NCBI GenBank assembly: GCA_031291435.1
Contig: JARLJC010000137.1
Location: 1 to 48,795 of the forward strand
Direction: 5' to 3'
From: Alphaproteobacteria bacterium
Lineage (GTDB): Bacteria > Pseudomonadota > Alphaproteobacteria > UBA9219
DNA: 48,795 nt
Below are positions 1-48,795 of the stretch, piece after piece; within the stretch, counting starts at the first letter, position 1; each line of letters opens with the position of its first letter. The position numbers and the translations under genes are program-made. The notes beneath the pieces are model-generated. The model did not search any database and was not told the origin of the DNA. It worked only from the letters and a program-made list of their open reading frames with translations.

Positions 1-1
1 C

Positions 2-70
2 GACCTGATCCGCGGCATCAATCTGTACGAAGCCAAGGAAGCCAAGTCGGCGGCCCCGGCGAAGCCGTAA
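2..70 (+). CDS. C-terminal end of an unidentified protein
   Basis: The window opens inside a gene. Frame 2 gives 22 residues ending in an Ala/Lys/Pro-rich tail (last residues SAAPAKP) and a TAA at 68-70. Too little remains to name the family. The stop codon lies inside a small perfect hairpin (64-80), and a miniature transposable element begins directly after it. The next gene is on the other strand and convergent. The reading frame is likely real because its codon usage matches the neighbours, but this rests on only 23 codons. Confidence 0.5.
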   Translation, partial: DLIRGINLYEAKEAKSAAPAKP

Positions 71-80
71 GCTTTACGGC
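64..80 (+). terminator. Small hairpin over the stop codon of the first gene
   Basis: GCCGTAA (64-70) and TTACGGC (74-80) pair perfectly around a 3-base loop. No T-run follows, because the next base begins the inserted element at about 80. The hairpin may be the remains of a terminator separated from its downstream part by the insertion. Confidence 0.3.
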
Positions 81-249
81 TAGGGTTCAGACCCATTGGA
101 TAGGCGTCAAAACAAGGCTTTAAGAATTACAGGAGCCGTCATTCCGGAAAATGTGCTTTTTGACCCCCACTTTTTCGGGGGTCAAAATGCAGTTTTTCCG
201 GAATGACGGCTTTCTTACGGTCAGCTTCTTTAATGAGTCCGAACCCTAG
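80..249. mobile_element. Miniature inverted-repeat element (MITE), about 170 bp, non-autonomous
   Basis: The stretch is bounded by 18-bp terminal inverted repeats: CTAGGGTTCAGACCCATT (80-97) and the complement of 232-249, matching at 16 of 18 positions. It has no coding capacity and holds a long internal palindrome (134-211). The ends resemble the end of the IS5-family element at 48655-48672 (about 15 of 18 against the right terminal repeat), which suggests an IS5-type transposase moved it. No clear target-site duplication can be assigned: the flanking CTAG is palindromic and reads the same at both ends. Confidence 0.65.
134..211. repeat. Long palindrome inside the miniature element
   Basis: An 18-bp perfect inverted repeat (134-151 with 194-211, containing GCCGTCATTCCGG) encloses a second 11-bp perfect repeat (158-168 TTTTGACCCCC with 177-187). 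Only a few bases between them are unpaired, so either strand could form an extended hairpin of about 78 nt. The inner hairpin is flanked by T/A runs on both strands and could act as a bidirectional terminator between the two convergent genes. Confidence 0.7.
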
Positions 250-1229
250 CCTTCGGCGGCTTCGGCGCGCTCGATCTGTTCGTCGCGCCGATCTTCGACC
301 AACCCTGCCGGGTCTTGGTGAATGACCATATCGGCGTTGGGGATTTCGGCATTGACCGCGCGGATGATTTTCTCGGAAAGATCATGGGCCGCGCGCAGGG
401 TCAGATCGCCATTCATTTCGACATGCATATCGACGAAAATGCGGTCGCTGTCGGAACGGGTGCGCATATCGTGGACGCCGCGCACGCCGCTCTGCCGCGT
501 GACGATGGCGATGATGCGTTCGCGCTCCGCCTCGGGCAGTTCGGTATCCATGAGCGCGTTCATCGCCTGCCCCATGATGCGCAGCGAGGTCAGCAGCAGC
601 CACGCCGCGATGCCCACCGCCAGAACCGGGTCGAGCCAGGCGATACCGGTCGAGGTGTAAAGAACGAACGACACGACCACGGCCAGATTGACCGCGACAT
701 CGCCGACATAATGCATGCGGTCGGCGCCGATCGCCATCGAGCCGGTCGATTTCACGACATGGCTTTGAAACGCCACCAGCGCGAGAGACAGGATAATGGC
801 CAGCGCCATCACGCCATAGCCGATCATTTCATTCTGAATTTCGTGGGGGTGGTAAAAACGGCTGGCGGCCTCGAATGCCAGCAGCACCGACGAGCCGACG
901 ATGAAGGCCGCCTGCAGCAAAGCCGCCAGCGGTTCGGCCTTGCCATGGCCATAGCGGTGATTGCGGTCGGGCGGGCGCATGGCATTCGCTACACCATAAG
1001 CGGTAACCAGCGACGCCATCAGATCGACCGCCGAATCCAGCAAGGACGACAGCATCGCCACCGAATCCGTCATCAGCCAGGCCGCCATTTTGGCGCCGAC
1101 CAGAAGAATGGCGACGCTGACGCTGGCGAAAGTGGCAATACGGCGCAGCCTGTTGTCAGCGATATCGCGCAGATTGATATGCGCGTGGCCGTGCGGGCCG
1201 TGATGATGGTGGTCGTGAGCGTGGGTCAT
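246..1229 (-). CDS. Cation diffusion facilitator (CDF) family metal efflux transporter, FieF-like
   Basis: A 327-residue inner-membrane transporter of the CDF family, which exports Zn2+, Fe2+ or similar divalent metals by proton antiport. The N-terminus is a His-rich metal-binding tail (residues 3-17). Transmembrane helices follow from about 33. The FieF/YiiP transport-site residues are present: Asp65 and Asp69 in LLDSAVD, and the HYVGD (HxxxD) motif in helix 5. GHGKAE follows the second helix. The last ~100 residues form the cytoplasmic dimerisation domain (VDMHVEMN). Its ATG overlaps the pdxH stop by 4 bp, so the two are probably co-transcribed. The stop codon is contributed by the terminal repeat of the element at 80-249, so the original C-terminus may have differed. 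Metal specificity is not readable. Confidence 0.9.
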   Translation of the reverse strand: MTHAHDHHHHGPHGHAHINLRDIADNRLRRIATFASVSVAILLVGAKMAAWLMTDSVAMLSSLLDSAVDLMASLVTAYGVANAMRPPDRNHRYGHGKAEPLAALLQAAFIVGSSVLLAFEAASRFYHPHEIQNEMIGYGVMALAIILSLALVAFQSHVVKSTGSMAIGADRMHYVGDVAVNLAVVVSFVLYTSTGIAWLDPVLAVGIAAWLLLTSLRIMGQAMNALMDTELPEAERERIIAIVTRQSGVRGVHDMRTRSDSDRIFVDMHVEMNGDLTLRAAHDLSEKIIRAVNAEIPNADMVIHQDPAGLVEDRRDEQIERAEAAEG

Positions 1230-1840
1230 GGGGCGAGCCTTTCCTGCGTCCAGAGCGCCTGCGCGTTATCGCGGCGATACTGAAACCGGTCATGCAGGCG
1301 GAAATCGCGCGCCTGCCAGAATTCCATCACCAGAGGTGCGACGCGATAACCGCCCCAATGCGGCGGCCGCGGCACCTCTTTGCCTGCATATTTCGCCTCG
1401 ATGGCAGCCGCCCTTTGTTCGAGATTGGCGCGGCTGGCCAAAGAGCGCGATTGCATCGAGGCCCAGGCGCCGATCTGGCTGCCGCGCGGGCGCGTGGCGA
1501 AGTAGGCGTCGGATTCCGCATCGCTGACCAGCGTCACCGGCCCTTCGATGCGCACCTGTCTTTGCAGCGATTTCCAATGGAAGCACAAAGCGGCGCGGGC
1601 GTTGGCGGCAAGATCCTCTCCCTTATGACTCTCGCGATTGGTGAAAAAAGTGAAACCGGTTTCGTCATAGCCTTTCATCAGCACCACGCGCAAAGAGGGC
1701 GCGCCCGACGCGTCCGCCGTCGCCAGCCCCATGGCGTTGGGGTCGCTGGGTTCCTGCGCTTGCGCCAGCGCGAACCATTCGGCGAACAAAGCCAGCGGAG
1801 AGGATGGCGGGATGAAATCTGTGTTGGAAACCATTTGCAT
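1226..1840 (-). CDS. pdxH: Pyridoxamine 5'-phosphate oxidase
   Basis: An FMN-dependent oxidase that makes pyridoxal 5'-phosphate from pyridoxamine or pyridoxine 5'-phosphate, the last step of vitamin B6 synthesis and salvage. The 204 residues cover the family's usual length. Family signatures include PSLRVVLMKG, FFTNRESHKG, ALCFHW, QVRIEGPV, SRPRGSQIGAWAS-like RPRGSQIGAWAS, and the C-terminal HDRFQYRR. A longer frame opens at 1912, but its extra N-terminus would be translated from the dispersed repeat at 1856-1890. The ATG at 1840 (MQMVSN) has an AAAGG ribosome site about 7 bases upstream and is preferred. The stop overlaps the next start (ATGA), giving a pdxH-cation transporter operon. Confidence 0.95.
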   Translation of the reverse strand: MQMVSNTDFIPPSSPLALFAEWFALAQAQEPSDPNAMGLATADASGAPSLRVVLMKGYDETGFTFFTNRESHKGEDLAANARAALCFHWKSLQRQVRIEGPVTLVSDAESDAYFATRPRGSQIGAWASMQSRSLASRANLEQRAAAIEAKYAGKEVPRPPHWGGYRVAPLVMEFWQARDFRLHDRFQYRRDNAQALWTQERLAP

Positions 1841-1855
1841 CGTTTTACCTTTATG

Positions 1856-2012
1856 TACCCCTCCCCTAACCCCTCCCTCAAGGGGAGGGGAATACCGCCC
1901 GGATTGCGGCAATGTTCGTTCTCTTCTTTCGATAGTTGCAGGAAGAGAATCCCATTCGCAATCAGACCGGCCTAGCCCCCCTCCCCTTGAGGGAGGGGTT
2001 AGGGGAGGGGTA
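1856..2012. repeat. Pair of identical 35-bp inverted repeats, C-rich
   Basis: The arms at 1856-1890 and 1978-2012 are exact reverse complements, built on CCCCTCCCCTAACCCCTCCC and a CAAGGGGAGGGG end, with 87 bases between them. Each arm also folds on itself (CCCCTCCC with GGGGAGGG). The repeat lies between the divergent pdxH and lipoprotein genes, so it would sit in both leaders. It resembles the dispersed CCCCTAACCCCTCCC-type intergenic repeats of many proteobacteria. Nothing else is recognisable in 1891-1977. Confidence 0.8.
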
Positions 2013-2123
2013 TATAAGCCTTCTTGGCAACGCTACTGTTGTTACTGTTGCGCGGAGATTACTCTTTAGGCTAGGATTCCGCAGTAACAAATTTCCCACC
2101 CCTTTTTTCACGAGGTTCTATCC

Positions 2124-2597
2124 ATGCTCCGTAAATCAGCCCTCGCCCTTCTGTGCGGTTCCCTGACTCTGGCGGCCTGCCAGACCGATCAATGGGGCAG
2201 CGACCAGACCGTCGGCACGCTGGGCGGTGCCGCAGCGGGCGGGTTGCTTGGCAGCCAGTTCGGCAAAGGCTCGGGCAAGCTGGTTACCACCAGCCTCGGC
2301 GTTCTTCTGGGCGGCTGGGCGGGCAATGAAATCGGCGCGTCGATGGACGAAACTGACCGGCTGAAGAACCAGCAGGCCGAAAAACGCGCTTACACCGCCC
2401 CCATCGGCCAGCAGATCACATGGAACAACCCCAACAACGGCAATTCCGGCACCGTCGTCCCCACCCGCGACGGCTATGCCGCCAACGGCGCTTATTGCCG
2501 CGAGTTCCAGCAGACCATCACTATCGGCGGCAAGCAGCAGCAGGGTTACGGCAAAGCCTGCCAGCAGCCCGACGGCAGCTGGAAGATCGTGCAGTAA
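2124..2597 (+). CDS. Outer-membrane lipoprotein of the 17 kDa surface antigen family (glycine zipper)
   Basis: A 157-residue lipoprotein like the Rickettsia 17 kDa antigen. A signal peptide ends in the lipobox LTLAAC, making Cys19 the lipidated residue. A glycine-zipper 2TM segment spans about 30-75 (GGAAAGGLLGSQFG and LGVLLGGWAGNEIG). The C-terminal domain carries the family features W-N-N-P and YCREFQQTITIGGK, with two Cys (about 124 and 146) that could form a disulfide. A GAGG ribosome site precedes the ATG. It is probably anchored in the outer membrane. The role is not established: family members are surface antigens or envelope-associated proteins. The gene reads toward the co-chaperone gene 120 bases downstream. 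Confidence 0.85.
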   Translation: MLRKSALALLCGSLTLAACQTDQWGSDQTVGTLGGAAAGGLLGSQFGKGSGKLVTTSLGVLLGGWAGNEIGASMDETDRLKNQQAEKRAYTAPIGQQITWNNPNNGNSGTVVPTRDGYAANGAYCREFQQTITIGGKQQQGYGKACQQPDGSWKIVQ

Positions 2598-2717
2598 GGA
2601 GAGGGGTAGACAGGGATAGAAAGAGGAAGATGAGGGGCTATCGGGGTACATATAATCTTTGGCCCCCGCTCTCTTTCCCTCTATTATCTTCCCCTAATCT
2701 CTAGCCCCCGTTTTCTT

Positions 2718-3641
2718 ATGGCTGATCCTTATCAAATACTCGGCGTGCCCAAAACCGCCACCGCCGCTGAAATCAAAAGCGCGTATCGCAAGCTTGCGAA
2801 GAAGCTGCATCCCGACGTCAATCCGGGCAAGAAAGATATCGAGCAAAAATTCAAGGAAGTGACGGCGGCCTATGACCTGCTGTCGGACGCCGGCAAGCGC
2901 GCGCAGTTCGACCGCGGCGAAATCGACGCGCAGGGCCAGCAGCGCGGATTCGGCGGCGGCGGGAATTACGGAGGCGGCGGCTTCGGCGGATTTGGGCGCG
3001 GTGCGCGCGGGCCGCAGGGCGGTGGTGGTGGCGAAGATCCGTTTTCGCAATTCGGCGGCATGGAAGATATTTTCGCGGAATTCATGGGCGGCACGGCGCG
3101 CGGCAGGCGCGGTGCGGGCGCTGGCCCTGTACGCGGCAGCGACGTGACTTATACGCTCGGCGTTTCGTTTGTCGAGGCGGCGCTGGGCGGCAAGAAGCGC
3201 GTGACGCTCACCAATGACAAGACGGTCGATGTCACGATTCCGCCCGGCACCGAGGAAGGGCATAAATTACGGCTCAAGGGGCAAGGCCTCGCCGGCATGG
3301 GCGAAGCGGGCGATGCGATTGTCGAAATTCATATCGAGGCGCATCCTTTCTTCACCCGCAAAGACCACGATATTTATCAGGATGTGGCAATCAGCCTGCC
3401 CGAAGCGATTTCCGGCGCGAGCGTGAATGTGGCGACTTTGGATGGTCAGGTCGCGGTCAAGGTTCCCAAAGGCGCCAATACCGGCACGACTTTGCGCCTG
3501 AAAGGCAAAGGCGTCGGCGGCGCCAAGCCCGGCGATATGTTCGTCAAACTGAAGATCATGTTGCCCGAGCCGGTGCCGCAGGATTTGACCGATATCATCG
3601 AAAAATGGGCGAAGAAGAACGCGTATAATCCACGGAAATAG
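2718..3641 (+). CDS. DnaJ-class co-chaperone without zinc finger (CbpA-like)
   Basis: A 307-residue J-domain protein that would stimulate the DnaK ATPase and deliver unfolded substrates. The J domain spans residues 1-70 with the HPD motif at 31-33. A Gly/Phe-rich linker follows (about 75-115). The C-terminal substrate-binding domains cover about 135-300 (VTIPPGTEEGHKLRLKGQG, AHPFFTRKDHDIY, VPKGANTGTTLRLKGKG). The CxxCxGxG zinc-finger repeats of classical DnaJ are absent, placing it in the CbpA/class II group. The start follows a pyrimidine-rich stretch with no strong ribosome site. In related genomes such a gene often sits near pdxH, as here. Confidence 0.88.
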   Translation: MADPYQILGVPKTATAAEIKSAYRKLAKKLHPDVNPGKKDIEQKFKEVTAAYDLLSDAGKRAQFDRGEIDAQGQQRGFGGGGNYGGGGFGGFGRGARGPQGGGGGEDPFSQFGGMEDIFAEFMGGTARGRRGAGAGPVRGSDVTYTLGVSFVEAALGGKKRVTLTNDKTVDVTIPPGTEEGHKLRLKGQGLAGMGEAGDAIVEIHIEAHPFFTRKDHDIYQDVAISLPEAISGASVNVATLDGQVAVKVPKGANTGTTLRLKGKGVGGAKPGDMFVKLKIMLPEPVPQDLTDIIEKWAKKNAYNPRK

Positions 3642-3722
3642 AGGATATTAACTCTGTTTCTTGAAACTATTTTTTTTCTTTGAAGAGAGCTATAGGTAGC
3701 CCGAATTTTGCGAGGGGAAATT

Positions 3723-4454
3723 ATGGGCAGGCTTAACGATAGTTTTCATGTGCAGCGGCTTTTGGAAAGGAGCAGTCGGCTTCCTTTTCACACGGAACCC
3801 GATCCTTTTTTCCGTCAGCGCGTACTGAAAAATTTGCCGCATATCTTCGCGGCTGATTCTATGGGCTCAGCCGAATTTGAGGCCGGCACCATTCCGAAAG
3901 TCATCGATCAGATGATCGCCAGAAAAAGCCATTTGCGCGCCGCAAATATAGAGATTTGTATCACACCAAATTATGCCGACATTCGAACGTTGGAATTGGA
4001 TCTGGAAACCGCCAAGGCGCATGCTTCAGATAAATATGCCGATGAAGTCGATCAAGAAAGTTTGGCGGATGCCCAAGCCGCGTATACTCAAGGCACCGTA
4101 TCGCATAAGGCAAATATTTATATCATCGCATCTAACAACTTAATGAATTACGCGAGAGGATTCATTGCCGATGAAGCCAGACAAGCGCATCATCTGAAAC
4201 AACCAGCCTATTTGCGCGAAAGTTTCGTCGGGCCCGCTTATATCAAACATCTTTTTCCCATTCGCGGATGGTTCGAGCTTGATAACGGGTTCATGTTCTT
4301 CACAAGCTGGCGGATGTTTGACGGGATGACAAAGCTTCTGGAAATCAAACATTCTATTGCGCAGCCCGTCGCCATAGGAGATGGCCCGCAACGCACTCAG
4401 ACAATGGATAAGCGGGCCGTCGGCGCGCCGCCGCTTCCGCAACCGGAGGCTTAA
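3723..4454 (+). CDS. Hypothetical protein with a [15 protein letters not shown] motif
   Basis: A 243-residue soluble protein that I do not recognise. The ATG at 3723 is chosen because GAGGGG lies six bases upstream; a TTG at 3708 is less likely. An N-terminal segment around residues 45-60 reads [16 protein letters not shown], and the C-terminus has aromatic-rich [15 protein letters not shown]. No signal peptide or membrane helix is evident. The motif recalls conserved hypothetical proteins found in phages and bacteria, but that is memory only. Its stop codon overlaps the rlmN stop on the other strand at a shared TTAA. Base composition is more AT-rich than the neighbours, so recent acquisition is possible. 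Confidence 0.75.
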
Positions 4455-5686
4455 AGGCCTGTTGCAGTCAAACCTTGCGCCTTATCTTTCTCAGATATGA
4501 TTTTGTCGATGGCGGCGCGTTCCGTCGCCGATAATTTCAGGCTCGCGGATTTGAGCTGGCCGCAGGCGGCCATGATGTCGCGCCCGCGCGGGGTGCGAAC
4601 GGGGCTGGCGTAACCGGCTTCGTTCACAATATCGCCGAATTTCTGAATCGTGCCCCAGTCCGAACATTCGAACGGCGCGCCGGGCCAGGCGTTAAAGGGG
4701 ATGAGATTGATCTTGGCCGGAATGCCGCGCAGCAGGCGCACCAGTTCTTTGGCATCCACCGGGCTGTCATTCACGCCTTTGAGCATCACATATTCGAAAG
4801 TGATGCGGCGCGAGTTCGAGGCCGCCGGATAATCGCGGCAGGCCTGCAATAATTCCTTGATCGGGTATTTGCGGTTGAGCGGCACGATCTGATCGCGCAA
4901 TTCGTCGGTGACGGCGTGAAGGCTGACCGCGAGATTAACTTCGAGTTCTTCGCCGCAGCGTTTGATCATCGGCACCACGCCGGAAGTGGATAACGTGATG
5001 CGGCGCTTGCCGATAGCGATGCCGTCATCCTGCATGACGATGCGCAGAGCCTTGGCGACGTTTTCGTAATTATACAAAGGTTCGCCCATCCCCATCATCA
5101 CGATGTTGGTGAGCAGGCGCACGGGCATGACATCGGTTTTGCGGCCCGGTTTGGTGCCGCGTGTTTTGGCGACACCTTCCGGCGAGACTGCCGCCCATTC
5201 ATTCAGATAATCGCGGGCCAGCATGATCTGCGCCACGATTTCACCGGGTTCGAGATTGCGCACCAAACGTTGCGTGCCGGTATGGCAAAAACGGCAGGTC
5301 AGCGTGCAGCCGACCTGCGAAGATACGCAGAGCGCGCCGCGGTCTTCCTCGGGGATATGCACGCTTTCGACTTCCTGACCGTCCTGCATCCTGAGCAGCC
5401 ATTTCTGGGTGCCGTCTTCGGATTTCTGATGCTGGGTTACCGTGGGGCGGGCGATAGTGAAATACTCGTCGAGCATGTCGCGCGTAGGTTTGGCGAGGCT
5501 GGTCATATCCTTGAAATCGCGCGCGCCGCGAATATAGATCCACGACCAGACCTGCGATGCCCGGAATTTTTCCAGACCGCGCGCGGTCAGGGCCTCGGTC
5601 AGCTCGATAAAGTCGAGTCCGATAAGGTTGCGTTTGCCGTCCGCCGAAACAGCGGCGAAACTCTTGCTGTGATTGTCGATACCCAT
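4451..5686 (-). CDS. rlmN: Dual-specificity RNA methyltransferase RlmN (23S rRNA A2503 / tRNA A37)
   Basis: A radical SAM enzyme that methylates C2 of adenosine 2503 in 23S rRNA and A37 in some tRNAs. It is 411 residues, slightly longer than usual. The iron-sulfur cluster motif CxxxCxxC is at Cys127, Cys131 and Cys134 ([11 protein letters not shown]). Other family segments are [58 protein letters not shown], and the C-terminal AACGQL carrying the Cys that holds the methyl intermediate. It is a single gene, convergent with the hypothetical gene on its 3' side. An upstream gap of about 100 bases separates it from a small divergent ORF. Confidence 0.97.
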
Positions 5687-5789
5687 GCGCGGTTTGTAGC
5701 GGGATTAAAGTTCAAAAACAATATTAACAAGCAAATTTGACAGGCTTCGCTCTTTAGTATCAAATGGCCATATATTGAAAGGAAACAAC

Positions 5790-6047
5790 ATGAATGACAT
5801 TCTTGAATTGTTTGCATTAGTGGGTGGCAGCATCGTCGCGGGAGACGGATTATCGACCGTTTATATCCGCACAATAACAACTATCGGCCAGCGTGCGGTA
5901 AACGGGAACAGAGACCTGACACCGGAAGAGAAACAAGAAATCAGACATAAGTATCCTGCGTTTGGGCTAACACGGTCATCAGCTACGATAATACCCAAGA
6001 CTGTTCGTCGCGTTATTGGCGCCTTAACTCACTCGTTCCCAAGATAA
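5790..6047 (+). CDS. Small hypothetical protein, 85 residues
   Basis: A short open frame begins at ATG 5790 with an AAAGGA ribosome site eight bases upstream, which is the best evidence that it is translated. The first 25 residues are moderately hydrophobic (ELFALVGGSIVAGDGL), followed by a charged stretch (NRDLTPEEKQEIRHKYP). A single weak membrane helix or a small soluble protein are both possible. I recognise no family. It is divergent from rlmN and converges on the ATPase pair. Confidence 0.5.
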   Translation: MNDILELFALVGGSIVAGDGLSTVYIRTITTIGQRAVNGNRDLTPEEKQEIRHKYPAFGLTRSSATIIPKTVRRVIGALTHSFPR

Positions 6048-6090
6048 CGGATTCCCGCCCCGGCGATGGTCCTTATCAGGATGGCGTTGG

Positions 6091-7104
6091 TTAGCTGCGC
6101 TTGCCGGTGGTCGGATCGGCGCCCTTCATAATTTCCATCCGCGCTGCCTGCTTGTCGATATAGCTGTTAATCATACCGACTTTGTTCTCGCGGATAAGGG
6201 CGCGCACCGGGTCGCCATTATTGTTTTCCTCGGTAAAGACATAGCGCAGATAAGGCCCCGCCGCGCCCAGCGTCTGGTGCCAGGCGGCAGTCAACCCCTG
6301 CGCCAGCATGAAATTGGCGGCGTTGCCAACCGCCTGCTCGGCCAGATGCATCAAACCCATGAAGCTTTCTTCAACCGAACCGGCATGGATGGTGGTGATA
6401 ACGAGATGGCCGGTGGTGGCCGCGCGCAAAATCTGTTCCGCCGCGCGCGGGCTGCGCACTTCGCCGACCAGAAGATAACGCGGCGTCCAGCGCAAAGCGC
6501 GGCGCAGCGGCGTGGCCCAGTCTTCGTCATTATCGACCTGCACCTGATAGCAATAGCCGTAATCGCCCACCGGGCCGTCGAGCGTATACTCGACCGGGTC
6601 TTCGACCGTGATGCCGACGCCGCCGAAACGGCGCAGATAATCGGCCAGCAGCGCGAAAGACATCGTGGTTTTGCCATGCCCCGTCGGACCCGAAATCAGG
6701 ATCAATCCGTCGCGCTGGCCGAGGCGGCGCAGTTGGGTGCCGATATGGGTGGCGATGGAAAGCTCTTCCAAAGTTGGCAAGCGCGCGTTGATGCGGCGCA
6801 GAATGGTCCATTGCTGGCCGTTGGCGAGCTTCTGGTACGATTGGCGGAAACGCACGCCGTCATATTCGTAGGATGAATCCGGATTGTCGATCTGCTTGAG
6901 CAGTTCTTCGGCAATCAGGCGGCTTTCGGCGCGATACTGATCGGGCAGGACGCGGCTCCAGTTATTGCTGTAGTCGCGGCCGGGGCTGCGGTAACGCGCG
7001 ATGCCTTTACCGCCATCGTCGATGCGGACATAGAGATCCATGAAGGGCAGATCGCGCAGGCGCGTGCCGGTAGGTTCGGTATTCTGGAGATTGAAGACCG
7101 TCAT
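6091..7104 (-). CDS. PilT/DotB-type secretion or pilus ATPase, second copy of a tandem pair
   Basis: A 337-residue hexameric-ATPase-family protein (GspE/VirB11/PilT superfamily), cytoplasmic by sequence. Walker A is GPTGHGKT (residues 139-146). An acidic box follows (ITVEDPVEYTLD), then the Walker B region LLVGEVRSP and the His box TGHLVITTIHAG, all in the usual order. The N-terminal half (DLPFMDLYVRID) is shared with the upstream copy. The closest resemblance is to PilT and to TraJ/DotB-type ATPases of conjugation-like type IV systems. Its ATG overlaps the upstream gene's stop by 4 bp, so the pair is translationally coupled. No pilin, platform or secretin gene is nearby, so the machine served is unknown. 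Confidence 0.82.
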   Translation of the reverse strand: MTVFNLQNTEPTGTRLRDLPFMDLYVRIDDGGKGIARYRSPGRDYSNNWSRVLPDQYRAESRLIAEELLKQIDNPDSSYEYDGVRFRQSYQKLANGQQWTILRRINARLPTLEELSIATHIGTQLRRLGQRDGLILISGPTGHGKTTMSFALLADYLRRFGGVGITVEDPVEYTLDGPVGDYGYCYQVQVDNDEDWATPLRRALRWTPRYLLVGEVRSPRAAEQILRAATTGHLVITTIHAGSVEESFMGLMHLAEQAVGNAANFMLAQGLTAAWHQTLGAAGPYLRYVFTEENNNGDPVRALIRENKVGMINSYIDKQAARMEIMKGADPTTGKRS

Positions 7105-8099
7105 GCTTTCCTGAACCCCGCGGGCGGCGGCGCCGACGGCCCGCCGCCGGGACCCGCGGTGCCGAGTTGCAGGCGCGACGCGGCGCGGTCGATATAGGTC
7201 GAGAGCATGCCGATTTTGCCTTCGCGGATCAGCGTGCGCACCGGGTCGCCGGGCGAGTTTTCCTCGGTATAGAGATATTTAAGCTGCGGCCCTTTTTCCT
7301 TGATGCTCTGGTTGACGAGCGCGGTGATGCAGGAGGAAAGCATGGTGGAAACGCCCGAACCCATCGCCTGCTCGGCCAGAAAGATGATGCCCATCAAAGC
7401 TTCTTCGATCGCCCCGGCATGCACGGTGGTGATGACCAGATGGCCGGTGGAAGCGGCGCGCAGCAATTGCTCGGCGGCTTTCGGGGTGCGGATTTCGCCG
7501 ACATAGATATAACGCGGGGCCCAGCGCAAAGCGCGTTTCAGGCATACCGCCCAGTCTTCTTCTTTTTCGACCTCAACCTGGAAACAATGGCCGCTGGTGC
7601 CGTGGCGGCCCGCCAGCATGAATTCACACGGATCTTCGATGGTGAGCGCGGTGCCGCCATAGGTTTTCAGATAATAGCCGAGCAGCCCGACGGCGGTCGT
7701 GGTCTTGCCCTGCCCCGTGGCGCCCGAAACGACGACGAGGCCGTCGCGCTTGCCGATGCCCATCAGATGGTTGACGAGTGCGGGCGCGATGCCGAGTTTT
7801 TCGAGATCGGGTAGCACGGTATTGATGCGGCGCGCGCAGACCCAGATGGTGTTGTCCGACATTTTCTGGCGCGAAAGGCGGACGCGCACGCCTTCGGATT
7901 CGAGCGCGCCGTCGCTGTTATTTTCCAGACGTTTGTTGACGTCGGACATAAAGCGGTCGACGCTGGTTTGATATTCTTCGGGGACCAGCTGATTGATGGT
8001 GTTCTGGCTGCGTTCCTTGGAACGGTAGAGGGCCTGATCCGGCTTATCGAGCCGGACATAGAGATCGATAAACGGCAAGTCGCCGAGCATTGCAGACAT
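7101..8099 (-). CDS. PilT/DotB-type secretion or pilus ATPase, first copy of a tandem pair
   Basis: A 332-residue paralogue of the following gene, collinear over nearly its whole length. Walker A is GATGQGKT (residues 126-133). LTIEDPCEFML, YIYVGEIRTPKAAEQ and TGHLVITTVHAGAIEE mark the Asp, Walker B and His boxes. The protein ends in a Gly/Pro-rich tail (GPGGGPSAPPP) that the other copy lacks. It begins 15 bases after pyrC ends, on the same strand, so it may be read from the pyrC transcript. Two non-identical ATPases suggest a heteromeric or opposing (extension/retraction) motor. That is inference. Confidence 0.82.
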   Translation of the reverse strand: MSAMLGDLPFIDLYVRLDKPDQALYRSKERSQNTINQLVPEEYQTSVDRFMSDVNKRLENNSDGALESEGVRVRLSRQKMSDNTIWVCARRINTVLPDLEKLGIAPALVNHLMGIGKRDGLVVVSGATGQGKTTTAVGLLGYYLKTYGGTALTIEDPCEFMLAGRHGTSGHCFQVEVEKEEDWAVCLKRALRWAPRYIYVGEIRTPKAAEQLLRAASTGHLVITTVHAGAIEEALMGIIFLAEQAMGSGVSTMLSSCITALVNQSIKEKGPQLKYLYTEENSPGDPVRTLIREGKIGMLSTYIDRAASRLQLGTAGPGGGPSAPPPAGFRKA

Positions 8100-8114
8100 A
8101 AAAAGAACCCCGGA

Positions 8115-9164
8115 TTAGGCCAAGCGCCACAAAGGCGGCGCAGGCGGCGCGAATACCGTTATTCTTTGTCCATCCGGGGTTAAAATGGGCTTAATTTCGG
8201 CGCCGGGGGTGGGTTGTTTTTTAAGCGTTACATGTTCCCGATTGACCGGCAGGCCGTAAAAAGCCGGGCCGTTGAGGCTGGCGAAAGTTTCGAGTTTGGA
8301 CAAGGCTCCGGCCTCATCGAAAACCTGCGCATAAGTTTCCAAGGCATTGGGCGCGCAGAAAATTCCGGCGCAGCCGCAAGCGGACTCTTTCGCCGCGTCG
8401 GTATGCGGCGCGGTATCCGATCCCAGGAAAAACATGCGGCCTCCGGATGTGGCGGCCTCGATCAAAGCCTGCCGATGCGTCTCGCGCTTAACGACGGGCA
8501 GGCAGTAAAAATGCGGTCGCATGCCGCCCGCCAGCATGGCGTTACGGTTGATGGTGAGGTGATGCGGGGTGATGGTGGCCGCAAGCCTGCCGCCCTGCCC
8601 TTCGGCGGCGACATAGGCGGCGGCTTCGGATGTCGTGATATGTTCGAACACGATTTTGAGGCCGGGCATGTCACGGCGCAGCGGGGTCAGAATGCGGTCG
8701 ATGAATACGGCTTCGCGGTCGAAAATATCGACGTCGCGATCCGTCACTTCGCCATGCACCAGAAGCGGCATGCCGATGCGCTGCATGCGTTCCAGCACGG
8801 GGTAGATTTTGCGGATATCGGTAACACCGTGTTCGGAATTGGTGGTGGCGCCGGCGGGATAAAGTTTGGCGGCGGTGACGATGCCATTCGCATGCCCCTG
8901 CGCCAGATCGTCGGCGTCGGTCACGTCGGTGAGATAGAGCGTCATCAAGGGCGTGAAGGCCATGCCCGCCGGGAGCGCCGCGAGAATCTCGTCGCGATAG
9001 GCTGCCGCGCGCGCCGAATTTGTCACCGGCGGGTGTAAATTCGGCATGACGATGGCGCGGGCGAAACTGCGCGCCGTATAAGGCAGAACCGCGCGCAGCA
9101 CAGCACCCTCGCGCAGATGCACGTGCCAGTCGTCGGGGCGGATGAGCGTAAGCATATCGGTCAT
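8115..9164 (-). CDS. pyrC: Dihydroorotase
   Basis: The zinc amidohydrolase that closes carbamoyl-aspartate to dihydroorotate in pyrimidine synthesis. The 349 residues match class II (E. coli-type) PyrC. Signatures include the metal-binding [10 protein letters not shown] near the N-terminus, [21 protein letters not shown] with the Lys that is carboxylated, [21 protein letters not shown] and GSDTAPH. No Shine-Dalgarno is visible at the ATG. Instead a perfect hairpin (GCGGAC/GTCCGC, 9165-9182) lies against the start codon, and part of it is shared with the structured repeat at 9177-9248, so start access may depend on RNA folding. The two ATPase genes follow on the same strand. Confidence 0.96.
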
Positions 9165-9176
9165 GCGGACAACTTA

Positions 9177-9248
9177 GTCCGCGATCGTTGCCGATGGAAG
9201 CGTTTTACGCGCCCATCGGAAACTGAATCGCCGGACTTATATAAAAAC
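9177..9248 (-). repeat. Structured repeat, copy 1 (pyrC leader)
   Basis: This 72-bp stretch shares conserved ends with 39726-39798: 13 of 13 bases at one end (GTCCGCGATCGTT on the + strand) and about 22 of 25 at the other. The middles differ but both fold. Here the stems are GTCCG/CGGAC (outer), CGAT/ATCG, CCGATGG/CCATCGG and an apical GCGU-AAA-ACGC on the minus-strand RNA. It lies between leuA and pyrC, reading toward pyrC. It could be an RNA leader element or a small mobile palindrome. Confidence 0.65.
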
Positions 9249-9264
9249 CCGGCGCAATGCGGGC
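9243..9264 (-). terminator. Possible leuA terminator
   Basis: On the minus strand a GC-rich imperfect hairpin (CCCG...CGGG with an inner CGC-ATT-GCG) is followed by TTTTTAT, about ten bases after the leuA stop. It would be rho-independent but has a short stem with a bulge. The T-run is also the conserved edge of the structured repeat, so it may serve another purpose. Confidence 0.35.
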
Positions 9265-9273
9265 TTGGCAATC

Positions 9274-11091
9274 TCAGGCCACATTCGGCGCATAAACCGC
9301 TGGCTTGTCGCCCCTCGGCACTCCAGCCCCTCTTGGCTGGGGTTCGGAGACATGAGGATGATCGGTATAGCTGTCCGGCAAAGTCAGCTTGCCCTGCGCC
9401 ACCGCGCGGTTGACGCCGCTGAGGATCGCCTGCAACGACGCCGTGACGGTATTCTCGCTAACGCCCGCGCCGTAGAAAGTACCCGGCACGCCCTTGATCG
9501 ATAACTCCACCACCGAAATCGCCCTGGCGTTGGAGCCGGTGCCGAGAGCCTGTTCCTTATAATATTCGACGCCGATCGGCAGGCCGAGCGCGTGAATCGC
9601 GCCGTCGATCGGGCCGTTGCCGAGGCCGAGCAGGGTCACGTTCTCGCCTTTATAATCAAGGGTGATTCCAACGCCCTGCGGTTCGTTGCCATGTTCGGCG
9701 GTGAGAAAGTGTCCAGCATATTTGACCGGCGTTTCGACATTCACATATTCATTCTGAAACGCCTTCCAGATATCGTCGGCGCTGACTTCGGCCTTGGTGG
9801 CTTCGGCTTCTTTCTGAACCACGCCGCTGAATTCCACCTGCATGCGGGTCGGCATATCGATGCCCTTGGTCGAATTGAGGACATAAGAAATGCCGCCTTT
9901 GCCCGACTGGGTATTGATGCGGATGATGTTGTCGAGTTTGCGCCCGATATCGCGCGGATCGATCAGCAGATAGGGCATCGCCCACTCTACCCCTCGCGCG
10001 ACGCCGTCCTTCATTCCCGTCGCCCATGCCGCCATTTTGGCGAAGCCTTTCTTGATCGCGTCCTGATGCGAACCGGAAAAGGCCGTAAACACCAGATCGC
10101 CCGCGTAAGGATGACGTTCATGCACCCGCATTCCCGTCAGCCTTTCATAAGTGCGGACGATTTCCGGCAGATTGGAAAAATCGAGGCCGGAAGCGACGCC
10201 CTGCGTCTGCATATTGAGCGCCATCGTGACCAGATCGACATTGCCGGTGCGTTCGCCATTGCCGAACAGGCAGCCTTCGACGCGGTCGGCCCCCGCCATC
10301 AAGCCGAGTTCCGTGGCCGCCACCGCCGTACCGCGGTCGTTATGGGTGTGCAGGCTGATAGCGACGCTGTCGCGGTTTTTCAGATTGCGATCCATCCATT
10401 CGATCATGTCGGCATAAACATTGGGCTGGCAAACTTCGACCGTCGCGGGGAGGTTGAAGATGACCTTGCGGTGGGGCGTAGCGCCCCATTCCGCCGCCAC
10501 CGCATCGCAGATATCGCGCGCGAAGGTCAGTTCGGTTTGCGAGAAAGTCTCGGGACTGAATTCCAGCGTGATGTCGGTTTCGGGATGCTGGGCCGCCAGC
10601 TCCCTGATCTGCCGCACGCTGCTGACCGCCATCTCGATGACTTGTTCTTTTGACTTGTTGAACACGACGTCGCGAAATAAAGGCGAGGTCGCGACATAGA
10701 CATGGAAGATCGCCTGCTTGGCCCCGGCCAGCGAGTCCATCGTACGCTTGATCAGATCGGGGCGCGCCTGCGTCAGAACCTGAATCTTCATATCGTCGGG
10801 GATATGGCCGCCTTCGATCAGGCGGCGCACGAAATCGAATTCCATCTGCGAGGCGGCGGGAAACGCGACTTCGATTTCCTTGAAACCGATTTTTTTCAGC
10901 ATCTGGAAGAATTCGAATTTCTTGTCGCTGTCCATCGGTTCGAAAATCGCCTGATTGCCGTCGCGCAGGCAGCTGCTGAGCCAGCGCGGCGCTTCGGCGA
11001 TGGAGCGGCTCGGCCATTGCCGGTCGGGCAAAGCGACGGGCGCGGTGGGACGGTATTTCTGCGGGGTCTGGTCGTTCAAAATAATCTCCAT
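9274..11091 (-). CDS. leuA: 2-isopropylmalate synthase (long form)
   Basis: The first committed enzyme of leucine synthesis, condensing acetyl-CoA with 2-oxoisovalerate. The 605 residues place it in the longer LeuA class. The N-terminal TIM-barrel contains SSCLRDGNQA (catalytic Arg, metal Asp), the AFPAASQMEFDFVRRL segment, HTHNDRGT with metal-binding His residues, and GNGERTGNVDLV. The C-terminal ~150 residues form the LeuA allosteric domain that senses leucine (VEYYKEQALGTGSNARAISVVELS). Expression is probably controlled by ribosome-mediated attenuation at 11112-11212. It is transcribed toward pyrC, with a possible weak terminator between them. Confidence 0.97.
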   Translation of the reverse strand: MEIILNDQTPQKYRPTAPVALPDRQWPSRSIAEAPRWLSSCLRDGNQAIFEPMDSDKKFEFFQMLKKIGFKEIEVAFPAASQMEFDFVRRLIEGGHIPDDMKIQVLTQARPDLIKRTMDSLAGAKQAIFHVYVATSPLFRDVVFNKSKEQVIEMAVSSVRQIRELAAQHPETDITLEFSPETFSQTELTFARDICDAVAAEWGATPHRKVIFNLPATVEVCQPNVYADMIEWMDRNLKNRDSVAISLHTHNDRGTAVAATELGLMAGADRVEGCLFGNGERTGNVDLVTMALNMQTQGVASGLDFSNLPEIVRTYERLTGMRVHERHPYAGDLVFTAFSGSHQDAIKKGFAKMAAWATGMKDGVARGVEWAMPYLLIDPRDIGRKLDNIIRINTQSGKGGISYVLNSTKGIDMPTRMQVEFSGVVQKEAEATKAEVSADDIWKAFQNEYVNVETPVKYAGHFLTAEHGNEPQGVGITLDYKGENVTLLGLGNGPIDGAIHALGLPIGVEYYKEQALGTGSNARAISVVELSIKGVPGTFYGAGVSENTVTASLQAILSGVNRAVAQGKLTLPDSYTDHPHVSEPQPRGAGVPRGDKPAVYAPNVA

Positions 11092-11111
11092 AAGCTCAAA
11101 TTTCGGGCAAT

Positions 11112-11133
11112 AAAAAACCCCCGTATCTGGGGG
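11112..11133 (-). terminator. leuA attenuator terminator
   Basis: Read on the minus strand, CCCCC (complement of 11129-11133) and GGGGG (complement of 11118-11122) form a hairpin with a 6-base loop, followed directly by six T (complement of 11112-11117). It stands about 20 bases before the leuA ATG, inside the leader. That is where an attenuator belongs and not where an ordinary gene-end terminator would be. Confidence 0.85.
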
Positions 11134-11172
11134 CGGAATGCGTTGACCGGTCGTGCGACTTATAGTCGCCCC
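11130..11172 (-). promoter_or_regulatory. Antiterminator and pause hairpin of the leuA leader
   Basis: On the minus-strand RNA, GGGGCG (complement of 11167-11172) can pair with CGCCCC (complement of 11130-11135), which is the left arm of the terminator, so the two folds exclude each other. Between them GCGACT/AGTCGC (11155-11169) forms a perfect 6-bp hairpin. The GGGGCG segment begins five bases after the leader-peptide stop. A ribosome finishing the leader would cover it and let the terminator form; one stalled at the Leu codons would leave it free. Confidence 0.7.
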
Positions 11173-11176
11173 GTGT

Positions 11177-11212
11177 TCAACGCCATCTAAGAAGGAGGTT
11201 TTTGCGAATCAT
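11177..11212 (-). CDS. leuL: leuA leader peptide, MIRKNLLLRWR
   Basis: An 11-codon frame reads M-I-R-K-N-L-L-L-R-W-R and stops with TGA. It contains three consecutive leucine codons (CTC CTT CTT). It ends about 43 bases before the terminator hairpin, and the first antiterminator segment follows almost at once. This is the classical arrangement for amino-acid attenuation as known for leu, his and trp operons, and leucine leaders before leuA are known in alphaproteobacteria. A strong ribosome site is not obvious (GGGAACC lies about 10 bases upstream of the ATG). Confidence 0.8.
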   Translation of the reverse strand: MIRKNLLLRWR

Positions 11213-11430
11213 AAAAAAAGCCGGTTCCCAGTTGCTTATTTAGAGAAATGATAGGATTTCCAGCGTTTCGCAATAGAAAATTATGCCTTTTATCAAAAAC
11301 GCAATAAAATTACGCGACGTCCCCATGGCTGGCCTAACAAACCTCGCGTTTTCCGGTTTGAAGAAGGCCGCGCTTTATGAACATATGGGTCGCCGGGTAA
11401 GTTTCCGGTGCTGCCAGCCGCCATTCACAC
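11213..11430. other. Intergenic stretch between the leuA leader and the ATP-grasp gene
   Basis: These 218 bases separate two divergent transcription units and should hold the promoters of both. I could not assign convincing -35/-10 pairs. A short open frame on the + strand from 11284 (MPFIKNAIKLRDV...) runs into the next gene in another frame, and has no ribosome site or recognisable content. Confidence 0.5.
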
Positions 11431-12735
11431 ATGAACGCCCTCAAGAAAAAGCATCCCTGGAATATTCTGATCCTGCCGGCCGCCAGCGAAGTCGGGCTTG
11501 AGATTTGCCGCGCTTTGCGCGATTGCAAGGAAGTTATTTTGCACGGCGCCAATCAGCCGGGACAGAGTCTTGCCGATTTTTATTTCCAGAAAGTTCATGT
11601 TCTGCCGCGCATCGATCAACCCGAATTCTGGACAGCGGCGGCACAGTTGATCCATGAATTGAAAATCGACGCGATTTTCCCCGCGCATGACGAGGTCATT
11701 GAAACGCTCGGACAAAATCCCGGCAGGCTTGCGGTTCCTGTAATGACTTCGACTGCCGGAACATGCCGCGTCTGCCGGTCGAAGAAACGCACCTACGAAA
11801 TACTGAGGGGCGTGGTGCCGGTGCCGGAAATTATTGCCGATGCGCACGCCAATAAAATGTGGCCGCGCTTTGCCAAACCGGAATGCGGGCAAGGCAGCCG
11901 TCGCGCGCGGCGCTTCGACGATGCCGCGACTCTACAGGCCGCTCTTGCTGCAGAACCCGACTTGCTGGTCACGGAATATCTGCCCGGCGCTGAGTATACG
12001 GTCGATTGTTTCAGCCAGCCCGGCCGCGGTTTGCTGTATGCGCAGGCTCGCGAACGCCGGGAGACCAAGGCCGGCATCGCCGTGCGCACCAGCCCCGTGG
12101 AGCTGGAAGAAACCCAGAATTACGCGGCGGCCATCGACCGGAAAATCCCCTTCACCGGCGCGTGGTTTTTTCAACTGAAAGCCGCCGCGGACGGTACGCT
12201 GAAAATTCTGGAAGTCGCGCCGCGCATCGCGGGCAGCAGCGCGTTGAGCCATGCGCTGGGCCCCAACCTGCCGCTGCTCAGCCTTTACGTCGCAGCGGGA
12301 TATGACGTGGAAATCGCGGCGACGCCTGCGCCCGACCTGATGCTGGGGCGCGGCTTCGATGTTAAATTCATCGATAACAGGCCGATGGCGGCGCTGTATG
12401 TCGATTATGACGATACGCTGATTGTGCGCGGCGCGGTCAATACGCGTCTCGTCGCCCTGATTTTCAATTGCCGCAATCGCCAGATTCCGGTCAAGCTGAT
12501 CACCCGCCATGCCGGGGATTTGCAGGCCAGCCTGACGCAACATCGGCTCGCGGGACTGTTCGATCAGATCATTCACATCATTGATCCGACGCAGCCGAAA
12601 GCACCTTTCATCACCGAGCCCGATGCCGTTCTGATCGACGACAGTTTCCGCGAGCGGCAGGAAACCGCCAAAACGCGCGGCATTCGCTGCTATGATCCAG
12701 CCGCTGCGCTGAGCCTGCTCGACGAGCGGATTTAG
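11431..12735 (+). CDS. ATP-grasp ligase fused to a HAD-type hydrolase domain
   Basis: A 434-residue two-domain protein. Residues 1-310 are an ATP-grasp carboxylate-amine ligase of the carbamoyl-phosphate-synthase-like type. It has a pre-ATP-grasp Rossmann segment (NILILPAASEVGLEICRAL), a lid region (KPECGQGSRRAR), TEYLPGAEYTVD, and the metal-binding EVAPRIAGSS. From about 320 a HAD domain begins with motif I DYDDT (Asp325, Asp327) and ends with the motif IV-like LIDDSFRER. The substrate is unknown. The gene opens the glycan region and is followed two bases later by a glycosyltransferase, so a role in making or attaching an amide- or amino-acid-decorated sugar is plausible but inferred. The HAD domain could remove a phosphate from the same substrate. 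Confidence 0.8.
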   Translation: MNALKKKHPWNILILPAASEVGLEICRALRDCKEVILHGANQPGQSLADFYFQKVHVLPRIDQPEFWTAAAQLIHELKIDAIFPAHDEVIETLGQNPGRLAVPVMTSTAGTCRVCRSKKRTYEILRGVVPVPEIIADAHANKMWPRFAKPECGQGSRRARRFDDAATLQAALAAEPDLLVTEYLPGAEYTVDCFSQPGRGLLYAQARERRETKAGIAVRTSPVELEETQNYAAAIDRKIPFTGAWFFQLKAAADGTLKILEVAPRIAGSSALSHALGPNLPLLSLYVAAGYDVEIAATPAPDLMLGRGFDVKFIDNRPMAALYVDYDDTLIVRGAVNTRLVALIFNCRNRQIPVKLITRHAGDLQASLTQHRLAGLFDQIIHIIDPTQPKAPFITEPDAVLIDDSFRERQETAKTRGIRCYDPAAALSLLDERI

Positions 12736-12737
12736 CC

Positions 12738-14258
12738 ATGTTCAGCCAGCCCGCCCACGGACAAAAATCGTCGCCACCCGAATGGACGAGCGTACACACG
12801 CGCTCCAGCGGAACCGGGCGCGGCAAGAAATTGTGCCTCGTTGCCGACGCCTCCGCTGCAACGCATCAACTTGCAAAAAACTTTGCCGCCGATGGGTGGG
12901 TGGTAACGCTCCTCGATCTGGGTGGCACCGAAAGCCCGCCGATAAAAGGCATAACGCATGTGCGGCTGGCGGGACAGTATCGCGAAACGCAATGGTATAT
13001 CCCGGTGCAATCTCTGTGCGCCTATCATTGGTTGTGTGACAAAGATTTCGACCTGATCGTTTTCCATCGCGGGTTCGGGGCGGGACATTATCCATGTCGC
13101 GCGCGGCATCTAGGACTGGCCTTCAAGGACACACCGATTGTGGTGTGGATACCCGAACCGCATACGCAAAAGATGGAATCGGCGGCGCAATTCCCCGAAA
13201 CCTATGCCGACTTCGAACGCGATTTTATGGAACGGGAAACGATTGCCGGGGCGGATGCCGTTATCTGCGCCGAAACATCGGCGCTGTGGATGGAACAGGC
13301 CGGATGGCGCTGGCCCGCGCATATGGCGTTGCAAGATGAAAAAGCGGATATACCGTGGAGTCAATGGGCGGAAAATTTCACGCCCCCTGCCCGCATCGAT
13401 GCGCCGGAGATTTTTATTTCGGTTTGTCTGGCAACCCATAACCGCCCCGATTTTCTGCGCGAGGCGCTACGATCGCTCGAAACCCAGACCTATGCGCGTT
13501 TTGAAGTCATTGTGATCGATGACGGCAGTACCGACTCCGGCGTCGAAAGTGTGCGCGCCGACTATGCGCCGACCTTCAAAAAGAGAAGCTGGCGCTGGGA
13601 AAAGCAGGAAAATACCGGGCCTTCGCCCGCACGAAATCGCGCTGCCAATATGGCGGACGGTGACTATTTGCTATTCATGGATGATGACAATATCGCCTGT
13701 GCCGACGAGCTGGAGCGCATGGCGCTGGCCGCGCAGAGCGGCGCGGATATTTTGACCTGCATGATGGGCGTGCATGATGGCAGCGCGATGAGTTCGCCGC
13801 CGCTAGCCTATCTGCCCGCCCGCAACGGGGAAGTCCTTCCGCTGGGCTGGATGCCGCTTGGCAACGCCATCGATCTTGCCCCTTTTGTCAACCGGATGGG
13901 CGACACGAATTCCCTGTTCCGGCGCGAACCTTTTCTGAAACTGGGCGGATTTCAGGGCGACCGCGCCATGATTTTCGAAGATTTCGATCTGTTTCTGCGC
14001 GCCTCGTTGGCCGGATATAGAATCGACGTCATCCCCGAAATTCTGGTTCTGTATCGCCGCAACCATTCTTCGCGCAGCATGGGACCGACGATTTTCACCA
14101 GCCATCTGCAAAGCTTGAAGCCGTTGCTGGCGCAATTGCCACCTTTCATGCGTTATGCCCTGCCTGCTTTGCGCCGGGACTGGTATCAGCGTCACAACCA
14201 TCGCCGCGAATCGGCAGGATTTCAGGAAATAGGTATAAAAACGCAATATCTTCTATGA
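12738..14258 (+). CDS. Two-domain glycosyltransferase: GT-B-like N-terminus and GT2 C-terminus
   Basis: A 506-residue cytoplasmic protein. The C-terminal part, from about 225, is a family 2 (GT-A) glycosyltransferase: ISVCLATHNRPDFLREAL, the nucleotide-binding VIVIDDGSTD, the metal-binding FMDDDN, and an acceptor-side IFEDFDLFLRASLAGYRI. The first ~200 residues (KKLCLVADASAATHQLAKNFAADGWVVTLLDLGG, FHRGFGAGHY, GADAVICAETSALW) look like one half of a GT-B glycosyltransferase, possibly inactive. It starts two bases after the ATP-grasp stop, so they are surely co-transcribed. Donor and acceptor are unknown. Confidence 0.82.
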   Translation: MFSQPAHGQKSSPPEWTSVHTRSSGTGRGKKLCLVADASAATHQLAKNFAADGWVVTLLDLGGTESPPIKGITHVRLAGQYRETQWYIPVQSLCAYHWLCDKDFDLIVFHRGFGAGHYPCRARHLGLAFKDTPIVVWIPEPHTQKMESAAQFPETYADFERDFMERETIAGADAVICAETSALWMEQAGWRWPAHMALQDEKADIPWSQWAENFTPPARIDAPEIFISVCLATHNRPDFLREALRSLETQTYARFEVIVIDDGSTDSGVESVRADYAPTFKKRSWRWEKQENTGPSPARNRAANMADGDYLLFMDDDNIACADELERMALAAQSGADILTCMMGVHDGSAMSSPPLAYLPARNGEVLPLGWMPLGNAIDLAPFVNRMGDTNSLFRREPFLKLGGFQGDRAMIFEDFDLFLRASLAGYRIDVIPEILVLYRRNHSSRSMGPTIFTSHLQSLKPLLAQLPPFMRYALPALRRDWYQRHNHRRESAGFQEIGIKTQYLL

Positions 14259-14321
14259 TTCCCCGAAACTCTGCCCTAAAATCCGTCACTTCTTCCCTCT
14301 CCCCACACTCTTATCAGCGTC

Positions 14322-15272
14322 ATGCAACGAATTTATAAACGTGTTCTGGTCGCGGGCGGCGGCGGGTTTGTCGGCTCACATTTGTGCGAACGCCTGCTCA
14401 AGGAAAAATGCGCGGTCATCTGCGTCGACAATTTCTATACCGGCGCGCGCGAGAATATCGAACATTTGATCGGCAACCCGTATTTCGAAGTCATCCGCCA
14501 CGACATTTGCTTCCCGCTTTATGTGGAAGTGGACGAGATCTATAACCTCGCCTGTCCGGCTTCGCCGATCCATTATCAGTTCGACCCGGTGCAGACGACC
14601 AAGACCAGCGTGGTGGGGTCGATCAATCTTCTGGGCCTTGCCAAACGGCGCAAAGCCAAAATTCTGCTGGCGTCGACCAGCGAAGTTTACGGCGATCCTG
14701 TCGTGCATCCGCAAGTCGAAAGTTACTGGGGCAATGTCAACCCGATCGGCCCGCGCGCCTGTTACGACGAAGGCAAGCGCTGCGCCGAAACTTTGTTCTT
14801 CGACTACCGGCGCCAGCACAAACTGCACACCAAGGTCGCGCGCATCTTCAATACCTATGGCCCTCGCATGCATCCTAACGACGGGCGCGTGGTTTCCAGT
14901 TTCGTCGTTCAGGCGTTGAAGAACGAACCGATCACCATTCATGGCGACGGCAAGCAAACGCGGTCTTTTTGTTATGTCGATGATCTGGTCGATGGCTTGA
15001 TGCGCCTGATGGCCACGAGCGACGATTTCTGCGGCCCGGTCAATATCGGCAATCCGGGCGAATTCTCGATCCATGAACTGGCCGAGATCGTGATCAAGAT
15101 GACCGGTTCTTCGTCGAAAATTTCGTTCCTGCCGCGCACGCAGGACGACCCGCAACAACGCCGCCCCGATATTACGCTGGCGGAAGAGAAATTGGGGTGG
15201 AAGCCGCATGTGCCGCTGAAGGACGGGCTGAAACCCACCGTCGATTATTTCCGCAATCTTCTGAAGGCGTAA
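14322..15272 (+). CDS. SDR-family UDP-glucuronate decarboxylase-like enzyme (UDP-xylose synthase type)
   Basis: A 316-residue extended short-chain dehydrogenase. The NAD-binding [10 protein letters not shown] is at the N-terminus. [36 protein letters not shown] (catalytic YxxxK) and [19 protein letters not shown] are the hallmark sequence of UDP-glucuronate decarboxylases, which convert UDP-glucuronate to UDP-xylose through a 4-keto intermediate. Related dTDP-glucose 4,6-dehydratases are less likely given these motifs. It is followed four bases later by another SDR gene, so the cluster likely makes a special nucleotide sugar for the glycosyltransferases around it. Confidence 0.88.
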
Positions 15273-15276
15273 GGGC

Positions 15277-16341
15277 ATGAAGCGCGTTCTGGTTACCGGC
15301 GGCGCCGGTTTTGTCGGGTCGAACCTTTCTATCCTTCTGAAACGCGAGCATGGTGATGCCGAGATTATCGCCTTCGATAATTTGAAGCGGCGCGGTAGTG
15401 AACTGGCTTTGCCGCGTTTGCGCGAAGCAGGCGTTACTTTCGTACATGGCGATATCCGCAACCCCGAGGATTTGCAGTCGGTGGGCGCGTTCGACACGTT
15501 ACTGGACTGTGCTGCCGAACCTTCGGTGCATGCCGGGTATGGCGGCGATCCGCGTTACCTGATCAACACCAATCTGACGGGCACCTTCAACGCGCTGGAA
15601 GCCGCGCGGCCCCATAAAGCCGATGTCGTATTTTTATCGTCGAGCCGGGTTTATCCCATCGCACCGTTGCGCGACCTGCCGATGGCGACCGAGGGCGAGC
15701 GTTTTGTCATCAAGCCCGGCGCCAAAGGCACCGGCTGGTCGGCAGCCGGCATCGCCACCGATTTTCCGTTGGGCGGCGCGCGGTCGCTGTATGGAGCCAG
15801 CAAACTGGCCGCTGAACTGCTGGTCGAAGAGTATCGCGCCACCTATGGCCTGCGCACCGTCGTCAACCGTTGCGGCGTATTGACCGGGCCATGGCAGATG
15901 GGCAAGGTCGATCAGGGGTTCCTGGTCCTGTGGGCCGCCCGGCATCTCTATGGTGGCGAACTGACCTATATGGGTTTTGGCGGCAGCGGACATCAGGTGC
16001 GCGACATACTGCATGTCGCCGATCTGCACCGGTTGGTAGAAACTCAGCTTAAAAACCTCGATTCCTGCAATGGCGCGGTGTTCAATGCCGGCGGCGGCCA
16101 TGGAGTCAGCGTTTCCCTGCGCGAACTGAGCGACGCCTGCGCGCGCCACGCCGGGAAAAGCCCAAAAATCAACAGGGACGCCTCGACTCGAGCCGCCGAT
16201 ATCCCCTATTATGTCACCGACAATACCGACGTCACGCGCCGCACCGGCTGGAAGCCGGGGCAGAGCGTCGAGGATATTCTGACCGATGTTTTCCAATGGC
16301 TGCGCGATCACCACGCGGATCTGGAACCGATTTTACGCTAA
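15277..16341 (+). CDS. NAD-dependent sugar epimerase, CDP-paratose 2-epimerase-like
   Basis: A 354-residue extended SDR. It opens with VTGGAGFVGSNL for NAD binding. LDCAAEPSVHAG and the later LSSSRVYP (catalytic Ser), SLYGASK (catalytic Tyr and Lys) and VVNRCGVLTGPWQMGK resemble CDP-paratose/CDP-tyvelose 2-epimerase relatives. The product is therefore probably a 2-epimerised nucleotide sugar, but the exact substrate cannot be read from sequence. All catalytic residues are present, in contrast to the paralogue that follows. It lies four bases after the decarboxylase-like gene and 15 bases before the next SDR gene, in one operon. Confidence 0.85.
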   Translation: MKRVLVTGGAGFVGSNLSILLKREHGDAEIIAFDNLKRRGSELALPRLREAGVTFVHGDIRNPEDLQSVGAFDTLLDCAAEPSVHAGYGGDPRYLINTNLTGTFNALEAARPHKADVVFLSSSRVYPIAPLRDLPMATEGERFVIKPGAKGTGWSAAGIATDFPLGGARSLYGASKLAAELLVEEYRATYGLRTVVNRCGVLTGPWQMGKVDQGFLVLWAARHLYGGELTYMGFGGSGHQVRDILHVADLHRLVETQLKNLDSCNGAVFNAGGGHGVSVSLRELSDACARHAGKSPKINRDASTRAADIPYYVTDNTDVTRRTGWKPGQSVEDILTDVFQWLRDHHADLEPILR

Positions 16342-16356
16342 CCAGGGAGAAAGTTG

Positions 16357-17454
<1,098 letters not shown>

Positions 17455-17462
17455 CAGGCCTC

Positions 17463-18173
17463 GTGTCCGATCCGCTCGATCCGATTTTTGAAGCCGCGTT
17501 GCAGGGGATGTATGGCGGCCGCCGGCATCGCGGCAGCGATGGCCAGATGCATGAAATCGACGAGACCACCCGCATCTCGCCGCGGCAGGGCCGGTTAATG
17601 GTCGATCTGATCCGCGAACATGGTTGTAAAAAAACGCTGGAAATTGGCCTGGCTTATGGTTTTTCCACCATGTTCATTTTGGGTGCGCTGGCGGACGTTA
17701 AGGGCTCTTCTCATGCCGCCATCGATCCCTATGAAGAAATCTTATGGCGCGGCGTCGGGCTGGAAAAGGTCAAAGATGTCGGCGCGTCCGAACGCTTCAC
17801 CTGGCACCGTGAGAATTCTTTTATCGCGCTGGCTAAATTGGCGCAGACGGGCGAAAAATTCGATTTCATCTATGTCGACGCTGATCACAGGCTCGACTCC
17901 ATCATGATCGATTTCTATGGCAGCGACTTGGCGCTGAACATCGGCGGCGTGATGGTTTTCGATGATTTATGGATGCCGGCGACCGTCGCCGTGCTTGCGT
18001 TCATCGACAGTAATATGGCGCATTATCAACGCCTGCCTTCGCCCCACGCCAACCTCGCGATTTACAAGAAATTGCGCGCCGATGAGAGGGCGTGGTGGTA
18101 TTACAAGCCTTTCTCCGTACCGCAGGAAGAAGGCGCGTGGCCGCCACAGAATCTCGGAAAAAAACCGACTTAG
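17463..18173 (+). CDS. Class I SAM-dependent methyltransferase (O-methyltransferase-like)
   Basis: A 236-residue protein with GTG start nine bases after the epimerase. Motif I reads TLEIGLAYGFSTMFIL (about 58-73), the acidic loop is AAIDPYEE, and FDFIYVDADH and GVMVFDDLWMP complete a Rossmann methyltransferase of the kind often annotated Methyltransf_24. It would transfer a methyl group to a sugar or small hydroxylated acceptor. Position at the end of a five- to six-gene forward operon suggests it tailors the sugar made upstream. Its stop overlaps the convergent radical SAM gene by 4 bp. Confidence 0.8.
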   Translation: MSDPLDPIFEAALQGMYGGRRHRGSDGQMHEIDETTRISPRQGRLMVDLIREHGCKKTLEIGLAYGFSTMFILGALADVKGSSHAAIDPYEEILWRGVGLEKVKDVGASERFTWHRENSFIALAKLAQTGEKFDFIYVDADHRLDSIMIDFYGSDLALNIGGVMVFDDLWMPATVAVLAFIDSNMAHYQRLPSPHANLAIYKKLRADERAWWYYKPFSVPQEEGAWPPQNLGKKPT

Positions 18174-19519
18174 CTGTTCCGCAAACTTGCAGCGAGTTCA
18201 CGCCATTTCTTGCCGCCGTCGGTCTCGATACGAAAACCGCTATCGTCCGCATTCACGCCCGGAAAGATACCCTGCACCGTCGCGTCGCCTATATGCGCGA
18301 GCGGCGTGCCTTCGATCGTCGCGGTGCCGGATTCCTGATAGGTGTCGAAAGACAAAGAGGCGATAAAACTCTTGGTATCGCGCATCTGGGCGTGGGTTTC
18401 ACCCGGCAATCCGTAAGTGAAAGTGCCGTGTACGCTCATCCCCAGCCGTTTCAGTTCGGTCACAGAAGCGCGCACGATGTCGAGATCGAGATGCTTGTTG
18501 ACGATGTTATCGACCACCCATTGATTGCCGGATTCGACACCCAGTTTGACGCCAAAACAGCCCGCCGCCTGCATTGCAGCCCAGCTTTCCATGCGCGAGG
18601 TATCGGCGCGGCACATGGCCGACCAGGGCAAGCCGATGCGGCCCATAACGCCGGACATATCCAGCACATGCCTGTTGCCGATATTGAAAGTGTCGTCGTC
18701 GAAATAGACCGATTTGAATCCATAACACCCGGTCAGATCGCGCAAAAACGCTTCCATATAAGCTGGTGTATAATGGCGCACGGTGCGTTTCTGGTCACCG
18801 AGCGGATCGTTGCCGGTCATCGTCGCAGGCCACACGCAGAAAATGCATTTGAAGGGACAGCCGCGGCTCGACCAGACCTGGGCTTGCGGCGCCGTCTGGC
18901 CGCGCGGATTGGGGTCCCAATAACGACGCGCGATCACTTCATCATAATAAGGGAAAGGGGCGGCATTCATTTCGTCGAGCGTTAACAGATCATGTTCTAA
19001 AATGCCCTCGGCCCCAGCGATAACCTTGACCGCGCCTTTTTCATATTCGCCCTTGATGCAGGCCACGACCGGATAATCTTCCAGAATTTTCGCGGCGTTG
19101 GCCGTTATCGGCCCTGTCACTACCAGGCGCGTATCGGGCAGCATCTGTTTGATGCGGCGGATCAACCCGCCATCATGTTCCCAGCTTGGCGAAGCGGATT
19201 CGATGAAAACCAGGTCGTAACGCGCCTGCTTCAAATGACCTTCGAAACTCCGGTAGCTTTCGCGCAGGGCGATGGAATCGCGCAAGACGATTTGCGCGCC
19301 GCTATGCTTGGCGGCATAGCTGGCCGCATAGCCAAGGAAAAACGGGTAAGGCAGATAATCTCCAAACACGAACTGGTCAGGCTGCGACCGGGCATAGAGC
19401 GTGTGCGGCCAGCGCGACCCTGCCCGCACCCCGGCAAGACGGCGGCCATCGGCACGAATAACGGGTCCACCATCATCGCCTTGCGGCCACCAGGGGGGAT
19501 TGCTGAACAGGACTTTCAT
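18170..19519 (-). CDS. B12-binding-type radical SAM enzyme, copy A
   Basis: A 449-residue protein. The N-terminal ~190 residues form a cobalamin-binding-like Rossmann domain (begins VLFSNPPWWPQ, then FIESASPSWEHDGGL and VTGPITANAAKILEDYP). A clear DxHxxG cobalamin-ligand motif is not seen. The radical SAM core starts at about 220 with CPFKCIFC (CxxxCxxC), followed by VYFDDDTFNIG, SAMCRADT and TYGLPGET. Such enzymes perform C-methylation, epimerisation or other rearrangements on unactivated carbons. A paralogue lies at 25681-27066, and both sit among glycosyltransferases, so the substrate may be a lipid-linked sugar or polyprenyl group. The reaction is unknown. Confidence 0.85.
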   Translation of the reverse strand: MKVLFSNPPWWPQGDDGGPVIRADGRRLAGVRAGSRWPHTLYARSQPDQFVFGDYLPYPFFLGYAASYAAKHSGAQIVLRDSIALRESYRSFEGHLKQARYDLVFIESASPSWEHDGGLIRRIKQMLPDTRLVVTGPITANAAKILEDYPVVACIKGEYEKGAVKVIAGAEGILEHDLLTLDEMNAAPFPYYDEVIARRYWDPNPRGQTAPQAQVWSSRGCPFKCIFCVWPATMTGNDPLGDQKRTVRHYTPAYMEAFLRDLTGCYGFKSVYFDDDTFNIGNRHVLDMSGVMGRIGLPWSAMCRADTSRMESWAAMQAAGCFGVKLGVESGNQWVVDNIVNKHLDLDIVRASVTELKRLGMSVHGTFTYGLPGETHAQMRDTKSFIASLSFDTYQESGTATIEGTPLAHIGDATVQGIFPGVNADDSGFRIETDGGKKWRELAASLRNS

Positions 19520-19597
19520 GGAACCAACTTGTAGAGAAGTGCCGTGAAAGAGTGTATGGAATAAGAGGTCTTGTCAAACCTTTGCCGTCCCGCATCC

Positions 19598-20458
19598 ATG
19601 GCCGACATTTCGATTTATATTCCTTGTTACAATGGCGCGCGCACGCTGGCACGCGCCATTGAATCGGTGCTGGCGTTACCCGAGGCACCCGCCGACATCA
19701 TGGTCATCGACGACGGCAGCACGGACGATACGGCGGCGATCGCGGAGCGTTTTCCCGAGGTGCGGCTGATACGTCATAATGGCAATCTCGGTCTCGCTGC
19801 GGCGCGCAACCGCGGTTTGTGTGAAGCCAAATACGACTGGGTTGCCGCAATCGACGCCGATGTGCGGATGGAGCAAGACTGGCTCGCCAAGATGCTGGCT
19901 TTGCGCGGCGAATTTCCGCAAGCCACCGGCTTCGGCGGCAGGCTGGTGGAAACGGCGCGCGAAACGGCGGGCGACCGCTGGCGCTGCGCCCATATGCGGC
20001 AGGAATGGGGTGCTACGCGGCGCATCAATCCGCCTTTTCTTTTCGGCGCCAATATCCTGTTCGACCGCCGCAAAATCCTCGCTGTCGGTGGATATGATGA
20101 AAGACTGCGCACCAATGGTGAAGATGTGAATCTGGCCTATCGGCTGCGACAGAACGATCCGGCTACTCTCTTGGTCTATGCCCCGGAAGCGATTTGCTAT
20201 CACATGCGCTTGGATACGGCAGTCTCGATCGCACGCACGCATTGGGCCTGGTATCGCCATCCCTATGCGGTTCTGTCTCCACCCCGCGATTTTCAGGAAT
20301 GGGCGCGCTTTACCCGGAAACATCTGATAGGCCCAATATCGCAGAAAATCGTCGCCGATCTGCGCGTCGGTGAATGGGGGCAAGCCCTGATCGGCTTGCG
20401 TTGCCTGATCGACAATCCCTGCCGCGAATGGGCAGCCTATCGCAGGCGTCGGCGTTAA
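19598..20458 (+). CDS. Family 2 glycosyltransferase
   Basis: A 286-residue GT-A fold enzyme: ISIYIPCYNGARTLARAIESV at the N-terminus, IMVIDDGSTDDT for nucleotide binding, AAIDADVRMEQDW carrying the DxD metal site, and GANILFDRRKILAVGGYDE with NGEDVNLAYRL on the acceptor side. It acts on the cytoplasmic face, with no predicted membrane helix. ATG 19598 is chosen because the fold starts there; a TTG at 19571 follows AAGAGG but at only two bases. It is divergent from the radical SAM gene and convergent with the next glycosyltransferase, stops four bases apart, so it is a single-gene unit. Confidence 0.88.
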   Translation: MADISIYIPCYNGARTLARAIESVLALPEAPADIMVIDDGSTDDTAAIAERFPEVRLIRHNGNLGLAAARNRGLCEAKYDWVAAIDADVRMEQDWLAKMLALRGEFPQATGFGGRLVETARETAGDRWRCAHMRQEWGATRRINPPFLFGANILFDRRKILAVGGYDERLRTNGEDVNLAYRLRQNDPATLLVYAPEAICYHMRLDTAVSIARTHWAWYRHPYAVLSPPRDFQEWARFTRKHLIGPISQKIVADLRVGEWGQALIGLRCLIDNPCREWAAYRRRRR

Positions 20459-20462
20459 ACGA

Positions 20463-21701
20463 TCAGGCGCGGCGGCGCTTGCGGGATTCCGGCAGGCGCG
20501 GCGGCTCGCGGAATATATTGGGCCGCGAATCCGGCGTTATCCACCAGTCATAGCGATAGCCGTCCTGAATGGTGTCCATGATGATATTCCCCAGCCGGGA
20601 GTTGGGTATGCCATAACCAAAATCGACATGCGCGCGCCTGGCAGCTTCGGCCCCCAGTTTGCGGCGCAGGCGCGCGCTCGAAATAAGGGTTTGCACGGCG
20701 TCGCGGAAAGCATCGATACCTTCGGCGACAAAGCCGGTTTCGTTGTCGCGGACAAGGCGTCCGGCTTCGGCCTGCTTGAGCGTGCAGACAGGAAGCCCCG
20801 CCATCAAGAGAGCAATGACATCGCGTGCATCGCGGGCCAGAACTTCCGGCGTATTGGCGGGCAGACACAGCCCGGCCGACATTTGGCTGAGCAAGGCGGC
20901 AAGCTCCGCATCCCCGGGACGCTGATGGAACTGGATCGAGAAGTTGGTTGGCTCGATATGTTTCTGAATTTCGTCCCATAAAGCGCCATGCCCGATCAGG
21001 TGCAAAGCAAAGCGCGACTGAATTTCTTCCGGCAGATGGCTCAGACATTCGATCGCCAGCAATGGCTCCTTGGCTTCCTCGACGCTGTTGACGGGCCCCA
21101 GCCAGACCAGTTTGACGGAATCGGAACTGTCCTGCCTGGGCAGCGGTGCGAACAGGTCGGGTGGAAAGCCGGTCGGCAGCAAAGTCGTATAAGGCGTGTA
21201 GTCGCTGAGCAGATCGCGCAAAGGCTGGGAAGCGCCGAAGCCATGGTTGGAATGACGCGCGACGGCTCCCAGCATGCTTTCCCCGGACATGCTCGGGAAA
21301 TAAGCCTCGATTTCGGAGTAGCCGCTTTCGGCATCGTGAATATCGATAATGTCGTAGTCGAGCAGCGTTTTGTTAGGCCGCCATGCCATCGTCAGCAGCA
21401 TGCCGAACGCATGAGCCCCCGCACGGTGGCAGATCAACACCGCATGATCATTGGCGAACAGGCGGTCGTACATTTCAAGATTGCGAGCCCAGCGTTGCGC
21501 CGCGGTTGACCCATAGCGCAGGTAAGGTGTTGCAGGAATGTCGTCGGCAAGCGACAGAACCGCCATCGACAATTCGAGATATGCGCACTCCCCGGCATAC
21601 ATGGCAAAGCGCGGCAGATCGGCAAGCGCCGCGCGCGGCAGATCGGTGACAAAGATCACATCCGCTTCTTCGATCGTTACTTGGTTCGGCAAGATACTCA
21701 T
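20463..21701 (-). CDS. Glycosyltransferase of GT-B fold (GT4-like)
   Basis: A 412-residue protein. The N-terminal half has DVIFVTDLPRAALADLP and the central DYDIIDIHD. The C-terminal half has LVWLGPVNSVEEAKEPLLAIECL, HLIGHG, and ALLMAGLPVCTLKQAEAGRLVRDNETGFV, the typical donor-binding end of GT4 enzymes. The ending is strongly basic (RLPESRKRRRA), which may contact membrane lipid. Its ATG overlaps the upstream TPR gene's stop by 4 bp, so the two are coupled. Donor sugar unknown. Confidence 0.78.
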   Translation of the reverse strand: MSILPNQVTIEEADVIFVTDLPRAALADLPRFAMYAGECAYLELSMAVLSLADDIPATPYLRYGSTAAQRWARNLEMYDRLFANDHAVLICHRAGAHAFGMLLTMAWRPNKTLLDYDIIDIHDAESGYSEIEAYFPSMSGESMLGAVARHSNHGFGASQPLRDLLSDYTPYTTLLPTGFPPDLFAPLPRQDSSDSVKLVWLGPVNSVEEAKEPLLAIECLSHLPEEIQSRFALHLIGHGALWDEIQKHIEPTNFSIQFHQRPGDAELAALLSQMSAGLCLPANTPEVLARDARDVIALLMAGLPVCTLKQAEAGRLVRDNETGFVAEGIDAFRDAVQTLISSARLRRKLGAEAARRAHVDFGYGIPNSRLGNIIMDTIQDGYRYDWWITPDSRPNIFREPPRLPESRKRRRA

Positions 21702-24166
21702 GCGGCTAGCGTTTCTGCTTGGGGTGAGGGTGAGGGAGAGGCCGATCGATTGTCGGTGGGACGCAAATGCATCGTATAAAGCGCAGCGATACCATCGGGG
21801 CTAACGGCTCCCTGCCGCCACGATTCCAGCGCGAGGCCCTGCTCGGCTAACGTGGCGATGATGCCGTCGAGCGGATAAACGCCGCCTTTGGCCGTACGCC
21901 ATAGGCCTGCTTTTTCCCGATGCGCCGCGAGAGTAAGCGTCGTCTCTGCACGCCCAATGGCCTGAAGCCTTTGCGCACAGGCCGCCGGGTCGCATGGCAA
22001 CAGAACGCTGCTATCGGGCAACCCCGCCGCCCATTTTTCCACGGCTTGCGGCGCGGCGGTTTCCTGTTTTCCGGTCAGCATCTCAACCGCATCAAACAAA
22101 ATGCCGGCCCGATTTTCCGGCGCGGCCAGATTGGTGTTGCTGAGTGCCAGCATGGCCAGCCATTCCTGCCATTCGCCCTGCGGCTGAATCAAGGCCATTT
22201 CCTTGAAATTCATCGGCAAGGCACTAGGCGGCGTGAAGTTGCTGAAACGCCGGAAGCTGAACAGGTCAAGCGCCCGAACTTCAACGGTAGCATTGGGGAT
22301 CATAAATTGCCGCAAGCCGCGCGTGCGAACGGCGGAGCGGAAGATGCCTGTGGCATAAAACCGCGCCGCGTAAGGAATGGAGGCCCACAGCGGCATCAAT
22401 TTCAGCGCCCGGCCCGTTATCAGAAAGCTGCTGATAAAGCTGTTATGGTGTACAGGAATGTTGCCCACGCTGACATGCTCAGCAAAAATCCGTCCGTGCG
22501 TGCCCACCAGAGCCACGCGGGACATCGTCAGATCGCTGCCGCGCCGCACGCTGGCCATCACCAGATCGCGCAAATGCGCGCCGCGCCAGCGCACGCCGGG
22601 CGGCAGAAAGGCGATGGCATTATAGCCCTGCCGCAGCGCCGCACGCGCGCCGACGGCAAGCGCCGACAGCCCCAGATCGTCGGGGTCATTCGGCATGACG
22701 ATAGATTCGGCATCCCAATCGGCAATTGCGGGATCGAAATATCCCTGCCCAATCAAAAATTGACGGCAGGCGATTTTTCCGGTTTGCTCGAGCAGGCTCT
22801 GCCGCGAGAATTCCAGCTGCTCCGTCTGGCCTTGGATATAGGGCGTCAGCACGGCGACGCGCAGATTGTCGGAACGGGATTCGGAGTCGAAATGGAAATT
22901 CAGACGCCGCACATCGTTCAGCCAGTTTGCAAAGAAATTATTGGTGACGCGATGAACATCTGCGGTCGCCAGATCCTTGCGCTTGGCGTCGATCTGCTGC
23001 ATGGGCGGCGGCGTGCCACCGGCGGCATAGCGGGGGAACAGATGGCTTTTGCCCGCTTCCTTGATTGCCGACGAAACGAGAGCGGCAAAATGCCGCGCGC
23101 AGTCTTGCGAAGCGCCGGCATCCGTCCAGGCCGCCCGGCCGCTTTGCGCCATTTGCGCCAGGACGGCCCACTCTTCTTTTTCGGCGGCAAGATCCTGATC
23201 GATGGTCGGCGACCCGGGCACCGTTACGCGGCAGCGGCCGCCCGAAGGCAGCCACAGCATGCGGATAGCGGCAGGGTTCATCATGGCGATGTCGGTACGC
23301 GCCTCAGCGCTGCCCCAATCCATATCGCACAACAGGTCCAGCCCATCGGGCTTGATCGCGCCATAGCCCATATAAGTAAGCTTGCCGGCGATGCCGCGCC
23401 ATTCAACCAGCCTGGAAAGTTCGTGTGGCGCGCCGCTTGCGGCCAGGCTTTGCGTGCCATAGGCGTAAACTTTAAGACCCGCGATCTGCTTCTGCAACAA
23501 AGGCAACAGCCGCGCCAGAAATGCCGTTTGCTGCGGCGAAAAAGCCGCCATGAAACCGATACGCACTTCACCCGGATGATCATGCAGCTCGCCGCGCTCA
23601 CGGAAATAAATGCCGGTGCGCATGTAGCATTCATGCACAAGATTATCTTCCAGCTTGGTGACGATTTCCAGCCGCACACCGAGTTCCTGCATCATCGAAC
23701 GGCAGGCCCCAGACATCAAACCGATCAGACTCGAGCACCAGACAAACCCGTGGCGGAAAACCGTACTGCGGATGGAGTCGACCAATGCCTCGGCAGGCAT
23801 ATCCAGCGCGGCTTCGACCGTGGCGCGGGTCTCGCACATCGAGGTGAGGCTGCCCTCACCCGAAGCGATCAAAGCATTCAGAATGGCGAGGGCTTTGTCG
23901 TTATGGCCCAGTTTGTGGAAAATGCGCGCCTGCAGCCAGCGGCCCCAGATTGATTTGGCAGCGCCCCCGGCGCGTGAAAAGGATTTTTTTGCCGCAGCGG
24001 CATCATCAAGATCGAGTTCAACAGCGGCGAGATCCAGCCACCCCTCGCCAGGTTCAGGATTGCGGGCAAGATAAGCGCGGTACAGCGTCAAAGCTTCGTC
24101 TAAATAGCCGCATCGTTCCGCCCGCCGACCTTTGACGGAAGCCACGAACTCATCTGTCTCGATCAT
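21698..24166 (-). CDS. Large TPR-containing protein with a glycosyltransferase-like central region
   Basis: An 822-residue soluble protein. Residues 1-130 form TPR-like helical repeats (YLDEALTLYRAYLARNPEPGEGWLDLAAVEL, KLGHNDKALAILNALIA). The middle, about 430-620, contains a possible degenerate GT-A domain (VAVLTPYIQGQTEQLEFSRQSLLEQT, YNAIAFLPPGVRWRGAHLRDLV), though no DxD metal site is clear. The C-terminal ~150 residues are unassigned. It lies directly upstream of the GT4-like gene with a 4-bp overlap, suggesting a complex or a substrate-feeding role. I cannot name the family. Confidence 0.72.
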   Translation of the reverse strand: MIETDEFVASVKGRRAERCGYLDEALTLYRAYLARNPEPGEGWLDLAAVELDLDDAAAAKKSFSRAGGAAKSIWGRWLQARIFHKLGHNDKALAILNALIASGEGSLTSMCETRATVEAALDMPAEALVDSIRSTVFRHGFVWCSSLIGLMSGACRSMMQELGVRLEIVTKLEDNLVHECYMRTGIYFRERGELHDHPGEVRIGFMAAFSPQQTAFLARLLPLLQKQIAGLKVYAYGTQSLAASGAPHELSRLVEWRGIAGKLTYMGYGAIKPDGLDLLCDMDWGSAEARTDIAMMNPAAIRMLWLPSGGRCRVTVPGSPTIDQDLAAEKEEWAVLAQMAQSGRAAWTDAGASQDCARHFAALVSSAIKEAGKSHLFPRYAAGGTPPPMQQIDAKRKDLATADVHRVTNNFFANWLNDVRRLNFHFDSESRSDNLRVAVLTPYIQGQTEQLEFSRQSLLEQTGKIACRQFLIGQGYFDPAIADWDAESIVMPNDPDDLGLSALAVGARAALRQGYNAIAFLPPGVRWRGAHLRDLVMASVRRGSDLTMSRVALVGTHGRIFAEHVSVGNIPVHHNSFISSFLITGRALKLMPLWASIPYAARFYATGIFRSAVRTRGLRQFMIPNATVEVRALDLFSFRRFSNFTPPSALPMNFKEMALIQPQGEWQEWLAMLALSNTNLAAPENRAGILFDAVEMLTGKQETAAPQAVEKWAAGLPDSSVLLPCDPAACAQRLQAIGRAETTLTLAAHREKAGLWRTAKGGVYPLDGIIATLAEQGLALESWRQGAVSPDGIAALYTMHLRPTDNRSASPSPSPQAETLAA

Positions 24167-24350
24167 CTGAATTTTCCTGATAATACAATGAGGTTATTCG
24201 CGAAGGGGAACGCAGAAGCTTAAGTATAAAATCGGTATCATAGTTTTTTTGACAACACAATTGCCCGAATCGGTACGAATGCGAAAATGCCGTTTCGCGG
24301 GGGCGCCGGTCGCTCGTGACCGCCTGCCCGCCATTGCCGGAAATGCGTCC

Positions 24351-25568
24351 TCAGGCAGCCTTCATCATCGGTTCGAAAATAGCCATCAACTGATCACCCG
24401 CGGTGCGCATCGTATAGCGGTCATTGACAAGTTCACGGCCCTTGGCCGCGATCTTCTGGCGGAACCCGGCATCGGCGATCAGATGGGCAAGTTTCTCGCT
24501 GTAACTGCGCAGATCATGCGCCACGACGCCGGTGACGCCATCCTCCAGAATGCGGCCCGGCTCACCGGTCGAGGACGCGCATACGGCCAGCCCCATCGCC
24601 ATGTATTCGAACATCTTGGTAGGAGATTTGGCGCGCGTATACCGGTTATATTGCAGGCAGATGAGGCCGATATCCATATGCGCCATGATCCCGGGCATGG
24701 CATCGGGAGCAACGGCGCTGTTGAGCTTGATCTGGCCCATGGCTCCTCTGGTATTCATCATGTCTTCGATGATCGCCGCCGCCGTCGGCCACCCGCCACC
24801 GAAGCCGTAGAAATGCAGAACCGCCTTGGCGCGGACCGTTTCGGGCATCGACAAAAACGCTTCGGCGATCAGCAGGACATCCTGCGTCATTTCTTCGTTC
24901 CAGACCGAGCCAGGCCAGATCAGATTGACCTTGCCGGGATCGATGCCGTCGATAGGCACCGCTTTGGCGCGCAGGCCATAATCGAAAATTTCCGTGTCGA
25001 CGACGGTATAGACCAGATGCGTCTGCGGGTTGAAGGCATGCAGCATCTCATGCAGCGAATGGCTGGAAGCAATGCAACAATCGGCTTTCTCGGCGAAATG
25101 CTGCAGAACATGGCGGGGATGAAAATCATCGATCCGGTCGGCGACGCGGTGGCTGGCGAAGAAAACTTCGACATCGTTGTCATCGTAATCGAGGATCAGC
25201 TTGTTGCCGTTGAGCGAACCAGCCATCGCCATCGCAAACAAATTCAGATCGGCCTTCTGCGCTACGACCGGGCAATGCAGATTGAGGGCAATGGCTTCCT
25301 GCATCGCGAGAACTTTCCCGAGCGTATAACGATCCATCGCCGGCCAATCATTGCGAGGAATATAGGCGACGCCTTCGGGCGCCAGAAAATCATCGACGAA
25401 AGACAGGACCTCGGCCTTCACGCCACGGCGTTGCAATTCACGCGCAAAGTTGTAAGCGCGGATACGAGCGGGCGCCATGCGATGCCCATCGACGGGGCAA
25501 AAAAGAATATCGGCGCTTTTAACACGGGCAGCCAAATCTTTAGAAATGGAATTCGAACTGGATGACAT
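24351..25568 (-). CDS. Glycosyltransferase family 4 enzyme
   Basis: A 405-residue GT-B protein. Landmarks are GHRMAPARIRAYNFARELQRRG, the domain boundary LILDYDDNDVEVF, the DTEIF segment before the donor domain, NLIWPGSVWNEEM, and the nucleotide-sugar site SPTKMFEYMAMGLAVCASSTGEPGRILEDG with the EX7E-type spacing. No membrane helix is seen. It is separated from the TPR gene by 184 bases on the same strand, a gap that holds no recognisable gene. Donor and acceptor unknown. Confidence 0.87.
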   Translation of the reverse strand: MSSSSNSISKDLAARVKSADILFCPVDGHRMAPARIRAYNFARELQRRGVKAEVLSFVDDFLAPEGVAYIPRNDWPAMDRYTLGKVLAMQEAIALNLHCPVVAQKADLNLFAMAMAGSLNGNKLILDYDDNDVEVFFASHRVADRIDDFHPRHVLQHFAEKADCCIASSHSLHEMLHAFNPQTHLVYTVVDTEIFDYGLRAKAVPIDGIDPGKVNLIWPGSVWNEEMTQDVLLIAEAFLSMPETVRAKAVLHFYGFGGGWPTAAAIIEDMMNTRGAMGQIKLNSAVAPDAMPGIMAHMDIGLICLQYNRYTRAKSPTKMFEYMAMGLAVCASSTGEPGRILEDGVTGVVAHDLRSYSEKLAHLIADAGFRQKIAAKGRELVNDRYTMRTAGDQLMAIFEPMMKAA

Positions 25569-25680
25569 AGCAACTCATACGGCAGGAGAAAATGCGTTAT
25601 AAGATAATAGCGGCAACAGACGCTCCACCGGGCTTATCTCAGCTATATAAGACAGCGACCGGCCTCTGTCCAACCGCTTT

Positions 25681-27066
25681 CTAGCCGACGGCCTTCGCCA
25701 GCTTTTCCAGCTGGCGTTCGACCTTGGCCATTTTCATTTTGCCGTCACCCTCAATGTCATAGCCTTCGTCGATTCGCGCGCCCTTATAGGCCTTGAGTTC
25801 TTTGACGCGCTTCAGCGTATGCAGCGGCGTGCCTTCCATCTCGGCTGTACCCGATTCCTGATAGGTCTTGAGCGGCATGGAAGCGATATAACGCTTGGTG
25901 TCCAGCATCTGTTCCTTGGTTTCACCGGGCAACCCATAGGTGAAGGTGCCGTGGACCGTAATGCCGATTTCCTTGAGATAGAACACAACTTCACGGGCTT
26001 TTTCGAGATTGAGGCGCTTGTTGACGATATTATCGACGACATACTGATTGCCGGATTCAAAACCGAGCTTGACGTGGAAGCAGCCAGAATCCTTCATGAC
26101 CTGCCAGGTTTCCTTCTTGACCGTATCGGCGCGACACATCGCCGACCATGGAATATCAATTTCCTTCATCACTTTCGAGATGCCCAGCACATGGCGATCG
26201 GCCAGGTTGAAGGTATCGTCGTCGAAATAGATGCAGGAAATACCGAAATCCTTGATCAGCCACCGCACCAGCCCATCGATATATTCGGCGCTATAGAATC
26301 GCACGGAACGTTTCCCGGTGCCATCGGGATCGTTGCCGGTCATGGTGGCCGGCCATACGCAAAAAATGCATTTGTAGGGGCACCCGCGACTAGCCCAGAT
26401 GGCGGCCTGCGGATTTTCATAGGTGGTGGGCGTACGCCCTTCGATGGGATGGCGGTGATCCCAATAATGGCCGATATGTTCCTTGTCGAAATAGGGATAC
26501 GGCGAGGAACTCATCTCCTCTTCCGTCAGCATGTCGTAATCGATCATGCCGCTTTCGCCCTTGACGACGCGGGTGGCGCCCTTTTCATATTCGCCGCGAA
26601 TGCAGGCGTGAACGGGATAATCGCGAAGGATATCTTCACCCTTGACCGAAATCGGCCCGGTGATGACGAATTTGCTGTCGGGCGCAAGCTTCTTCATCAG
26701 CAGCAGGAGCTTGCTGTCGTGGTCCCAGCTCGACGACGCGCTTTCGAGGAAAATGTAATCGTATTTCTTGCGCGACAGATAATCGAAAAAGCTCTGATAG
26801 GATTCACGCAACGCGATGCTGTCGCGGAAATCACAATGCGCCCCGGTCTCCCGTGCGACATAAGTCGTGGCATGCCCCATGAAGAAGGGATACGGCATAT
26901 ATTCGCCGCGCGCAAAATGGTCCGGGCGCGATTGAGTTTCGGCGGTGTAGGGCCAGCGCGACCCCGCGCGGTAACCGGCGCGCACGACATTATCGTAGAC
27001 ACCGTCGCCACGATCGGAAAAGGGGATATTTGGCCACCAAGGGGGATTGCAAAACAGGACGTTCAT
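25681..27066 (-). CDS. B12-binding-type radical SAM enzyme, copy B
   Basis: A 461-residue paralogue of 18170-19519, collinear throughout. It begins VLFCNPPWWPNIP. The cobalamin-binding-like domain (FLESASSSWDHDSKLL, VITGPISVKGEDILRDYP) covers the first ~190 residues. The radical SAM cluster CPYKCIFC lies at about 235, followed by IYFDDDTFNLAD, SAMCRADT, FESGNQYVVDNIVNKRLN and TYGLPGET. A good ribosome site (AAGGA) lies seven bases before the ATG. The last ~40 residues are Lys/Glu-rich and unlike copy A. Two such enzymes in one glycan cluster suggest two successive radical steps, or two substrates. Confidence 0.87.
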   Translation of the reverse strand: MNVLFCNPPWWPNIPFSDRGDGVYDNVVRAGYRAGSRWPYTAETQSRPDHFARGEYMPYPFFMGHATTYVARETGAHCDFRDSIALRESYQSFFDYLSRKKYDYIFLESASSSWDHDSKLLLLMKKLAPDSKFVITGPISVKGEDILRDYPVHACIRGEYEKGATRVVKGESGMIDYDMLTEEEMSSSPYPYFDKEHIGHYWDHRHPIEGRTPTTYENPQAAIWASRGCPYKCIFCVWPATMTGNDPDGTGKRSVRFYSAEYIDGLVRWLIKDFGISCIYFDDDTFNLADRHVLGISKVMKEIDIPWSAMCRADTVKKETWQVMKDSGCFHVKLGFESGNQYVVDNIVNKRLNLEKAREVVFYLKEIGITVHGTFTYGLPGETKEQMLDTKRYIASMPLKTYQESGTAEMEGTPLHTLKRVKELKAYKGARIDEGYDIEGDGKMKMAKVERQLEKLAKAVG

Positions 27067-27185
27067 GGGCGTTCCTTACTTACTGGCTGATGCTGGCCCG
27101 ACGGGAAATTTGCAGGCACTAAAGCGGGCGGGGTACCGGGTGAATCGTTTTGTCGGCTAACATTACCCTATGTTCAGGAAAATGA

Positions 27186-28382
27186 CTAGGCTTTCTCCGC
27201 GTTCAAAGCATGGGCCGGGGTCTCGGCGAAATGCCGCACCGCTTCGACCGTTTCCAGCAATTTGCCGCACCGCCGCTGGGCCGCAAAATGGCGGTTGGCG
27301 GCTTTTTGTCCAACCGTCAGATCTTCAGCGGTCGGCCTTCTCTGGAGGGCCGGCTGCAGCTGCTCATCGAGGGATTTGTTCCAGTCAAACAGCGTCAAAA
27401 AGGGGAATTCGCCGGCGCGTTCCTGCCACCATTGATTGGCATCGCTGATAACTGCGCAACGATGCAGCAGCCCACTTGCGGCGCGTTCATGGATAATGTC
27501 GCCGCCATGCGGGTTCGTGTTGCAGACGATTTGCGTATCGCGGTAAAGCGCCTCGATCGCGGGACCGGGAACGCTGGGCCTAAAACTGGCGCGGGCGCCG
27601 GTTTTATCGATGGAATCCCACCCATTGCCTACGATAGTAGCCCCTTCCTGATATTTAAGCCAGTTCACGAAGGTGATGGCGCGCTTGCGCCGGATATAGA
27701 CATCGACCCAACGCGCCAGCCCCCAGAACAGGTCGAAATCGGCCTTGCGCTCGGCGCGGAAGGTATCGAAAATCTCCTGAATCAGGTCGCAGATGACGAG
27801 ATTAGGATTTTGCTCGGCCACCGTGATTTTCTCCCACAGGATTTTTTGCAGAGCGTCGGGCAGACCGCCGAAAACCTGTTTGCATTCCTCGAGATCGCCC
27901 CCCGATTTAATGTAAAGAAGCCGGATCGATCTTTTGGGAAAAGCGGCCGCCGGATCCAAAAACGGCATCGCCTCAAAAGGCGCATGGGCGATAATCTGTT
28001 GCGTGCCTATATAGCGCCGGTGAATATCCAGATGCGACGCAAAGCAATAGATATTAGCAACATAACGGCTGGTATTCGCGTGATTGAAGATGTTGTGACA
28101 GGGATTGTCATAATGGATGCCGATGAAGGGGATGCGTTTCAGTTCCCATAAATTCTGGCCACCCACCGACAGCATTGAGCCGACGCCCTGCATTCCATAG
28201 CAGAAATCATATTGTTCGGTTTCAAGGCGGCGAAACAGGGATTCAAGCCCCCCTGGCGCCGCGGCATCATGCACATCGGCTTCATATCCAGCCTGCCGGA
28301 GCAGGCCGCAATAATCCATCGCCGCGCAATAAAGCGCCTGATTTTCAGTAATATAGCTAATACCCAGCGCGCGCTTGGTCAT
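27186..28382 (-). CDS. CgeB-like glycosyltransferase
   Basis: A 398-residue protein with a GT-B-like layout. The N-terminal domain (SYITENQALYCAAMDYCGLL, YGMQGVGSMLSV, FIGIHYDNPCHNIF) is followed by a C-terminal segment NTNPHGGDIIHERAASGLLHRCAVISD. That segment resembles the conserved end of spore-maturation CgeB-type and DUF3880-containing glycosyltransferases. It lies 119 bases upstream of the radical SAM gene on the same strand, at the right edge of the glycan region, and is separated from ndk by 74 bases. Family assignment rests on that one segment. Confidence 0.68.
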   Translation of the reverse strand: MTKRALGISYITENQALYCAAMDYCGLLRQAGYEADVHDAAAPGGLESLFRRLETEQYDFCYGMQGVGSMLSVGGQNLWELKRIPFIGIHYDNPCHNIFNHANTSRYVANIYCFASHLDIHRRYIGTQQIIAHAPFEAMPFLDPAAAFPKRSIRLLYIKSGGDLEECKQVFGGLPDALQKILWEKITVAEQNPNLVICDLIQEIFDTFRAERKADFDLFWGLARWVDVYIRRKRAITFVNWLKYQEGATIVGNGWDSIDKTGARASFRPSVPGPAIEALYRDTQIVCNTNPHGGDIIHERAASGLLHRCAVISDANQWWQERAGEFPFLTLFDWNKSLDEQLQPALQRRPTAEDLTVGQKAANRHFAAQRRCGKLLETVEAVRHFAETPAHALNAEKA

Positions 28383-28456
28383 CGGCAGCCCTTCTGTCTT
28401 CTTCTATCTATAGAAGAACAGGCAACGTGATTCCAAGCGATTAGTGTCGCGCCAGC

Positions 28457-28879
28457 CTAGCCGACGATTTCTTCGGGCTTGAAGAAATAGGCGATCTCGA
28501 TTTTGGCGTTGTCGAGGCTGTCGGAGCCATGCACCGAATTGGCTTCGATGCTTTCGGCGAATTCCTTGCGGATGGTGCCGGGGGCGGCGTTGGCCGGGTT
28601 GGTGGCACCCATGATTTCACGGTTTTTGGCGACGGCGTTTTCGCCTTCCAGCACCTGAATGACGACCGGGCCGGAGATCATGAATTCGCACAGATCGTTG
28701 AAGAAAGGGCGTTCCTTGTGCACGGCGTAGAAGCCTTCGGCCTGCTTGCGGCTCATCTGAATGCGTTTCTGCGCGACGATGCGCAGGCCCGCTTCTTCGA
28801 ACTTGGCGTTGATCTTGCCGGTCAGGTTGCGACGCGTGGCGTCGGGCTTCAAAATCGAAAAGGTCCGTTCGAGGGCCAT
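28457..28879 (-). CDS. ndk: Nucleoside diphosphate kinase
   Basis: A 140-residue kinase that equilibrates nucleoside di- and triphosphates by a phospho-histidine intermediate. His117 lies in the hallmark [22 protein letters not shown] at the N-terminus and [14 protein letters not shown] near residue 100 are also typical. Length is normal. The 233 bases upstream contain a perfect 7-bp hairpin (CTTGCGC/GCGCAAG, 28926-28944) and no recognisable gene. The chemotaxis operon ends just above it on the same strand, so read-through into ndk is possible. Confidence 0.97.
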
Positions 28880-29112
28880 TTTTCCGCTCCGTGTAAAGAT
28901 ATATAGTGTGCGGGCTTATAGACGGCTTGCGCTGCGGGCGCAAGGGCCACACGTATTTTCAGCCTGGATCGATACAGCCGCCGATACAGGCCGACATTGC
29001 TTGGTTATTTTGGCTGCGGAACGCCGTTCGCCTGGGGTTCCCCTATGGCAGCCAGAGCATAGGTAATCGGCGCCGTTCCTAGCGGCGACCATGGAACCCC
29101 CGTAAAACGGGC

Positions 29113-29415
29113 TCAGTTCAGGGTGAACATATTCTCGAAGCGGGCGAGGTCGAACATCTTCTTGACCTGCCCGGTGGCGCCGCCGATGACCAGTTTTTTA
29201 TGGTTCTTCTCGGCGGCGTCGAGCGCCAGCAGCAGCATGCCTAGCCCCGCCGAGTCGATGAAATCCATCTTCTCGACATTGAGCACGACCTGCTGGATAT
29301 CGCCCGCATTCATTTTGTCGATCACGTCGCGGAATCCCAGATGGTCGGGGAAAGTGAATTTGCCGCTCATATGCACGTCGAGGGTGCCGTGCGTAAGTTC
29401 CTGCCTGATATCCAT
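29113..29415 (-). CDS. STAS-domain protein, anti-sigma-factor-antagonist type
   Basis: A 100-residue single STAS domain, the fold used by SpoIIAA/RsbV partner-switch proteins. The sequence around DFIDSAGLGMLLLAL holds the conserved Ser that is phosphorylated by RsbW-type kinases. ATG 29415 follows AGGAGG by five bases; a GTG two codons earlier is less likely. It is the last gene of the chemotaxis operon, 12 bases after a chemoreceptor-like gene. The phosphorylatable Ser and the RsbW-like ATPase at 44172-44669 make a partner switch feasible. The actual partner is not known. Confidence 0.88.
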   Translation of the reverse strand: MDIRQELTHGTLDVHMSGKFTFPDHLGFRDVIDKMNAGDIQQVVLNVEKMDFIDSAGLGMLLLALDAAEKNHKKLVIGGATGQVKKMFDLARFENMFTLN

Positions 29416-29427
29416 GTTCACCTCCTG

Positions 29428-30549
29428 TTAGAAAAGTTCGACGTCTTGGGGCGGATGCCCGGCGCCCGCATCCACAGCCGCCATATGTCCGGCGGCCTGC
29501 ATGGTTTCGATATATTTCTGGCGGATTTCGCCGAGTTTGATGACCGCGAGAATTTGTCCGGCCGCTTCCTGCACGCTTTGCCTGCCGGGAGAGAAATCCT
29601 CGCCTTCAAGAAGCGCGGCGGCTTTGGCGCGCACGGATTCAAACAGGGCAACGCATTGCCTGATGATGTCGGCGGCGTTTTCGGCGATCTGCGTGTTGCG
29701 GTCCTGAAACTGCATATCGACGATGAGGCCGTGGATCGACTCGGTGATCTCGTGCGAGGTCTGGGCCGCCCCCTTCATCACGCTGGATGTTTTTTCGCTC
29801 TGGCGCACAAGGCCCGCCATCATGTTTTCCAGCACTTCCTTGGCTTCGATATTGGCGTTGATGTCGCTGGTCGCGACTTCCTTGAGAAGATTGAAACCGT
29901 CGACCACGCTTTTCATAATGATGTTGGTGCGGACGCGCATGCTGGTGGAAAGCTCGGAGACGCGCTCCGACAGAATCTTGACCTCGTCGGCTACCACGCC
30001 GAAGCCCTTGCCATGTTCGCCCGCGCGCGCGGCTTCGATAAGGGCGTTGAGCGCCAGCAGTTTCGACTGACGGGTGATGGCCTGAATTTGCTTCGAGAAA
30101 TTTTCGATGTCCTGCAAATTTTTGATGGCATCTTCCATGCTGTAGACCATCGACAGGGCTTTTTTGGAGACGATCAGCATCTTGGTCACGGAATCGTCGA
30201 GCGTCTTGCTGAACAAGGCGATGAAATCGTCGAGCGTCACATCCTTGCCCTCGACCGTAATAGTGCCGATGGTCGATACCAGGGCATTGACGATATCACC
30301 CTGCGTTTTCGAACTGTCCGCCAGATTCTTGAAACGCTGGGTCAGTTGGCGGCTGGCTTCTTCCACGCGCCGGGCCGCGTCGGGCAGGACGGCGGTCAGC
30401 ACCTGCAACGCCCCGCACCCAGCATCCGCGGCGGTCGCCGCTTCGCCAAGGATGGCGGCGGGCGTGGCCGTTGCGGCGGCTTTTTCCAGCATCTGGGCGA
30501 CCGCCTGTTCAATCGGTTCGCCGGTTTCGATAGTTTCGGAACGGCTCAT
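29428..30549 (-). CDS. Soluble chemoreceptor-like protein with a QFQD motif
   Basis: A 373-residue protein without membrane helices. A short methyl-accepting-type coiled coil covers about 150-210 (LLALNALIEAARAGEHGKGFGVVADEVKILSERV), so a CheA/CheW-like hairpin tip is partly kept. Further on, MQFQDRNTQIAENAADII recalls the QDxxxQ phosphatase helix of CheZ. This kind of protein is often found beside STAS genes in proteobacteria. Its ATG overlaps the cheB stop by 4 bp, so it is translated together with the adaptation enzymes. Role inferred: a cytoplasmic input or a phospho-CheY-directed component. Confidence 0.75.
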   Translation of the reverse strand: MSRSETIETGEPIEQAVAQMLEKAAATATPAAILGEAATAADAGCGALQVLTAVLPDAARRVEEASRQLTQRFKNLADSSKTQGDIVNALVSTIGTITVEGKDVTLDDFIALFSKTLDDSVTKMLIVSKKALSMVYSMEDAIKNLQDIENFSKQIQAITRQSKLLALNALIEAARAGEHGKGFGVVADEVKILSERVSELSTSMRVRTNIIMKSVVDGFNLLKEVATSDINANIEAKEVLENMMAGLVRQSEKTSSVMKGAAQTSHEITESIHGLIVDMQFQDRNTQIAENAADIIRQCVALFESVRAKAAALLEGEDFSPGRQSVQEAAGQILAVIKLGEIRQKYIETMQAAGHMAAVDAGAGHPPQDVELF

Positions 30550-31613
30550 CGTGAGGCGCCTTTCTTTTCGCAGAATTTCAGAATCGCGGCCGGAATGTCG
30601 ATCAGGGGCAATTCGATATCGACGGCCCCGGCTTTAACGGCGACCTGCGGCATGCCGTAAACCACGCAGGAAGCCTGGTCTTGCCCGAAATTATATGACC
30701 CGGCATCATGCATCGCCTTAAGGCCGAGCGCGCCGTCCCTGCCCATGCCGGTCAGAATCACGCCGATGGCGCGGCTGCCCGCGGCGTCGGCGACCGAGTG
30801 GAACAACACATCGACCGAGGGTTTATGGCCCGAGACCGGCGGCCCGTCTTCGAGCTTGCACACGAAATCGCCGCCGATCCTGACGATTTTCAGATGCCGG
30901 TTGCCGGGCGCAAGATAGGCGTGCCCCTGTTTGAGGCGATCATGGTTGGCGGCTTCCGCGACCGTCACCTGCGACAGGCTGTCGAGCCGGACGGCGAAAG
31001 ATTGGGTGAAAGTTTCCGGCATATGCTGGGTGATGACGATGGGCGGGCAATTGGCGGGCAGCCGCAGGAAGATTTCGCGCAACGCCTCGACGCCGCCGGT
31101 GGAGGAACCCATGGCGATGATAGGACGCGCGCCCCCTTCCGGCGGATGAAAGGGGATGACCGGCGTTTCCGCCGACGCATCACGCGCCCGGCCCCGCCGC
31201 GCGACGTTGGAGGCGGCGGCAGCGCGGACTTTCGCCACCAGTTCATCCTTGAGATCGGCGATGGTATCGCGGGTCTGGTTGGTGACCGGCTTGGCAATGT
31301 AGTCAAAAGCGCCCAGTTCGAGGGCGTGGAGCGTAGCCTCGGTGCCTTTCTGCGTCAGCGACGACACCATGATCACCGGCATCGGGCGCAGCGTCATGAT
31401 TTTTTCGAGAAACGAAAGCCCGTCCATTTTCGGCATTTCGATATCGAGCGTCAGCACGTCGGGATTAAGGCGTTTGATTTTTTCGCGCGCGTCATAGGGG
31501 TCGGAGGCGGTGTCCAGAACCTTGATATCCGCCTCTTCGGACAGCATTTCGCTGAACATCTGGCGGATGAGGGCGGAGTCGTCGACGACGATGACGGTGA
31601 TGGGTTTTGTCAT
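30546..31613 (-). CDS. cheB: Chemotaxis-specific protein-glutamate methylesterase
   Basis: A 355-residue response regulator with an N-terminal receiver domain (VVDDSALIR, phospho-acceptor Asp57 in LTLDIEMP) and a C-terminal methylesterase domain (GSSTGGVEAL with the nucleophilic Ser, ITQHMPE with the His, GMGRDGALGLKAM). It removes methyl groups from chemoreceptors and may deamidate glutamines. Phosphorylation by CheA activates it. Its stop overlaps the next gene and its start overlaps the cheD stop (ATGA), giving tight coupling with CheD, its partner in some bacteria. Confidence 0.96.
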   Translation of the reverse strand: MTKPITVIVVDDSALIRQMFSEMLSEEADIKVLDTASDPYDAREKIKRLNPDVLTLDIEMPKMDGLSFLEKIMTLRPMPVIMVSSLTQKGTEATLHALELGAFDYIAKPVTNQTRDTIADLKDELVAKVRAAAASNVARRGRARDASAETPVIPFHPPEGGARPIIAMGSSTGGVEALREIFLRLPANCPPIVITQHMPETFTQSFAVRLDSLSQVTVAEAANHDRLKQGHAYLAPGNRHLKIVRIGGDFVCKLEDGPPVSGHKPSVDVLFHSVADAAGSRAIGVILTGMGRDGALGLKAMHDAGSYNFGQDQASCVVYGMPQVAVKAGAVDIELPLIDIPAAILKFCEKKGASR

Positions 31614-32263
31614 GGCCGGAACAGCTCGATCGCGCCTTCAACGGGCATGCTTTTGATCTGGCGGCTGTAACGCGCTTCTTCTTCGACCACGATCATATCC
31701 TCGCGGCGTTTAAGCTGGCGCATCATCACGCGGCCGGTATCGGGGTAGTAATGCAGGCGGCGCGGATGTTCGCCTTCCAGATCTTCGGAGGCGAGACGGT
31801 AACCTTCGCGTTTGAGAAAATCACGGATGAATTGCGCGTTCTTGCTGCCGATGCGGGCCGAATTGTTGATGACGTTGCCACCGCCGAACACCTTGATCTC
31901 GAAACGGTCCTTGCGCCCGCCCGCGCTGAGGATGCCGTTGATCAGGCTTTCCATCGCGAACACGCCGTAACGCGCGGAGTCGCTGACGCGCGCATCGCCG
32001 GCATCGTCGCCGGGCAGGAGAAAATGATTCATGCCGCCGACGCCGGCCACGGGGTCGCGGATGCAGGCCGACACGCAGGAACCGAGGATGGTCGCCAGCA
32101 TTTCGCCGCCTTTGGCCGACACATGCCAGTCGCCGGAAAAAATCTTGACCACGCTGACATGCTCGCGGGCATCGTAAAACCGCTTGTCGCCGTGAAAATA
32201 GTCGGCGACCGGCATTTCCGGCCGGTGGCGTCTTTCGTCGGGTTTTGTCACCGGCATCCCCAT
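31610..32263 (-). CDS. cheD: Chemoreceptor glutamine deamidase
   Basis: A 217-residue protein that deamidates receptor glutamines to glutamates. The catalytic Cys lies in ILGSCVSAC and the His in VGGMNHFLLP, with FGGGNVI-type residues later. A longer frame exists, but its N-terminus lies entirely within cheR on another frame. ATG 32263 overlaps the cheR stop by one base (TGATG), as expected for coupled genes. The C-terminal ~60 residues (VMMRQLKRREDMIVVEEEARY) are longer than in most CheD proteins. Confidence 0.92.
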   Translation of the reverse strand: MGMPVTKPDERRHRPEMPVADYFHGDKRFYDAREHVSVVKIFSGDWHVSAKGGEMLATILGSCVSACIRDPVAGVGGMNHFLLPGDDAGDARVSDSARYGVFAMESLINGILSAGGRKDRFEIKVFGGGNVINNSARIGSKNAQFIRDFLKREGYRLASEDLEGEHPRRLHYYPDTGRVMMRQLKRREDMIVVEEEARYSRQIKSMPVEGAIELFRP

Positions 32264-33108
32264 CAGCGAACCTTGCGATAGATGGTGCGGCCCAGCAGTT
32301 CGAAGCGGTCGCTGACCTTGAACAGATTTTCCGAATGGCCGATATAGAGCCAGCCCTGCGGCTTGAGCAGATTGGCGATGCGAGCAAAAAGACCGGCTTG
32401 GGTCGGCTTGTCGAAATAGATCACGACATTGCGGCAGAACACCGCGTCGAACAGCCCCTGCATCGGCCATGCTTCGAGCAGATTGAGCGGTTTGAAGGTG
32501 ATCATTTCCTTGAGAATATCCGACATATGGATATCGCCTTTTGTGTCCTGCATGACGTCACCTCGGTAGGTTTCGGGAATTTTTTCATATTGCTCGGCTG
32601 GGTAGCTTCCTTCGGCCCCGGTCGCCAGCATATTGGTGTCGATGTCGGTCGCCAGAATGCGGGCGTCCCATTTGGTCAAATCCCTGAGCGCGCCCTTCAC
32701 CGTCATGGCGATGGAATAAGGTTCCATGCCGGACGAGCAGCCCGCCGACCAGATGCGCAATTTGCGCGGCTGCGGCGGCTGCGCGGCCAGCGGCGCCAGA
32801 ACCGCATCGCGCAGATGATCGAAATGGTGCTTCTCGCGGAAAAAATGAGTGAGGTTGGTGGTCAGCGCGTTGACGAGATTGCCGACTTCGCCGTTATCGG
32901 CCCGCACCAGATCGCAATAATCGGTGAAATCATTCAGCTTGAGCGCGCGCAGACGCCGCACAAGCCGCGAATAGACCATGTCCTTCTTGTGTTCGGCCAG
33001 CACGATACCGGTGCGATCAAAAGCCAGCCCCGCGAGATAACGGAACTGCTGATCGGTGAAAGTAAATTCGCGCTCCTCCTCGCGCCGCAGCATTTCCGGC
33101 ATGGGCAT
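32263..33108 (-). CDS. cheR: Chemotaxis protein methyltransferase
   Basis: A 281-residue SAM-dependent methyltransferase that methylates glutamates in chemoreceptors. An N-terminal helical domain (FTFTDQQFRYLAGLA) precedes the SAM domain with SAGCSSGMEPYSIAM, ATDIDTNMLA and DAVFCRNVVIYFD. A Met replaces the usual Glu in the GxEPYS motif, which is a mild deviation. It lies 23 bases after the chemoreceptor gene and just before cheD. The upstream receptor ends in a possible CheR tether. Confidence 0.95.
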   Translation of the reverse strand: MPMPEMLRREEEREFTFTDQQFRYLAGLAFDRTGIVLAEHKKDMVYSRLVRRLRALKLNDFTDYCDLVRADNGEVGNLVNALTTNLTHFFREKHHFDHLRDAVLAPLAAQPPQPRKLRIWSAGCSSGMEPYSIAMTVKGALRDLTKWDARILATDIDTNMLATGAEGSYPAEQYEKIPETYRGDVMQDTKGDIHMSDILKEMITFKPLNLLEAWPMQGLFDAVFCRNVVIYFDKPTQAGLFARIANLLKPQGWLYIGHSENLFKVSDRFELLGRTIYRKVR

Positions 33109-33131
33109 TCCTCCGCTTTCCCGACAATCCC

Positions 33132-36100
33132 TCAGAATTCTTTCCAGTCCTTGTCGTAGCCGTGCTTCTCACCAATGGCGGCCTTGGTCACACGTTCGCT
33201 ATTGGCGCCCTGTTTGGGTTTGCCGGGCATCAGCGCCGCCGCTAATTTCGCCGACGGTTTTTGCGCAGGCGATGTTTTCGGTTTGGCGGTCGCGACGGGA
33301 GAAGTCTCGGCTTCATCCTGTTCGTCGAGAGTGAAGAAGCTCATCAGCTGTTCCAGCGCGCGCGCCTGCTCGACCATTGACGTCGCAGCCGCCGTGTTTT
33401 CTTCAACCAGGGCGGCGTTCTGCTGGGTGACTTCGTCCATCTGGGTGATCGCCGTGTTGATCTCGTCGATGCCGGTGGCCTGTTCCTGACTGGCGCGCGC
33501 GATTTCCGAAACGATGTCAGACACCTGCTTGACCGAGCCGACGATGTTTTTAAGCGTCTCGCCCGCCTGATTGACCAAAGTCGCGCCGGTTTTCACCTGC
33601 TGCGCGCTTTCGTTGATCAGGGTCTTGATCTCCTTGGAGGCCGAGGCCGAACGTCCGGCCAGCGAGCGTACTTCCGACGCTACCACGGCGAAGCCCTTGC
33701 CGGCATCCCCTGCCCGCGCGGCTTCCACGGCGGCATTCAACGCCAGCAGATTAGTCTGGAAAGCGATTTCGTCGATGACGCCGATGATGTCGGAAATCTT
33801 TTGCGAAGATTTCTCGATGCTGCCCATCGCCGAGACCGCGCTTTCGACCACCTGGCCGCCGTCGCTCGCGACCTGATTGGCCTTGGCCGAGAGTTCGTTG
33901 GCGTTGGCGGCGTTGGTCGAGTTCTGCTTGACGGTGCCGGTAATCTCCTCCATCGACGCCGCGGTTTCTTCGAGCGACGAAGCCTGTTCTTCCGTACGCT
34001 GCGACAGGTCGGTGCTACCCGAGGCGATTTCGCCCGAGGCGGAATTGACCGCCTTGGCCGACTCGATGATCTGCTTGACCATTTCGTACAGTTTATCGAC
34101 CGTGGCGTTGACCGCTTTCTTGATGTCGGCGAAGGTGCCTTTGTATTCCAGATTCATTTTCTGGGTCAGGTCGCCCGCCGCGATGCCGGTCAGAACCGTA
34201 ACCGCTTCGGCCATGCCTTTTTCGTTTTCGGTACGCGTCATGACCATCTGCGTCACATCGCTGGCGGTTTTCACCACCCGCACGACTTTGCCTTTCAAAT
34301 CCATGATCGGATTGTAGGAAGCGTTGATCCATACTTCCTTGCCGCCTTTGCCGATGCGCTTGAATTCGCCGCTCTGCGCTTCGCCGCGATTCAGATCTTC
34401 CCAGAATTTGCGGTAATCGGCGCTGGCGCGGTAATCGGCTTCAGCGAACATGCTGTGATGCTTGCCCTTGATTTCGTCGAGCGTGTAACCCATTACCGCA
34501 AGGAAATTCGGATTGGCGCTGATGACGGTGCCATCGGTCTGGAACTCAATGATCGCCTGCGAGCGGTTGAGCGCCTCGGTCAATCCTACCGCGGTGCCGT
34601 CCTGCCATTCCACCACGGTGCCCAGTTTTTCGTTATTGGCCCCGAAGATGGGATTAGCCACGAGATTAAACGAACGCCCCCCGACCTGTATCGAGGTTTT
34701 GAAAGGGCCGGTCAGTTTTTCCAGCATGTTGCGCTGATGCGCCGGATTTTTATGGAAGATGTCGATATTGCTGCCGATCAGGCTTTTCACGCTGAAACGC
34801 GGCAGGTCTTTCTGAATATCCTTTTCCGCTTCGTCGAGAAATCCGGTCAGAGCCTCGTTGATATAACTGATATTGAACTGGGCATCGGCCATCATGACAT
34901 TGGCCGTGCAGGTATCGAGCGCCAGCTTCAACCGCGCGCCGTTCATGCTTTCCATCTTGGCCTTGGTGATTTCGGTGGCGTATTTGACCACCTTCACGAC
35001 CTTGCCGTTGGGGTCGAGGATCGGGTTATAGGAGGCCTGCAGCCAGACTTCCTTGCCGCCTTTGCCGATGCGCCGATATTCCCCGGCCTGATAATCGCCG
35101 CGATTGAGCCTGGCCCAGAAATCGCGATAGTCGCCGCTGTTGGCATAGGCGGGATCGACGAATATGCTGTGATGCTTGCCCTTGATTTCATCGAGATGAT
35201 ATCCCGTGGCCTCGAGAAAATTATCGTTGGCGTCGACGACGGTGCCGTCGAGCTTGAATTCGATCACCGCCTGCGATTTTTTGATGGCGTTGATCTGCCC
35301 CGAATAATCGGCGACCGTTGTTTTGATGTCGTTCAAGGCCTGCGCCAAACTGCCGACTTCGTCCTGGCGGTCCATGCCGTCGATGGTCATTTTATAATTG
35401 CCTTGCGCCAGATCACCCGAAACTTCGGTTGACCTTTGCAATGGCTTGATAAAAGAGCGGATCACCAGCGCCGCCAGAACCAGGCCGACAAGGGTAAGGG
35501 TCAAAGCGAGGCCGAGATGCCAGAAAACCGTGCCGCGTTCGTTGCCGATTCGGGTGTTGAGCAGGCGATCGAATTCATCATCACCCGCGGCCATGAAAGA
35601 AAACAACCGGGGTTGCGCGACGCGCGCAGCGATGGCAAGCGCCGCATGATCGTTGCTTTGCAGCGCGCGCTGCATATCGGCCATGGCGGCGCCGACGGCC
35701 TGAACGGATTCCCCCAGTTGCGGCTGCATCGACCCGTCAGGATTGGCTTTGCCGGCTTTGGCAAAATCGGCCGCGAATAAATCGGCCGTCTCGTTGAGAT
35801 TATCGCGGGCCTCGGCATAAGCGATGGCATGTTCCTGTTTGTTATCGACTTCCATATCGGCGGCCGCTTCAAGAACGGCATCGATCCCCGCCGACAAAGA
35901 CGGCGCCTGATTCACCAGCATATCGCCGAGATAATAACTATCGGCATCGGGATCGAGCGTGATGTTGAAATTATCGGCAATCGCCCCGATCAGCATGCGC
36001 GTCTTGGCAGCGATCCCGGCGGCGTCTTTCCCTGCCGACGCCGTCTCTATTTTGTCATTGAGGTGACCGAGAACCTGCGCGACGTAACCCGTGGCCTGAT

Positions 36101-36353
36101 CGTTTTTCTGCCGGTCGGCCAGGGCGCGCCCGGCCTTTTGCAGCTCTTCCTTCGAGAAAGGCGTCACCCCTGCGGCCCTTAGAACGTCGTGCGCGACATG
36201 CATATAGCGCATGCCCTCGATTTCGCTCTGGGCAAATTGGATTTGTTCTTCGTGACCGATCACGAGAAAATAGCCGAGAAGAGCGACCGGCAGCATCATG
36301 ATGGCGGCGGCGGCGAAGATTTTCTTGGTGATCGAGAGATTGTTGAACTGCAT
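33132..36353 (-). CDS. Methyl-accepting chemotaxis protein with three PAS-like domains
   Basis: A 1073-residue inner-membrane receptor. A membrane helix at about 12-28 and another at about 285-305 enclose a periplasmic sensor domain of about 250 residues. A HAMP region follows. Then come a PAS domain near 365-480 ([21 protein letters not shown]), a PAS-like domain near 490-600, and a third PAS near 605-720 similar to the first. The signalling hairpin is near 790-1020 ([31 protein letters not shown]). The two similar PAS repeats look like an internal duplication. The C-terminus ends DWKEF, matching the xWxxF pattern of CheR/CheB-tethering pentapeptides such as NWETF. It lies directly between cheW and cheR. 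Confidence 0.93.
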
Positions 36354-36376
36354 GGGAAGTCTCCTGTGAGGGGGCG

Positions 36377-36886
36377 TTAAGCGGCTTGCGTGAGGACGGT
36401 ATCGATTTGCCTTGTGTCGAACAGATGATCGACGTCGAGCAGGACAACCATGCGGCTTTCGAGCGAGATAAGGCCGCCGATAAAGGCGGCTTCGGTCTTG
36501 CCGTCGGAAGTAGGCGCGGGTTTGATGGCGTCGGACATGACGTCAAGGATGTCGGACACGGCATCGACCAGAATGCCGATATTGCGTTCGCCCACCGCGA
36601 GAATGATGACCACATGCTTAGGCGTGGCCTCGGTGGCACCCTGATTGAGGCGGGTGCGGAGGTCGAAAATCGGGATGATGAGGCCGCGCAGATTCATCAC
36701 GCCGCGCATGAATTCGGGCGCGTTGGGCAGGCGGGTGGTTTCGGTCCAGCCCTTGATCTCGCGCACGGTCATGATATCGACGCCGTATTCCTCGCTGCCG
36801 ACGGTGAAGGTCAGGAATTGCCGCGCGGTGTTTTCCTGCGCCGCGGCTTTTTCGCTTTCGCGGGTTTTGTCGAAATTGTCGGCCAT
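36377..36886 (-). CDS. cheW: Chemotaxis coupling protein
   Basis: A 169-residue adaptor joining receptors to CheA. The SH3-like core reads [54 protein letters not shown] and a C-terminal LDVDHLF. The NLRG motif is intact. The first ~20 residues are charged and probably unstructured. It lies 20 bases downstream of cheA and 23 bases upstream of the receptor gene, all on one strand. Confidence 0.96.
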
Positions 36887-36906
36887 CGTTGTTCCTTTCC
36901 GCGGCT

Positions 36907-38907
36907 TTACGCCGCCTGCTTTCTGTCGGGCGCGGCAGGCGGATGCGCCTTCGCCAGATCGTTGATCTCGAGGATGAGCGCGACCATGCCGTCGCCAAGA
37001 ATGGTGGCGCCGGAAACGCCCGGCACCGGGTCGGCATTGGCTTCAAGGCTTTTGATCACGACCTGCTGCTGGCCGATCAGTTCATCGACGACGAGGCCGA
37101 GTTTTTCGTTATGACTTTCGACCAAAACCACAAGGGCTTTGCTGGGGTCGCTTTCGGCACCGGCGACGTCGAAGGTACGGGATAGATAAAGTACCGATAC
37201 GAATTCGCCGCGCACATTGATGACGTCGCTGTGGCCTTCGACATGCCGCACATCATCGGGTTTAGGACGCAATGTTTCGACGATGCTGGTGATGGGAATG
37301 ATATATTTTTCCGATCCGACGCGCACGATCATGCCGTCGAGAATGGCGAGGGTCAGCGGCAGCGAGATCGTGAAATGCGAGCCTTTGCCGGGATGGTTCT
37401 CGACGCGCACCGTGCCGCCCATGCCTTCGATATTGCGTTTGACGACATCCATGCCGACGCCGCGCCCCGATACATTGGTGACTTTCTCGGCGGTAGAAAA
37501 ACCCGCCATGAAGATCATGTTATCGATGTCGCCGTCGGAAGGATTGACGTCGGTGGCGACGAGATTCTTTTCGCGGGCCTTGGCCAGAACTCTTTCACGA
37601 TTGATGCCGGCGCCGTCGTCGCCGATTTCGATGACGATGCGGCCGCCGCGATGCTCGGCGGACAGATGGATGACGCCCTCCGTGGCTTTGCCGTTATCGG
37701 CGCGGGTTTCGGGCATTTCGATGCCGTGATCGCAGGAATTGCGGATCATGTGCATGAGCGGATCGGACAATTGCTCGATCACGGTTTTGTCGACTTCGGT
37801 ATTCTCGCCCTTTGTTTCTAGGCGGATTTCCTTGCCGAGCTGGGCCGAGATGTCGCGCACGATGCGCGGCATGCGCGAGAAAATCGATTTGACCGGCTGC
37901 ATACGCACCGACATCACCGCTTCCTGCAATTCGCGCGTATGCTGCGAGAGTTCGTCGATGCCGCGCAGCAGGCCGGAAAATTGCTCGGCCGGAAAATCGC
38001 GCGTCTGCGCGCGCAGCATGGCTTCGGTAATCACAAGTTCACCGACCATATTGACGAGGCGATCGACTTTTTCGAGATCGACGCGGATCGATGTCGCGGG
38101 CGCGGGGCGGGCGGGCGCTTCATCACCGGCGGCGGTGGGCGGGCTATCCTTGCGCGGTGGCGCGAGGATGGCTGGCGCAGGATTTTCGCCGGCAATTTTC
38201 AGATCGCAATGATCTTCAACGAACTCGAAAACTTCGCGAATGGCGGCTTCGTCGCGCGCCGTGCGCAGATCGATTGTCCAGCGCAAAAAGCAGGCGGCGG
38301 CATCGAGGTCAGCGAGAAGCGGGACCTGGCTGCTGTCGGCAAGGATCGTCGCGGTGCCGAGGCGCGCCAGCTCGCGCAAAATCAGCAAAGGCTCGTTACC
38401 GGTGGCGAATAAAGTGGGGTGCGGCGCGAAATCGATATGCCAGAGGCGTTCCGGCGCGGCATCCGTAGCGGGTTCCTCGTCGAACAGCCCATAGGCGGCC
38501 TCCGCCCCTGCCACCGCCGGGCCGGCGCCCGCGAAACGTTCGAGTTCGGCCTTGATATCGGACCCCAGATTATCGGGCGGGCGCTGGCCATCACGCGCCG
38601 CGGTAACCATTTGCGTCACGACATCGGCAGATTTCAGGAGCAGATCGACCGCCTCGCGCGAGGGCGCCACCTTGCCTTCGCGCAGGACGTCGAGCAGGGC
38701 TTCGAGCGCATGGGTAAAAACGGTAATGAAATCGAAACCGAACGCGCCCGACCCGCCTTTGATCGAATGGGCGCAGCGGAAAATCGCATTGAGCGCCTCG
38801 GCATCCGCCGCTTCGACATCGAGCACCATCAGGCGTTCTTCCATCTCGCCCAGAAGCTCGAAGCATTCGGTAATATAGGTCTGCTTGAACTGGTCGAGCT
38901 CGGCCAT
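36907..38907 (-). CDS. cheA: Chemotaxis histidine kinase
   Basis: A 666-residue kinase. The P1 phosphotransfer domain carries His47 in CAHSIKGGSGAFGF. A variable P2-like region follows, with Pro/Ala linkers at about 240-270. P3 dimerisation begins at about 275 (IRVDLEKVDRLVNMVGELVI). The ATPase P4 contains RNSCDHGIEMPE, IGDDGAGINR and GRGVGMDVV. The CheW-like P5 covers the last ~130 residues. It autophosphorylates in response to receptors and passes phosphate to CheY and CheB. The start lies two bases beyond the cheY stop, within a compact operon. Confidence 0.97.
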   Translation of the reverse strand: MAELDQFKQTYITECFELLGEMEERLMVLDVEAADAEALNAIFRCAHSIKGGSGAFGFDFITVFTHALEALLDVLREGKVAPSREAVDLLLKSADVVTQMVTAARDGQRPPDNLGSDIKAELERFAGAGPAVAGAEAAYGLFDEEPATDAAPERLWHIDFAPHPTLFATGNEPLLILRELARLGTATILADSSQVPLLADLDAAACFLRWTIDLRTARDEAAIREVFEFVEDHCDLKIAGENPAPAILAPPRKDSPPTAAGDEAPARPAPATSIRVDLEKVDRLVNMVGELVITEAMLRAQTRDFPAEQFSGLLRGIDELSQHTRELQEAVMSVRMQPVKSIFSRMPRIVRDISAQLGKEIRLETKGENTEVDKTVIEQLSDPLMHMIRNSCDHGIEMPETRADNGKATEGVIHLSAEHRGGRIVIEIGDDGAGINRERVLAKAREKNLVATDVNPSDGDIDNMIFMAGFSTAEKVTNVSGRGVGMDVVKRNIEGMGGTVRVENHPGKGSHFTISLPLTLAILDGMIVRVGSEKYIIPITSIVETLRPKPDDVRHVEGHSDVINVRGEFVSVLYLSRTFDVAGAESDPSKALVVLVESHNEKLGLVVDELIGQQQVVIKSLEANADPVPGVSGATILGDGMVALILEINDLAKAHPPAAPDRKQAA

Positions 38908-38909
38908 GC

Positions 38910-39284
38910 CTAGCTCCCCGCCGGACAGACTTTTTTGACGATCTCGACCAGTTTTTCAGGATTGAACGGCTTGACGATCCAGCCGGTAGCTCCCGCGGCC
39001 TTGCCTTCTTCTTTCTTGCTGCCGCCGCTTTCGGTGGTGAGCATGAGGATGGGCGTGTATTTATATGCGGGGTTGGCGCGCAGCGCGCGGATAAGGCCGA
39101 AGCCGTTGAGGTTGGGCATGTTGAGATCGGTAATCACCGCGTCGATCCTGACGCCGTTAAGGGCGTTGAGCGCGGCCTGGCCGTCTTCGGCTTCCATCAC
39201 TTCGTAGCCCGCGCTTTTCAGCGTGAAAGCCACCATTTCGCGCATGGTTTTGGAATCGTCGACCGCCAATATCCGTTGCACCAT
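38910..39284 (-). CDS. cheY: Single-domain chemotaxis response regulator
   Basis: A 124-residue receiver with the acidic pocket Asp9-Asp10, phospho-acceptor Asp53 (VITDLNMP), the Thr switch in LMLTTES and the conserved Lys in IVKPFNPEK. It probably binds the flagellar switch when phosphorylated. A longer frame is rejected because the ATG at 39284 has GGGAGAAG upstream, and the extension would run through the STAS gene out of frame. It precedes cheA by two bases. Confidence 0.93.
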   Translation of the reverse strand: MVQRILAVDDSKTMREMVAFTLKSAGYEVMEAEDGQAALNALNGVRIDAVITDLNMPNLNGFGLIRALRANPAYKYTPILMLTTESGGSKKEEGKAAGATGWIVKPFNPEKLVEIVKKVCPAGS

Positions 39285-39300
39285 CTTCACTTCTCCCGTT

Positions 39301-39615
39301 TCATATGGCTGGTTCGAGCAGGCCAGCGAGACCGGCATCGGCAAAGCAGCGGGCAAGGGCGTCGCGCGCGCCGGTGATGCAGACATCGCCGCCCTGCGCC
39401 GCCAGAGATTTTTTAAGCGCGAGAATGATCTGCAATCCCGGCGTGGCAATATTTTCGACCTGCGCCGCGTCGAGCGTGAGCCGGGTGCGCGGCGGGAACG
39501 GCAGCTCCTTCAGGCCGTCGGCGATGATTTCGGCGGTTTCGATTGTCATCAGCGCCGGCAAAGCGAAGGTGAACAGGTTCGGCGCGTCTGGGGGAGTGGA
39601 GGATTCGTCAGCCAC
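39301..39615 (-). CDS. STAS-domain protein at the head of the chemotaxis operon
   Basis: A 104-residue single STAS domain. The core reads TRLTLDAAQVENIATPGLQIILALKKSLA. Where antagonists of the SpoIIAA type usually have an Asp-Ser pair, this protein has ATPG, so phosphorylation may be absent or occur on the Thr. It could act as a constitutive binding partner, or resemble STAS proteins of lipid transport (MlaB type). It is the first gene before cheY, 16 bases away. The structured repeat copy 2 lies about 110 bases upstream in its leader. Confidence 0.82.
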   Translation of the reverse strand: MADESSTPPDAPNLFTFALPALMTIETAEIIADGLKELPFPPRTRLTLDAAQVENIATPGLQIILALKKSLAAQGGDVCITGARDALARCFADAGLAGLLEPAI

Positions 39616-39725
39616 GGGAAATTACCTGAGATGAGGAGAACGGAATCTCTAGGTAGGCTTTCATGTTTAAAAATAATTCTATTTGCCTCCTACCCGGATG
39701 AGTAATTTCCGGGGGAATGCAACCG

Positions 39726-39798
39726 GTCCGCGATCGTTCATCAATGAAGCGCCTTGCGTTTCATTGATGAACGTGAATCGCCGAACTTAAATAAAAAC
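39726..39798 (-). repeat. Structured repeat, copy 2 (leader of the chemotaxis operon)
   Basis: A 73-bp element with the same ends as 9177-9248. The middle is different but still folds: a perfect 14-bp inverted repeat CGTTCATCAATGAA (39735-39748) with 39760-39773, topped by CGC-AAG-GCG. In the outer stem GTCCG has become GTTCG on the minus-strand RNA, replacing a C-G pair with a U-G wobble, so pairing is kept only if the RNA is made from that strand. It lies between the HTH-receiver gene and the STAS/chemotaxis operon, reading toward the latter. Confidence 0.65.
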
Positions 39799-39889
39799 GG
39801 AGCATGACTCAGTCAATGAATACAGGAATAACCATGCGTATCGTCGATACCGCAAGATGTGTCTTTCGCAAGATATGGCAGGAGATGGA

Positions 39890-40603
39890 TCAGGCGCAGG
39901 GCAAGGCGACGGTCTTGGCCCAGTAAGTGACCAGCGTGTCGATCGCCTGTTCATATTCGCGCGGATCGACTGATTTCTGGATGAAGCCAGCCGCGCCGTG
40001 GCGATAGGATTCCATCATATCCTTGACGCTGATGCTGTTGGTCAGAATGACCACGGGCAGGCCCATCGTCTTGGGATGCTTTTTGATCGATTTCAACAGA
40101 TCGATGCCGTTGAGGCGCGGCAGGAACAGATCGAACACGACGATGTCGGGCAGTCTCTGGCCGCATTTGGCTTCGTAATTCTGAAGCAGGTCCATGACCG
40201 CTTCGGGATCGTGCGCGGCATGCAGTTCGGCATGGCCGCCCTGCGCGGCGAGCGCGTTAGTGAAAGCGATGACTTCGGACGCGCGGTCTTCGACCAGCAG
40301 GATATGCAAAGCGCGGTTGCGTATTTTCTGGATGATGTTGGATTCGATGCGCTTGCCGATGGTTTCTTCGAGCGCCAGCCCTTCATAGAAATACCCCATC
40401 GGCACGTTCAGGATTTTGGCGAACAGCAGAAGCTTCCCCGCCGAAACATGGCTGACCCCGGTTTCGTATTTCTGCATCTGCTGGTAAGAAAATCCCATCA
40501 GTTCGGCCAGTTTCATCTGGTTGAGCTTGAGCAGTTTGCGGCGCTCCCGGATGCGGCGGCCGATATGGACATAGACGGGGTCCTGCTGTTCCATAAGGCT
40601 CAT
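39890..40603 (-). CDS. HTH (XRE-type) DNA-binding protein fused to a response-regulator receiver
   Basis: A 237-residue protein with an N-terminal Cro/CI helix-turn-helix (about 15-70: IGRRIRERRKLLKLNQMKLAELMGFSYQQMQKYE) and a C-terminal receiver (about 100-225: ILLVEDRASEVIAF, phospho-acceptor Asp in VVFDLFLPRLNG, VILTNS, Lys in IQKSVDP). This domain order is the reverse of most response regulators. ATG 40603 is chosen because GGGAG lies upstream; an internal ATG three codons later is also possible. The 247 bases upstream, shared with the divergent hybrid kinase gene, are AT-rich and contain a small palindrome (CTATCAGCGATAG) that could be an operator. The cognate kinase may be that neighbour. 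Confidence 0.85.
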   Translation of the reverse strand: MSLMEQQDPVYVHIGRRIRERRKLLKLNQMKLAELMGFSYQQMQKYETGVSHVSAGKLLLFAKILNVPMGYFYEGLALEETIGKRIESNIIQKIRNRALHILLVEDRASEVIAFTNALAAQGGHAELHAAHDPEAVMDLLQNYEAKCGQRLPDIVVFDLFLPRLNGIDLLKSIKKHPKTMGLPVVILTNSISVKDMMESYRHGAAGFIQKSVDPREYEQAIDTLVTYWAKTVALPCA

Positions 40604-40850
40604 CGGGGGAGACTCCCTGCGGGAAAAATGCGGAAAATCATTAAAAGCAGATTCCCGAGGAAATACAACCATAGATTGTATATCTAGAATATCGAATGCC
40701 TATGTGTGCATTATAAGTGTCTTATTTATATGGCAAGGTAGTTGAATTAGGGTTGTAAATACCTATCAGCGATAGATACACCTTTCATGCGGCGGTAAAG
40801 TTTTCCCCGCATGCTCGGGGCCTGCAAATTCCTGTGTCCTTCGGCGTCCC

Positions 40851-42971
40851 ATGTCGGCAATCCCCTGGCAAACAGCTCCCCTGCCGCCTGATGAACTCCG
40901 GCGGCTGGCCGAACTGCATAGCTATCAAATCCTCGACACACCGCCAGACATCGTGTTCGACCGGCTGACGCGCATGGCGGCGCAGCGTTTCGCCACGCCG
41001 ATCGCGCTGGTATCGCTGATCGACCGCGACCGGCAATGGTTCAAGTCGCGGCACGGCATCGACGTCACGGAAACGCCGCGCGATCTCGCTTTCTGCGCCC
41101 ACGCCATCCTCGGCGACGAGGTGCTGGTGGTGCGCGACGCGACATCCGATCCGCGTTTTGCTGGCAATCCTTTGGTGGCGGGGGCGCCCGATATCCGCTT
41201 TTACGCGGGCGCGCCGCTGATCACCAGAAACGGCCACAAGCTCGGCACCATGTGCGTCATCGACAAAGTGCCGCATCCCGGATTCAGCCCGGACGACGCC
41301 CGGGAACTAGCCGATCTCGCCGCCATCGCCATCGACGAAATGGAATTGCGCACGGCATTGCAGCGCATCCGCCATGATCTCGACGCCCTGCGCCAGGCGC
41401 AGCGGGCCATGGAGAACGCGCGCGACGAGGCCGAGCACGCGACCTACGAAAAATCGCAGTTCATCGCCACCATCAGCCACGAATTGCGCACGCCGATGAA
41501 CGGCATTCTCGGTATGGCGTATCTGCTGGGCGATACGCCGCTCGACAAATTGCAGCGCGAATATATCGAGACCATCAATCATTCGGCGCAGAATCTGCTG
41601 CTGCTGATCAACGACGTTCTGGATATGTCGAAAATAGAAGCGGGCGAACTGATTGTCGAGCGCGAACACTTCGACGTGAAGAACGATTTCGCGCAGACGG
41701 TCAAACTGCTTTATCCGCTGGCGCAGAAAAAAGGCAACGAGCTTTCGTACCATATCGAGGCGGAAGTGCCGGACACGCTGATCGGCGATCAGGGGCGTTT
41801 CGCGCAAATCGTCACCAACCTGGTCGGCAACGCGGTCAAATTCACCGAGAACGGCAAGGTCGAAGCGCTGTTGCGTTACAACCCCGCCGATCGTTCGATT
41901 TTCTGCGAAGTCAAAGACACCGGCATCGGCATTCCCGAAGCCAAGCACGGCGCCATTTTCGAGAAATTCACGCAAGGCGACGTTTCGATCACGCGTAAAT
42001 ATGGGGGCACCGGCCTTGGCCTCGCCATCACCAAAAAACTGGTCAATATGCTGGGCGGCGAGATCGGGTTCGAAAGCAAGGAAGGCAAGGGTTCGCGCTT
42101 CTGGTTCACCCTGCCGATTTCGCCCGGCAACCGCAGTTCGCATGAAAATACCGGAACGCCCGTCCCCGCCGCCCCCAATGGCCGCCTGCGCGTGGGCGAA
42201 GCGCGCGTGCTGATCGCCGAAGATCATCCGGTCAATCAGGTTTTTCTTTCCGCGCTGCTGAAGAAATTTGGCTTTACCGCCATCGACGTGGCCGAGAACG
42301 GGTTGCGCGTTCTCGACAGAATTCAGGCGGGCGGCCGTTATGACGCGATTTTCATGGATTGCAAAATGCCGGAGCTGGATGGTTACGAAACCACCATGCT
42401 GCTGCGCGCGCAGGAACGCAAAACCGAGCCCCCCGCCCACATTCCCATCATTGCCCTGACCGCCAATGCGCTGGCGGGCGACCGCGAAACCTGTTTCGAA
42501 GCGGGCATGGACGAATATATCACCAAACCGGTGGACCCGGAACGGCTCAAGGAAGCCTTGCGGCGCTGGTTCCTGTTCGCCACCGATGCGGAAATGCCGC
42601 TCGCTTCCTCGCCCCGGGCCGAGCCCGCCACGCCGCCGCTGACCTTCGACCGTCTGGAGATGGTCGCCGACAGCGATGCGGAAAAAACCCGCATGCTGGC
42701 CCTCTTTTTCCGGATGGCGGACGAGGCCGCCGAAATTCTGGAAAAAACCCGCCGCGGCGAAGAGTTCGCGCAATGGAAGAACGCCGCCCACGGCCTCAAA
42801 GGGGCGGCGGCCAATCTCGGCATGGGCGAACTGGAAAAACTCTGCCGGCGCTGCGAAGAAGCCGGTTCTTCGACTTATGACCAGCGCGGCGAGCTAACCC
42901 GCGCCATCCGCGACGAAGTCGCGCGCATCGGAAATTATATCGCAGACCACAAACCATCCTGGGTGACCTGA
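40851..42971 (+). CDS. Soluble GAF-domain hybrid histidine kinase
   Basis: A 706-residue cytoplasmic kinase with no membrane helix. A GAF domain spans about 20-160 (FDRLTRMAAQRF, FYAGAPLITRNGHKLGTMCVID). Next come a coiled coil, the HisKA region with the phospho-accepting His in FIATISHELRTPMNG, and HATPase motifs NLVGNAVKFT, DTGIGIP and GGTGLGLAI. A receiver with FMDCKMPELDG lies at about 445-570, and a C-terminal Hpt domain has AAHGLKGAAANLG. All four phosphorelay parts are therefore in one protein. The next gene starts two bases later, so the receiver-phosphatase is probably its target. The signal sensed is unknown. Confidence 0.92.
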   Translation: MSAIPWQTAPLPPDELRRLAELHSYQILDTPPDIVFDRLTRMAAQRFATPIALVSLIDRDRQWFKSRHGIDVTETPRDLAFCAHAILGDEVLVVRDATSDPRFAGNPLVAGAPDIRFYAGAPLITRNGHKLGTMCVIDKVPHPGFSPDDARELADLAAIAIDEMELRTALQRIRHDLDALRQAQRAMENARDEAEHATYEKSQFIATISHELRTPMNGILGMAYLLGDTPLDKLQREYIETINHSAQNLLLLINDVLDMSKIEAGELIVEREHFDVKNDFAQTVKLLYPLAQKKGNELSYHIEAEVPDTLIGDQGRFAQIVTNLVGNAVKFTENGKVEALLRYNPADRSIFCEVKDTGIGIPEAKHGAIFEKFTQGDVSITRKYGGTGLGLAITKKLVNMLGGEIGFESKEGKGSRFWFTLPISPGNRSSHENTGTPVPAAPNGRLRVGEARVLIAEDHPVNQVFLSALLKKFGFTAIDVAENGLRVLDRIQAGGRYDAIFMDCKMPELDGYETTMLLRAQERKTEPPAHIPIIALTANALAGDRETCFEAGMDEYITKPVDPERLKEALRRWFLFATDAEMPLASSPRAEPATPPLTFDRLEMVADSDAEKTRMLALFFRMADEAAEILEKTRRGEEFAQWKNAAHGLKGAAANLGMGELEKLCRRCEEAGSSTYDQRGELTRAIRDEVARIGNYIADHKPSWVT

Positions 42972-42973
42972 CC

Positions 42974-43345
42974 ATGCCTGAAACCGCCGCCGAACTGGCC
43001 CGCAAGATTCTGACCTCACCGATCCTGATCGTCGAGGATAACGAGATCAACCGCGCCTTCCTCGACAAGGCCCTGCGCAATCACGGCTTCGTCAATCTGA
43101 TGATGGCGGCAAGCGCCGAGGAGGCGCTCGACGTCATGGACAGGTTCCAGCCGGAAATCGTGCTGCTCGACATCATCATGCCGGGCGGCATGGACGGGTT
43201 CGAATGCTGCGCCGCTATTCGCAAACAGGAACGCTACCGCGAATTGCCGATTCTGATTCAGACCTCGATCACCGAGCCGGAGCTGCGCGTCAAGGCCTTT
43301 GCCATGGGCGCGACCGATTTCGTCAGCAAGCCGGTTTACCCCTAG
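42974..43345 (+). CDS. Receiver domain, 5' part of an interrupted receiver-SpoIIE phosphatase gene
   Basis: A 123-codon receiver domain: ILIVEDNEINRAF, phospho-acceptor Asp in VLLDIIMPGGMDG, the Thr position in LIQTSIT, and the Lys in FVSKPVYP. It ends with TAG at 43343-43345, before the last receiver helix. The reading frame continues unbroken after this stop into the phosphatase at 43361. The residues after the stop (ELCARVRVHLEKR) are exactly what would finish the receiver's last helix. The gene is therefore either inactivated by one nonsense base, or read as a truncated receiver. TAG is used as an ordinary stop elsewhere in the window. The next start would be GTG 43361. Confidence 0.75.
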   Translation: MPETAAELARKILTSPILIVEDNEINRAFLDKALRNHGFVNLMMAASAEEALDVMDRFQPEIVLLDIIMPGGMDGFECCAAIRKQERYRELPILIQTSITEPELRVKAFAMGATDFVSKPVYP

Positions 43346-43360
43346 GAACTGTGCGCGCGC

Positions 43361-44161
43361 GTGCGCGTGCATCTGGAGAAACGCCAGTCGCTGCGCGCGC
43401 TGCGCCTCTATAAAAGCCGGATCGAAATGGAGCTGGAAAGCGCGCGGCAATTGCAGCAGGCGATTTTGCCCGGCATGGAAGAAATCGAGGATGTCGAGCG
43501 ACGCTGCCAGCTTGATATCGCTTCCTATTTCCAGCCTTGCTCGGAAGTGGGCGGCGATTTCTGGGGCATGAAGACTTTGTTCCCGCATCAGACCGCCTTG
43601 TGGCTGGTCGATTTTTCGGGGCATGGGGTGGCGGCGGCGCTGAATTCCTTTCGCCTGCAGGCGCATCTCAAGGAATATTCGACCCTCGCCGCGCGGCCGG
43701 GCGACTATCTTTCCTATCTCAACGACAAGCTGCTGTCGCTCCTGCTGCGCGGGCAGTTCGCCACCATGTTCTACGGCATCGCCGACACGCAGGGCAGCCG
43801 GTTATTCTATGCCTGCGCCGCGGCGCCGCACCCCATCATCCTGCGGGCCGACACCGGCAAAGCCGAGATACTGGACGGCGGCGGCAATCTGCTCGGCATC
43901 GGCATGCATCTTTACCCAACGCAGACAACGCGCTTCGCGCGCGGCGATCTGCTGCTGCTTTACAGCGACGCCCTTATCGAAACGCCCGACGCCAAAGGCG
44001 ATTGTCTGACCGAGCAGCATATTATGGAGCTGCTGGAAAAATATCGCGGCGCTTCGGCGGCGGCGGTCAAAGAAATTCTGCTCGACGCCTTCAACGCCCA
44101 CGCCGTGGGCAGCCCGCGCGATGACCTCACCATCGTCGTGTGCATACGATCGGATTCGTGA
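43361..44161 (+). CDS. SpoIIE/RsbU-type phosphatase, 3' part of an interrupted receiver-phosphatase gene
   Basis: A 266-codon frame in the same register as the upstream receiver. The PP2C-type phosphatase domain carries LQQAILPG, SEVGGDFWGM (metal-binding Asp), VDFSGHGVAAAL, YACAAAPHP, LLLYSDALIETP and SPRDDLTIVV. It would dephosphorylate a STAS antagonist, as RsbU and SpoIIE do. If expressed separately, initiation at GTG 43361 would need re-initiation after the TAG; only a weak AGGA 13 bases upstream is visible. More likely the original product was one receiver-linker-phosphatase of about 395 residues. Confidence 0.78.
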   Translation: MRVHLEKRQSLRALRLYKSRIEMELESARQLQQAILPGMEEIEDVERRCQLDIASYFQPCSEVGGDFWGMKTLFPHQTALWLVDFSGHGVAAALNSFRLQAHLKEYSTLAARPGDYLSYLNDKLLSLLLRGQFATMFYGIADTQGSRLFYACAAAPHPIILRADTGKAEILDGGGNLLGIGMHLYPTQTTRFARGDLLLLYSDALIETPDAKGDCLTEQHIMELLEKYRGASAAAVKEILLDAFNAHAVGSPRDDLTIVVCIRSDS

Positions 44162-44171
44162 GGGCGCCGCC

Positions 44172-44669
44172 ATGCCGGACATGCAAAAACATGTGTTTAC
44201 CTTCAGGGACATGAATGATGCGCATAGCCTGTCGCTGACCCTCGCCCACTATTTTCCCAGGCCCGAGCAGTTCGCGCCGGGCATTTACGAGCTCCTGCTC
44301 AATGCCGTCGAGCATGGCAATCTCGGCATCAGCCTCGACGAAAAAAGCGATCTGCTGCGCCGTAATCTATGGCACGAGGAAATCAAACGCCGCCAGGCAT
44401 CGCCCGAATTCAGCAGCAGGCAGGTCGAGGTGGTTCTTGAAAAAGACCCGGAGCAATGCGTCCTGACCATCGCCGATCAGGGCAAGGGATTCCCCTGGCG
44501 CGATTACATCGGCCGCCTGGTCGAAGGCAAGCGCCCCAATGGCCGCGGTTTATGGATCGCCCTTAACAGCAAGTTCGACCGCGTGATGTTCAACCAGGCC
44601 GGCAACAAGGTGACCTGCATCGCGCGTTATGGCCATTGGTCAACGCGTGACAAGCCGGAGCAGCCCTAG
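44172..44669 (+). CDS. RsbW-like anti-sigma-type ATPase (HATPase_c_2)
   Basis: A 165-residue GHKL ATPase domain. The N-box is ELLLNAVEHGNLGIS, the G1 box IADQGKGFPW and the G2 box GRGLWIALNSKFD. Such proteins phosphorylate STAS partners or bind sigma factors. An ATG at 44172 with GTGAGGG upstream is chosen; a longer frame overlaps the phosphatase. Placed ten bases after the phosphatase, it completes the enzymatic half of a partner switch. The STAS proteins at 39301-39615 and 29113-29415 are the nearest candidates for substrate. No sigma factor gene is in the window. Confidence 0.82.
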   Translation: MPDMQKHVFTFRDMNDAHSLSLTLAHYFPRPEQFAPGIYELLLNAVEHGNLGISLDEKSDLLRRNLWHEEIKRRQASPEFSSRQVEVVLEKDPEQCVLTIADQGKGFPWRDYIGRLVEGKRPNGRGLWIALNSKFDRVMFNQAGNKVTCIARYGHWSTRDKPEQP

Positions 44670-44674
44670 CCCGT

Positions 44675-45451
44675 TCAGGCGATGCCCATGGCCCTACGAA
44701 TGCCGGTCGCCGAAATGGCCTGCAATTCAGGAGTCAGGTCGATGCGTTCAATGCTGTATCCGACATCGCGCCCGTAAAAGATATTGGTGATGTTGGGGAT
44801 GCTGACGACTGTGATCTGGTCCATATATTCGCCCAACATTTCCTCGATCCGCGCGCGAATGAAGGAAAATCCGAAGGGATTCTTGGCATTGGTGTTTTCA
44901 GCATCGCGCACAGCAATACAGGCTTGCCCCACGCGCTCGATCCCCTCGATGATCAGGGCTTTGTGGCCGTCATGGAAAGGCTGGTAACGCCCGACAAAAA
45001 GCGCGGTCGGCCGGCGCCAGTCAAACCCCTGCCCCGGCGCTTGCAAAAGCTTGGCGATCTGGGCGGCATGAAACACGGCATTCTGTTCGATAACCAGATA
45101 ATCGACATGTTTGGGTTCTTCGAACATGGCTTCTGTATCAGCATAAGGCGTCGGCTGCCCGGTTTTAAGATAGACCGTGTACGCATCGCCGAAAGCCTTG
45201 CGGGTTTCCGCAGTCGGGCAAACGAAATCGGCTACTGCATATTGCCCAGTCTCGGTCACGCGGTCGCAGAGCCAGCCCATGCGGCGCGCCTGCTCGATGC
45301 GATCTTCGCGGCTGAAGCCGAGATCTTTGTTGATGTTGGCGCGCACTTCGTCAGCGTTGAAATGCACGGCGCGGATATGTTTCTTGAGTTCAGTCGCCAA
45401 AACAGTTTTGCCGGCCTTGGGCAGGCCGAGAATGAGGATCTTCTTTGTCAT
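44675..45451 (-). CDS. APS-kinase-like domain fused to a nucleotidyltransferase
   Basis: A 258-residue bifunctional protein. Residues 1-150 resemble adenylyl-sulfate kinase (CysC): P-loop GLPKAGKT, then FNADEVRANINKDLGFSREDRIEQARRM. From about 165 a nucleotidyltransferase of the HxGH type follows: LFVGRYQPFHDGHKALI, and ISATGIRRA as the ISxTxxR motif. The kinase would make PAPS from APS if it is a true CysC. A CysC-like kinase in Campylobacter capsule synthesis (Cj1415) instead acts on a CDP-phosphoramidate, so the substrate is not certain. The neighbouring sulfotransferase favours PAPS. ATG 45451 is chosen at the start of the P-loop domain; the ribosome site is weak. It is divergent from the sulfotransferase, 219 bases away. 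Confidence 0.82.
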   Translation of the reverse strand: MTKKILILGLPKAGKTVLATELKKHIRAVHFNADEVRANINKDLGFSREDRIEQARRMGWLCDRVTETGQYAVADFVCPTAETRKAFGDAYTVYLKTGQPTPYADTEAMFEEPKHVDYLVIEQNAVFHAAQIAKLLQAPGQGFDWRRPTALFVGRYQPFHDGHKALIIEGIERVGQACIAVRDAENTNAKNPFGFSFIRARIEEMLGEYMDQITVVSIPNITNIFYGRDVGYSIERIDLTPELQAISATGIRRAMGIA

Positions 45452-45670
45452 ACAAACCGTTTCTTGACTTTGGAGGGGAAAACAGGAATTTATAAACTCG
45501 AGGCGGGCGCGATCCGACGAAACCAATGCATATTCACGACCGCGTGAATCGGCTGAATTGTCCGAAGATTAGGCCATTCGCCGATACTCATTGTCAATCC
45601 TGCCCGCGCCAAAAAACGATTTTGCCCCTCCCCACTATCGATAAACACTTCCCAATCATTATGAAACCTT

Positions 45671-47137
45671 ATGCAAGAATCCGCTAGCCCCATCGTCCAT
45701 CTTTTTGTCGGCACCCACAAAACAGGCACGACATCGATTCGCTGGATGCTCGATTTCTACGCTGATCTGTTCACCCATTACGGCTATCATATTCCGCGCA
45801 AGGGATGGACCCACTATATCGATAATGTCTATAATGGTGGCCACAACAATGTGGCGTGGGAAATTGCAGCCGGGCGCCCCATCATTCCCGAATATGGCGG
45901 CCTGACCGACCTTGTGCAGGAAATACGCGGCATGCCCGACCGGCAGCACATTGTTTTCAGCGAAGATTTCGATCATGTCCGCCCCCAGCATATGGCAAAG
46001 CTGAAAGAGGCGTTCAGCGATTTCGATGTGCATGTGATTATTTTTATCCGCAATCAGGCAGACTGGCTGGCCGCCTATTACGCCGAAGCCCAGAAATGGT
46101 TTCATCAGGACAATTTTGACGCGTGGTTCGCATCACAATTTGAAGCCGACCACCGGCTTGACCTGCACGCTTTGTGTCAATTATGGGCGGATTCGTTCGA
46201 CGCCATAACCATTCGCCCGTACGAACAAATTAAATCCCGCGTCTTCGATGCTTTCCTTAAATGCTGTCATGCGCCCGCCGAAATGCGCGATGCGCTGACC
46301 AGCCGCGCGCTGCCCATGGTCAATCCCACGCCGGGCGATTTTCCGCTTGAGCTGATCCGCCACACCTCGGGCATCGCCAAAAGAGAAAATGTACCTTCCG
46401 CTTATTATGCACGCTTTGGAATGCCCGTCGCTCTTCTTGCCGCGCAACGCCTCGACCTCTATTTTCAGAAACGCTCACCGCTGACCGAGGAAACCGCCAA
46501 GATACTATTTGCCTTTATGCAAGAGAAGAACCGCCTATTGGCCGATCGCTTCGGCCTCGCGCTGGGGCCGGAATATCTGCACCCGTCATTGCCCGTTTCC
46601 AGGCCCGAAGTATCGCCCCCCATCGATATGGATCATCTGGCGGAATCCGTCATGGCGATCTGCTGCGACATGACAACCGATCTCTCGCTCAGACTGCGCA
46701 AGGTCGTCAACCAATATCAGGGGCCTGACCATGCCCCCGTCATCGACGAATTAACCCGCATTGTCGATTTGCTGTATCCATGGCCGCAGACTGACGAGGC
46801 TGCCGGACATTTGCTCAATGAATTGCTGGCCAATATTCTCGGCCTGCCGGCTTCAGGGCTTTGCCTCGAAAGCAATGCGGAAGGCGGAGTCGCGCTCTAT
46901 CTGGTCGAAGGGTGCACGCGGGAAGTGCGCAAAATGGATAAAGACGAATGGGCATCGTTGATGCGCGTAATTTACCAGCGCGCCCTTATGAACGTGACGG
47001 TGATGGATTTCCCCAAGGAAGGCTGCCTTGTGCTCGACCAGGAAGGCAAAATTTCCGCCTTCCGCGTGCTCAGCACATCGTCTGGAACCGGTACTGTCTC
47101 CTTCATCAAACCTCGTTCGCCCGACTGGGGTTTGTAA
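45671..47137 (+). CDS. Sulfotransferase-family protein
   Basis: A 488-residue protein. The 5'-phosphosulfate-binding loop reads FVGTHKTGTTSIRWML at the N-terminus, and VIIFIRNQADWLAAYYAE forms the 3'-phosphate-binding region, as in PAPS-dependent sulfotransferases. The core fold covers about 1-250. The C-terminal ~200 residues are unassigned and have no membrane helix. It would transfer sulfate to a hydroxyl of a surface glycan or lipid. The divergent APS-kinase-like gene would supply PAPS. No clear ribosome site precedes the ATG. The catalytic base cannot be named from sequence alone. Confidence 0.78.
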   Translation: MQESASPIVHLFVGTHKTGTTSIRWMLDFYADLFTHYGYHIPRKGWTHYIDNVYNGGHNNVAWEIAAGRPIIPEYGGLTDLVQEIRGMPDRQHIVFSEDFDHVRPQHMAKLKEAFSDFDVHVIIFIRNQADWLAAYYAEAQKWFHQDNFDAWFASQFEADHRLDLHALCQLWADSFDAITIRPYEQIKSRVFDAFLKCCHAPAEMRDALTSRALPMVNPTPGDFPLELIRHTSGIAKRENVPSAYYARFGMPVALLAAQRLDLYFQKRSPLTEETAKILFAFMQEKNRLLADRFGLALGPEYLHPSLPVSRPEVSPPIDMDHLAESVMAICCDMTTDLSLRLRKVVNQYQGPDHAPVIDELTRIVDLLYPWPQTDEAAGHLLNELLANILGLPASGLCLESNAEGGVALYLVEGCTREVRKMDKDEWASLMRVIYQRALMNVTVMDFPKEGCLVLDQEGKISAFRVLSTSSGTGTVSFIKPRSPDWGL

Positions 47138-47196
47138 TAAAATTCACATGCTGATACGCACGTGGCTGCATCCGAATCGTTGACACTACCCCCGAT

Positions 47197-48291
47197 ATGC
47201 CTAGTGTTAAGAATTGTTGCTCCTTCCCTGTGTCAAACGAGATGCAAGTGATCGCCCATTGCCCGATATGCATGAGTGATGCCTTTATCAGCCACGGCAA
47301 AAGATCGGCGCAAGGCAACCTGAATTTCTATGCGCAATTCGTTCCCAACCCCATCGACCGTTTCGACCGCGACATCCATGAATGTCTTCAATGCGGGATG
47401 CAGTATATATACCCCATGTACGAGAACGGCGATCTTGCGGTTCTCTACGATTCCGAAGGCTATCAGCGTTTCCGCAACGCCATCAGTAAGGCAGCCCTTG
47501 CGACTGCCGCGAATGCCGACGCGAACAAAATCGATTATCTGAATTACATCCTCGAAAGGTCTGCGGCGCTTGGCCTCGCGCGGCATCTCGATACCCACCG
47601 TCAGAAACATAAGGGGCGGGCGGCGCGCTTACTCGACATCGGCAGCGGAGAAGGTCACGAACTGCACGCTTTTTCGGCCATGGGCTTCGATGTCACCGGC
47701 ATTGATCTCAGCGATCCGCTGATCGCCGAAGTCAAACGCACTTACGGCCATGAAGTTCGCAAGATCGCTCTCGAAGATATGGACACGCGCGAGAAGTTCG
47801 ACGTCGTCACCGCGTTCCACCTTATTGAACACCTGAAAGACCCGCACGCGCTGTTCGCCAAGGTCAGGGATCTGCTCAACCCCGACGGTATCTTCCTTGT
47901 CGAAACACCGGTGGCCGAAGATGGCGGCCTAACCGCACAACGATTCCGCGACATTTACCACACGATGTTTTTCGATCATTTCTCGCTGGCCCTGCTGGCC
48001 GCCAAAAACGGCTTCATCCCGTTGCGCATGACACACCGCCATTTTCATGCGGGAACTTATTTCCATTCCTACATGACGATGGTTTTTCAGTATAACCCCG
48101 TTTTCCACGCGATGTTCGGCCAATTCGAAACAGTCGCCATTCTATGGATGAAGTCGATTTTATCGACGTTGATCGAAGATGCCCGCGATTGGGGCCGCAA
48201 CGATCTGCGCTATCGACACAAGCTGGGGGCCGAACCCATCAGGTTTCCGACGCTCGCAACGGCCGCATCAGAAATCAAGCAGGCGGGCTAG
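47197..48291 (+). CDS. SAM-dependent methyltransferase with N-terminal zinc-ribbon
   Basis: A 364-residue protein. Two Cys pairs (CPIC near 22 and CLQCG near 63) form a zinc ribbon of the kind found in sugar C-methyltransferases. The Rossmann domain contains RLLDIGSGEGHEL (SAM binding), VTGIDLS, and FDVVTAFHLIEHLKDP. VETPVAEDGG and DHFSLALLAAKNGF follow. Start choice is uncertain: ATG 47197 opens the frame, but ATG 47242 (MQVIAHCPIC) begins right at the zinc ribbon and may be the real one. It follows the sulfotransferase by 59 bases, so both probably tailor the same glycan. A GC-rich hairpin lies after the stop. Confidence 0.82.
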   Translation: MPSVKNCCSFPVSNEMQVIAHCPICMSDAFISHGKRSAQGNLNFYAQFVPNPIDRFDRDIHECLQCGMQYIYPMYENGDLAVLYDSEGYQRFRNAISKAALATAANADANKIDYLNYILERSAALGLARHLDTHRQKHKGRAARLLDIGSGEGHELHAFSAMGFDVTGIDLSDPLIAEVKRTYGHEVRKIALEDMDTREKFDVVTAFHLIEHLKDPHALFAKVRDLLNPDGIFLVETPVAEDGGLTAQRFRDIYHTMFFDHFSLALLAAKNGFIPLRMTHRHFHAGTYFHSYMTMVFQYNPVFHAMFGQFETVAILWMKSILSTLIEDARDWGRNDLRYRHKLGAEPIRFPTLATAASEIKQAG

Positions 48292-48315
48292 TGGCGGGTG
48301 GATGCGACGGGGGCC

Positions 48316-48334
48316 GTGCGCCTCTTTGGCGCAC
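48316..48334. other. Perfect hairpin after the methyltransferase gene
   Basis: GTGCGCC (48316-48322) and GGCGCAC (48328-48334) pair around TCTTT. No T-run follows on either strand, so rho-independent termination is uncertain. It lies about 45 bases from the CCA end of the tRNA fragment and could be the old terminator of that tRNA on the minus strand. Confidence 0.4.
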
Positions 48335-48377
48335 ATTATAAAGTTCACCCCATGTCAGGAAGGTCTTGCCAAAAGCG

Positions 48378-48422
48378 TGGTGGGTGCTACAGGGATTGAA
48401 CCTGTGACCCCTACCGTGTGAA
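48378..48422 (-). other. 3' fragment of tRNA-Val(CAC); likely attachment site (att)
   Basis: Read on the minus strand, the 45 bases give an anticodon loop TTCACAC (anticodon CAC, valine), the 3' anticodon strand GGTAG, a five-base variable loop, a complete T-arm ACAGG-TTCAATC-CCTGT, acceptor strand AGCACCC, discriminator A and CCA. The 5' half of the tRNA is absent: the bases beyond 48422 do not fold as a tRNA. A tRNA 3' end of this kind is the usual duplicated core left by integrases. An open reading frame across it (ending GATGIEPVTPTV) is a translation of the tRNA and not a gene. Confidence 0.8.
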
Positions 48423-48518
48423 CGCTGAGATCTATAGAGAACTATATGTATATCAAAGCGTTATGGCGCATCAAACGTCGCCAAATGCCGTCTCGTGCAA
48501 GCTTATACTCACACATAA

Positions 48519-48654
48519 CTCGCACAAAAAGTTAGAACGAAAAAATTTGAACGAAATGATGCCGATGACGTTGATTTCACAGCGCCAACAGTTCTAGCAA
48601 AGCAAATGGAGTTTTTTAACCATATGGGCTTCTACCGCACACGCCGCGCCCGTA
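48519..48654 (+). pseudogene. Possible gene remnant cut by the IS element
   Basis: A frame without stop runs from 48519 into the IS end at 48655, giving about 45 residues (including DADDVDFTAPTVLAKQ and MEFFNHMGFYRTRR) that look protein-like. It has no convincing start and stops only inside the element. It may be the remains of an island gene interrupted by insertion. The base composition is AT-richer than the rest of the window. I do not recognise the family. Confidence 0.25.
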
Positions 48655-48674
48655 TTAGGGTTTGGACTCATAAA
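48655..48674 (-). repeat. Terminal inverted repeat of an IS5-family element
   Basis: TTAGGGTTTGGACTCATAAA marks the end of the element, immediately beyond the transposase stop codon. A TTA precedes GGGTTTGG; IS427-type IS5 elements usually duplicate a TNA trinucleotide, so TTA is a plausible target site. The repeat matches the right terminal repeat of the miniature element at 80-249 at about 15 of 18 positions. Confidence 0.65.
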
Positions 48675-48795
48675 TCATAGCCAGAAAGCGACGATGGAGG
48701 CCAAGAAGACGGCAGCCATGAAGGTGTATGGCTGTCGGTCGTAGCGGGTGGCAACACGGCGGAAGTCTTTGAGGCGGCAGAAGAAGCGTTCGACG
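48675..48795 (-). CDS. IS5-family transposase, C-terminal end (partial)
   Basis: The last 39 codons of a DDE transposase run in from the window edge and stop with TGA at 48675-48677. The sequence VERFFCRLKDFRRVATRYDR, then TFMAAVFLASIVAFWL, matches the conserved C-terminal E-R-x-F-x-R-x-K-x-F-R-R-x-x-T-R-Y-D region of IS5/IS427-type transposases, including the catalytic Glu. The remainder lies beyond the window. It ends just inside the terminal repeat, as usual for this family. Confidence 0.85.
   Translation of the reverse strand, partial: VERFFCRLKDFRRVATRYDRQPYTFMAAVFLASIVAFWL

Follow-up and report, generated by a model that had tools for sequence, protein, structure and literature searches.

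Why does a contig of an alphaproteobacterial genome end shortly after half of a tRNA gene, and what did that half once belong to? The window analyzed here is the entire contig C364 (48,795 bases), which stops inside an insertion sequence (IS) because the contig ends there. Its source genome (G000) is an assembly of 2.84 Mb in 373 contigs, with an estimated completeness of 99% and an estimated contamination of 6.5%. A first-pass annotation had claimed that the right end of the window holds only the 3′ half of tRNA-Val(CAC), with its CCA end facing chromosomal genes on the left, and had predicted a genomic island on the right with an intact tRNA-Val(CAC) at its far end. Our results indicate that the fragment very probably marks the far attachment site of an element with a tyrosine integrase in tRNA-Val(CAC), and that this element would be a ~4-kb remnant from a family of mobilizable elements.

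The tRNA fragment and its boundary

The 3′ half of tRNA-Val(CAC), comprising 45 nt from loop position 32 to the CCA (canonical positions 32–76), occupies positions 48378–48422 on the minus strand; its CCA end points left and its 5′ side points right. When the contigs of the source genome were searched with this sequence, a single further exact copy, 52 bases long, was found on contig C255 (3598–3649, minus strand). The exact repeat runs 7 nt beyond the CCA (48371–48377), and the displaced attachment repeat therefore covers positions 48371–48422 on the minus strand, 52 nt in total, with 52/52 identical (100% identity, E = 8e-21). ARAGORN found no whole tRNA in the window, and the right window end gave no tRNA match in Rfam, as expected for a half tRNA. 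The repeat and the ARAGORN result confirmed that only the 3′ half is present with its CCA facing left. The repeat begins with base 32, the first of the anticodon loop; the start of this loop is a classic integrase crossover site. A sharp boundary at 48422/48423 is marked by a drop in GC content, which is 0.579 in the whole left part of the window and 0.544 in positions 45001–48370, versus 0.438 in positions 48423–48655; the AT-richer sequence reported from 48423 onwards thus reflects a real step in composition.

The intact tRNA gene and the integrase lie on contig C255

The predicted intact tRNA-Val(CAC) was detected by ARAGORN at C255:3605–3679 on the expected minus strand, and the repeat covers its 3′ half plus 7 nt downstream. 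From the start of C255 to this tRNA, the order is a truncated part of an IS transposase, two truncated back-to-back regulator-like genes, a relaxase, an excisionase-like gene and a tyrosine integrase. The integrase (C255:2512–3552; PF00589, 6e-21) ends ~50 bp from the intact tRNA, and its residues R200, H284, R287, and Y319, which are invariant in all seven aligned sequences, are likely the catalytic residues. The excisionase-like gene matches an excisionase-family domain (4.7e-7), and the relaxase is MobA/VirD2-like (PF03432, 3e-21), with its tail replaced by the end of DUF736. The integrase, the excisionase-like gene and the MobP-type relaxase adjoin the intact tRNA on the side facing the fragment. 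Moreover, one acceptor-stem base is private to the fragment and the intact copy: both read TGTAGCACC, as against TGTCGCACC in the Val(CAC) copies of the relatives compared. This argues that C364 and C255 come from one organism. The first-pass annotation had proposed to look for the intact gene, a matching 45-bp direct repeat and an integrase next to one end; all of these were found on one other contig of the same genome, the repeat being exact over 45 nt inside the tRNA and 52 nt overall.

The element end, the insertion sequence and the joining of the two contigs

The AT-rich element terminus abutting the fragment (48423–48530), a probable integrase arm-site region, recurs at other island ends. 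It matches the element end G020:C177:2112–2269 at 81–85% and the ends in G004 and G010 at 76–78%, and in these three genomes this type of end adjoins a tRNA 3′ fragment. At E ≤ 0.01, matches were found in 5 of 144 genomes, the source genome counted. This homology to other island ends upholds the placing of the island on the right, on the 5′ side of the fragment. Internal element sequence (48571–48658) matches C201:24415–24501, part of a sister insertion, at 88–89%.

Positions 48658–48795 on the minus strand are the terminal 138 bp of an IS5-like element that is interrupted where the contig stops; they comprise the inverted-repeat end GGGTTTGGACTCAT and the 3′ end of the transposase gene. The criteria applied for IS5-like elements were a DDE transposase, terminal inverted repeats and a YTAR-type target duplication. 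The transposase C-terminus and one IS end with a TA flank were seen on four contigs, and this end, present also on C236, C276, and C168, is identical on all four, including C364. The opposite IS end was not found; three near matches to the GGGTTTGGACTCAT-type end were considered as the missing end and rejected, since they turned out to be short non-autonomous elements. The partial IS reported at the right end is therefore present, but its use as support for an island does not hold, because the IS is a multicopy latecomer and no evidence for island identity. At positions 83–246 of the window lies a short non-autonomous element that has an internal palindrome and is bounded by IS-like ends (GGGTTCGGACTCAT ... 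ATGGGTCTGAACCC); two further copies of it are on C93 and C235.

Joining 48658–48795 to C255:1–~175 gives one transposase frame (DDE_Tnp_1, 1.5e-8; DDE_Tnp_1_2, 4.6e-8), as the end of C364 and the start of C255 overlap by 19 nt inside the shared IS and the frame is preserved across the overlap. If the contigs are joined through their overlapping ends, the minus strand carries both the fragment, on the left, and the intact tRNA; the island would then measure ~3.95 kb with a direct join, or more if other contigs intervene. In favor of the join, the resulting order of genes, fragment – regulator (−) – regulator (+) – relaxase – integrase – tRNA, is the one found in the complete islands of G018 and G020. 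C364 and C255 are not bridged by any read or contig, and the join stays unproved, since the same IS end occurs on four contig ends (C364, C236, C276, and C168), each of which could precede C255. We thus infer both the direct join and the element size.

The left flank consists of accessory genes

The gene next to the fragment, outside the element, encodes a class I SAM methyltransferase (47197–48291, plus strand; Methyltransf_23, 2e-23), for which only distant matches (≤41% identity) were found, in 4 other genomes among the 31 searched. The gene at 29341–30660 matches two relatives, and the conserved NDK gene (28457–28879) lies 20 kb further left. Judging from these sequence comparisons, the genes directly left of the fragment are accessory and not conserved chromosome, the adjoining methyltransferase being patchy in relatives. 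The description of this flank as chromosomal went too far, but neither this nor the reassessment of the IS alters the main prediction. Also patchy among relatives is a second chemotaxis gene cluster (MCP, CheW, CheA) within positions 28900–48300, whose CheA has good matches only in G005, G006, and G013 and in three more distant genomes (G024, G028, and G033).

Among relatives that share the gene order, none offered an empty site matching the outer left flank, and the state before insertion was therefore deduced from the right flank only. In G007 (positions 1–470 of locus L082, on C107), the NDK gene lies ~40 bp from an unoccupied tRNA-Val(CAC), the other flank of which matches C255. The sequence upstream of NDK in G007 differs from that in the other relatives compared, suggesting a deletion there. 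This arrangement was not adopted as the original unoccupied state of the left flank, as NDK in G007 is without the upstream sequence that the window and the other relatives have kept. On the far side of NDK, the orthologue of the gene at 8115–9164 directly adjoins NDK in G003, G001, and G004, and ~19 kb separate the two in the window. The intervening block (9274–28382), which holds LeuA-like, glycosyltransferase, radical SAM, and ATP-grasp genes, looks inserted or rearranged.

Sister elements and the wider integrase family

Among the relatives, tRNA-Val(CAC) is an insertion hotspot, and the sister elements span 17–38 kb with restriction-modification and other cargo. In G018, 28.8 kb lie between the intact tRNA-Val(CAC) (C19:44316) and its fragment (73144), and the island carries genes for ArdC, a relaxase, NikA/MobC, HTH regulators, a type III restriction system, a DrmD-like helicase, and a LanC-like protein. 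On the same contig (positions 1087–1398 of locus L059, on C19), two tandem 5′ halves of tRNA-Val(CAC), 115 bp apart, stand before the intact gene; integration at the 3′ side does not explain this 5′-side repeat. G020 holds a tandem stack on C177, with the intact tRNA at 60037 and fragments at 39858 and 2112 (~20 and ~38 kb), and its inner island has, besides a type III restriction system, a candidate defence gene. The integrases of the tRNA-proximal islands of G018 and G020 are 65–67% identical to that of C255; in the outer island of G020, the integrase is more distant (~36–40% identical) and the end type is that of the window. A complete 17.4-kb element in G010, inserted at tRNA-Gly(GCC) with a 53-bp repeat starting at the anticodon loop, pairs the window-type end with an integrase of 66% identity and also encodes a DNA methylase together with a GHKL ATPase. 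Within the source genome itself, a sister insertion lies on C201 at tRNA-Val(GAC), with a 3′ fragment at 24234–24281, the intact tRNA at 29314–29389 and an integrase remnant of 195 aa (71–72% identical). An 88-bp stretch ~150 bp inside from its tRNA fragment is ~89% identical to window positions 48571–48658. The locus also suggests that tRNA-Val has served repeatedly as a hotspot for insertions with defence genes in these small alphaproteobacteria, a group that has received little study.

A scan of named public genomes with the integrase alignment yielded 53 loci, nearly all alphaproteobacterial, with close relatives including records named Micavibrio sp. A tRNA lies ≤600 bp 3′ of the integrase match at 34 of the 53 loci, in 34 of 34 cases on the opposite strand; these tRNAs comprise 28 Val, 3 Thr, 2 Pro, and 1 Gly. 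A phage or plasmid source of the integrase was not assigned, the closest such integrases all being <60% identical and ~36% among the best listed. We lean slightly towards the view that this alphaproteobacterial family harbors a not-yet-named family of mobilizable elements, in which one integrase subfamily inserts into several tRNA genes at their anticodon loop (mostly Val, but also Gly, Thr, and Pro), and whose members stack in tandem and carry ArdC, restriction-modification, and helicase defence genes; the element of the window would be a collapsed member.

Alternative readings of the fragment

One alternative is that more of the island lies between C364 and C255, that the four IS-ending contigs include island segments, and that the element exceeds 4 kb. 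The presence of the IS end on four contig ends and the 17–38 kb of the sister elements are in keeping with this, whereas the transposase frame is continuous over the 19-nt overlap, the joined gene order matches that of the relatives without a gap, and C236 and C276 carry tRNA-Met and tRNA-Ser, suggesting ordinary chromosome. We consider such a larger island possible, though unlikely. Somewhat less credence is due to a composite origin, in which two islands of the family once stood in tandem at tRNA-Val(CAC), the fragment ending the outer one and the C255 integrase belonging to the inner one, with the middle attachment site lost through an IS-mediated deletion. G020 carries exactly such a stack, its outer island has the end type of the window, and the IS sits between the two halves here. 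One element suffices, however, since G010 joins the same end type and the same integrase type in a single element, and a third copy of the fragment was not found in the genome. For the same reason, we rejected as a necessity the argument that the two end types among relatives mark different integrases and hence two islands here.

It is highly improbable that the fragment is a stand-alone tRNA decay product without an island, or that binning has mixed the contigs of two organisms. The fragmented assembly (373 contigs) and its contamination estimate would allow for this, but the 52-bp identity takes in non-tRNA bases and the private tRNA base, homologous element ends adjoin fragments in other genomes, and the IS end is identical on C364, C236, C276, and C168.

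Proposed history of the element

An attP that carries a tRNA 3′ half and recombines in the anticodon loop keeps a working tRNA on the integrase side and displaces the original 3′ half to the other end. In the single-element reading that we prefer, a tyrosine-integrase element would have recombined into the anticodon-loop region of tRNA-Val(CAC), swapping in its own tRNA 3′ half and so regenerating the intact gene now on C255, while the original 3′ half would have been pushed to the far end of the element, i.e., to window positions 48371–48422. The element would have come from the family seen in the relatives, with integrase, excisionase, ArdC, MobP relaxase, NikA/MobC, and variable cargo. Internal deletions and the IS5-like insertion may then have left ~4 kb, in which genes for mobilization and cargo are truncated or lost. 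What the sequence shows directly is the repeat together with the intact tRNA and the integrase, the element ends with their homologues, and the gene truncations. In the present copy, the integrase and excisionase-like genes are intact, the relaxase tail is replaced, and ArdC and MobC are absent. From the relaxase and its relatives, we infer that this copy once moved by mobilization; it is presumably immobile now, because the relaxase is damaged and ArdC and MobC are missing. Excision might still be possible, since the integrase and excisionase-like genes are open. More generally, tRNA-fragment logic at a contig end can correctly predict the content of another contig and is usable for ordering contigs.

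Comparison with known systems

The element is an ordinary and well-known kind of mobile element in a decayed state. The criteria applied for Islander tDNA islands were an intact tDNA and a displaced fragment with an exact repeat, the fragment on the 3′ side in the same orientation, an integrase inside, and a length of 2–200 kb. An intact tDNA and a displaced terminal fragment are present (52 bp, 100%), and the integrase lies inside (C255:2512–3552). Like these islands, the element has an intact tRNA gene, a 3′ fragment displaced to the 3′ side in the same orientation (if C364 joins C255), a tyrosine integrase inside, and an anticodon-centred crossover, which defines class A, the commoner class in Islander (2083 of 3919 islands; PMC4383910). 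Unlike them, it is spread over two contigs, small, and interrupted by an IS. It also resembles the integrative and mobilizable elements with MobP relaxases (PMC5704250) in its tyrosine integrase and tRNA 3′-end target, and in the MobP-type relaxase and NikA/MobC-like accessory protein of its relatives. The criteria applied for this kind were an own relaxase (or oriT) and integrase, and transfer by a helper conjugative system. The element encodes an integrase and a relaxase domain (PF03432) of its own, though the relaxase tail is the end of DUF736; it differs from those elements in that the relaxase of the present copy is truncated and ends in a foreign tail, and MobC and ArdC are missing. By description, it may also be likened to the islands of Micavibrio aeruginosavorus ARL-13 (PMC3189940), which bears the same genus name as the relative G018 (Micavibrio sp.). 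That genome has nine islands of 11–27 kb, four of them by tRNA genes and seven with phage-type integrases, and some carry mobilization genes.
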